Source: a virus. From it: a stretch of 29,902 nucleotides of DNA. The notes beneath the pieces were generated by a model. That model made no database searches and was not told the DNA's origin. It worked only from the letters and a program-made list of their open reading frames with translations. A program made the translations under genes and the position numbers. The DNA lies in IMG/VR virus record IMGVR_UViG_3300020456_000223, positions 1 to 29,902 of that record; one strand, given 5' to 3'. Every line of letters begins with the position of its first letter. Position 1 is the first letter of the stretch. Positions 1 through 29,902 of the stretch are shown piece by piece.

Positions 1-41
1 AAAAGGATCTGTAAAGAGATTCTGATGTAAATAGAGAGTCT

Positions 42-66
42 GGGGAGTTGCCGCTCCCCTTTTTTT
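42..66 (+). terminator. Rho-independent terminator
   Basis: GGGGAG (42-47) and CTCCCC (54-59) form a perfect 6-bp GC-rich stem around a 6-base loop and are followed by seven T (60-66). It would end transcription of a + strand gene lying mostly left of the window. Bases 1-30 could hold the last codons of that gene, but two frames stay open there (stops at 28-30 and 23-25), so no product is called. Confidence 0.85.
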
Positions 67-76
67 GTGCTAAAAT
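48..76 (+). promoter_or_regulatory. Possible sigma70-type promoter overlapping the terminator loop
   Basis: TTGCCG (48-53) and TAAAAT (71-76) are spaced by 17 bases, matching the sigma70 -35 and -10 consensus at 4 of 6 and 5 of 6 positions. The -35 box would be the loop of the preceding terminator. The position suits a start just upstream of the gene at 98. In AT-rich DNA such a match can arise by chance. Confidence 0.35.
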
Positions 77-97
77 ATATACAGTAGTAACCATTGT

Positions 98-271
98 ATG
101 AACAAGGAAAAACTAAAACTTATTGTTCGTAACCTAGAGTTATTAGTCGATACTCTTAAGGCAGAAGTATACTCAGACACAGAGAGTTATCTTCAAGATA
201 ATCCTAAAGTAAAACATTTCCCTCAAGAGTATGATGAGATGTACGATGATGACGATGGGTATCCCGATTAA
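98..271 (+). CDS. Small acidic hypothetical protein (57 aa)
   Basis: A 57-residue reading frame starting at ATG 98 and ending with TAA at 269-271. It lies 31 bases after the terminator and overlaps the next start codon by one base (TAATG), the tight coupling seen throughout this genome. The N-terminal half is a charged, leucine-rich helix (MNKEKLKLIVRNLELLVDTL). The C-terminal end is very acidic (DEMYDDDDGYPD). No cysteine or catalytic motif is visible. I do not recognise the family. The charged helix and acidic tail would suit a small protein-binding factor, but that is only a guess. Gene status is supported by the translational coupling and position rather than by homology. Confidence 0.6.
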   Translation: MNKEKLKLIVRNLELLVDTLKAEVYSDTESYLQDNPKVKHFPQEYDEMYDDDDGYPD

Positions 272-435
272 TGCCAAGAACTAAAGAACTGATCAAAATG
301 CTTGAAGGTCTCATTGAGAGAAATCAGCATCTATACTCTGCTGAAAAGATGGCAGAGATGAAGAAAGAGTTATACTCTCTCAAACAACAACTAGCACAAA
401 TACAAAAAGAAAACAGTAAAGGATTTGGTAAATGA
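271..435 (+). CDS. Small helical hypothetical protein (54 aa)
   Basis: A 54-residue frame starting at ATG 271, which shares its A with the previous stop, and ending in TGA at 433-435. That stop overlaps the thyX start (ATGA). The protein is almost entirely predicted amphipathic helix, with heptad-like leucines and many Lys, Glu and Gln (MPRTKELIKMLEGL, then KKELYSLKQQLAQIQKE), so a short coiled coil is likely. No enzymatic motif is present and I do not recognise the family. Overlap at both ends suggests co-translation with the 57-aa gene and thyX. Confidence 0.6.
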   Translation: MPRTKELIKMLEGLIERNQHLYSAEKMAEMKKELYSLKQQLAQIQKENSKGFGK

Positions 436-1067
436 GTGTAAAACTTATAAGTGTGACTCCCGATGCGGAGAAGACAATGGCATATGTTGCCCGTGTCTCA
501 AACCCTAACAATCAAGAGAATCCTAACTATGCTAAATTGTTAGGATATTGTATCAAGCACAATCACTGGTCTGTCTTTGAGCAGAGTTTTATGTCTCTGG
601 AGATTGAGACTACTCGTGGTCTGGCAGCTCAAATCCTTCGTCATAGGTCCTTCACATATCAGGAATTTTCACAACGCTATGCTGATTCCTCCTTACTCGC
701 AGAGGCGATCCCACTGCCAGAACTACGCCGTCAAGACACCAAGAATCGTCAAAATTCTATTGATGATATTGACCCGTTTACGGTTCAGAAATACGAAATG
801 CTGATGCAACAGCACTTCCAATCAAGTATGGATCTCTATCAGAAGATGCTTGCTGATGGGATTGCTAAGGAGTGTGCTAGGTTCGTTCTACCACTAGCCA
901 CACCCACTAGAATCTACATGTCTGGTTCTTGCCGCTCTTGGATTCACTACATCCAACTGCGCTCTGCTAACGGCACACAGAAGGAGCATATGGACATTGC
1001 AAACGCCTGCAAAAAGATCTTTGTAGAGCAATTCCCCACCTGTGCAGAAGCACTAGAGTGGGTCTAA
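432..1067 (+). CDS. thyX: Flavin-dependent thymidylate synthase ThyX
   Basis: ThyX converts dUMP to dTMP using methylenetetrahydrofolate, FAD and NADPH, supplying thymidylate for phage DNA synthesis in the cytoplasm. The family signature RHRx7S is present as R70-H71-R72 to S80 (RHRSFTYQEFSQRY). The C-terminal region carries the SCRSWIHYIQLRS segment typical of the substrate-binding part of ThyX. At 211 residues it is near the usual family length. The start ATG at 432 overlaps the stop of the preceding small gene by four bases. ThyX, rather than the T4 Td type of thymidylate synthase, is common in marine cyanophages. The stop TAA (1065-1067) lies inside a CTAAATA late-promoter-like box serving the next gene. 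Confidence 0.95.
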   Translation: MSVKLISVTPDAEKTMAYVARVSNPNNQENPNYAKLLGYCIKHNHWSVFEQSFMSLEIETTRGLAAQILRHRSFTYQEFSQRYADSSLLAEAIPLPELRRQDTKNRQNSIDDIDPFTVQKYEMLMQQHFQSSMDLYQKMLADGIAKECARFVLPLATPTRIYMSGSCRSWIHYIQLRSANGTQKEHMDIANACKKIFVEQFPTCAEALEWV

Positions 1068-1070
1068 ATA
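1064..1070 (+). promoter_or_regulatory. T4-like late promoter box (CTAAATA)
   Basis: CTAAATA at 1064-1070 resembles the T4 late core TATAAATA and lies 21 bases before the ATG at 1092. The thyX stop codon is embedded in it. The same box recurs at similar distances before several other genes here. Confidence 0.55.
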
Positions 1071-1091
1071 AAACTACACATTATTAATTAC

Positions 1092-1340
1092 ATGGCGACG
1101 TATCCGGTTATTAACAAGACCACTGGTGAACAAAAAGAAGTTGTTCTCAGTGTAGATGAATGGGATCAGTGGAAAGGTGAGAATCCTGACTGGCAGAGAG
1201 ATTGGTCTGATCCAGAGACCTGTCCAGGAAATGCAGAAGTGGGAGAATGGAAAGATAAGTTGAAGAAGAAATACCCCGGATGGAACGATGTTCTAAACAA
1301 AGTTAAAAAGACACCGGGATCAACTATTAACAACATTTAA
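1092..1340 (+). CDS. Conserved cyanophage hypothetical protein (82 aa)
   Basis: An 82-residue protein starting at ATG 1092, downstream of a late-promoter-like box. It is rich in Trp, Lys, Asp and Glu: seven tryptophans, including DEWDQWKGENPDWQRDWSD and GEWKDKLKKKYPGWNDVL. I recall closely similar proteins in other T4-like cyanophages, some annotated as FmdB-like regulatory proteins. The start MATYPVINKTTGE resembles the first strand of that family, but the CxxC zinc knuckles of FmdB are absent: there is only one cysteine. The function is therefore unassigned. The gene ends one base before the phoH start, so the two are probably co-expressed. Confidence 0.75.
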   Translation: MATYPVINKTTGEQKEVVLSVDEWDQWKGENPDWQRDWSDPETCPGNAEVGEWKDKLKKKYPGWNDVLNKVKKTPGSTINNI

Positions 1341-1341
1341 A

Positions 1342-2094
1342 ATGCCAAGAAGAAAGAAAACTGACCAACCTATTGGTGTTGGTTTGACTACCCGCCAAAT
1401 GAAGCGGAAGAAACCTTTGAGTTCTGAGTTTTTGGTTGATATTGAACCATTGACCGATAATCAAAAGAAACTCTTTGATGCATATAAAGAGCAGAAGCAT
1501 ATCATTGCTTATGGTTGTGCTGGTACTGGTAAAACCTTTATCACTCTTTATAATGCACTGAAAGAAGTACTGGATGAGAGAACTCCCTACGAGAAAATCT
1601 ATCTTGTTCGTTCTCTTGTAGCAACCAGAGAGATTGGTTTCTTGCCTGGCACCTATGAGGACAAAGCGGACATCTACCAGATTCCTTATAAGAATATGGT
1701 AAAATATATGTTCCAGATGGCTTCCGATGCTGACTTTGAGATGCTGTATGGTAATCTCAAGGCACAAGAGACCATCAAGTTCTGGTCAACTTCTTTTCTT
1801 CGTGGCACAACACTGGATAACTCTATTGTTATCGTAGATGAGTTCCAGAACTGCACCATGCACGAACTAGATTCGATTATCACCCGTATTGGTGAGAACT
1901 CCAAGATTATGTTCTGTGGTGACGCAACTCAATCTGACCTCAACAAGGCAAATGAGCGTAATGGTATTGTAGACTTCATCAATATCTTGCGTAGTATGCC
2001 TTCTGTTGATATGGTAGAATTTGGTATTGACGACATCATCCGCTCTGGATTGGTCAAAGAATATATCGTAGCAAAAACTGAAGCAGGTATGTAA
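1342..2094 (+). CDS. phoH: PhoH-like P-loop ATPase
   Basis: PhoH-family proteins are P-loop NTPases related to superfamily 1 helicases. In cyanophages phoH is a very common marker gene of uncertain role, and in bacteria relatives belong to the phosphate regulon or act in RNA metabolism. Walker A is seen as GCAGTGKT (58-65) and Walker B as IVIVDEFQN with D166-E167. A downstream MFCGDATQSDL segment matches the motif III region of the family. Length is 250 aa, normal for phage PhoH. The N-terminus is basic (MPRRKKTDQP). The stop overlaps the next start (TAATG) at 2094, linking it to the exonuclease. No Pho-box-like repeat is evident upstream, so no phosphate control is claimed. Confidence 0.93.
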   Translation: MPRRKKTDQPIGVGLTTRQMKRKKPLSSEFLVDIEPLTDNQKKLFDAYKEQKHIIAYGCAGTGKTFITLYNALKEVLDERTPYEKIYLVRSLVATREIGFLPGTYEDKADIYQIPYKNMVKYMFQMASDADFEMLYGNLKAQETIKFWSTSFLRGTTLDNSIVIVDEFQNCTMHELDSIITRIGENSKIMFCGDATQSDLNKANERNGIVDFINILRSMPSVDMVEFGIDDIIRSGLVKEYIVAKTEAGM

Positions 2095-2774
2095 TGTTTA
2101 ATCATGTTGATGTGAATCTCCCCAAACTTGAACGGGAGACTATTGATGGTGTGCGTTATTATAAGGTACCAGATGAAGAAGAATTTCTGAAACTGGTATC
2201 TATTACTTCTATCACCAGTCATTTTAATAAAGAGATTTTTATCAACTGGCGAAAGCGAGTTGGTACTGAGGAAGCAGATAGGATTACCAAGAGAGCAACC
2301 AGTCGTGGTACTGATATGCACACTCTGGTAGAGTATCATCTTAAGAATGAAGACCTACCAAAGGTTCAACCTATCTCTGACTTCTTGTTTAAGATTTCTA
2401 AAGGGGAGTTGAAAAAGATAAATAATATACATGCCTTAGAAGGTTCCCTATATAGTAAACACTTGGGCATTGCGGGAACCGTTGATTGTATTGCCGAATA
2501 TGACGGCGAACTAGCAATAATCGACTTTAAAACATCTGCGAAACCGAAACCACGAGAGTGGATCGAACACTACTTTGTACAGTGCATGGCATATGGTTGT
2601 ATGCTGTACGAACTGACTGGTATCTCAGTCAAAAAACTTGTAATCATTATGGCTTGTGAAAATGGAGAATGCGTCGTCTATGAAGAGCGTGACAAATCAA
2701 AGTACATCAAACTGCTCAGCGAATACATTAGAAAGTTTGTTGGAGATAAGTTGGAACTCTATGGAACCAAATAA
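2094..2774 (+). CDS. RecB/Cas4-like PD-(D/E)XK exonuclease
   Basis: A probable DNA exonuclease of the PD-(D/E)XK superfamily. Motifs seen in order: RGTDMHTLVEYHL near 71-83 (conserved His76), E116 in ALEGSLYS, D131 in GTVDCIAEYDG, the catalytic D144-x-K146 in LAIIDFKTS, and the QxxxY element Q163-CMA-Y167. These match the RecB nuclease/Cas4 layout, in which Asp and Lys coordinate metal and activate water. Length is 226 aa. The first 40 residues are specific to the phage protein. It overlaps phoH at its start and gp33 at its end, in an operon of replication and late-expression genes. A role in recombination-dependent replication or host DNA degradation is inferred. Confidence 0.88.
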   Translation: MFNHVDVNLPKLERETIDGVRYYKVPDEEEFLKLVSITSITSHFNKEIFINWRKRVGTEEADRITKRATSRGTDMHTLVEYHLKNEDLPKVQPISDFLFKISKGELKKINNIHALEGSLYSKHLGIAGTVDCIAEYDGELAIIDFKTSAKPKPREWIEHYFVQCMAYGCMLYELTGISVKKLVIIMACENGECVVYEERDKSKYIKLLSEYIRKFVGDKLELYGTK

Positions 2775-3021
2775 AGAACTAGAAAAAGTAATCGAGAGTA
2801 AATTTCTTACTCCCTCCAAGTTTGCTCTAGAAATAGAGAAGATTGTGGCGGAAGATAAGATGAACTACATCGATGCTATCTGCTATTACTGCGAGATCAA
2901 TGAACTTGAGGTAGACTCAATCACCAAGTTGATTTCCAAACCACTCAAAGAGAGATTGAAGTATGATGCTATCAGTCTCAACTTTATGAAAAAGACTTCG
3001 AGAGCAAAACTACCTTTATGA
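2761..3021 (+). CDS. 33: Late transcription co-activator (gp33-like)
   Basis: T4 gp33 bridges host RNA polymerase and the sliding clamp gp45 to activate late promoters. This 86-aa protein sits directly before gp59 and gp32, as in T4. Its central part IEKIVAEDKMNYIDAICYYC aligns by eye with T4 gp33 around IEKMVEEFGMSYLEATTAF, and a shared helical pattern follows. ATG 2761 is chosen because it starts the conserved FLTPSKF region and gives a 14-base overlap with the exonuclease; the frame stays open upstream but that region is coding for the exonuclease. It is shorter than T4 gp33 (112 aa). Its C-terminus, MKKTSRAKLPL, lacks the hydrophobic acidic clamp-binding tail of T4. The stop overlaps the gp59 start (ATGA). 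Confidence 0.8.
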   Translation: MEPNKELEKVIESKFLTPSKFALEIEKIVAEDKMNYIDAICYYCEINELEVDSITKLISKPLKERLKYDAISLNFMKKTSRAKLPL

Positions 3022-3614
3022 TCGTGACTCCCTTTGAAACTTACCAACATTATTTGTCACTAAAAAATCATTTCACAAACCCCAAATACGACTTCTTCAA
3101 ATACGGAGCAAAGACCCGTGCCAGTGTAACTTCCTTTAATAAAAGAAGGGATAAATATTGGTTCGAGAAAACTTCTAGAAAGTACTCCGATGAAGAGGTC
3201 GTTGACTTTCTTGTATCAAACTTTGTTGCGTCAGATAACCCAGGAAATACATGGATTGGTTCAATCATAAACGACGGCGAGAGAACTTACGCCGACTGGA
3301 AGAAACGCAAACAGAGTTCGACTTACTTGTTCAAAGAACAGTCGGAAGAATTACTATCGAACAAAAAATTAGACGATTTGTTCAAGTGTTCGAGCGGACA
3401 TCCTCCAATTCTAAAAAGGTTTCTTGGTGGAACCCTTTCCATCGAAAATCTAATAATCTATGATATAATATTTGGGTTCTCACAAAAGTTCGACAAGAAA
3501 TTGCTGGACCCAGTGTGGGAAACCGTCAGTCTGAAGATTAAAAAATATAAACCATTCCTAAATATTAATGTAGCCAAATACAAAAAACTTTTGAGGGAAA
3601 TTCTAGATGAGTAG
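3018..3614 (+). CDS. 59: DNA helicase loader (gp59-like)
   Basis: gp59 loads the replicative helicase gp41 onto gp32-coated forked DNA. The N-terminal region KYDFFKYGAKTRASVTSFNK followed by RRDKYWFEKTSRKYSDEE closely parallels T4 gp59 (KYDVIKYNW, then KRRDKYFFQKLSEKY). FLVSNFVASDNPGNTWIGSI then matches the FISNLVA/WIGDI segment. The C-terminal part PVWETVSLKIKKYKPFLNIN parallels LVWNNYSIKLKAYRKILNI. Length is 198 aa against 217 in T4. The protein is basic and mostly helical, as expected. It lies between gp33 and gp32, the T4 order, with one extra gene inserted before gp32. Confidence 0.9.
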   Translation: MIVTPFETYQHYLSLKNHFTNPKYDFFKYGAKTRASVTSFNKRRDKYWFEKTSRKYSDEEVVDFLVSNFVASDNPGNTWIGSIINDGERTYADWKKRKQSSTYLFKEQSEELLSNKKLDDLFKCSSGHPPILKRFLGGTLSIENLIIYDIIFGFSQKFDKKLLDPVWETVSLKIKKYKPFLNINVAKYKKLLREILDE

Positions 3615-3939
3615 TTTTTTTGACTCTGAAATTATACAAGATGAACTAAAAGAAATTAACGAGATCCAGGAGTTTCTGTACTCGACAGTTTTTACATTTG
3701 GTTCACTTAGTAGCGAAGAAAAAATTGACCACATCGATAAGATGACGGAACTTCTGGACAAACAGAAGATTATGTATACTCGGTTGTCGTTATCTGACGA
3801 CCCCGAGGCAATCAAAATGAAGGAACAACTCAAGAAGTCTATTGCACTTATGGGTTTTCCTGCAGATACCGATATGAATACGATGTTCGATGCCATGCAG
3901 AAGACCATCAGTTCTTTGAAAACGTATCTTGACAAGTGA
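3607..3939 (+). CDS. DUF1825-like protein
   Basis: A 110-aa helical acidic protein overlapping the end of gp59 by eight bases. Its start MSSFFDSEIIQDELKEI and its ending MFDAMQKTISSLKTYL match what I recall of cyanobacterial DUF1825 proteins (MSFFDSE at the start, QQMFDQMNxTLxRMK near the end). Conserved middle features also fit, notably KIDHIDKMTELLDKQKIMYTR and LSDDPEAIKMKEQL. The molecular function of the family is not known to me. The gene interrupts the otherwise T4-like gp59-gp32 pair, suggesting a replication-linked or host-interaction role, which is inference. The -35 box of the gp32 promoter overlaps its last codons. Confidence 0.78.
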   Translation: MSSFFDSEIIQDELKEINEIQEFLYSTVFTFGSLSSEEKIDHIDKMTELLDKQKIMYTRLSLSDDPEAIKMKEQLKKSIALMGFPADTDMNTMFDAMQKTISSLKTYLDK

Positions 3940-3957
3940 TATTGTCTTCGTTATAAT
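3929..3957 (+). promoter_or_regulatory. Consensus sigma70-type promoter of gp32
   Basis: A perfect TTGACA (3929-3934), a 17-base spacer and a perfect TATAAT (3952-3957). The start codon of gp32 is 43 bases downstream, with GAGG at 3990-3993 as the ribosome binding site. A host-type consensus promoter would allow strong early gp32 expression by unmodified host polymerase. Confidence 0.9.
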
Positions 3958-4000
3958 ATCCAAGTAAATCCAAACAATCCAACCTATCCGAGGTAATCTA

Positions 4001-4918
4001 ATGGGCTTTGCCGATCTTAAAAAGCAATCCAAACTGGGCTCCCTGACCGCCAAACTGGTCAAGGAAGTCGAAAAAATGAATAATAACGGTTCCACTTCAG
4101 GCGATGAGCGCGTGTGGAAACTGGAATGTGATAAGAGTGGTAACGGTTATGCCGTTATCCGTTTCCTCCCTGCTCCTGATGGTGAGGATCTTCCTTTCGT
4201 TAAACTGTACTCCCACGCCTTCCAAGGTCCTGGTGGTTGGTACATCGAGAACTCTCTGACCACTCTGGGTCAGAAGGATCCCGTTTCTGAATACAACACG
4301 CTGCTGTGGAACAACGGCACCGATGCTGGTAAAGAGACTGCGCGTAAGCAAAAGCGCAAACTGACCTATGTCTCCAACATCTATGTTGTGAAGGATCCTG
4401 CTAATCCCCAGAACGAAGGTAAGGTCATGCTGTACAAGTACGGCAAGAAAATCTTCGACAAACTCACTGCTGCTATGCAACCTGAGTTTGAAGATGAGGA
4501 AGCAATTGATCCGTTTGATTTCTGGCAGGGTGCCAACTTCAAACTGAAGGCAAAGAACGTCGCTGGTTATCGTAACTACGATTCCTCTGAGTTTGCCCGT
4601 CCCGATGCTCTGCTGGACGATGATGAAGCAATGGAAGCTGCCTGGAAGAAAGAATACTCCCTTGCAGAACTCGTTGCCGCTGATCAGTTCAAGACTTACG
4701 ATGAACTGAAACTGCGTCTTGATTATGTTCTTGGTAACAAGGGTACTCCTCGTGTTCAACAGGATGAGGACCTTGAGGATGAGAGCGAAGGTCGTGGTCC
4801 CGTCAAGGATCTGACTGACGACATCCGCAACGAACTGGAATCTCTCCCCACTTCACGCACTGTGACTGAGGAAGATGAAGACGATACCCTGTCTTACTTT
4901 GCTAAACTCGCTGAGTGA
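4001..4918 (+). CDS. 32: Single-stranded DNA-binding protein (gp32-like)
   Basis: gp32 coats ssDNA cooperatively in replication, recombination and repair. The OB-fold core is recognisable from GYAVIRFLPAPDGEDLPFV through SNIYVVKDPANPQNEGKVML and YKYGKKIFDKL to WQGANFKLKAKNVAGYRNYD, each matching T4 gp32. The acidic C-terminal tail (VTEEDEDDTLSYFAKLAE), which in T4 contacts gp59, polymerase and helicase, is present. Length is 305 aa against 301 in T4. A notable change: the T4 zinc module (WYIETCSSTHGDYDSCPVC) is replaced by WYIENSLTTLGQKDPVSEY, with no cysteines. The only Cys is in WKLECDKSG. Codon choice (many CTG, CGC, AAC) looks tuned for high expression. A sigma70 promoter lies upstream and a terminator directly downstream. 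Confidence 0.95.
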   Translation: MGFADLKKQSKLGSLTAKLVKEVEKMNNNGSTSGDERVWKLECDKSGNGYAVIRFLPAPDGEDLPFVKLYSHAFQGPGGWYIENSLTTLGQKDPVSEYNTLLWNNGTDAGKETARKQKRKLTYVSNIYVVKDPANPQNEGKVMLYKYGKKIFDKLTAAMQPEFEDEEAIDPFDFWQGANFKLKAKNVAGYRNYDSSEFARPDALLDDDEAMEAAWKKEYSLAELVAADQFKTYDELKLRLDYVLGNKGTPRVQQDEDLEDESEGRGPVKDLTDDIRNELESLPTSRTVTEEDEDDTLSYFAKLAE

Positions 4919-5569
4919 TCAGAGAATCGTATTTCTTGTATTCTCTGTTTTAATCAGTCTAGTATCAACGTATTGAGAAGACCTCTGATAAGTCATTATG
5001 TCTCTCATATCGTTCAAGAACTGTTGTAAGTAACTAGGTCTCAGAAGGAAGATTGATCTTTTAGCATCATTCTTCCTTGTTTCGTAAATGTAGTTACTTA
5101 CTCCAGTTGTTGGATTTAAGTCAGCGGCAGAGTAGTCATCAGGATTAGGAATCTTGAATCCCTTATCAACTACTTTGCCTGCTGGTAGAATCAATCTACC
5201 TCTATTATCTTTTACTTCTGTGGTTTCAAAGTGATGAGTCGCATTTAAATCATTACCATAGATTCTTTCAGCATAATCATATAAATCTCTATCAGATAAA
5301 GGCCATTCATCTCTGACGTTTACGATACCAGCGGTGATGAGCACAACCCAATCAAGTTCTGGACTGCCATAGACATCATCTGCTACAGTATCTGGTCTAG
5401 CACCTTGTCTAATTTCATACTTATTAAAGATAGTAAATTGATTCTGTAAGTCCTCACGCAGTTTAACGCGACGGAACAGATTCTTTACTTCAATAAACTC
5501 ATCAGCAGCAGTTCTACTTGAGAGTGGTGATTGATATAGTAAGTTTGGTAGTTCTCTGAAAAATCCCAT
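4919..5569 (-). CDS. 53: Baseplate wedge subunit (gp53-like)
   Basis: gp53 joins the baseplate wedges and lets six of them assemble around the hub. The N-terminus MGFFRELPNLLYQSP is typical of T4-like gp53. The region YEIRQGARPDTVADDVYGSP followed by ELDWVVLITAGI matches the conserved centre, where the chain resembles the LysM-like W/gp53 fold of contractile tails. Length is 216 aa against 196 in T4. The gene follows gp48 with one base between, so it is translated from the same minus-strand message. Its last codons lie over the gp32 terminator. No terminator for its own direction is seen before gp32, so its message may run antisense into gp32. Confidence 0.9.
   Translation of the reverse strand: MGFFRELPNLLYQSPLSSRTAADEFIEVKNLFRRVKLREDLQNQFTIFNKYEIRQGARPDTVADDVYGSPELDWVVLITAGIVNVRDEWPLSDRDLYDYAERIYGNDLNATHHFETTEVKDNRGRLILPAGKVVDKGFKIPNPDDYSAADLNPTTGVSNYIYETRKNDAKRSIFLLRPSYLQQFLNDMRDIMTYQRSSQYVDTRLIKTENTRNTIL
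4920..4951 (+). terminator. Rho-independent terminator after gp32
   Basis: CAGAGAAT (4920-4927) and ATTCTCTG (4940-4947) form a perfect 8-bp stem with a 12-base loop, followed by TTTT (4948-4951). It begins two bases after the gp32 stop and lies inside the 3' end of the convergent gp53 gene. No T-run is present for the opposite direction. Confidence 0.75.
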
Positions 5570-5570
5570 T

Positions 5571-6884
5571 TTAGTATCCTACACCTCCAACTGAACCTTT
5601 GTAATCTTCGTTATAAACAGGGGTTAGTTCGTTAAATGTTAGTGTCATTATTGACGATACTGGTGTTCCATTATCATAAGTTGCATAAACACCATCACCT
5701 GTGTAATTAACAGTCATATTTGTGAGAGCACACAACTTAAATCTATTTAAGAATTGGTGGTTTTGACCGCCCTCACCAAGATATCTGATTTGGAAGATAT
5801 TAGGTGTTTTGAGAAAATTACCCCCTTTTCTTGGTGATGAGTGTTTTTTAAATGCTCTGATAATCTGTCTAACCTCTTCTGCTTCCTTACTAAATCTTGG
5901 AGTGAATTTAAATGCAAAAGTAAATGATCTAAGTTTAGGACCAGTGAATAATAACTCCATATTTGGGTTGATAATCGTTCCACTACTTCTTGCTAATATT
6001 TGATTTAAATCAAGGTTTCCACCAAAAGCACTTACAGCTTTACCTGCAAAGAAACTAGTAACTAATTCTGCATCTCTTTGACCTGCTACAACATCACCAA
6101 AAAGACCTTTAGTTTCCTGCACAGCTTGTTGAAATTTTCCTTCAATACCCGCTGATGCAATACTCAAACCTCTTTCTTGTAAGAAGTTTAATCCACCTGA
6201 ACCATAATCAGCACCATTATTATCACCAATCTGAGATGGAACTGGTAGTGTTACAGTTCCAAGTATGTCTGTGTTTAAATTTCTCCCAGGAGTTTGGGTT
6301 GAAAATTGACTTTGAACTCCTGTTCCTTGATTCAGTCGATTAGTTCCCACTGGACCACCAGTTAATCCTTGTCTTTTATATTCTATTACACTAAATTGAA
6401 TATAGTCTTGGGTTGACTCCATTCTTTCATATGGATATCTAAGATTATTATTTTTACTTTCCCATTTATTTCCAAAATCTTTTAGTTTTTCTGTTTCAGG
6501 TATATTTACTGGTTCTGGTTCTGGTTCTACAGGAGTACCATTTCCACCCCCTGTTGGTTTCTTATCATCCGCTGGTGGGTCAACACTATTTTGTGGATCT
6601 GTAACAGGTGGTGCATTTGAACCTTCTTTTTTCTTTTTAAACCAAATACCATATTCTTCTTCTGTTGCTGGAATCCACTTAACTCCATCCCATTTTTTAT
6701 AACGTTGGGTTCCAGCACCCCATTGCCACATAGGTATGGTCTCTTGAATAACTTCTCCTACTGGATGAGGTGAGCCTTTAATCTCAACTTTACGAGTTTC
6801 TGCCAGTGATTGCATGGCAGTTTCACCTGGAAACGCCTTTTCTAACGCTTTTAATGTATCCGTTGCAAAGTTATCTGACGACAT
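5571..6884 (-). CDS. 48: Baseplate tail-tube cap (gp48-like) with N-terminal extension
   Basis: gp48 caps the hub and starts tail-tube growth. The conserved core begins near residue 147 (NNLRYPYERMESTQDYIQFS) and includes LLFTGPKLRSFTFAFKFTPR, EVRQIIRAFKKHSSP, and the C-terminal TNMTVNYTGDGVYATYDNG with MTLTFNELTPVY. These are typical of the T4 gp48/gp54/gp19 tube-fold family. Length is 437 aa against 364 in T4. Residues 1-146 are extra: a Trp-rich segment (WDGVKWIPATEEEYGIW) and a Pro/Glu/Gly-rich linker (about 91-128), so this looks like an added domain on a flexible tether. A CTAAATA box lies 19 bases upstream on the minus strand. gp53 follows. Confidence 0.85.
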   Translation of the reverse strand: MSSDNFATDTLKALEKAFPGETAMQSLAETRKVEIKGSPHPVGEVIQETIPMWQWGAGTQRYKKWDGVKWIPATEEEYGIWFKKKKEGSNAPPVTDPQNSVDPPADDKKPTGGGNGTPVEPEPEPVNIPETEKLKDFGNKWESKNNNLRYPYERMESTQDYIQFSVIEYKRQGLTGGPVGTNRLNQGTGVQSQFSTQTPGRNLNTDILGTVTLPVPSQIGDNNGADYGSGGLNFLQERGLSIASAGIEGKFQQAVQETKGLFGDVVAGQRDAELVTSFFAGKAVSAFGGNLDLNQILARSSGTIINPNMELLFTGPKLRSFTFAFKFTPRFSKEAEEVRQIIRAFKKHSSPRKGGNFLKTPNIFQIRYLGEGGQNHQFLNRFKLCALTNMTVNYTGDGVYATYDNGTPVSSIMTLTFNELTPVYNEDYKGSVGGVGY

Positions 6885-6898
6885 TATCTACTATCTTT

Positions 6899-7270
6899 TT
6901 AGTTATTTAGACGGATATACCCATATGGAATCTCTATCATATCTTGTAACTCCTCTGGTAATACTTCATACAGACCACCAACTATTTCACTCCAGGTATA
7001 TTGTCTATGTTCACCCCAGTGAAAGTTCATTCCACGAAATCCCCATTGGAATACATCACTGACTGCCACTAGTGGATTCTGGTCATATTGTATATTGGGT
7101 GTCTTGGGTATATAAACGAATGTATAAAACTTACCCGCTGTTGGAATCTTGCTACCCTCTGTGAGAGTCTCCATAATTTCCAGCATCATATCATCTGGTT
7201 TTTCAACACCTACGAGACGACGGACTAAACCGCGAACACGATTCTCTTGGTCGTCGGTTGGGAATGCCAT
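6899..7270 (-). CDS. Conserved cyanophage hypothetical protein (123 aa)
   Basis: A 123-residue protein. ATG at 7270 is preferred over an in-frame GTG one codon upstream, because TGATG overlap with the gp4 stop is the usual coupling here. Features: an N-terminal helical basic region (RVRGLVRRLVGVEKPDDMML), then a mixed strand region with many aromatic residues (GKFYTFVYIPKTPNIQYDQN, FQWGFRGMNFHWGEHRQYTW). No catalytic motif or membrane segment is visible. I do not recognise a T4 counterpart. Its place between head completion gp4 and tube cap gp48 suggests a structural or assembly protein, probably for the neck or baseplate, but this is inference. Confidence 0.78.
   Translation of the reverse strand: MAFPTDDQENRVRGLVRRLVGVEKPDDMMLEIMETLTEGSKIPTAGKFYTFVYIPKTPNIQYDQNPLVAVSDVFQWGFRGMNFHWGEHRQYTWSEIVGGLYEVLPEELQDMIEIPYGYIRLNN
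6904..6910 (-). promoter_or_regulatory. T4-like late promoter box (minus strand)
   Basis: TATTTAG on the + strand reads CTAAATA on the minus strand. It lies 19 bases upstream of the gp48 start codon and within the last codons of the preceding 123-aa gene. Confidence 0.55.
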
Positions 7271-7707
7271 CACTTAATACCTAATTCGTTTTCTGTAAGA
7301 ACCTTGAACTCCCACATTCTGTCTTTACAGAACTCTCTTGCTGCCTTCCACTTTGCCTGGTTCTTTGCATACTCATAGACTTCGTAGATGTAACCCTTGG
7401 TCTTTTTCTTCTGAACCTTGGGTTCCATACATTGCTTCAAAGGTTTGATTTCAATGATATACTTTTTAATTTGACCTGTACTCTCTTTTACCTTAATATA
7501 GAAGTCAGGATAATATCTATGAATCTTATTATCAATCGGAGAACGATATGGTAGTGCTATTTCTTCACTTCCCCATTCAAGTATATTCTGGTTTCTATCA
7601 CAGTAAACCATGAACTTACGCTCCCACAAAGAGCGATATACTATATTAGATGGGTTGCCTTTATACTTCTTCGGGTGCGACGGTTGATATTTTCCCTTAT
7701 ATGACAT
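7270..7707 (-). CDS. 4: Head completion protein (gp4-like)
   Basis: T4 gp4 (also 50/65) is needed to finish packaged heads before tail joining. It has a PD-(D/E)XK nuclease-like fold. Here the start SYKGKYQPSHPKKYKGNPSN and NIVYRSLWERKFMVYCDRN parallel T4 gp4 (SGKWVPKNISKYRGDP, TYRSNWEKFFFEW). WGSEEIALPYRSPIDNKIHR and RYYPDFYIKVKE match the conserved core with the nuclease Asp, and YIIEIKPLKQ carries the ExK motif. Length is 145 aa against 150 in T4. It is the first gene of the minus-strand run. Its start codon lies next to a CTAAATA box belonging to the opposite strand, and its own box is at 7734-7740. Confidence 0.92.
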   Translation of the reverse strand: MSYKGKYQPSHPKKYKGNPSNIVYRSLWERKFMVYCDRNQNILEWGSEEIALPYRSPIDNKIHRYYPDFYIKVKESTGQIKKYIIEIKPLKQCMEPKVQKKKTKGYIYEVYEYAKNQAKWKAAREFCKDRMWEFKVLTENELGIK

Positions 7708-7714
7708 CTAAATA
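7708..7714 (+). promoter_or_regulatory. T4-like late promoter box for the + tail cluster
   Basis: CTAAATA at 7708-7714 lies 26 bases before the ATG at 7741 and abuts the start codon of the divergent gp4 gene. It is one arm of an inverted pair with 7734-7740. Confidence 0.6.
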
Positions 7715-7733
7715 ACTATAACAATCACAGCTA

Positions 7734-7740
7734 TATTTAG
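7734..7740 (-). promoter_or_regulatory. T4-like late promoter box for gp4 (minus strand)
   Basis: TATTTAG on the + strand reads CTAAATA on the minus strand. It lies 26 bases before the gp4 start codon and abuts the ATG at 7741 of the opposite gene. Confidence 0.6.
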
Positions 7741-8370
7741 ATGGCAGTTAGTATTAGAAAAGGGTCGCTATACAATATTAATAGAACTGCTCTATCCACA
7801 CCAGCACTTACTAATCTATATCAGGTTGATTTAAGTGTTGAAAATGTAGGAATGGCAGAAGCAGTAGCAGGAGATCGCTTAAAGGATTATTTGGGTAACG
7901 TAGGATTGACAAATGATTACATCTCTCGTAATATTGGTATTGCTTGTTTTGAGGCATCTCTCCCTGGGAGTTCTTTTGCTACTGCTGAAGTAAAGGATAA
8001 CTTTCAAGGTATTAATCAACAATTTGCTCATACGAGATTTTATGTTGATTCATCATTCTCATTCTATATTGATAAAGATTATAGAGTCTTGAAACTTTTT
8101 GAAGGATGGATGGACTTTATAGCAGGTGGTGTTGGCGGTCTGGACGTAAATGATCAAAGATTTTATGTTAGAATGAGGTATCCAGATACCTATAAATGTG
8201 ATAACCTTACTATCACTAAATTTGATAAGAATTTCAATAGAAAACTTACTTATCAATTCAAAAATGCTTTTCCAAAATCAATACAATCTATTCCAGTTTC
8301 TTATGGTCAAGCGGATCTTTTAAAAGTCACAGTTACCTTTGCCTACGATAGATATATACTACAACGATAA
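7741..8370 (+). CDS. Tail-tube fold protein, probable tube initiator (gp54-like)
   Basis: A 209-aa protein with the pattern of the T4 gp19/gp54 tail-tube family: an early DYISRNIGIACFEASLPGSS segment, then AHTRFYVDSSFSFYIDKDYR, FEGWMDFIAGG, YVRMRYPDTYKCDNLTITKF, and a C-terminal beta strand pair (DLLKVTVTFAYDRYIL). Tube-fold proteins stack as hexameric rings. The gene starts a baseplate/hub cluster rather than standing next to a sheath gene, so a tube initiator (gp54) is more likely than the major tube protein. T4 gp54 is longer (320 aa), so the number assignment is tentative. A late-promoter box lies 26 bases upstream. Confidence 0.65.
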   Translation: MAVSIRKGSLYNINRTALSTPALTNLYQVDLSVENVGMAEAVAGDRLKDYLGNVGLTNDYISRNIGIACFEASLPGSSFATAEVKDNFQGINQQFAHTRFYVDSSFSFYIDKDYRVLKLFEGWMDFIAGGVGGLDVNDQRFYVRMRYPDTYKCDNLTITKFDKNFNRKLTYQFKNAFPKSIQSIPVSYGQADLLKVTVTFAYDRYILQR

Positions 8371-8385
8371 ACTGAATAACTTATT

Positions 8386-9108
8386 ATGCCTTTACCAAAA
8401 ATTTCTACACCAACATATGAGTTGGATTTGCCTTCCACTGGAAAGAAAATTAAATATCGTCCCTTCCTTGTGAAGGAAGAAAAAATCCTTATTATGGCAC
8501 TTGAATCTGAAGATCAAAAGCAGATTTCCGATGCTATCAAAACAGTTATTTCTGATTGTATCCTCACCAGAGGACTTAAGATTAACCAACTATCCACCTT
8601 TGATATTGAGTACCTCTTCCTTAATGTTCGTGCTAAGTCAGTTGGTGAAACAGTAGAGGTAAACATTACCTGTCCTGACGACGGTGAGACACAGGTTCAG
8701 ATGGAGATTGATATTGATGCTATCAAGGTTCAGAAAGATCCTAAGCACACACCAATCATCAAACTAGATGATGAGTTGTCTATCAAGATGAAGTATCCAT
8801 CACTTGACCAGTTTGTTGAGGCAAACTTTGAGACCAGTGAAGATGCTTCTAATGTAGATAAGTCTCTTGATATGATTACATCATGTATTGAACAAGTATA
8901 TAATGCCGAGGAGTCTTGGTCTGCTTCTGACTGTACCAAGAAAGAACTTCAAGGGTTCGTGGAGCAGATGAATACAAAACAATTCAAGTTGATTGAAGAG
9001 TTTTTTGAGACTATGCCCAAGCTTAGTCACACTATCAATGTAAAAAATCCTAATACCAAAGTTGATAATGAGGTCGTGCTTGAAGGGTTAGCGAGTTTTT
9101 TCAGCTAG
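8386..9108 (+). CDS. 26: Baseplate hub assembly protein / tail chaperone (gp26-like)
   Basis: A 240-aa protein of the T4 gp26 type, recognised by MPLPKISTPTYELDLPSTGK, FLVKEEKILIMALESED, DCILTRGLKI, FDIEYLFLNVRAKSVGETVE, ITCPDDGETQV and the C-terminal FETMPKLSHTINVKNPNTKV. These are characteristic of T4-like baseplate hub assembly proteins in cyanophages. It probably helps assemble the hub or tape measure and may not stay in the virion. The zero frame ends in LASFFS-stop, immediately after the slippery heptamer T_TTT_TTC (9096-9102). A -1 slip would extend it by 62 residues to a 301-aa form. The gene directly precedes the tape measure, the canonical place for a tail assembly chaperone. Confidence 0.88.
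   Translation: MPLPKISTPTYELDLPSTGKKIKYRPFLVKEEKILIMALESEDQKQISDAIKTVISDCILTRGLKINQLSTFDIEYLFLNVRAKSVGETVEVNITCPDDGETQVQMEIDIDAIKVQKDPKHTPIIKLDDELSIKMKYPSLDQFVEANFETSEDASNVDKSLDMITSCIEQVYNAEESWSASDCTKKELQGFVEQMNTKQFKLIEEFFETMPKLSHTINVKNPNTKVDNEVVLEGLASFFS
9082..9102 (+). promoter_or_regulatory. Candidate programmed -1 ribosomal frameshift site
   Basis: The zero-frame codons AGT TTT TTC AGC TAG contain the heptamer T TTT TTC at 9096-9102. Both Phe tRNAs can re-pair perfectly as TTT TTT after a -1 slip. GAAGGG at 9082-9087 lies about nine bases upstream and could act as a Shine-Dalgarno-like stimulator, as in dnaX. The zero frame stops two codons later (9106-9108), while the -1 frame continues for 62 codons. 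P2 gpE+E' and lambda G/GT use the same arrangement. Confidence 0.8.
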
Positions 9109-9290
9109 CTCTGGCACATGAGAGTTTGGAGAACTATTACCGCACTAATTTTGCGTTGATACAACACCATAAATACTCATTAACAGAGCTAGAAAATATG
9201 ATACCGTGGGAGAGAGAAATTTATATCACACTCCTACAACAATACATTGAAGAAGAAAATTTGAAACATCAGCAGAAGAGTGGCATTTAG
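9102..9290 (+). CDS. Frameshift-encoded extension of gp26 (gp51 position)
   Basis: This 62-codon frame continues gp26 in the -1 frame: QLALAHESLENYYRTNFALI then HHKYSLTELENMIPWEREIY and a charged helix ending KHQQKSGI. Conserved-looking motifs are YYRTNFALIQHHKYSLTELE and MIPWERE. I recall very similar short segments next to gp26 in other cyanophages. The frame has no ATG before 9198, which is already past half of the conserved part, and no convincing ribosome binding site. TTG at 9126 is the only weak alternative start. Expression as a gp26-fusion of 301 aa is therefore preferred. It occupies the place of T4 gene 51 (hub assembly catalyst) but is much shorter than T4 gp51. The stop overlaps the tape measure start. 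Confidence 0.78.
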   Translation, partial: QLALAHESLENYYRTNFALIQHHKYSLTELENMIPWEREIYITLLQQYIEEENLKHQQKSGI

Positions 9291-11013
9291 TAGTCAGGCA
9301 TTCACGGCACCACCAGTAAAACCCAAAATGGGAAGGACAACAGTTTCTTCCTCGATCTTTCGTGGTGGTTCTGCGACTACTAAAATGCCTAAAATGGCAT
9401 TTACTAGTTTTGGAAGAAGAACAAATCCAAATAATCTTCCAAATAAAACAGATTTTGAAGAGACATTAATAGAGACTAATAATTTATTAAGGGACATATC
9501 AAATCAAATTGCTGCTGATTTTGCATATCGTATTGCAGCACAAAAAGAATCAGAGAAGAAGATAAGAGCAGAGACAGAGCAAAAGAGAAGGTCAAGGAAA
9601 GAAGCACTTTTAGAAGGTGGTAAGAAGATTGGCAGAGCAACTTCGAGTGTTATTTCGAAGATAACTGCTCCCGCTAAAAGTTTCTTAGATAAGGTTTTTG
9701 GATTCATAGGATCTGTATTTCAAGGTTTCCTTGCGAGTGAAGCACTAAAATGGTTGGCTGATGAAAAAAATCAAGAGAAAGTAGGAAAAGTTTTTAAATT
9801 CATAGAGAAGAATTGGAAGATACTTCTTGGTATTGCTGGTGGTATTGTTGGTGGTGTTGTAGTAGCAAAGGTAATCAGTAAACTGTACACGATGTTCAGG
9901 ATTACCAGAGGACTTTTACGTCTTATTGGTATTGGTCGTCGTGGTCGTGGTGGAAGTGGCGATACTATACAAGATGGTGGTAAACCAGGACGTGGTGGTC
10001 TATTCAGAAATGCAGCAGGTCAGAGAAGAGGATTTCAAACTCAGAGGTCTGGTGGAAGAACCATCAGACCGATGGATTATAATAAAGCAACAACAAGCAT
10101 TAATCAATTTGCAAGAACAAAAAATCCACTTTCTAAGTTTGTACAAAGACTACAAGTAGTTGGTGGTAGAGGCGCCTCTAATATTTTTAGAAAAATTGGA
10201 TTGAAAGGTGCAGTTAAATTTTTAAGACCACTCTTAAAGAGAATACCATTAGTAGGTGCTCTACTTGATTTTGGTATTTCTTTATTGTTGGGAGAACCAA
10301 TTGGTAGAGCAGCAGCAAAATCAGTGGGTGCTTTGATTGGTGGTATATTCGGATCTGTTCTAGGACCTTTTGGTTCTGTTGGCGGTGCTATTCTTGGTGA
10401 TATGGCTGGTTCTGGAATATATGATTTCTTTGCTGGTATGGGAGGTGCCGAGGGTATGAACTCTGGTGGTATCGTTCCTGGTGGCGGTCCAAATAAAGAT
10501 AGTGTCTTGACTTACCTGACTCCTGGTGAGGGTGTGGTAAAACGTGAGGATATGAGTGATGACAGATTTGGTCCCTTTGTTAAGGATATCATTTATAATG
10601 GTGGATCACTTTATTCAGCAATGGTCTTTGCTCTGAGAAAACTTGAATTTAGTTCTGATCAATTTTTGAATGTCAATAAACAGTTTGGTGAGATGCTGGA
10701 TGATTATACAAATACTATAAAGGCATCGTCACAATCCATAAAACCTTCATCTGGTCCTACTAGGGTCACTCCTCCTCCAACACCATCAGTTTCTCCACCA
10801 CCACCAAGAACAACCACTGGTCTAGTTGAAGATTCACAAAATGATGAGGGTGGTATGAGTTTTATGAATTTGCCACCAATAACTCAAGGAAGTCAAAAAC
10901 AGGGAGCACAAAATGTTCCTGCTGATAATTCATTTGCAAACTACGGTCCAATTGATCTCGCTAATCCTTATCTTGCTTATGTGAAAAAAGAGTTTGGAAT
11001 ACTGGGGAACTGA
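9280..11013 (+). CDS. Tail tape measure protein
   Basis: A 577-aa protein placed right after the tail chaperone, the usual site of the tape measure; T4 gp29 is 590 aa. Seen in order: a basic coiled coil (about 60-112), helical segments, a glycine-rich hydrophobic stretch ILLGIAGGIVGGVVVAKVIS (181-200), a second at about 311-340, and a third at about 347-388 (ALIGGIFGSVLGPFGSVGGA). Next comes the signature GGIVPGGGPNKDSVLTYLTP with GEGVVKRED (396-424), which matches the GxGTxDSxPAMLxPGEFVV motif common in tape measures. The tail end is proline-rich. Tape measures set tail length and are ejected first. The start is GTG 9280, overlapping the previous stop; an in-frame ATG at 9328 is an alternative. 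Confidence 0.8.
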   Translation: MAFSSQAFTAPPVKPKMGRTTVSSSIFRGGSATTKMPKMAFTSFGRRTNPNNLPNKTDFEETLIETNNLLRDISNQIAADFAYRIAAQKESEKKIRAETEQKRRSRKEALLEGGKKIGRATSSVISKITAPAKSFLDKVFGFIGSVFQGFLASEALKWLADEKNQEKVGKVFKFIEKNWKILLGIAGGIVGGVVVAKVISKLYTMFRITRGLLRLIGIGRRGRGGSGDTIQDGGKPGRGGLFRNAAGQRRGFQTQRSGGRTIRPMDYNKATTSINQFARTKNPLSKFVQRLQVVGGRGASNIFRKIGLKGAVKFLRPLLKRIPLVGALLDFGISLLLGEPIGRAAAKSVGALIGGIFGSVLGPFGSVGGAILGDMAGSGIYDFFAGMGGAEGMNSGGIVPGGGPNKDSVLTYLTPGEGVVKREDMSDDRFGPFVKDIIYNGGSLYSAMVFALRKLEFSSDQFLNVNKQFGEMLDDYTNTIKASSQSIKPSSGPTRVTPPPTPSVSPPPPRTTTGLVEDSQNDEGGMSFMNLPPITQGSQKQGAQNVPADNSFANYGPIDLANPYLAYVKKEFGILGN

Positions 11014-11016
11014 TAA

Positions 11017-12564
11017 ATGGCTACAGTACAAATATTAAAGTTAAATGTTGAAAATATAAAAAGTGTTCTCATTTCTGGTAGGAGAAGAGAGCATAAAATA
11101 ATTGCAAGAAAGAACTCTTTAATAAGAAAAGAGCAGCAGAGAGAGAAAAGAATAGAAAAAGAGAATTCTCTTGAGAATTTCAGATTACCAACCTTTGGAG
11201 TTGCTGGACTGGTAAAGAGCACCACCTCAGGTATTTTTGGTGGTTTAATGGGATTCTTAGGCAATATACTTGCTGGTTATATTGTTATAAGACTTCCACA
11301 GATAATTGATAGGGCACAAGAAATATATGAAAACAATATAAAACCAACTTGGGAGAGTGCGACAAAAACACTTGGTACTATATTCAATGGTATAAAATTT
11401 GTATTCACTGGGATTAATAATTTTTTCAACCCAAATGAATCTCAGAAAAATATAGATGAAACTGAAAAAAATATGAAAAATCTCAACAAAGAGATTGATG
11501 ATGATATAAAATTTTATACAGGTATTTTAAAGGCTGTTGGATTTGATGTTTCAATGTTTGAGGAAGAGGAGGATAAAATAGTAAATCTTCCAGATCCATT
11601 AGGTGCTGGTGCTCCACAATCCCAGCAACCAACATCTACATCACCACAGATGAAACCTCAGCAGAGAAATCAAGGTGGTGAAGTTCTCCAAACAAGAATG
11701 CCTAAAGAGGTGCCAGTAGGTGATCCTAATTATAAGAATCCAGGCAGAGCATTTCCAAGGGTTGCTGATAAGAGCCTTGCTAACACTGAGGCATTTAAGA
11801 AAAATGTGGGTAAGTTTGGTGAATTGGTTAAACTCCTGAAGTCCTCTAAGTTTATGGGAAGAAAAGGAGGAGGTGGTAATAATAGATCAGGTGGTGGTTA
11901 TAGTGGTAGTATTGATGCATCAAAAATTAAGGCAGATAGTCCAGAGAAGATGGCATTTATTGCCACAGTCAGGGAGTTAGAAGGAACTGCTGGACCCAAT
12001 GGATACAACACTTGGTTTGGTGGTAGAAGTGATCTTGACCTTTCAAAACTCACAGTCAATCAAGTTGTAGCAGAACAAAAGAGAAGAATTAATAGTGGAG
12101 AGGCAACTTATAATGGTCTGACATCTGCTGCTGTTGGTGCAGGACAGTTTCTCCTTCCAGAAGATACAGTAAGAAGAATGGGATTGAACCCTGCTATTGA
12201 GAAGTACACTCCAGAACTTCAGAACAAAATGATTCTCTTCCAGTCAATGAGTGCTAGGGGTATTGATCCGTCGAAACAACTTTCACTGAGAGATGTGGAG
12301 ATTCTTGGTAGGGAGTGGGCAAGTTTCACACCATATCATGGTCAGACTGGTAGATCAGCGGCAACGAGTTTGAATGTTTATAAGTCTAATCTAAAAGAGG
12401 CAAGAAACCTTGGACCTGTCTCTAATAGTAAAAAGAAAAGTGTTTTGATTGCTGTTCAACCAGTAGTAACAACACAAACTGAGACTGTTCCTGTCGCAGT
12501 TGCATCGGGTGGCAGTCAAGGTACCTTAAATAGTAATAACGGTAATTACTTCGATATCGGATAA
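11017..12564 (+). CDS. Tape-measure-like protein with lysozyme-like domain
   Basis: A 515-aa protein with three parts. Residues 1-55 are a basic coiled coil. Residues 60-140 hold glycine/hydrophobic helices (SGIFGGLMGFLGNILAGYIV) laid out like the N-terminal half of the preceding tape measure. After a low-complexity linker (195-300), residues about 308-462 look like a lambda-R/GH104-type lysozyme: RELEGTAGPNGYNTWFGG with likely catalytic Glu322, AAVGAGQFLL (371-380; lambda has STGAGRYQLL), ELQNKMILFQSMSARGID, and a final WASFTPY segment. It would cut peptidoglycan during tail penetration, a job done in T4 by gp5. The gene lies between the tape measure and the hub. The enzymatic assignment rests on motif similarity only. 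Confidence 0.72.
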   Translation: MATVQILKLNVENIKSVLISGRRREHKIIARKNSLIRKEQQREKRIEKENSLENFRLPTFGVAGLVKSTTSGIFGGLMGFLGNILAGYIVIRLPQIIDRAQEIYENNIKPTWESATKTLGTIFNGIKFVFTGINNFFNPNESQKNIDETEKNMKNLNKEIDDDIKFYTGILKAVGFDVSMFEEEEDKIVNLPDPLGAGAPQSQQPTSTSPQMKPQQRNQGGEVLQTRMPKEVPVGDPNYKNPGRAFPRVADKSLANTEAFKKNVGKFGELVKLLKSSKFMGRKGGGGNNRSGGGYSGSIDASKIKADSPEKMAFIATVRELEGTAGPNGYNTWFGGRSDLDLSKLTVNQVVAEQKRRINSGEATYNGLTSAAVGAGQFLLPEDTVRRMGLNPAIEKYTPELQNKMILFQSMSARGIDPSKQLSLRDVEILGREWASFTPYHGQTGRSAATSLNVYKSNLKEARNLGPVSNSKKKSVLIAVQPVVTTQTETVPVAVASGGSQGTLNSNNGNYFDIG

Positions 12565-13907
12565 TGTCAGCACCAGCAGCAGCACCATCAAAATACGAAA
12601 TATTTCAAATTATCTCTGCCGATGGTAGTAATACTGTTGATCTTTATGATGCACAATTTAGAGTAGTTTCTTTTGATATATTTGAAAATATTCTATCACC
12701 ATATATTACTGGTAGGGTTGTTATTTCATCATCAGGTAGTGCCTCCAAAGAAGAAAAAACAAACAGAATGACATCACTGAGGTCTGGATTACCAGTAACA
12801 TCAGGATGTAAGTTGAAAGTGAAGATTACACCACAACTTGGTAAAACTATTGACTACTCACGGACAGAAAATGATTATACGGTGCTTCATGTAGATAAGG
12901 TAGCAACTGCAAAGGACTCCACATCAGAAATTCTAGAACTTTCATTCACTAGCAACATTGCTATAATGAGTGATACAAAGAGAGTTGTAGAAAGATTTGA
13001 TGCTAGAATTTCAGACTCAGTTACTAATATTATTGAGAACTATCTTGAAGTTGGTTCGGACAGTGTGAATGTAACCGCAACACAAAATAGTTCTTCTTTT
13101 AGTGGTAATCAAAAAAGACCACTAGATTTAATCATTGATATGGCATCAAAGTCAGTGCCAAATGGTAAGGCTGCTAATCCAGGATACTTGTGTTATGAAA
13201 CAATTGGTAAGTTCAACTTTGTTTCCTTTGACACGTTAATTAATCGTGAACCAGAATTCGAATACAATTATAATGGTGTTCTCATAGCGACAGAAGAACT
13301 AAAAGACGAATCAAATAATTTTAAGGCTGCCGAGATGGTAGTCAAGAAGGATAATAACTTACTTGAAAATATTAGGTCTGGTGTGTATGCATCTAAGAGT
13401 ATCTTTTTCAATCCTCTTACGCAAGAATTTACAGAGATTGATATATCAGTTGTTGATGGTAAATTGAGTCAAGATCCTAACTTTGCAACCTTGGGAGAGA
13501 AGGCAAAGACACCTAGAATATTAGAAGAAGGATTTAAAAATAGCAAGAAGATTCATAGAATCAACACTGCTGTTATTGATACTGGTGCTGATAAGGCAAC
13601 GGTTTCTCTTGATGATAAGAACAACGATCCAGAACTTTATATTGCTGCTGTCGGTGTTAGATATAATCTGATGTTCTCACAAAAAGTTCAAGTGACAGTT
13701 CCTTGTAATACTGACTTACATGCTGGATCTAATATCAAGATGATTGTAGAAGATACATCAGAGAATAAAGAACAAGGACCAGATCAAGTCAGAAGTGGTA
13801 AATATATAGTACAGGCATTAAGACATCATTTTGATGGTGAAAGATCTGTCACTTCTATGATGCTCATTCGTGATTCCTATGGACTACACTTTACCAAAAC
13901 AAGCTAA
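12564..13907 (+). CDS. 27: Baseplate hub protein (gp27-like)
   Basis: A 447-aa protein beginning MSAPAAAPSKYEIFQIISAD, with SFDIFENILSPYITGRVVIS, a LRSGLPVTSGCKLKVKITPQ segment and DVDKVATAKDS-like strands (HVDKVATAKDSTSEILELSF). NIIENYLEVGSD and RPLDLIIDMASKSV follow. The C-terminal region LMFSQKVQVTVPCNTDLHAG with GKYIVQALRHHFDGERSVTS resembles the last beta domain of hub proteins. This matches the gp27/gpD hub family, a trimeric ring to which the spike is attached; T4 gp27 is 391 aa. Start and stop overlap neighbours by one base (TAATG at both ends), so it is translated with the lysozyme-tape protein and the OB protein. Confidence 0.75.
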   Translation: MSAPAAAPSKYEIFQIISADGSNTVDLYDAQFRVVSFDIFENILSPYITGRVVISSSGSASKEEKTNRMTSLRSGLPVTSGCKLKVKITPQLGKTIDYSRTENDYTVLHVDKVATAKDSTSEILELSFTSNIAIMSDTKRVVERFDARISDSVTNIIENYLEVGSDSVNVTATQNSSSFSGNQKRPLDLIIDMASKSVPNGKAANPGYLCYETIGKFNFVSFDTLINREPEFEYNYNGVLIATEELKDESNNFKAAEMVVKKDNNLLENIRSGVYASKSIFFNPLTQEFTEIDISVVDGKLSQDPNFATLGEKAKTPRILEEGFKNSKKIHRINTAVIDTGADKATVSLDDKNNDPELYIAAVGVRYNLMFSQKVQVTVPCNTDLHAGSNIKMIVEDTSENKEQGPDQVRSGKYIVQALRHHFDGERSVTSMMLIRDSYGLHFTKTS

Positions 13908-14539
13908 TGTCGGCAGTAAATAATTACGGAAGTAAAGATAATAGATGGATTGGAATAATCCTACCATTTGAGTCACAGAAAGAACAGATGAGTGGTAACT
14001 CTCGTGGCAATAGATATCGTGTTGCCATCATGGGAGTCACACCATTTGTTGGTGGTATCAGAGATGAGGATGTAACATTTGCTGACGTAATGTGTGTTGG
14101 TGGTCTTGGTGGTGGAGGGCATTTTAGAACAGTCAAGTATTCACCAGGAGAAGTTGTAGTAGGATTTTATTGGGATTTCCCTGAGAATCAACAACCAATG
14201 ATAATGGGGGGTGTGGGTAGGACTGCTGGTATCAGGTATGGTTCTGGTAGATTTGATGCCAAGACTGGATTTGTTGGTAGAATAACACCAGGAAATCTTA
14301 TGGGGAGGCATGAGTCTAATGAGCAGAAAAATGATTGTCTTCCATTAGCAAAACCAAGTGGTGATAAATCAATATCAAGAAAAATACCATTTGGTGCGAT
14401 GGGTGATTTGGGTGTAAATAATGCAACTCCAGTAACTAATTCATTTACTTTACCACCAGATAATACTTCTGGTAATACAAGTGCTACTTTTGGTAATCTT
14501 GCACAACCAGCAGCACCTAACTTAGGAGATGCCCTCTAA
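13907..14539 (+). CDS. gp5-like OB-fold spike base without lysozyme
   Basis: A 210-aa protein that looks like the N-terminal OB domain of T4 gp5. RWIGIILPFESQKEQM is followed by GNRYRVAIMGVTPFVGGIRD, then VMCVGGLGGGGHFRTVKYSP, GEVVVGFYWDFPENQQPMIM, GGVGRTAGIRYGSGRFD and GFVGRITPGNLMGR. The order of a short interaction strand, a GxYRVxIxG core strand, a G-x-x-V-x-G-x-Y/F turn and a GG after the last strand is typical of the OB fold that joins the gp27 ring to the needle. There is no lysozyme domain and no beta-helix: the chain ends in a Thr/Pro/Asn-rich tail. Both missing parts seem to be encoded elsewhere, at 11017-12564 and 16060-16608. Confidence 0.75.
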   Translation: MSAVNNYGSKDNRWIGIILPFESQKEQMSGNSRGNRYRVAIMGVTPFVGGIRDEDVTFADVMCVGGLGGGGHFRTVKYSPGEVVVGFYWDFPENQQPMIMGGVGRTAGIRYGSGRFDAKTGFVGRITPGNLMGRHESNEQKNDCLPLAKPSGDKSISRKIPFGAMGDLGVNNATPVTNSFTLPPDNTSGNTSATFGNLAQPAAPNLGDAL

Positions 14540-14542
14540 ATA
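14536..14542 (+). promoter_or_regulatory. T4-like late promoter box (CTAAATA)
   Basis: CTAAATA at 14536-14542 includes the TAA stop of the OB-protein gene and lies 17 bases before ATG 14560. A strong Shine-Dalgarno AGGAGG follows at 14547-14552. Confidence 0.55.
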
Positions 14543-14559
14543 TTACAGGAGGATAATAT

Positions 14560-16056
14560 ATGAGCTGTCACAATACAGATACTAATAACGCTGGTCAAAC
14601 TATCATTCTTGCAGATCCCTGTAAGGATAATTTCTTTGCGGAAACAGAAGCACACTTAGAGAGATTTTTTGATAGAATTACCAAACCAGGTGTTGCTGCA
14701 CTCAACTTATCAAATGACCTGAGACAAACTGCACAACTTATTGCAACTGGTTCTAAGCGATTTATCAATTCAGTCACTGCTTCTTTACGAGATGAACTTG
14801 AAGAGGTAATTAAATCTGGATTATCCTCACTTGCTAATAGTATTATGACTGGAGCAAGTAATCAATTTGAAGCAATGAACAAAGTTATTGGTATACAAGG
14901 GTCTTTAATTGATCCTGTTGAGAAATTATTTTGCGCTGTGTTCTGTGCTGCCACAAAGATAGCAAACTCAATGGTCAATGTAGTTACTGACTTATTAGTT
15001 GGTGCCATGAACAATGCAGTCAATGCTCCTGTCTGTGCTGTTCAAGATTTCATTGGTGCTATGACCAAGAGAATCGTGGATGGTATTGATTCTATTGTTG
15101 GTCCTGTATTGGAACCCATCCAAAAGGTTTTAGAGACAACATTTAAAATCAAGGATTTCATTCTTGGTGCAGTAAATACTATTAGAAAGATTCAGAACTT
15201 CTTTACCTGTGGTGAAGAAATCAAGTGTCGTGCTACCACAAAGTATAAGTTACACACAGGACCTAGAAAGGATGATGATAAGCAAGATGAAAAGTTTAAT
15301 ACAATCTTCAGTGGTACTGCAATTTCAGAAGGAGCGGGTAATTTACTCAACGATTTTGAGAGACAATATGGTAAATGGAATCTGTTTGGGTCTCCTTTAA
15401 GTGAAGCCTCTTCCCTCCAACCCTGCAATTCTGGTAATCCGTTCAAGTGTGGAACGCCCACTGTTGAAATTTTTGGTGGTGATGGATTCAATGCTGCTGC
15501 TGAAGTTATTCTCGGAAGAGTTATAGAAGATGTAGACACAGAGGACATCGTAGGTGGTATTGAGAGAACTGCTAGTATCGTTGGAGTAAAGATAACTAAT
15601 CCTGGTGCTGGATACACCAGAGCACCTCTGGTAGCATTCACAGACAGTTGTAATAGAGGATATGGTGCCTATGGTAGAGCAAACATTGATGTGATACCTA
15701 CATCACCTACCTATGGTCAAGTTACCAGTATCTCTATCATTAGTGAGGGTGAGAACTATCCTGCTGGTGACCAAGAACCTGTCTATCTTGTTGATGTTGT
15801 TGTTGACGATGGTGGACAAGACTATGCTGATACAGATACGCTAGTTGCGAAGCATTGTGGTGACCTAACTATTGTTGATGGTCGCATTACTAAGGTCAAC
15901 GTTACTAATCTATGTCGCTTTGATGACCTAGCAGACCTTACTATCAATAGTGAGACTGGTTTTGGTGCTGTATTGAGACCCATTATGTCTACCGACATAC
16001 CACCTGTTCTACAGGGCGAACTTGTAGAAGTAATTGACTGTATATACCCGAAATAA
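14560..16056 (+). CDS. Virion structural protein, probable tail/baseplate (498 aa)
   Basis: Preceded by the best ribosome binding site in the cluster (AGGAGG, 7 bases before ATG), suggesting strong expression. Residues 1-230 are predicted helical, with NLSNDLRQTAQLIATGSKRF and LCAVFCAATKIAN-like small-residue helices (KLFCAVFCAATKIANSMVNV). A charged linker follows (GPRKDDDKQDEK). The C-terminal part is beta-rich with two or three similar modules: VKITNPGAGYTRAPLVAFTD, ISIISEGENYPAGDQEPVYL and VVVDDGGQDYADTDTLVAKH, a pattern x-I-x-x-x-G-x-x-Y that I know from phage tail-surface proteins. At least ten cysteines are present, many for a cytoplasmic protein. It lies between spike base and needle. 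I do not know a T4 counterpart, so tail tip or short-fibre roles are inferred. Confidence 0.72.
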   Translation: MSCHNTDTNNAGQTIILADPCKDNFFAETEAHLERFFDRITKPGVAALNLSNDLRQTAQLIATGSKRFINSVTASLRDELEEVIKSGLSSLANSIMTGASNQFEAMNKVIGIQGSLIDPVEKLFCAVFCAATKIANSMVNVVTDLLVGAMNNAVNAPVCAVQDFIGAMTKRIVDGIDSIVGPVLEPIQKVLETTFKIKDFILGAVNTIRKIQNFFTCGEEIKCRATTKYKLHTGPRKDDDKQDEKFNTIFSGTAISEGAGNLLNDFERQYGKWNLFGSPLSEASSLQPCNSGNPFKCGTPTVEIFGGDGFNAAAEVILGRVIEDVDTEDIVGGIERTASIVGVKITNPGAGYTRAPLVAFTDSCNRGYGAYGRANIDVIPTSPTYGQVTSISIISEGENYPAGDQEPVYLVDVVVDDGGQDYADTDTLVAKHCGDLTIVDGRITKVNVTNLCRFDDLADLTINSETGFGAVLRPIMSTDIPPVLQGELVEVIDCIYPK

Positions 16057-16059
16057 GAT

Positions 16060-16608
16060 ATGGCTAATCAAGAAGGACAAGTATGTGAATCATACGGACC
16101 AAAACTTTTATTATCCACTGGAAATACTAATCAAGGTGTAGGTGGTCCAGAAGCAGCATCTATAAAGATGACCAATGATGCTATGGAGAGAGTCACTTTC
16201 AAACACCTAGAGTCTGGTTTAACAAGACTTGAAGCAGAAAATACATTTGAAGTTACCGTAGGTGAAAAAGCAGGTGAAGGAACTACGATAGAAATTAATG
16301 TACTAAACGGTGATATTGATATTAATGTAAGAAATGGTCATCTAGGTTTGAAAGGACCTAATATTACTTTGGATGCTTCTGATTCTATTGTAATGAAGGC
16401 ATCAAAGATTCAGATTGGTGATGAGAAACAAACTCAACAGGTTGTTATTGCTGGTCAAAAAACAGAGGTAAAATCAAAGAAAGGTAATCTTGCAGCAGCA
16501 ATCAAGACAGATTCAGTTCTTACATCCTTTGCTGGTTCTTTCGTAAGTGATACTGTAGAAGAACTTATAGGTGCTGCTGCTGGTAAACCAGGCGGAGGTA
16601 GTTGCTAA
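16060..16608 (+). CDS. Beta-helix needle-like protein (gp5 C-terminal type)
   Basis: A 182-aa protein whose middle (about 85-127) is a run of eight-residue strands: VLNGDIDI, NVRNGHLG, LKGPNITL, DASDSIVM, KASKIQIG. This octad pattern fits the triple-stranded beta-helix of the T4 gp5 needle and VgrG/gpV spikes. The N-terminal part is mixed, and the C-terminus is Ala/Gly-rich and ends PGGGSC. It would trimerise into the membrane-piercing shaft under the hub. In T4 this module is fused to gp5; here it is a stand-alone gene two positions downstream of the OB protein. A PAAR-type tip protein is not recognised nearby. The stop overlaps the next start (TAATG). Confidence 0.68.
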   Translation: MANQEGQVCESYGPKLLLSTGNTNQGVGGPEAASIKMTNDAMERVTFKHLESGLTRLEAENTFEVTVGEKAGEGTTIEINVLNGDIDINVRNGHLGLKGPNITLDASDSIVMKASKIQIGDEKQTQQVVIAGQKTEVKSKKGNLAAAIKTDSVLTSFAGSFVSDTVEELIGAAAGKPGGGSC

Positions 16609-17048
16609 TGGTCAAGAGTTTCAAGGCAGATTTCAGACAAGGTGGTAATACTATCCTTGATGATGTATACGTACGTGGATGTTTGTTTATAAGTGATGGT
16701 TGTGGTATAATATTTCAAGATAAAGGTAATTCAAATAAACAATCAAGACTTGTTGTTAAAGACGGTTCATTAAGACTTGAACCAATCATTGATATTATCC
16801 CTGGTCAACCTGGAGGAGGATCTGGTGGATCTGGTAGTGATGGTAGTGATGGTGTTGCTAATATTGTAACTGTAACACAAGTCGGATATGCTGGAACTAA
16901 CTTTATTAATGTGAACGATAGTAGTAATATTGCTATCAGTTCAGAGAGTAATGCTTATGGTTCTAGATTCATAAGTAGTGATCTTCCTCCTGCTAATCCA
17001 GATTATTGCGTAGACGGAGACATTTATTATTATACTGGAGATGATTGA
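16608..17048 (+). CDS. Structural protein with Gly/Ser linker (146 aa)
   Basis: Start ATG 16608 is chosen because it overlaps the needle-gene stop; the frame also opens two codons earlier at TTG. The N-terminal half has short beta segments (DDVYVRGCLFISDGCGIIFQ, RLVVKDGSLRLEPII) reminiscent of small beta-helix or tip proteins. A PGQPGGGSGGSGSDGSDG linker at about residue 66-83 leads to a C-terminal segment with SSNIAISSESNAYGSRFISS and an aromatic ending (DIYYYTGDD). Such a hinged two-part layout suits a tail tip or fibre-attachment protein. I do not recognise the family. It overlaps the following gene by one base (TGATG). Confidence 0.62.
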   Translation: MVKSFKADFRQGGNTILDDVYVRGCLFISDGCGIIFQDKGNSNKQSRLVVKDGSLRLEPIIDIIPGQPGGGSGGSGSDGSDGVANIVTVTQVGYAGTNFINVNDSSNIAISSESNAYGSRFISSDLPPANPDYCVDGDIYYYTGDD

Positions 17049-18733
17049 TGCCTGGTGTATATGTGGGAGTTGGTTGCTCCTTTGTTAAGGCAAACAAAGT
17101 ATTTGTTGGTGTTGGTTGTAGTTTCGTAGAAGCGACTAAAGTCTACACTGCTGAAAACTGCAACTGGAAAGTTATTCACGAGGCAGGTGGTAAAGGACTT
17201 ATTGCACTTGTGGGTCCTGGAGGAACAACCGGTATTAATCCTGATGTTAATTGGTCTAGTTATAGATCTATTGTTGCTTTGTCTGATGATACAGTAGCAT
17301 TTGCAGTCAATGAAAATGATGCAAGAAGTACAACACTTATCAAGATTGATAGTAAAGGAAATTCAGTCTGGCAGAGACAATCTGATAGATTTCAGACATC
17401 TATAACTTGGGAGAATAAGGTTACACTTGCTCTTATCAAAGATTCAAATGATAATATCTATCAATTAGGACGTGCAGCACAACCATCCTCTTTTAAAGGT
17501 GTTGAGTGGATACAAAAATTCAATAGTGCTGGTACATATCAATGGGATAGAACCACTGCTTTACGGGGTTTATTGACGGGATTTACCTCTGGAAATCCAG
17601 GTACTAATGAAGTATATCATGCTGTTTTTAATGGACCTGATGGTGATGAAGAGTCTTCGATGCAGGTTGAGGCACAAAGTGATCGCTCTAATGGTTCTGG
17701 TGACCAAGAATTTTTGACTGGTGTATCAACATTTGATACCAGTGATGGTTCATTAGATAGTTTCAGAATAAATGGAAGTAGTGGTGGAACAGGTAATAAT
17801 AATGGTAATAACTATGGACGAGAAATTTGTAGGTTAGGTGATAAGATTTACTCTGCTAGTCAGGCATTTGGTCATAAATGTGCAAGTGTAAATGGTCCTT
17901 GTTTTCATGTCGCAAACATTTATCGTAGGTCATTAGATGGTCAGACCGTTGATGGTGGAACTGTTGGAGGTGGAAGAGTTGACGTTAATAGCACTAGTTA
18001 TCCTTTAGCTTCTACTGGATGTGTGTATACCAACGATGATGAAACTTATAATTATCCAATCTTGGGTACTTATTATAAAAATGTAAATAGGGGATTTACA
18101 CCTGGAAAAAATCTTTTCTTTTTCTATACGTCAGATCTTGATTTGACTGATATATTAAAATATGAACTTACTGGACCCGCCACTGCTGTTACTGCTAATG
18201 ATATTACACATATCCCAGGAAGTGGTGTGATTTGGGATTCTTCTAATAATCATATCTATTTTTTACAAGCACATATAGATCTCGATGAACTCTCTATCAT
18301 TGAGTTTGATGTTGCTACTGGAACTATACAGAATCAAAATAGATTCAGAATCACAAATGCAAATGACAGAATATACACTGACACTCACAATTGTGCAACA
18401 TTAGCAATGACATCAGATAAGTTTTATATTCAGTCACAGACAAATAGATTTGATAATACTGGTGTTAATAACGCTTACCAAGTAATCGTATTACAAGTTC
18501 CTAGAGACCTCACGAAAGGTTTTGGTGACTATGGTGATAATCTTGTGTACGAACCAAGACCAGCTAATGACCTTTATACCTTGAGTTCATCAACAGAAAA
18601 CCTTGGATACTCTGGACCTGGTGGAAGTTACTACTGGCCAATCCCAGGGACAAGAACCCATGGAACGCAAGATGAGAACACAACTCCCACCGCAGACAAT
18701 ATCCCAATTGGCGTCACCAAACAAAAGAATTGA
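17048..18733 (+). CDS. Putative beta-propeller tail-tip/adhesin protein (561 aa)
   Basis: ATG 17048 overlaps the previous stop. The N-terminus has two tandem 14-residue units (VYVGVGCSFVKANK and VFVGVGCSFVEATK) and a decayed third (VYTAENCNWKV). The rest (about 60-530) has repeats of the kind found in WD40/NHL-type or PQQ-like propellers: LIKIDSKGNSVWQRQSDRF, IYQLGRAAQ, EWIQKFNSAGTYQWDRTTAL, NHIYFLQAHIDLDELSIIEF and KFYIQSQTNRF. These suggest a beta-propeller that could bind a surface ligand. It is the last gene of the tail cluster. No signal peptide or catalytic motif is seen. A role in receptor binding is inference. A consensus promoter starts at its stop codon. Confidence 0.68.
   Translation: MPGVYVGVGCSFVKANKVFVGVGCSFVEATKVYTAENCNWKVIHEAGGKGLIALVGPGGTTGINPDVNWSSYRSIVALSDDTVAFAVNENDARSTTLIKIDSKGNSVWQRQSDRFQTSITWENKVTLALIKDSNDNIYQLGRAAQPSSFKGVEWIQKFNSAGTYQWDRTTALRGLLTGFTSGNPGTNEVYHAVFNGPDGDEESSMQVEAQSDRSNGSGDQEFLTGVSTFDTSDGSLDSFRINGSSGGTGNNNGNNYGREICRLGDKIYSASQAFGHKCASVNGPCFHVANIYRRSLDGQTVDGGTVGGGRVDVNSTSYPLASTGCVYTNDDETYNYPILGTYYKNVNRGFTPGKNLFFFYTSDLDLTDILKYELTGPATAVTANDITHIPGSGVIWDSSNNHIYFLQAHIDLDELSIIEFDVATGTIQNQNRFRITNANDRIYTDTHNCATLAMTSDKFYIQSQTNRFDNTGVNNAYQVIVLQVPRDLTKGFGDYGDNLVYEPRPANDLYTLSSSTENLGYSGPGGSYYWPIPGTRTHGTQDENTTPTADNIPIGVTKQKN
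17057..17140 (+). repeat. Two tandem 42-bp coding repeats
   Basis: Units 17057-17098 and 17099-17140 encode the 14-residue repeats VYVGVGCSFVKANK and VFVGVGCSFVEATK. The nucleotide sequences have diverged mainly at third positions, indicating selection on the protein repeat. Confidence 0.8.
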
Positions 18734-18758
18734 CACCGCTTGACGAACCTGCTATAAT
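18730..18758 (+). promoter_or_regulatory. Consensus sigma70-type promoter with extended -10
   Basis: TTGACA (18730-18735), a 17-base spacer and TATAAT (18753-18758), preceded by TGC (an extended -10). It begins at the stop codon of the 561-aa gene and lies 23 bases before ATG 18782, so it should drive the two small genes and perhaps the tRNAs. Confidence 0.9.
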
Positions 18759-18781
18759 ATGGTGGTAAATCAATCAGACCT

Positions 18782-18961
18782 ATGACTGAAGAGTACGTGA
18801 CGAGTTGTGTTGTGGACATGAGCAACAAGACCATTCACATAGAATCCAACGAAGGTGACGAGAAAACCGTTGTATGTGAGACCGTTGATCAGTTTATGAA
18901 TGTACTAGAGGTTGTTCGTGCATCCTGCACAGAAGATATGATTACCTACGCATCACTTTAA
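18782..18961 (+). CDS. Small hypothetical protein (59 aa)
   Basis: A 59-residue frame from ATG 18782 to TAA 18959-18961. The stop shares its last base with the ATG of the antitoxin-like gene. The sequence begins MTEEYVTSCVVDMSNKTIHI and continues with an acidic strand-rich part (EGDEKTVVCETVDQFMNVLE) and a short helix. Three cysteines are spaced too widely for a zinc knuckle. I do not recognise it. It is not an obvious RelE/Doc/PIN toxin: it is acidic and too short. A strong host-type promoter directly upstream marks it as an early gene. Confidence 0.7.
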   Translation: MTEEYVTSCVVDMSNKTIHIESNEGDEKTVVCETVDQFMNVLEVVRASCTEDMITYASL

Positions 18962-19134
18962 TGGAAATCTTTACAGTAGAAGAAGCACAGGAAAGATGGG
19001 ATGAACTGATTGAACGTGCTGAAAATGGAGAGCATATTGGTATCGTCAAAGAGGATGGTACAGCAGCAGTATTAATGCCCGCAGATGATGAGATGCGTCG
19101 AATATATCGTTACGAGAATAACGAAGCATCTTAA
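18961..19134 (+). CDS. Phd/YefM antitoxin-like protein (57 aa)
   Basis: The 57-residue sequence MEIFTVEEAQERWDELIERA then ENGEHIGIVKEDGTAAVLMP, with ADDEMRRIY after it, follows the Phd/YefM N-terminal pattern: a first strand, a helix with xAxxxWxELIxRAENGE, a strand pair and A-V-L-x-P. Phd/YefM proteins are DNA-binding antitoxins that repress their own operon. The usual C-terminal toxin-binding tail is almost absent here, so it may work only as a small repressor or as a decoy for a host toxin. No recognisable toxin gene adjoins it. The partner upstream is a 59-aa acidic protein joined by TAATG coupling. The consensus promoter 23 bases before that gene is the likely autoregulated site, but no operator palindrome is clear. 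Confidence 0.72.
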   Translation: MEIFTVEEAQERWDELIERAENGEHIGIVKEDGTAAVLMPADDEMRRIYRYENNEAS

Positions 19135-19140
19135 TCATCG

Positions 19141-19212
19141 GGGAGTGTCGCATAAAGGTTAATGCGCCCTGCTTATAACGGGGTCATCCGGGTTCAATTC
19201 CCGGCATTCCTA
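19141..19212 (+). tRNA. tRNA-Ile (anticodon UAU)
   Basis: A cloverleaf can be drawn: acceptor GGGAGTG/CATTCCT (with G-U pairs), D stem GCAT/ATGC, anticodon stem CCCTG/CGGGG around loop CTTATAA, a 4-base variable loop, T stem CCGGG/CCCGG with loop TTCAATT, discriminator A. The anticodon TAT reads AUA. CCA is not encoded. Confidence 0.85.
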
Positions 19213-19214
19213 TC

Positions 19215-19287
19215 GCTCCTTTAGCAATCTGGTGAATGCACCGAACTCATAATTCGGCTGAGGTGAGTTCGATCCTCACAAGGAGCA
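19215..19287 (+). tRNA. tRNA with CAU anticodon (Met, or Ile2 if lysidine-modified)
   Basis: Perfect acceptor stem GCTCCTT/AAGGAGC, D stem GCA/TGC, anticodon stem CCGAA/TTCGG with loop CTCATAA, variable loop CTGAG, T stem GTGAG/CTCAC with loop TTCGATC, discriminator A. The CAT anticodon fits elongator Met. Sequence alone does not exclude a lysidine-modified Ile tRNA. CCA is not encoded. Confidence 0.88.
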
Positions 19288-19291
19288 CCTT

Positions 19292-19364
19292 GCCCGTATA
19301 GTCCAACGGCAGAGACAGAGGACTTAAAATCCTTCCAGTGTCGGTTCGAATCCGACTACGGGTA
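19292..19364 (+). tRNA. tRNA with UAA anticodon (Leu) and short variable loop
   Basis: Acceptor GCCCGTA/TACGGGT, D stem GTC/GAC, anticodon stem GAGGA/TCCTT with loop CTTAAAA (anticodon TAA, reading UUA), variable loop CCAGT, T stem GTCGG/CCGAC with loop TTCGAAT, discriminator A. Bacterial tRNA-Leu normally has a long class II variable arm; here it is only five bases. CCA is not encoded. Confidence 0.82.
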
Positions 19365-19368
19365 TAAA

Positions 19369-19375
19369 ATAAATA
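19369..19375 (+). promoter_or_regulatory. T4-like late promoter box (ATAAATA)
   Basis: ATAAATA at 19369-19375, five bases after the last tRNA and 19 bases before ATG 19395. The spacing matches the other late-type boxes of this window. Confidence 0.5.
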
Positions 19376-19394
19376 AGACAACAACAGAATAATC

Positions 19395-19718
19395 ATGTCT
19401 TATAAAAAAGTAGAATCATATAGGATTGTCCAGCGTTACGTATGGTTCGAGAACGCTTCTATGATTGTTAAAATGTACTTTCTGAATGGTGTTCCTTTCA
19501 CCTTTGATGAACTACCAGTAGGACATTTATATGATCAAGACTTAACGAAAGAAGCAGATAAGCATAGAGATTATGACCAGGAAGATGTTTATATTGGGTC
19601 TAACTATTTGTTGATGGAGGAGTGTCATCCTTGCTTCAATATTTTTGATATTGAGAACCCAGAAGACCTGCCTGACGATGACGATTTACCGTGGGATGAG
19701 GAAGACCTAACTAACTAA
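19395..19718 (+). CDS. Acidic hypothetical protein (107 aa)
   Basis: A 107-aa protein starting at ATG 19395 behind an ATAAATA box. The N-terminal half is strand-rich (SYRIVQRYVWFENASMIVKM, then YFLNGVPFTFDELPVG). The C-terminal third is strongly acidic (NPEDLPDDDDLPWDEEDLTN). A single CHPC pair (EECHPCFNIF) is present but has no partner for a zinc site. I do not recognise the family. The acidic tail might bind a basic partner or mimic DNA, which is speculative. The TAA stop lies in the CTAAATA box of the following fibre gene. Confidence 0.72.
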   Translation: MSYKKVESYRIVQRYVWFENASMIVKMYFLNGVPFTFDELPVGHLYDQDLTKEADKHRDYDQEDVYIGSNYLLMEECHPCFNIFDIENPEDLPDDDDLPWDEEDLTN

Positions 19719-19721
19719 ATA
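19715..19721 (+). promoter_or_regulatory. T4-like late promoter box (CTAAATA)
   Basis: CTAAATA at 19715-19721 includes the stop codon of the acidic 107-aa gene and lies 35 bases before the start of the 1751-aa fibre gene. Confidence 0.5.
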
Positions 19722-19756
19722 AAGAATAATAGACAAATACCAGAAGTTATAATCCC

Positions 19757-22700
19757 ATGCCTCTGAATAAGTTAGACAATTTTATTAAAAACACAGAAGG
19801 TCGTATATTATATGTCAGCCCCAGTGACCTTGACTCAACAGATTCTATTAGTAATCAAGGTAACTCTCTAGCACAACCATTTAAGACTCTGCAAAGAGCA
19901 CTGTTAGAGGCTGCTAGATTTTCCTATGTTAGAGGAAACAGCAATGATTTTGTAGAGAGAACTACAATCTTGCTGATGCCTGGTGAGCACATTATTGATA
20001 ACAGACCTGGTTTCCAAGTATATAATGATGGTGGAGTTGCAAAAGCAAAAGCACCAAACGGCACAATCTCTGATGCTGCTACAACATTAAGTCTGGAAAT
20101 TGATTCTGTCTTTGACTTAACCCAAGAAGATAATATTCTCTACAAGTATAATAGTATCAATGGTGGTGTTATTGTACCACGTGGTACTTCTATTGTTGGT
20201 CTTGACTTAAGAAAGACTAAACTACGTCCAAAGTACGTACCTAATCCTACTGATAGTAATACAGCAAATAGTGCTGTCTTTAGAATCACTGGTGCTTGCT
20301 ACTTCTGGCAGTTCTCTATCTTTGATGGTGATACGACTGTTTATACTAATCAGTCTGATTTCTCTAGCAATAATATTTCAACCCCCACATTCTCGCACCA
20401 CAAACTCACAGTATTTGAATATGCTGATGGTGTGAATAATGTAACAGGTCAGACTCTTACTGACTTGGATATGTATTATGCCAAGTTGTCTAATGCATTC
20501 AACAATGGTTCTGGTCGTGATATTGATGATAAGTTCCCAGCAGATCCTGATGGATTCGCTAAGATGCGTCCTGAGTGGGAGATTGTTGGTGCATTTGCCG
20601 CTGATCCTATTGAGATTACAAACATTGAGGCAGGTAGTGGTGGTACTCCCACGTCTCAAGTTACAGTCACAACTAACATTGATCATGGATTAACTGCTGG
20701 TACTCCTATTAAGATTAAGGGAGTTGTCCCTGAGGAGTATAACATCTCCACGATGGTTCAGAGTGTTGATGCTAGTAATCCAAAAGTATTCACATATCTC
20801 TTACCAACTTTCCCTGCAAACTTAACAACACCTGGTAATGCCTCAAGTGCTACCGTAACTATTGAGACTGATACTGTATCTGGTGCTTCACCATACATCT
20901 TCAATATCTCAATGCGTTCCGTTTATGGTATGAACGGTATGCACGCTGATGGTAGCAAGGCATCTGGATTCAAGTCCATGGTTGTTGCTCAGTTCACGGG
21001 TATTTCACTTCAGAAAGACGATAGAGCATTTGTTAAGTATAACAAGACCTCCAGAGTATATGAAGGTATTGCTATCACCACACAGGCTGCTGCAACACTT
21101 TCTACTAACTCATCTTCTACTGATCCTGATACTGTATACCACTTAGATCCCGTTGCTATTTACAGAAATGGTTGGGAACAGTGTCACATCAAGGCATCCA
21201 ATGATGCTATTCTGCAGATTGTATCTGTATTTGCTATTGGTTATAATAAGCACTTTGCAATGTTGTCTGGTGCTGACGCATCAATTACCAACTCCAACTC
21301 TAACTTTGGTCAGTTAGCACTGGTTGGTGAAGGATTTAAGTCAGAAGCATTTGAGAAAGATAATAAAGCATTCATTACTTCTATCATTACTCCTAAGGCA
21401 GTTACCGAACAGGAGAAAGAAGTTGACTGGTTGAGAGTTGATGTTGGTGTAACTACCAACGTTGGTATTACCTCACACCTGTATCTTCTAGGATACAATG
21501 ATGAGAATGTTCTACCTCCCACAATCACTCAAGGTTTCAGGATTGGTGCACAGAAAGCAGGAACTGCTACACAAGGTAAAAACATCCTTGGTGATAGACT
21601 ATTTGTTAACTTCAGCAATGTTACTGGATATGCAACAAGTGAAGCACAGATCTTCATGTCGGATAAAACGACAACTGGTTCTCAATCATATCATGTAACT
21701 GCTGGTCCTACAACAAACATTCTTACTATTGGTACTCACACCATTCAAACTGGTGAGAAGGTTCTTCTTAGATCTAAGTCTGGTGACTTACCTGAAAATG
21801 TTATTCCTAACACCGTATACTTTGCTATCAGACATTCTGCTACTGAGATAAAGTTAGCTGCTACTCTGAATGAAGCAAATGCTGGTGATGAACTTACAAT
21901 CTATGGTGGTACTGAACTGGTAGTAATCACCAGAGTTACAGATAAGGTTGCTGGTGATATTGGACACCCTGTTCAGTATGACTCCACAAATACACAGTGG
22001 TACATTGAGACTGCAGTTGATAATGATATTTACACTGCTCTTGATCAACTAGGTGAAGCAGCACTGATTGATAACCCAACCACTTCTTTTGTTAAGAGAA
22101 TCTCTGATACTAGAAGTGCTGACGAGAAACTCTACAAACTCAGAGTTGTTATTCCAAAAGAAACTATTGGTGGTAAGAATCCTGAAGATGGTTTCGTCAT
22201 TCAACAATCCAGTACAACTGGTGTAAGAAGCGACACAGACTTTAATAGAACATCTCTTGCCGCTTCTGATGTAGATTTCAACAAGAATCTTGGATACATT
22301 GCTAGTGCTACAAGATCCAGCACTACAGTTACTATCAGAACAGAGTTACCACACAATCTGACTGTTGGTGATAGTATCATTATTAGAAATCTTACTGATA
22401 CTACTAATACTGGTGGTGATTTCAACTTAGGATATAATGGTAGTTTCGTTGTTGGAACTATCTCTGATGAGTTAACATTCACCTATGAGATTGTAGCAAC
22501 TCCTAGCACTCCTGCTACTAACGATACAACAGTTAGAACAACTGCACTTCCTAGATTTGAAAGATCTGATCTGCAGTCTAACCTTTATGTTTATAGAAAC
22601 GAGGTTATCTCTGAGTATATTGAAGGTGTACAAGATGGTATCTACCACGCTATTGTACTGAATGCTTCTAATGCTATCTCAGAAGAGTTCACTGATCACG

Positions 22701-25012
22701 AGTATTCCCAGAATGTTGTTGATCTTTATCCGAGTCTGGACAGAGACAATGCTCTGGCTAACTCTAACCCCACTGCATCTAGATCTTTTGCTAAGAGAGC
22801 ACCACTTGGTGATGTCGTAACCAACGATGTTCAGAGTTCACTCACAAGAGAGACTCTTGATACTGCACTGCAAAAAGTATTCGTTGGTCATGATATCACA
22901 TCTGTTACTAACACTGCTGGTATTGCAACACTGACTTTTGCTAGAAACCATGGACTCAGTGGTATCGTAACATTTAGTGGGTTCATTGATGGTGGTACAG
23001 GACACACCAACGGTACATTCAATAACGTCAAACTATACAATGAGAACACATTAAGCACATGGCAGGGTGCAACTGCTAATGTAACCGTTGTTGGTGGTGC
23101 TGTTACCACTTGCGATATTGTATATGGTGGTTCTGGATATTCCGCTGGTGATTACTTCTTTGATACAGCAGACATCGGTGGTTCTGCTGATGCTAAGATC
23201 AACGTAGTTGTATCTGGTATCTCTACTAACATCGGTGATGTTATTCAAGTAACTGGTTCACCTGCATACAGCACTGGTGATTTACTACACAGAATTATTG
23301 AAGTTCCTTCCGCTAATCAAGTTGCTATTGCTAAGACATCTGGTGATGAAACTATCACTGATAGTCAGTATGCATTTGTTATTGGACCATCGGCAGAGGT
23401 AAGTACAAATACTGCACTTGATTCTGCGTCTGGTATTGTTACTTTCACCACTAATCATCCTCATGGATTGTTTGCTGGTAACCTATTCAGAGCACTTGAT
23501 ACTGATAACAATAAGATTGGTGATTTCCTTGTTAATGATAGAATCGGTATTAACACATTCAGTGCTGTAACAAATCAGACTGTAAGTGCTGCCCGTGTAT
23601 TGAAGCACGGCATGAATGTTAATAATGCTGATACTAATTCTGAAGCAGAAAACTTACAAGTTAGATCACGTCCATTCTATGGTAATGAGTCTCTGACTAT
23701 TGTTGAGTTTACAACTGATACTCAAATGAGAGTATCCAGCCCTGTTGGTGCTGCTGCTACAACCAAGAGATTCCCACTTGGTTCTTACTTACAAGTAGGC
23801 AACGAGATCATGAGAGTTGCTGGTAGCACTCTTGGTGGAACAAATAATGATGAACTGACTGTTATTCGTGGTGCAATGGGAACACCACAAGTTAATCACC
23901 AGTCTGGTTCTAAACTTGTTAAGATTGATCCAATCGCGATTGAATATAGAAGACCTTCCTATGTTAGAGCATCCGGTCACACATTTGAATATCTTGGTTA
24001 TGGTCCTGGTAACTACTCAACTGCACTACCACAAGTTCAGACAACGACTCTTACCGAAAGAGAAGAGTTCCTGAACCAAGCACAAGAAAGAGCGTGCGGT
24101 ATTGTTGTTTACACTGGTATGAATAGCTCTGGTGACTTCTTTATTGGTAACCAGAAGAAATCATCTGCTACTGGTGAAGAAACCACATTTGATACACCAT
24201 CTCCTGGTGAAGAAGGTGGATCTGGTGATGCTGGAACTAAGAACGTCTTCAATGAAGTTATTATTAAGAACAGAATCATTGTTGAGGGTGGTGATACAAA
24301 CACTGACCTCTCTGAGTTCAATGGTCCAGTCATCTTCAACAAGAAGGTTACTATTAATAATGAGTTAGCACTCAATGGACCACTGAGAATCACTGATGAA
24401 ACTCAATCAACATCAACTAGCACAGGTGCTGTTATTGTTGATGGTGGTGTTGGTATTCAGAAGAACCTGAATGTTGGTGGAAACACTAACATTGGTGGTA
24501 ACTTGGTTGTTGATGGTACGATCACTATTAATCCTGGTACGGGTGGTGCATCATTCGGTAACTTACAACTCGCTGCTACTGATAATAACACTCTTGATAT
24601 TGTTGCTGGTCAGGGCGATCTGAAACTGGGTGCTGGTGGAATAGGAACTAATGTTGTTGCTATTCAGACTAACACCACAATCACAGGTATCCTGAGTGTA
24701 ACTGACGACATCACTGCATTCTGGTCATCTGACGAAAGACTCAAGGACAACATCACACCTATTGATGATGCTCTTGCTAAGGTTGTTTCTATCAGTGGTA
24801 ACACATTTGATTGGAACGATAAGTCTAACAAAGAAGGTCATGATGTTGGACTTATCGCACAGGAGATTCAAGAAGTTCTCCCAGAGGCAGTCATTGAAAG
24901 AGATAATGGTTATCTTGCTGTTGATTATCATAAGGTCATTCCTCTGCTGGTTCAATCTATTAAGGAACTTTCCGCTAGAATTGAAACTTTGGAGAACAAC
25001 ATAAATAACTAA
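19757..25012 (+). CDS. Large tail fibre protein with C-terminal S74 chaperone domain
   Basis: A 1751-aa virion protein, probably a trimeric tail fibre. The N-terminus (ILYVSPSDLDSTDSISNQGN, then LAQPFKTLQRALLEAARFSY) is the start of a pectate-lyase-like beta-helix. Beta modules with the pattern HGL-x-x-G recur near residues 302, 855, 1055 and 1226 (DHGLTAGTPIKIKG, PHNLTVGDSIIIRN, NHGLSGIVTFSG, HPHGLFAGNLF), with a weaker version near 654. Residues about 1560-1640 are short fibre repeats (VGGNTNIGGNLVVDGTI). The last about 95 residues are an intramolecular chaperone of endosialidase (Peptidase_S74): WSSDERLKDNI with Ser1658 and Lys1663, GHDVGLIAQEIQEVLPEAV, YLAVDYHKVIPLLVQSIKEL and a final coiled coil. 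In that family the domain trimerises the fibre and then cleaves itself off. A late-type box lies upstream. Confidence 0.88.
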   Translation: MPLNKLDNFIKNTEGRILYVSPSDLDSTDSISNQGNSLAQPFKTLQRALLEAARFSYVRGNSNDFVERTTILLMPGEHIIDNRPGFQVYNDGGVAKAKAPNGTISDAATTLSLEIDSVFDLTQEDNILYKYNSINGGVIVPRGTSIVGLDLRKTKLRPKYVPNPTDSNTANSAVFRITGACYFWQFSIFDGDTTVYTNQSDFSSNNISTPTFSHHKLTVFEYADGVNNVTGQTLTDLDMYYAKLSNAFNNGSGRDIDDKFPADPDGFAKMRPEWEIVGAFAADPIEITNIEAGSGGTPTSQVTVTTNIDHGLTAGTPIKIKGVVPEEYNISTMVQSVDASNPKVFTYLLPTFPANLTTPGNASSATVTIETDTVSGASPYIFNISMRSVYGMNGMHADGSKASGFKSMVVAQFTGISLQKDDRAFVKYNKTSRVYEGIAITTQAAATLSTNSSSTDPDTVYHLDPVAIYRNGWEQCHIKASNDAILQIVSVFAIGYNKHFAMLSGADASITNSNSNFGQLALVGEGFKSEAFEKDNKAFITSIITPKAVTEQEKEVDWLRVDVGVTTNVGITSHLYLLGYNDENVLPPTITQGFRIGAQKAGTATQGKNILGDRLFVNFSNVTGYATSEAQIFMSDKTTTGSQSYHVTAGPTTNILTIGTHTIQTGEKVLLRSKSGDLPENVIPNTVYFAIRHSATEIKLAATLNEANAGDELTIYGGTELVVITRVTDKVAGDIGHPVQYDSTNTQWYIETAVDNDIYTALDQLGEAALIDNPTTSFVKRISDTRSADEKLYKLRVVIPKETIGGKNPEDGFVIQQSSTTGVRSDTDFNRTSLAASDVDFNKNLGYIASATRSSTTVTIRTELPHNLTVGDSIIIRNLTDTTNTGGDFNLGYNGSFVVGTISDELTFTYEIVATPSTPATNDTTVRTTALPRFERSDLQSNLYVYRNEVISEYIEGVQDGIYHAIVLNASNAISEEFTDHEYSQNVVDLYPSLDRDNALANSNPTASRSFAKRAPLGDVVTNDVQSSLTRETLDTALQKVFVGHDITSVTNTAGIATLTFARNHGLSGIVTFSGFIDGGTGHTNGTFNNVKLYNENTLSTWQGATANVTVVGGAVTTCDIVYGGSGYSAGDYFFDTADIGGSADAKINVVVSGISTNIGDVIQVTGSPAYSTGDLLHRIIEVPSANQVAIAKTSGDETITDSQYAFVIGPSAEVSTNTALDSASGIVTFTTNHPHGLFAGNLFRALDTDNNKIGDFLVNDRIGINTFSAVTNQTVSAARVLKHGMNVNNADTNSEAENLQVRSRPFYGNESLTIVEFTTDTQMRVSSPVGAAATTKRFPLGSYLQVGNEIMRVAGSTLGGTNNDELTVIRGAMGTPQVNHQSGSKLVKIDPIAIEYRRPSYVRASGHTFEYLGYGPGNYSTALPQVQTTTLTEREEFLNQAQERACGIVVYTGMNSSGDFFIGNQKKSSATGEETTFDTPSPGEEGGSGDAGTKNVFNEVIIKNRIIVEGGDTNTDLSEFNGPVIFNKKVTINNELALNGPLRITDETQSTSTSTGAVIVDGGVGIQKNLNVGGNTNIGGNLVVDGTITINPGTGGASFGNLQLAATDNNTLDIVAGQGDLKLGAGGIGTNVVAIQTNTTITGILSVTDDITAFWSSDERLKDNITPIDDALAKVVSISGNTFDWNDKSNKEGHDVGLIAQEIQEVLPEAVIERDNGYLAVDYHKVIPLLVQSIKELSARIETLENNINN
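25001..25007 (+). promoter_or_regulatory. T4-like late promoter box (ATAAATA)
   Basis: ATAAATA at 25001-25007 overlaps the last codons of the large fibre gene and lies 19 bases before ATG 25027. Confidence 0.5.
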
Positions 25013-25026
25013 AAAAGTAGTATAAG

Positions 25027-26922
25027 ATGGCGAATATTCGTAAGTCATTTAACTTTAGGAATGGCGTTCAGGTTGACAATGATAACTTTGTTGTTAACCC
25101 GAACGGTTTAGTTGGTATTGGTACAACAATCCCATCTGAAATTTTTGATGTAAGAGGAACAGCGAGCGTTACTGGATTAGTTACTGCAACTGATGTTGTA
25201 TCACGAGGATTAAATGTTACTGGCGTAGCAACTGCGACTACGATTAGCGATGGTGTAATCCAGATTACTTCTGGTATTATTACTGCTGCTAGTCCTACTG
25301 GTGTTGTTACTTTCCATGGTGACGGCGCTGGACTTATCAATATTCCAACATCACAATGGGTTGATATTGATGTAGGACTAGGATTTACTAGCATCTATGC
25401 TGCTGGTAACGTAGGAGTTGGAACACAAGATCCTAGATTCTCATTCCAAATTGGAGGTAATCCTAACACTGCTGGACATGAAGGTGTTGGTATTGACTCT
25501 ACTACTGGTGATATTATTTCAACCGGTATTGTAACCGCCACTACATTTAGTGGTGAGTTAGCGGCTACTTTCCTTACTGGAACGATTAATGATAATAGAT
25601 TACCTGCTACGATTACATCAAATATTACTGGTAACGTAACAGGTAACGTAACTGGTAATGTTACTGGAAATCTTATTGGTAATATCAATGGTGGAACAAA
25701 TGTAACTGGTGTTCTAACAGCAACCGATTTACATGCTGATCAACTAGAAGTTGGATTAGGTACATTCACCACAGTAACTGGTACTGGTAGAGTTGCCGCA
25801 GGCACTGGTGGTACTGGATTTGCTGCAATTGAAGGTGGATTTGTTGGTATTGGTACTGATGCTCCTGATGCAGAACTACAGATTCGTAAGCAATCTGGAA
25901 CATTAGCAGAGATTGTATCTGACTCTGGCGAATCAAAATTAAGTATCGGTCAACAACTTGGTGCTGGTACTAGCACTGCTATCCTGAGATTTGGTAACCA
26001 GGATAATACTTTTGATATCATTAATAATGATCCTGGTGATATCAGAATGGTTCTTGATGCACTACCAGCTGGTATTAACACTGGTAACTTCACCTGGCAT
26101 CATCAATCAACAGGCACATCATTGATGACTCTGACCTATCAAGGGTCACTTGGAGTTAATAATGCATCACCATCCGAGAAAGTATCTGTTGGTGGTGGTA
26201 TTACTGCTACAGAGAAGTCATACTTTGGAAATGGTCTTGAAGTAACAGGAACTGTAACTGCTGATCTATTTGACGGAACTGTTACTTTACCTTCTGTTAT
26301 TGAAAACTCCAACATCAACTCAACTCTTGGTGTTAGCACCTTTGCTACCTTAAATATTGTTGATGTTGGTCCAGTTGGTTTAGGATCTATTGGTATTAAT
26401 ACAGAAACACCAATCTGTGCTCTTGATGTTCGTGGTGATGGTGTTGGTGGTGTGGGATTATTCTCTCACATTGGTATTAACACAGATGTTTTGGGTGGTG
26501 TAAGTTTCCCTGCTGCATCTGATGTTTCCTTAGGTCAGATCCTCCTTGATGTTCAAGGAATGGGAAGATTTGGTAATATTGGTATTGGAACAACTGCTCT
26601 TGTATTTGGTTCTACCAATGAAAGTATCCAGGTTGTAGATACTGGTATTGGTATGTACAATGGTTCATTGAATATTCATGGTGAAGATGGTGCTATGGGT
26701 ATCGGAACCTATAGTCCTAGAGCATCAGTTGACTTAAGTCTTGCTGCCGCTGTGGGAAGTGATTCACCATCACTGATTCTTCCACATCTAACTAATGCAC
26801 AAAGAACTGCTAATGTTGATAGAGTAAGTGGTGGATCTACCGTTGCTGGTTCTATCATCTACAACACAGATACAAATCAATTCCAAGGATATAACGGTAC
26901 ATCTTGGGTTAACCTAGCATAA
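25027..26922 (+). CDS. Fibre-like virion structural protein (631 aa)
   Basis: A 631-aa repetitive beta protein without cytoplasmic enzyme motifs. The start MANIRKSFNFRNGVQVDNDN is typical of cyanophage fibre genes. The body consists of repeated VGIGTTIPS / VGVGTQDPR / VGIGTDAPDA / IGINTETPI / MGIGTYSPR segments, the [VI]GIGT-x-x-P motif common in bacterial and phage fibres, separated by VTATxxSGxLxG-like strands. A five-unit (x-T-G-N) array lies at residues 200-219. The C-terminal ending (AGSIIYNTDTNQFQGYNGTS, WVNLA) is a known distal end motif of fibre proteins. No chaperone domain is present, so trimerisation must come from another factor or this end motif. It is coupled to the next gene by a one-base gap. 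Confidence 0.82.
   Translation: MANIRKSFNFRNGVQVDNDNFVVNPNGLVGIGTTIPSEIFDVRGTASVTGLVTATDVVSRGLNVTGVATATTISDGVIQITSGIITAASPTGVVTFHGDGAGLINIPTSQWVDIDVGLGFTSIYAAGNVGVGTQDPRFSFQIGGNPNTAGHEGVGIDSTTGDIISTGIVTATTFSGELAATFLTGTINDNRLPATITSNITGNVTGNVTGNVTGNLIGNINGGTNVTGVLTATDLHADQLEVGLGTFTTVTGTGRVAAGTGGTGFAAIEGGFVGIGTDAPDAELQIRKQSGTLAEIVSDSGESKLSIGQQLGAGTSTAILRFGNQDNTFDIINNDPGDIRMVLDALPAGINTGNFTWHHQSTGTSLMTLTYQGSLGVNNASPSEKVSVGGGITATEKSYFGNGLEVTGTVTADLFDGTVTLPSVIENSNINSTLGVSTFATLNIVDVGPVGLGSIGINTETPICALDVRGDGVGGVGLFSHIGINTDVLGGVSFPAASDVSLGQILLDVQGMGRFGNIGIGTTALVFGSTNESIQVVDTGIGMYNGSLNIHGEDGAMGIGTYSPRASVDLSLAAAVGSDSPSLILPHLTNAQRTANVDRVSGGSTVAGSIIYNTDTNQFQGYNGTSWVNLA
25624..25683 (+). repeat. Five tandem 12-bp coding repeats (x-T-G-N)
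   Basis: Five in-frame 12-base units of the form [GAC]TN-ACN-GGN-AAY encode ITGN, VTGN, VTGN, VTGN, LIGN. Synonymous differences between units show that the protein repeat is maintained. Such arrays can change copy number by slippage. Confidence 0.85.
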
Positions 26923-26923
26923 C

Positions 26924-28201
26924 ATGGCAACAGCAACAGCAACTGCAGGAATCGGAGCACTTTCTGGTGAGATCAAGTTCTCACAGTTGAGAAGAACCTT
27001 CCTTAAAATGAATGCGAGAGCAACATTCGCTGACTCTGAAACATTTGATCCAGAGACAGGTTCTGTTAGTGCTTCACAGTTGTTGAGAGACACTACTGGA
27101 GACAATCCAAATGTTCCTGATGCTACTGAGAATGCTGCTATTGCCACCACAAATGATTGGAAACCATCGCAGTTTAATAATGCTCTGAAGTTTTATTATA
27201 TACAGCAGAGCGTTAACAACGAAGACTATGATATAGGCATTCAAGATTGGAATAGTAACCTACCTAAAAGTATTTCAAAGATTGCATTTATAGATGGATT
27301 ATGTGAAGCAATCGGTGTTCAAGATCCTGCATGTCAACTGTCTACACCATCTAAAAATGTTAAAATCGATGTTAGTGGTGAAATATATGGTGCAAATGGA
27401 CCTGCAGGATTAGGTGGTGGTGTATGGACTGGTGATCCTAACTTGATGAATGGTCAACCTGGTGGTAAAGGCGGAACAGCACTATTGGTTAATGCTTCTG
27501 CTAATAATATTGTAGTATTTGTTCGTTCTACTGCTGAAATCTTCGCTGGAGGCGGAGGTGGCGGTGGCGGCGGCAAAGGTGGTGGTGGTGGACAAGGTGG
27601 TACTGGTGCATATTCATATGCTTGCGGTACTGGTTGTATACACTATGGTGGATATTGTGGAGGTTGCCCACCATCATTAAGAACTGAATGGTGTGGTGGA
27701 AACTGCGGAACACACAAACATCCAAGAATATTCTGTTCATGCTGTTGGCCACATACAATCTATTGTAGTGGTAGCAGTAGTGGTAGCGCTGGTGGTTCTG
27801 GCGGTAATGGTGGAGCAGGTGGTAGGGGTAGAGGATGGAATGATACAGCAGGTGTTATCGATGGTCCTCAAAACGGCAATACAGGTAGCACTGGAGCAGC
27901 AGGTGCTGCTGCTTATAATAGTGGTGGTGCTGGCGGTGATGGTGGAAACGGTGGAACTGGCGGCAATGGCGGTCAACACGGCGAGCCTGGAACCGCTGGA
28001 ACGGACGGAATCGCTGGTGATACAGGAAACAATGGAAACACTGGTAGTGGTTCAGCAGGTACAGCAGGAGGTCTAGGTGGTCCTGGTGGTGCTGGTGGTG
28101 ATGCTTTATCTGGTGCTGACTATTCTTATACTGGAACTATCAATACATCTGGTACAGATATTACTATTGACGGACTTATCGTAGGCGGAACACAGATTTA
28201 A
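26924..28201 (+). CDS. Glycine-rich adhesin with Cys/His-rich island (425 aa)
   Basis: A putative receptor-binding tip. The N-terminal 160 residues are a mixed attachment domain (GEIKFSQLRRTFLKMNARAT, DWKPSQFNNALKFYYIQQSV). From about residue 165 the chain is glycine-rich (GVWTGDPNLMNGQPGGKGG), with an uninterrupted nine-Gly run around residues 209-217. A Cys/His-rich island follows (about 232-282; ten Cys and four His, including CIHYGGYCGGCPPS and FCSCCWPHTIYC). Then come collagen-like or polyglycine-sandwich segments (GGDGGNGGTGGNGGQHGEPG). The C-terminus is a small beta end (ITIDGLIVGGTQI). Glycine-rich motifs separated by variable segments are typical of T4-like gp38 adhesins, which form polyglycine II helices. 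Assignment as adhesin is by analogy. Confidence 0.75.
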   Translation: MATATATAGIGALSGEIKFSQLRRTFLKMNARATFADSETFDPETGSVSASQLLRDTTGDNPNVPDATENAAIATTNDWKPSQFNNALKFYYIQQSVNNEDYDIGIQDWNSNLPKSISKIAFIDGLCEAIGVQDPACQLSTPSKNVKIDVSGEIYGANGPAGLGGGVWTGDPNLMNGQPGGKGGTALLVNASANNIVVFVRSTAEIFAGGGGGGGGGKGGGGGQGGTGAYSYACGTGCIHYGGYCGGCPPSLRTEWCGGNCGTHKHPRIFCSCCWPHTIYCSGSSSGSAGGSGGNGGAGGRGRGWNDTAGVIDGPQNGNTGSTGAAGAAAYNSGGAGGDGGNGGTGGNGGQHGEPGTAGTDGIAGDTGNNGNTGSGSAGTAGGLGGPGGAGGDALSGADYSYTGTINTSGTDITIDGLIVGGTQI

Positions 28202-28248
28202 CTACGAGATATATACGCGCATATATAATGTGAATTTGATTGTATATT

Positions 28249-28566
28249 ATGTCTGACGAGAATCAGTATCCTTCCTTTTCGGAACAAGCACAGAATCTTA
28301 CTAATACTGCCTTTGATATTATGAAAGGTATGATGCGAGGAGATACTCCTATGGCGTCACCAGTTGTAATACAAGAACGACAAGATATTTGTGAAACTTG
28401 TCCTAAGAATGATGGTATGGGTAAGTGTATTGCTTGTGGTTGTGTTCTTGATTGGAAGATACCCTGGGCTATGAGTGATTGTCCTGAGGGTAAGTGGGAT
28501 GTTGATGAAGCAACCTTTAAGAAAACATTTCAAAAAAGACTTGACAATACTACCAAGAACAGTTAG
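28249..28566 (+). CDS. Zinc-ribbon-like small protein (105 aa)
   Basis: ATG 28249 is preferred to a TTG three codons upstream. The N-terminal 40 residues are an amphipathic helix (FSEQAQNLTNTAFDIMKGMM). Then comes a cysteine module: CETCPKNDGMGKCIACGC followed by CPEGKW, giving C48, C51, C60, C63, C65 and C78, a pattern expected to bind zinc. I recall similar proteins after the adhesin genes of other T4-like cyanophages but know no function. A helix followed by a zinc finger could suit a structural or assembly factor of the tail fibres, which is inference. The intergenic DNA upstream (28202-28248) is AT-rich with a TATAAT at 28224-28229 but no matching -35 box. Confidence 0.78.
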   Translation: MSDENQYPSFSEQAQNLTNTAFDIMKGMMRGDTPMASPVVIQERQDICETCPKNDGMGKCIACGCVLDWKIPWAMSDCPEGKWDVDEATFKKTFQKRLDNTTKNS

Positions 28567-28633
28567 ACTACCTTTGTCTGGGTTGGAGATGATGCTTTAG
28601 CCTCTTAAAGAAATATATAACTTCTAGAACAAC

Positions 28634-28648
28634 CATACCAAAGGTATG
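28634..28648 (+). other. Small hairpin over the ribosome binding site
   Basis: CATACC-AAA-GGTATG is a perfect 6-bp stem with a 3-base loop, ending seven bases before ATG 28656. The AAGG that would pair with 16S rRNA lies in its loop and 3' arm. There is no T-run, so a terminator is unlikely. The rest of the 89-base gap from 28567 shows nothing else convincing. Confidence 0.5.
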
Positions 28649-28655
28649 TATAAAA

Positions 28656-28802
28656 ATGGAAACTTATAACTTAGAAATATATAAAGAGTCATTCTCTCGT
28701 ATTCTAGTGAAAGTCCAGGCAAGTAGTGAAGAAGAAGCAAAGAATAAAGTTAAAGAAGAGTATGGTGATGACGTAGAATTTATTGATATATACACTTATT
28801 GA
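28656..28802 (+). CDS. Small hypothetical protein (48 aa)
   Basis: A 48-residue frame (METYNLEIYKESFSRILVKV, QASSEEEAKNKVKEEYGDDV, EFIDIYTY) from ATG 28656 to TGA 28800-28802. The alternation strand, long charged helix (SSEEEAKNKVKEEY), strand resembles small beta-alpha-beta phage proteins with an ASSEEEA helix start. I do not recognise a function. AAGG (28641-28644) could be its ribosome binding site and is partly enclosed in a hairpin. It precedes the helicase promoter. Confidence 0.65.
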   Translation: METYNLEIYKESFSRILVKVQASSEEEAKNKVKEEYGDDVEFIDIYTY

Positions 28803-28839
28803 ACTGTCACAAGGTTCATCAGTAGAGTGAGCTCTGTGC

Positions 28840-28845
28840 TATAAT
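28840..28845 (+). promoter_or_regulatory. Extended -10 promoter of the helicase gene
   Basis: TATAAT at 28840-28845 preceded by TGC (28837-28839) gives an extended -10. The best -35 candidate, TTCATC at 28815-28820, is weak and 19 bases away. The GTG start at 28869 is 23 bases downstream of the -10 box. Confidence 0.7.
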
Positions 28846-28868
28846 ATGTGCATATCTGAGAGACCTCT

Positions 28869-29902
28869 GTGACCATCACCCTTCGCCCTCATCAAGAGCG
28901 TGCTGTTGCTGCTATGGGTGAGAACACTAAAGGTCAGGTAATCATTCCGACTGGCGGTGGTAAGACCATCTGCATGATTGAAGATGCTAAACAAAGATTT
29001 GAGAACACTGATAACTCTACTATTGTTGTCGTTGCTCCTAGGATTCTGCTGGCAAATCAACTCTGTTCCGAGTTCCTAGAACTTATCAAGAATGTATGTG
29101 TGATTCACGTTCACAGTGGTGAGACCAAACATTTCAGCACCACTAAACCTGAGCGCATCAAACTTGCTGTTGGTATGTGTGACCTTGCACCTACCAATCG
29201 TATCATCTTCACTACCTATCATTCTTTACACCGTGTTGTAGAGTCTGGTATCAAGGTAGATACTATCTACTTCGACGAGGCACATAACAGTGTTCAGCGT
29301 AATTTCTTTGCACCTACCGACTATTATTCGTCTATGGATGGTGTGCGCTGCTTTTTCTTCACTGCTACTCCTAAGCATAGCGCTACTATTTTCAAACCAG
29401 GAATGAATGACGCTGCTGTTTATGGTAACGTCATCTGCAATGTTTCTGCTCCTGAGTTGGTTGATGGTGGTTACATCTTGGCGCCCAAGGTTGTAGTCAA
29501 GAAGTTGGAGATGGTGCAGGATAAGCAACATGTTGCAGAGCGTGATGCTGAGAACCTGATTGAGAGTATTGATGAGAACTCCCTCAACAAGATTCTGATC
29601 TGTGCTCGTTCTACTAAGCAGATTGTTGCTCTTACTTCTAAGTCTGATTTCACCTATCAGATGCATGAGCGTGGTTATCATGTAATGTATATCACCGCTA
29701 AGACTGGTGGTGTTATCGATGGTAAGAAAGTTCATCGTGATGTGTTCTTTCAGATCCTGAATGACTGGGGTAAGGATTCAACCAAGAAGTTTGTGATTCT
29801 TCACCACTCTATCCTGTCTGAAGGTATCAACGTCAGCGGACTTGAGGCTGTGTTGTTTATGCGTAACATGGATTACATTGGTATCTCTCAGTCAATCGGT
29901 CG
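28869..29902 (+). CDS. SF2 DEAH-box helicase (3'-truncated by window end)
   Basis: The first 344 residues of a superfamily 2 helicase; the frame is still open at the window end. The start is GTG 28869, fitting the promoter spacing and giving MTITLRPHQERAVAAM. Motifs: a Q-motif-like LRPHQE, Walker A PTGGGKT (27-33), motif Ia VVAPRILLANQL, motif II DEAH (136-139), motif III FTATPK, then the second RecA domain with ICARSTKQIV and, near the end, HHSILSEGINVSGLEAVLFM and SQSIGR (motifs V-VI). It resembles the helicase part of restriction-type and UvsW-like enzymes. UvsW in T4 unwinds branched DNA and R-loops, but whether this is UvsW or a second cyanophage helicase cannot be settled without the missing end. 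Confidence 0.88.
   Translation, partial: MTITLRPHQERAVAAMGENTKGQVIIPTGGGKTICMIEDAKQRFENTDNSTIVVVAPRILLANQLCSEFLELIKNVCVIHVHSGETKHFSTTKPERIKLAVGMCDLAPTNRIIFTTYHSLHRVVESGIKVDTIYFDEAHNSVQRNFFAPTDYYSSMDGVRCFFFTATPKHSATIFKPGMNDAAVYGNVICNVSAPELVDGGYILAPKVVVKKLEMVQDKQHVAERDAENLIESIDENSLNKILICARSTKQIVALTSKSDFTYQMHERGYHVMYITAKTGGVIDGKKVHRDVFFQILNDWGKDSTKKFVILHHSILSEGINVSGLEAVLFMRNMDYIGISQSIG

Follow-up and report, generated by a model that had tools for sequence, protein, structure and literature searches.

Introduction

The cell-puncturing device of phage T4, gp5-gp27, carries an OB fold, a lysozyme and a triple beta-helix in one gp5 chain (1K28; PMC3004832). Muralytic domains are also known on tape-measure proteins (TMPs), namely T5 pb2, the TM4 TMP and the phiIPLA35 TMP (reviewed in PMC6116005). 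In the cyanophage A-1(L), the hub protein gp15 (8kea) bears endoglucanase and peptidase domains that were reported to be active, and a lysozyme-like domain for which activity was not reported (PMC10966104). The cyanophages S-SCSM1 and S-CREM2 contain a pair of virion-associated 'endolysins' that their authors did not treat as tape-like tail components (PMC9602691, PMC10665884).

Here we analyzed a viral DNA stretch of 29,902 nucleotides (hereafter the window) and compared it with these systems. The window resembles T4 gp5-gp27 in the order of its parts: an OB-fold protein adjoins the gp27-like hub, and after it come a middle part and what is probably the C-terminal needle. It differs from T4 in that these spike parts are encoded by three genes, the predicted helical/beta middle part lacks a lysozyme, and the muralytic domain belongs to another family and is found on another protein. 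This domain is similar to the lambda R endolysin (GH104; 1am7, 3d3d) in predicted fold, in profile match and in an EGT motif with the catalytic Glu, but lambda R acts in lysis as a free enzyme, whereas the window domain is part of a tail-operon protein. As in the T5, TM4 and phiIPLA35 TMPs, a peptidoglycan-cutting domain would be borne by a tape-like tail protein; those phages have long non-contractile tails, whereas the tail here is T4-like and contractile, with two paralogous tape-like proteins, either of which may carry a cassette. Cyanophage A-1(L) shares with the window a contractile tail, a spike without lysozyme and lytic domains on another tail-tip protein, and the lysozyme-like domains match each other. 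However, the A-1(L) lytic domains lie on the hub itself, and the window domain is encoded by the gene just before the hub. The S-SCSM1 and S-CREM2 'endolysins' are orthologous to the tape-like pair of the window but belong to other enzyme families. Our best explanation, to which we assign a probability of roughly 0.7, is that the virion wall-cutter is the GH104-like domain on the second tape-like protein, where it forms an exchangeable cassette, and that the spike is free of enzyme.

Gene order of the window

Homologues of gp53, gp48, gp2 and gp4 are encoded on the minus strand of this 29.9-kb virus record. They are followed by gp26, a 577-aa tape-like protein 1 (T577), a 515-aa tape-like protein 2 (T515), the gp27-like hub, the OB-fold protein, a 498-aa protein, the needle-like protein and the fibres; all window coordinates given below for tail genes and their parts refer to the plus strand. 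The synteny of gp53-gp48-gp2-gp4 and of gp26-gp51-tape1-tape2-gp27-gp5 was the same in P-SSM2, S-CAM9, S-SRM01 and other phages, and the nearest named record for several window proteins was AG-345-L05, a single-cell virus. By its gene order, the window appears to be part of the genome of a T4-like marine myovirus, closest to the Kyanoviridae. The gp27-like baseplate hub (12564..13907) matched phrog_350 (tail protein, 5.6e-76) and is syntenic with the gene annotated as 'tail protein' or 'baseplate central spike' in isolates. Three tRNA genes (Ile-TAT, Met-CAT and Leu-TAA; window 19141-19365) are located between the structural genes and a fibre gene.

A lambda-R/GH104-like lysozyme domain on T515

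T515 (11017..12564), the carrier of the cassette, is an ORF flanked by T577 and the gp27-like hub, as it also is in relatives. Searches of Pfam, NCBIfam and the PDB with the single T515 sequence or its domain returned nothing useful, and the domain was recognised only through family profiles and a structure model. Viral contigs were scanned for it, which yielded 47 loci, and a 37-member alignment was built. The resulting family profile matched lambda lysozyme (1am7/3d3d) with E ~2e-7 and the A-1(L) hub (8kea) with 6e-4, and phrog_90 'endolysin' was matched by the window domain (8.9e-17) and by every aligned member. The AlphaFold model of the domain had a pLDDT of 92.5. With this model, Foldseek gave 3d3d and 1am7 as the top two matches (TM 0.65-0.70, probability 1.0) and the A-1(L) baseplate structure as the third, and no T4-lysozyme entry was among the listed matches. 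Glu322 (codon 11980-11982) was invariant in 37/37 aligned relatives, and the profile-PDB alignment places it on the EGT motif of lambda lysozyme. By profile and predicted structure, T515 residues ~308-462 are a lambda-R/GH104-like lysozyme-fold domain, in good agreement with an earlier note on this DNA, which had proposed such a domain at residues 308-462. The domain is putatively catalytic, the activity expected of GH104 being that of a lytic transglycosylase. The A-1(L) lysozyme-like domain, for which no activity was reported, indicates that the fold is no guarantee of activity in T515.

The full cassette spans residues 305-468 (11929..12420) and is absent from the counterparts in two related loci, L061 and L062. 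Upstream lies a conserved scaffold (residues 1-275; 11017..11841) with 57% identity to L061 and 38% to L062. Downstream lies a conserved C-terminal tail (residues 476-515; 12442..12561) with 61% identity to L061, where the cassette upstream differs. The earlier note had placed the lysozyme at the T515 C-terminus; the domain is indeed near it, but the extreme end is formed by the conserved tail.

The T515 homologues of L019-L023 have one more domain on the C-terminal side of the lysozyme; it contains a conserved GSEYRPGDPGWHGANLAIDVPG stretch and is possibly another hydrolase. The same GH104-like domain was also observed in the T7-like cyanopodovirus S-RIP1, as the C-terminal part of a 787-aa protein (L002:5129-7492) whose gene directly precedes two internal virion protein genes.

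Exchange of the lytic domain among relatives

Identity between L061 and the window was 99% for gp26, 92% for the hub, 88% for the OB protein and 91% for the 498-aa protein, as against 57% for the T515 scaffold and 61% for the T515 tail. The L061 homologue of T515 aligned to the window protein at residues 4-275 and 476-515 only, its central domain being unrelated, and DNA similarity between the two ended near 11.7 kb and was back at 12487. The L061 central domain is of a His/Cys type with an HND..GTAGC motif and also occurs in L067, L068 and L107. Its assignment as a YkuD-type L,D-transpeptidase, considered for its motif likeness, was not retained, as profile searches of Pfam, NCBIfam, PHROG and the PDB gave no match in its favour. 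In L062 (gp26 93%), a PF07486 Hydrolase_2 domain (SleB-type, 8.8e-11) was detected at the lysozyme position. The L014 lysozyme is 72% identical to that of the window, yet the scaffold carrying it is only 26% identical, and in other loci the window-type lysozyme was found on tape-like protein 1.

Among 80 gp26 neighbours, the T515 homologues carried M23, SleB-type, VanY or HND..GTAGC domains, or no cassette; no recognised cassette was present in the homologues of L083, L141 and P-SSM2. On the two tape-like proteins of isolates, the cassettes comprised glucosaminidase and VanY in S-SCSM1, GH19 and phage lysozyme in S-CREM2, and Phage_lysozyme2 in Sf-FP1. In several loci the M23 cassettes had a reversed motif order, with HxHxE ~47 aa ahead of HxGxD (L073:9196-10872, L092:6763-8274, L113:2750-4351, L128:3787-5400, and others). 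In hhalign comparisons, these cassettes aligned to canonical M23 with its halves in exchanged order, an apparent circular permutation. These alignments show the lytic domain to be a cassette: phages exchange it among themselves, always at one site of a scaffold that is itself conserved. A glycosidase, a peptidase or a hydrolase of the amidase type can therefore be borne by the same tail architecture. The choice of cassette probably matches host wall chemistry. The literature searched contained no account of such cassettes being exchanged at this locus, most subscription journals being outside its reach.

The lysozyme-like cassette could instead be a structural or binding remnant without catalysis, with wall passage left to another activity. 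Such a role would fit the close structural match to 8kea, in which activity was reported only for the other two domains, and the existence of T515 homologues without a recognised cassette. It is nevertheless unlikely in view of the invariance of Glu322 and of the swaps with unrelated, mostly hydrolase-family domains, which suggest that catalysis is the property under selection.

The tape-like pair and its orthologues in virions

T577 (9280..11013) is syntenic with tape-like protein 1 of relatives and matched the tape measure family phrog_167 (1.8e-7), a match that was not obtained for T515, so that the pair is only weakly assigned as tape measure. It also gave partial matches to long cyanophage 'endolysin' families in PHROG, and no lytic domain was recognised in it. 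The two proteins have an N-terminal module in common (hhalign 93.6%, E 2e-7), and they are paralogues whose genes directly precede that of the gp27-like hub, T515 being the second. Several loci (L043, L047, L074 and L077) have three tape-like genes instead of two.

Both tape-like orthologues of S-SCSM1 (ORF213/214) were detected in virions by mass spectrometry (PMC9602691). In S-CREM2 virions, the two orthologues were represented by 73 and 71 unique peptides, comparable to the 73 unique peptides of the tail tube protein (PMC10665884). The authors of both studies class the pair as non-structural 'endolysins' (PMC9602691, PMC10665884), databases give the same name to T515 orthologues, and lambda R itself is a lysis endolysin. 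T515 might on these grounds be an endolysin of late lysis, joined to a helper region and carried in virions as a contaminant, the spike entering either without an enzyme or with an unrecognised one. We regard this as improbable, given that T515 has a fixed place in the structural operon, with gp51 on one side and the gp27-like hub on the other, that it shares a scaffold with its tape-like neighbour, and that peptide counts in S-CREM2 virions are on a par with the tail tube protein.

Spike proteins without a recognised lysozyme

The cyanophage gp5 family phrog_1922 covers both the OB protein (13907..14539; positions 20-123, 1e-14) and the 498-aa central spike protein (14560..16056; positions 201-658, 7e-60). 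The OB protein, corresponding to the N-terminal spike part (gp5-N), also matched phrog_33098 and, weakly, 9f4a, a 576-aa baseplate central spike chain (E 0.05); the OB region of relatives matched Pfam Gp5_OB in three of the eight Kyanoviridae gp5s scanned. The AlphaFold model of the 498-aa protein (pLDDT 64) consists of long helices (25-211) and a beta-rich region (301-477). At this moderate confidence, the model had no significant fold match in the PDB and no lysozyme fold. Pfam and NCBIfam contained no lysozyme family matching the OB, 498-aa or needle proteins of the window, and the eight Kyanoviridae gp5s and two needle-position proteins, mostly annotated 'tail lysozyme', likewise had no Pfam lysozyme family. 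Proteins named 'baseplate hub subunit and tail lysozyme' without a Pfam lysozyme include those at L005:11784-14042, L008:15259-18018, L009:13885-17876 and L010:13221-15068, among others.

The order of the OB, 498-aa and needle proteins parallels that of the OB, lysozyme and beta-helix parts of T4 gp5, with the 498-aa protein at the position of the lysozyme. This collinearity, together with several invariant Cys residues and the family name 'baseplate hub subunit and tail lysozyme', would be compatible with the 498-aa protein being an unrecognised hydrolase and the spike retaining a mid-position enzyme as in T4. The missing Pfam, NCBIfam and PDB fold matches, the last from a model with a pLDDT of only 64, argue against such an enzyme, and the 'tail lysozyme' name of Kyanoviridae gp5 seems to have been transferred from T4 gp5; we consider a hydrolase here very unlikely.

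OB and 498-aa proteins are encoded by one gene in P-SSM2, S-SKS1, ACG-2014f and other phages. Across the loci examined they were fused in 22 and separate in 29, many of the latter being near-duplicates. Since the two together form a single 'gp5' in the fused relatives, the spike of the window would consist of the OB, 498-aa and needle proteins. That the two ORFs lie in different frames in the window and are fused elsewhere could point to a single gp5 gene interrupted by a frameshift or by faulty assembly, but this was ruled out. A strong AGGAGG ribosome-binding site (14547..14552) is located 7 nt ahead of the ATG of the 498-aa gene, and L061 and L062 share both this motif and the boundary; the split also recurs in eight independent contigs (L061, L062, L068, L077, L092, L113, L128 and L141). 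Both observations indicate a genuine gene boundary.

The 182-aa needle-like protein (16060..16608) matched phrog_3363 (1.4e-15) and DUF3540 (E=0.0016, below the family cut-off). One needle-position protein of a relative gave weak matches to DUF2345 and DUF3540. The hydrophobicity spectrum of the window needle showed an 8-residue periodicity that was not above shuffles (219/500), and a beta-octad fold is plausible for this protein. The needle is a separate gene in the window and across the relatives examined.

The ORFs of 11017-16608 listed in the earlier note were recovered at the same positions, and its description of an OB protein and a stand-alone needle-like protein without recognisable lysozyme was confirmed. 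None of the outcomes that the note named as contrary to it was observed, the 182-aa protein being compared at the level of sequence. In contrast, its interpretation that the T4 gp5 spike was split into three genes, with the lysozyme moved to a tape-like protein, needs revision. The 498-aa protein, the larger part of cyanophage gp5, had been overlooked. From the loci compared, only the separation of OB and 498-aa proteins appears special to a sub-lineage, the rest of the layout, including the separate needle, being family-wide. The T515 domain is lambda-R/GH104-like and not T4L-like, with no T4-lysozyme entry among its listed matches, and is one of many interchangeable cassettes; hence it was not relocated from gp5.

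Proposed mode of wall penetration

The only muralytic domain recognised in 11017-16608 is on a tape-like protein, with none in the spike components, as the earlier note had maintained. T515 probably sits inside the tail tube; both this position and the timing of its release are modelled on the known muralytic tape-measure proteins (PMC6116005). The spike (OB, 498-aa and needle proteins) would pierce the outer membrane mechanically, without a lysozyme of its own, and upon sheath contraction the tube would cross the outer membrane behind it. The tape-like proteins would be retained in the tube, above the hub, until the spike has passed and would then leave it, and the T515 lysozyme would reach and cut the peptidoglycan as part of ejection. 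Such a sequence would support the earlier suggestion that a tape-borne muralytic domain should alter how and when the wall is cut.

A more far-reaching and tentative proposal, which we hold to be possible but the less probable outcome, is a two-component tape in T4-like cyanophages. Two, and sometimes three, paralogues sharing the N-terminal module would each be able to carry their own exchangeable cassette and would be co-ejected, cutting two different peptidoglycan bonds one after the other. Exchange across unrelated enzyme folds, including circularly permuted M23, would make this a site of fast adaptation to host range or wall type, the spike enzyme having been lost family-wide.

Tape-borne lysins themselves are known; what appears new here is a T4-like tail in which the lytic domains form an exchangeable set and the spike is apparently free of enzyme. 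Divergence of gp5 has been read as host cell wall adaptation in at least one study (PMC7029224). No lysozyme domain was found in the gp5s of our scan, and the candidate enzymes are on the neighbouring tape-like proteins and change faster than the surrounding tail. This would correct the widespread 'tail lysozyme' annotation of Kyanoviridae gp5 and makes the tape-like genes candidates for a host range set by wall type, in viruses that are very abundant in the ocean. The locus is also a natural collection of lytic domains that are interchangeable on a common scaffold.

Size of the tape-like pair and tail length

The orthologous tape-like pair ranged in size from 306/361 aa to 1788/1971 aa, a spread that seems greater than that of tail lengths and counts against a tape-measure role. 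The pair measured 933+722 aa in S-N03 (tail 138 nm), 950+1131 aa in S-SCSM1 (173 nm) and 1565+1456 aa in S-CREM2 (L143:6484-15555; 418 nm). Over these three phages only, tape-pair length and tail length showed an upward trend.

Follow-up and report, generated by a model that had tools for sequence, protein, structure and literature searches.

A gp38-type cyanophage adhesin with a hypervariable, probably disulphide-laced mini-domain at a receptor-loop position

The gp38 adhesins of phages S16, T2, and PP01 (PF05268; PDB 6F45 and 9V85) are encoded after the tail-fibre genes and share a fold with a polyglycine II sandwich, in which hypervariable loops, all of them short, connect the glycine tracts. 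Residues 151-157 of S16 gp38 lie in the region of polyglycine helix 3 (PMC6851490), and loop B of PP01 gp38 (Q161-V170) comes after this helix (PMC12892980). The gp38 adhesins rest on a gp37 trimer and bind a receptor in the outer membrane. Those of S16 and T2 have two Cys each, and the nine gp38 or gp38-like proteins that were counted (S16, T2, and seven other phages) all have 2-4 Cys per whole protein, three of them (EcS1, Miro, and Phynn) being short proteins which match S16 at the N-terminus only.

A homologue of the adhesin described below is encoded by cyanophage S-SRM01 and has been annotated by HHpred to PF05268 (E 3.9e-7; PMC8557907). It has a Cys island at the matching place, with 9 Cys, no His, and one further Cys downstream; the S-SRM01 paper does not use the word "cysteine" in its main text. 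Disulphides have been described in mature particles of the tailed phages Milano and 7-7-1 (PMC10811340; PMC12796354). Those described there are in sheath, baseplate, and capsid, whereas the present case concerns a predicted variable receptor loop. A Cys-rich gp38 loop was not found in titles and abstract openings of the open-licence PMC literature on polyglycine or cyanophage adhesins and on Cys-rich or disulphide-bonded tail fibres, which is weak evidence of absence.

The DNA analysed here is a stretch of 29,902 nucleotides (IMG/VR record IMGVR_UViG_3300020456_000223), referred to as the window. On our best reading, its adhesin is of the known gp38 type, and what is new is that a Cys-rich mini-domain, about 50 residues long, takes the place of the short loop B. 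We regard it as likely that this is a disulphide-laced, hypervariable receptor-binding mini-domain on a gp38-type polyglycine adhesin which caps the tail fibre of a cyanophage.

The adhesin gene and its predicted fold

The relevant features of the window are as follows.

19757-25012, + strand: large tail-fibre protein (phrog_529) with a C-terminal S74 chaperone domain
25027-26922, + strand: tail protein of 631 aa (phrog_3269), ending just 5' of the adhesin start
26924-28201, + strand: gp38-type tail-fibre adhesin gene, an intact ORF of 425 aa plus stop
26924-27544, + strand: N-domain (residues 1-207) with predicted attachment helices and beta-helix (AlphaFold2), conserved among relatives
27548-27601, + strand: first long Gly tract (residues 209-226), by profile alignment corresponding to polyglycine II helix 3 in S16 gp38
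27623-27766, + strand: Cys/His island (residues 234-281) at the putative loop-B position, with 10 Cys and 4 His; Cys count of the Gly domain even in 87/89 relatives
27779-28099, + strand: later Gly-rich tracts and loops (residues 286-392), Cys-free here, usually with at least one Cys in relatives
28100-28198, + strand: C-terminal beta strands (residues 393-425; AlphaFold2 strands 393-398 and 400-404, pLDDT about 95)
28240-28566, + strand: small CxxC protein, DUF6171-like (score below the Pfam cut-off), directly 3' of the adhesin gene

The order of fibre gene, tail protein, and adhesin is as in gp38 adhesins, the gene of which follows those for the long tail fibre. S-SRM01 has the matching order, plus a halogenase gene between fibre gene and adhesin, and 52 of 79 loci encode a relative of the phrog_3269 protein upstream of the adhesin. 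When positions 16000-28600 of the window were compared by megablast, 72 phage records were matched, all bearing cyanophage names (67 Synechococcus, three Cyanophage, and two Prochlorococcus). The adhesin itself shows 40% sequence identity to the S-SRM01 "gp37-gp38 adhesin tip complex" (QPX48018.1) over the BLAST-aligned part.

The protein was modelled with AlphaFold2 from 57 aligned proteins (mean pLDDT 83.9). Values are mostly above 80 in the N-domain and the Gly domain (mostly 81-97 in the former, which has three short helices at residues 19-28, 50-53, and 81-84); in the island they are 41-51, and the fold of this island type was not predictable. A Foldseek search against the PDB at E <= 0.001 returned two chains of PP01 gp38 alone (top match 9v85, E 1.7e-5). 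In structural comparison, S16 gp38 (6f45_D) reached Z 16.7 (rmsd 4.5, 229/248 residues aligned) and PP01 gp38 Z 15.0, with nothing else above 6.3; a second model gave Z 17.5 and 17.0. Because these two matches stand far above all others, the protein is, as modelled, a gp38-fold adhesin built from a beta-helix and a polyglycine II sandwich, which agrees with the gp38 type proposed in the preliminary description. Fold and gene order together suggest a location at the fibre tip.

The Pfam scan of the window adhesin gave no direct HMMER match to PF05268, and among 57 family members six gave a match to phrog_2056 ("tail fiber protein; host specificity"). The three Trp of the S16 attachment helices are not found here, the conserved residues in this region being F19, L22, F26, L53, and F84. 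Since Phe and Leu replace the attachment Trp, our claim is that of a gp38 fold which works like gp38, not of an S16-type gp38.

In a profile alignment, the long Gly tract (GGGGGGG) falls on residues 151-157 of S16 gp38 (E 5.6e-4, probability 30%), that is, on helix 3, and the island follows as loop B would. The distal receptor-loop place suggested earlier is supported. Counting Gly tracts would put the island at loop B and the usual downstream Cys of relatives at about loop C. The top match among predicted viral structures, the gp38-domain protein RL2RES_230 of Rhizobium phage RL2RES, likewise has a large insert after its long Gly tract but contains no Cys at all, so a long loop B can do without Cys.

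The cysteine-rich island and its relatives

The island follows a nine-Gly run (residues 209-217) and is followed in turn by collagen-like Gly-X-X sequence up to about residue 392. Its Cys are at positions 234, 238, 245, 248, 257, 261, 271, 273, 274, and 281, its His at 240, 264, 266, and 277; the only other Cys of the protein (127 and 137) are in the N-domain. With a background of 0.73% Cys (20 other ORFs of the window, 7,934 aa), a 48-residue stretch has a binomial chance of 2e-12 of containing at least 10 Cys and of 0.002 of containing at least four His. The island is not a chance feature. The preliminary description had reported it between glycine tracts, and it is indeed there in an intact ORF. 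The extent given then (27549-28201) contains the island and covers the entire C-terminal part of the protein, the island proper being narrower (27623-27766).

A homologue scan with one sequence as query detected no relative, and profile scans of IMG/VR found at least 80, 56, at least 80, and at least 80 loci, which overlap. Among the matches listed, 96 distinct proteins were retrieved, from which two with an open 3' end, three with an incomplete N-domain, and two irregular ones were dropped. The latter are L145, a truncated ORF with 7 Cys, and L182 (ORF from 2968; 8 Cys), in which a stretch resembling a Hint/intein domain by eye, with no Pfam match, stands in for the Gly domain. The resulting 89 complete and distinct relatives (window included) come almost entirely from uncultured IMG/VR contigs; S-SRM01, P-SSM2, and AG-345-F15 are also among them. 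An island could be defined in 86 of them, of which 83 are within the length limit for composition tables. Among deposited phage genomes, the family was found in S-SRM01, P-SSM2, P-SSM5, and AG-345-F15 only. A bacterial or prophage origin was considered and dropped, as no relative was found in the genome-contig collection searched. Two relatives, L193 and L255 (ORFs from 2995), have no Cys island; further along their Gly domain there is another kind of insert, about 100 residues long.

The islands consist of Cys, Gly, Tyr, Trp, Asn, Ser, and Thr with almost no Leu or Met (15.8% Cys, 6.6% Tyr, 4.1% Trp, 1.0% Leu, and 0.2% Met). With a median Cys-to-Cys span of 53 residues (n=83), they are not the short loops of S16-type gp38. 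They are also hypervariable: at 70-80% N-domain identity, the median island identity is 32%, compared to 69% for the remainder of this domain outside the island, the Gly domain. The proteins from L043 and L054 have identical N-domains, yet their islands are only 44% identical and one Cys has moved. Conversely, the island of L058 is 98-100% like those of L055 and L061, while the N-domains are just 72-73% identical. We read the island, from these sequence comparisons, as a probable receptor-binding surface that would be held by bridges in place of a core.

One Trp-rich island type, represented by L010 and 17 sequences in all, could be modelled. AlphaFold2 predicts three long strands at residues 203-266 with pLDDT 88-96, in a model which was made from a shallow alignment and has a poor N-domain (pLDDT 23-52). 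Cys positions are invariant across the 17 sequences. If the strands pair as hairpins, they would, judging by the sequence register, set C229-C260, C241-C247, and C205-C235 opposite each other, with C214, C217, C220, and C303 left over. Resistin and PCSK9 have C-terminal modules that are disulphide-rich beta modules, and these were the best matches to the island alone (residues 203-264; PCSK9, 3.7; resistin, 3.6). As Z is only 3.4-3.7 over 44-50 residues, we take this as likeness of shape and claim no kinship.

Cysteine parity and explanations for the island

If Cys are fully paired, their number is expected to be even. This was found for the Gly domain in 60/60 proteins of a first set (in which N-domains have 0-3 Cys) and in 87/89 of the enlarged set, a count of parity only. 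The number is 4-14 in 87/89 proteins and distributes as follows: 10 Cys in 49 proteins, 8 in 12, 12 in 11, 6 in 11, 4 in two, and 14, 2, 1, and 7 in one each. The odd counts belong to the islandless L255 and to L259, which has a seventh Cys near the C-terminus. Shifting the domain boundary leaves 86-87 of 89 even. In L003 and L004 the count stops where the Gly domain ends and is even in both; counting their long C-terminal extensions as well gives 14 and 15. The N-domain serves as a control, its Cys count being odd in 30/89, and the whole-protein count is even in 59/89, as expected were the N-domain Cys unpaired.

Related sequences are not independent, and exchange of whole islands could carry parity along. 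On a tree of N-domains, the Gly-domain Cys count changes at least 24 times and its parity twice, compared to 22 and 15 for N-domain Cys (Fisher p 2.8e-5). Clusters at 60% identity are all-even in 30 of 32 cases; at 40% identity, six of eight clusters are all-even and two mixed, and parity is not significant.

Taken alone, the island has an odd Cys count in 64/86 proteins. Its parity is matched by that of the downstream Gly loops in 85/86 (63 odd/odd, 22 even/even, and one odd/even), and a sign test of this match on independent pairs had only three starred ones (median p 0.25), almost all of which pointed the expected way. Between close relatives, Cys are lost in pairs (L126 vs. L127; L046 vs. 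L018), or the partner has moved (L046 vs. L019). The even count together with the parity match argues for full disulphide pairing which, in most relatives, includes a bridge from the island to a later loop; a metal site would lead one to expect neither pattern. We infer from these counts that the island is very probably a disulphide-paired, hypervariable loop, family-wide, on a gp38-fold adhesin. Of the two kinds of loop envisaged in the preliminary description, the disulphide-linked one is favoured and the metal-binding one is not. Absence of conserved Cys from relatives had been named there as an argument against the idea; Cys-richness and even count persist, though individual positions shuffle.

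The resulting picture would be the following. A conserved N-terminal part for attachment and a beta-helix domain would bear a stiff sandwich of polyglycine II helices. In this sandwich, the distal loop past the third polyglycine helix (loop B) would have been exchanged for an aromatic- and Cys-rich, hypervariable mini-domain, about 50 residues long. The Cys of this mini-domain would pair completely, in the window protein all within the island, in most relatives within the island and through a bridge to a Cys of a downstream loop, probably loop C. The bridges would stand in for a hydrophobic core, so that the loop sequence could vary freely to suit new receptors without loss of rigidity at the tip.

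The Cys and His could instead be ligands of a metal site (Zn or Fe). In favour of this are the CxxC spacing, the 10 Cys, and the 4 His of the window island, and the presence of at least one CxxC in 53/83 islands. We nevertheless hold a metal site to be quite improbable, because His is not conserved (missing in 60/83 islands and present in 23/83, the set of four being peculiar to the window), Cys counts are even but not a multiple of 4 in 62/89 proteins, and parity spans two loops, reaching the Cys of the downstream glycine loop. A conserved set of Cys/His ligands, as in zinc domains, was not found, Cys positions being shuffled between island types; vicinal CC occurs in 24/83 islands, and single Cys couples are lost in pairs. 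Even less credible is a low-complexity Cys-rich linker under relaxed selection and without defined structure. The low pLDDT of the window island and the hypervariable sequence are in line with such a linker; the even count kept through at least 24 count changes, the confident beta structure of the L010 type, and its fixed Cys positions in 17 sequences speak against it. As a separate matter, a relationship to zinc-ribbon or LIM domains was considered and rejected, the sole PDB profile matches being two engineered LIM chains (E 0.18 and 0.33) that align partly via Gly linkers.

Fibres assemble in the reducing cytoplasm, which counts against disulphides. On the preferred reading of a disulphide-paired loop, oxidation would probably take place after lysis. 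A rival explanation would be a zinc- or thiol-protected precursor, perhaps aided by the DUF6171-like CxxC neighbour, with disulphides formed only post-lysis. It would solve the problem of the reducing cytoplasm, and in 82 of 88 loci the adhesin gene is immediately followed by a small CxxC gene. This gene is missing from six loci, four of which have no island (L193 and L255) or 4 Cys (L011 and L028), the other two being L003 and L004, which do have Cys islands. In other cyanophages, DUF6171-like genes are found away from adhesins (S-SSM7, Sf-FS3, S-H38, S-T4, and Sf-CH5) or after a fibre gene (S-SCSM2R), which weakens the idea of a dedicated partner; the adjacency may be plain synteny. We consider the protected precursor unlikely.

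If disulphide pairing is correct, the polyglycine adhesin has a second route to the evolution of host specificity, with disulphides instead of a hydrophobic core and with nearly all other residues free to vary, as in venom-type disulphide scaffolds. To our knowledge, few receptors of T4-like cyanophages have been identified, and an isolated rigid tip of about 50 residues might be a practical probe for finding them.

Halogenase genes upstream of the adhesin

At 30 of the 89 adhesin loci a halogenase homologue is encoded, mostly less than 40 nt upstream of the adhesin. In S-SRM01 it is a tryptophan halogenase (PF04820) just upstream of the adhesin gene; the window phage has no halogenase within its 29.9 kb. 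Representative regions are listed here.

Locus L001, 4427-5884: flavin-dependent (tryptophan) halogenase near the adhesin gene; 29 further loci are alike
Locus L278 (Syn10), 1314-6587: Gly_rich_2 and halogenase region
Locus L283 (S-CREM1), 2633-5599: Gly_rich_2 and halogenase region

Among 67 islands with known upstream sequence, and with kinship ignored, at least one Trp is present in 27/27 with a halogenase vs. 22/40 without. L191 is excluded from this count by the limit on island span, and L006, with its halogenase downstream, by short upstream DNA, while L196 (halogenase about 1 kb upstream) was scored as being without. The motif C-x(0,2)-W-[GS] separates the groups more sharply (27/27 vs. 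4/40), but it was defined after the halogenase-linked islands had been viewed, so this comparison is circular and only the presence of a Trp is a fair one. Halogenase adjacency changes about five times on the tree, and an independent-pairs test had one starred pair.

In Syn10 and S-CREM1, Gly_rich_2 (PF21722) proteins with His-rich loops are encoded two genes upstream of a halogenase, in Syn10 also three. Judged by annotation, the halogenase of Syn1, P-SSM2, S-H38, and HTVC008M is not beside an adhesin or a Gly-rich neighbour. We know of no report on the natural substrate of this viral halogenase family. Syn10 is the source phage of VirX1, the characterised cyanophage halogenase. A review describes VirX1 as having a large accessible active site and accepting many aromatic substrates (PMC8407142). 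By its length (531 residues, as given in PMC8407142), VirX1 may correspond to the second Syn10 halogenase gene, CPUG_00131.

We tentatively raise the possibility that, in one large group of adhesins, the upstream enzyme halogenates Trp (or Tyr) between paired Cys of the island and so tunes receptor binding. If so, a protein substrate could be named for cyanophage halogenases. At three loci (L020, L196, and L256), the slot immediately 5' of the adhesin gene is taken by genes which by eye are 2OG-Fe(II) oxygenase-like, as though it could also house modifying enzymes of other kinds.
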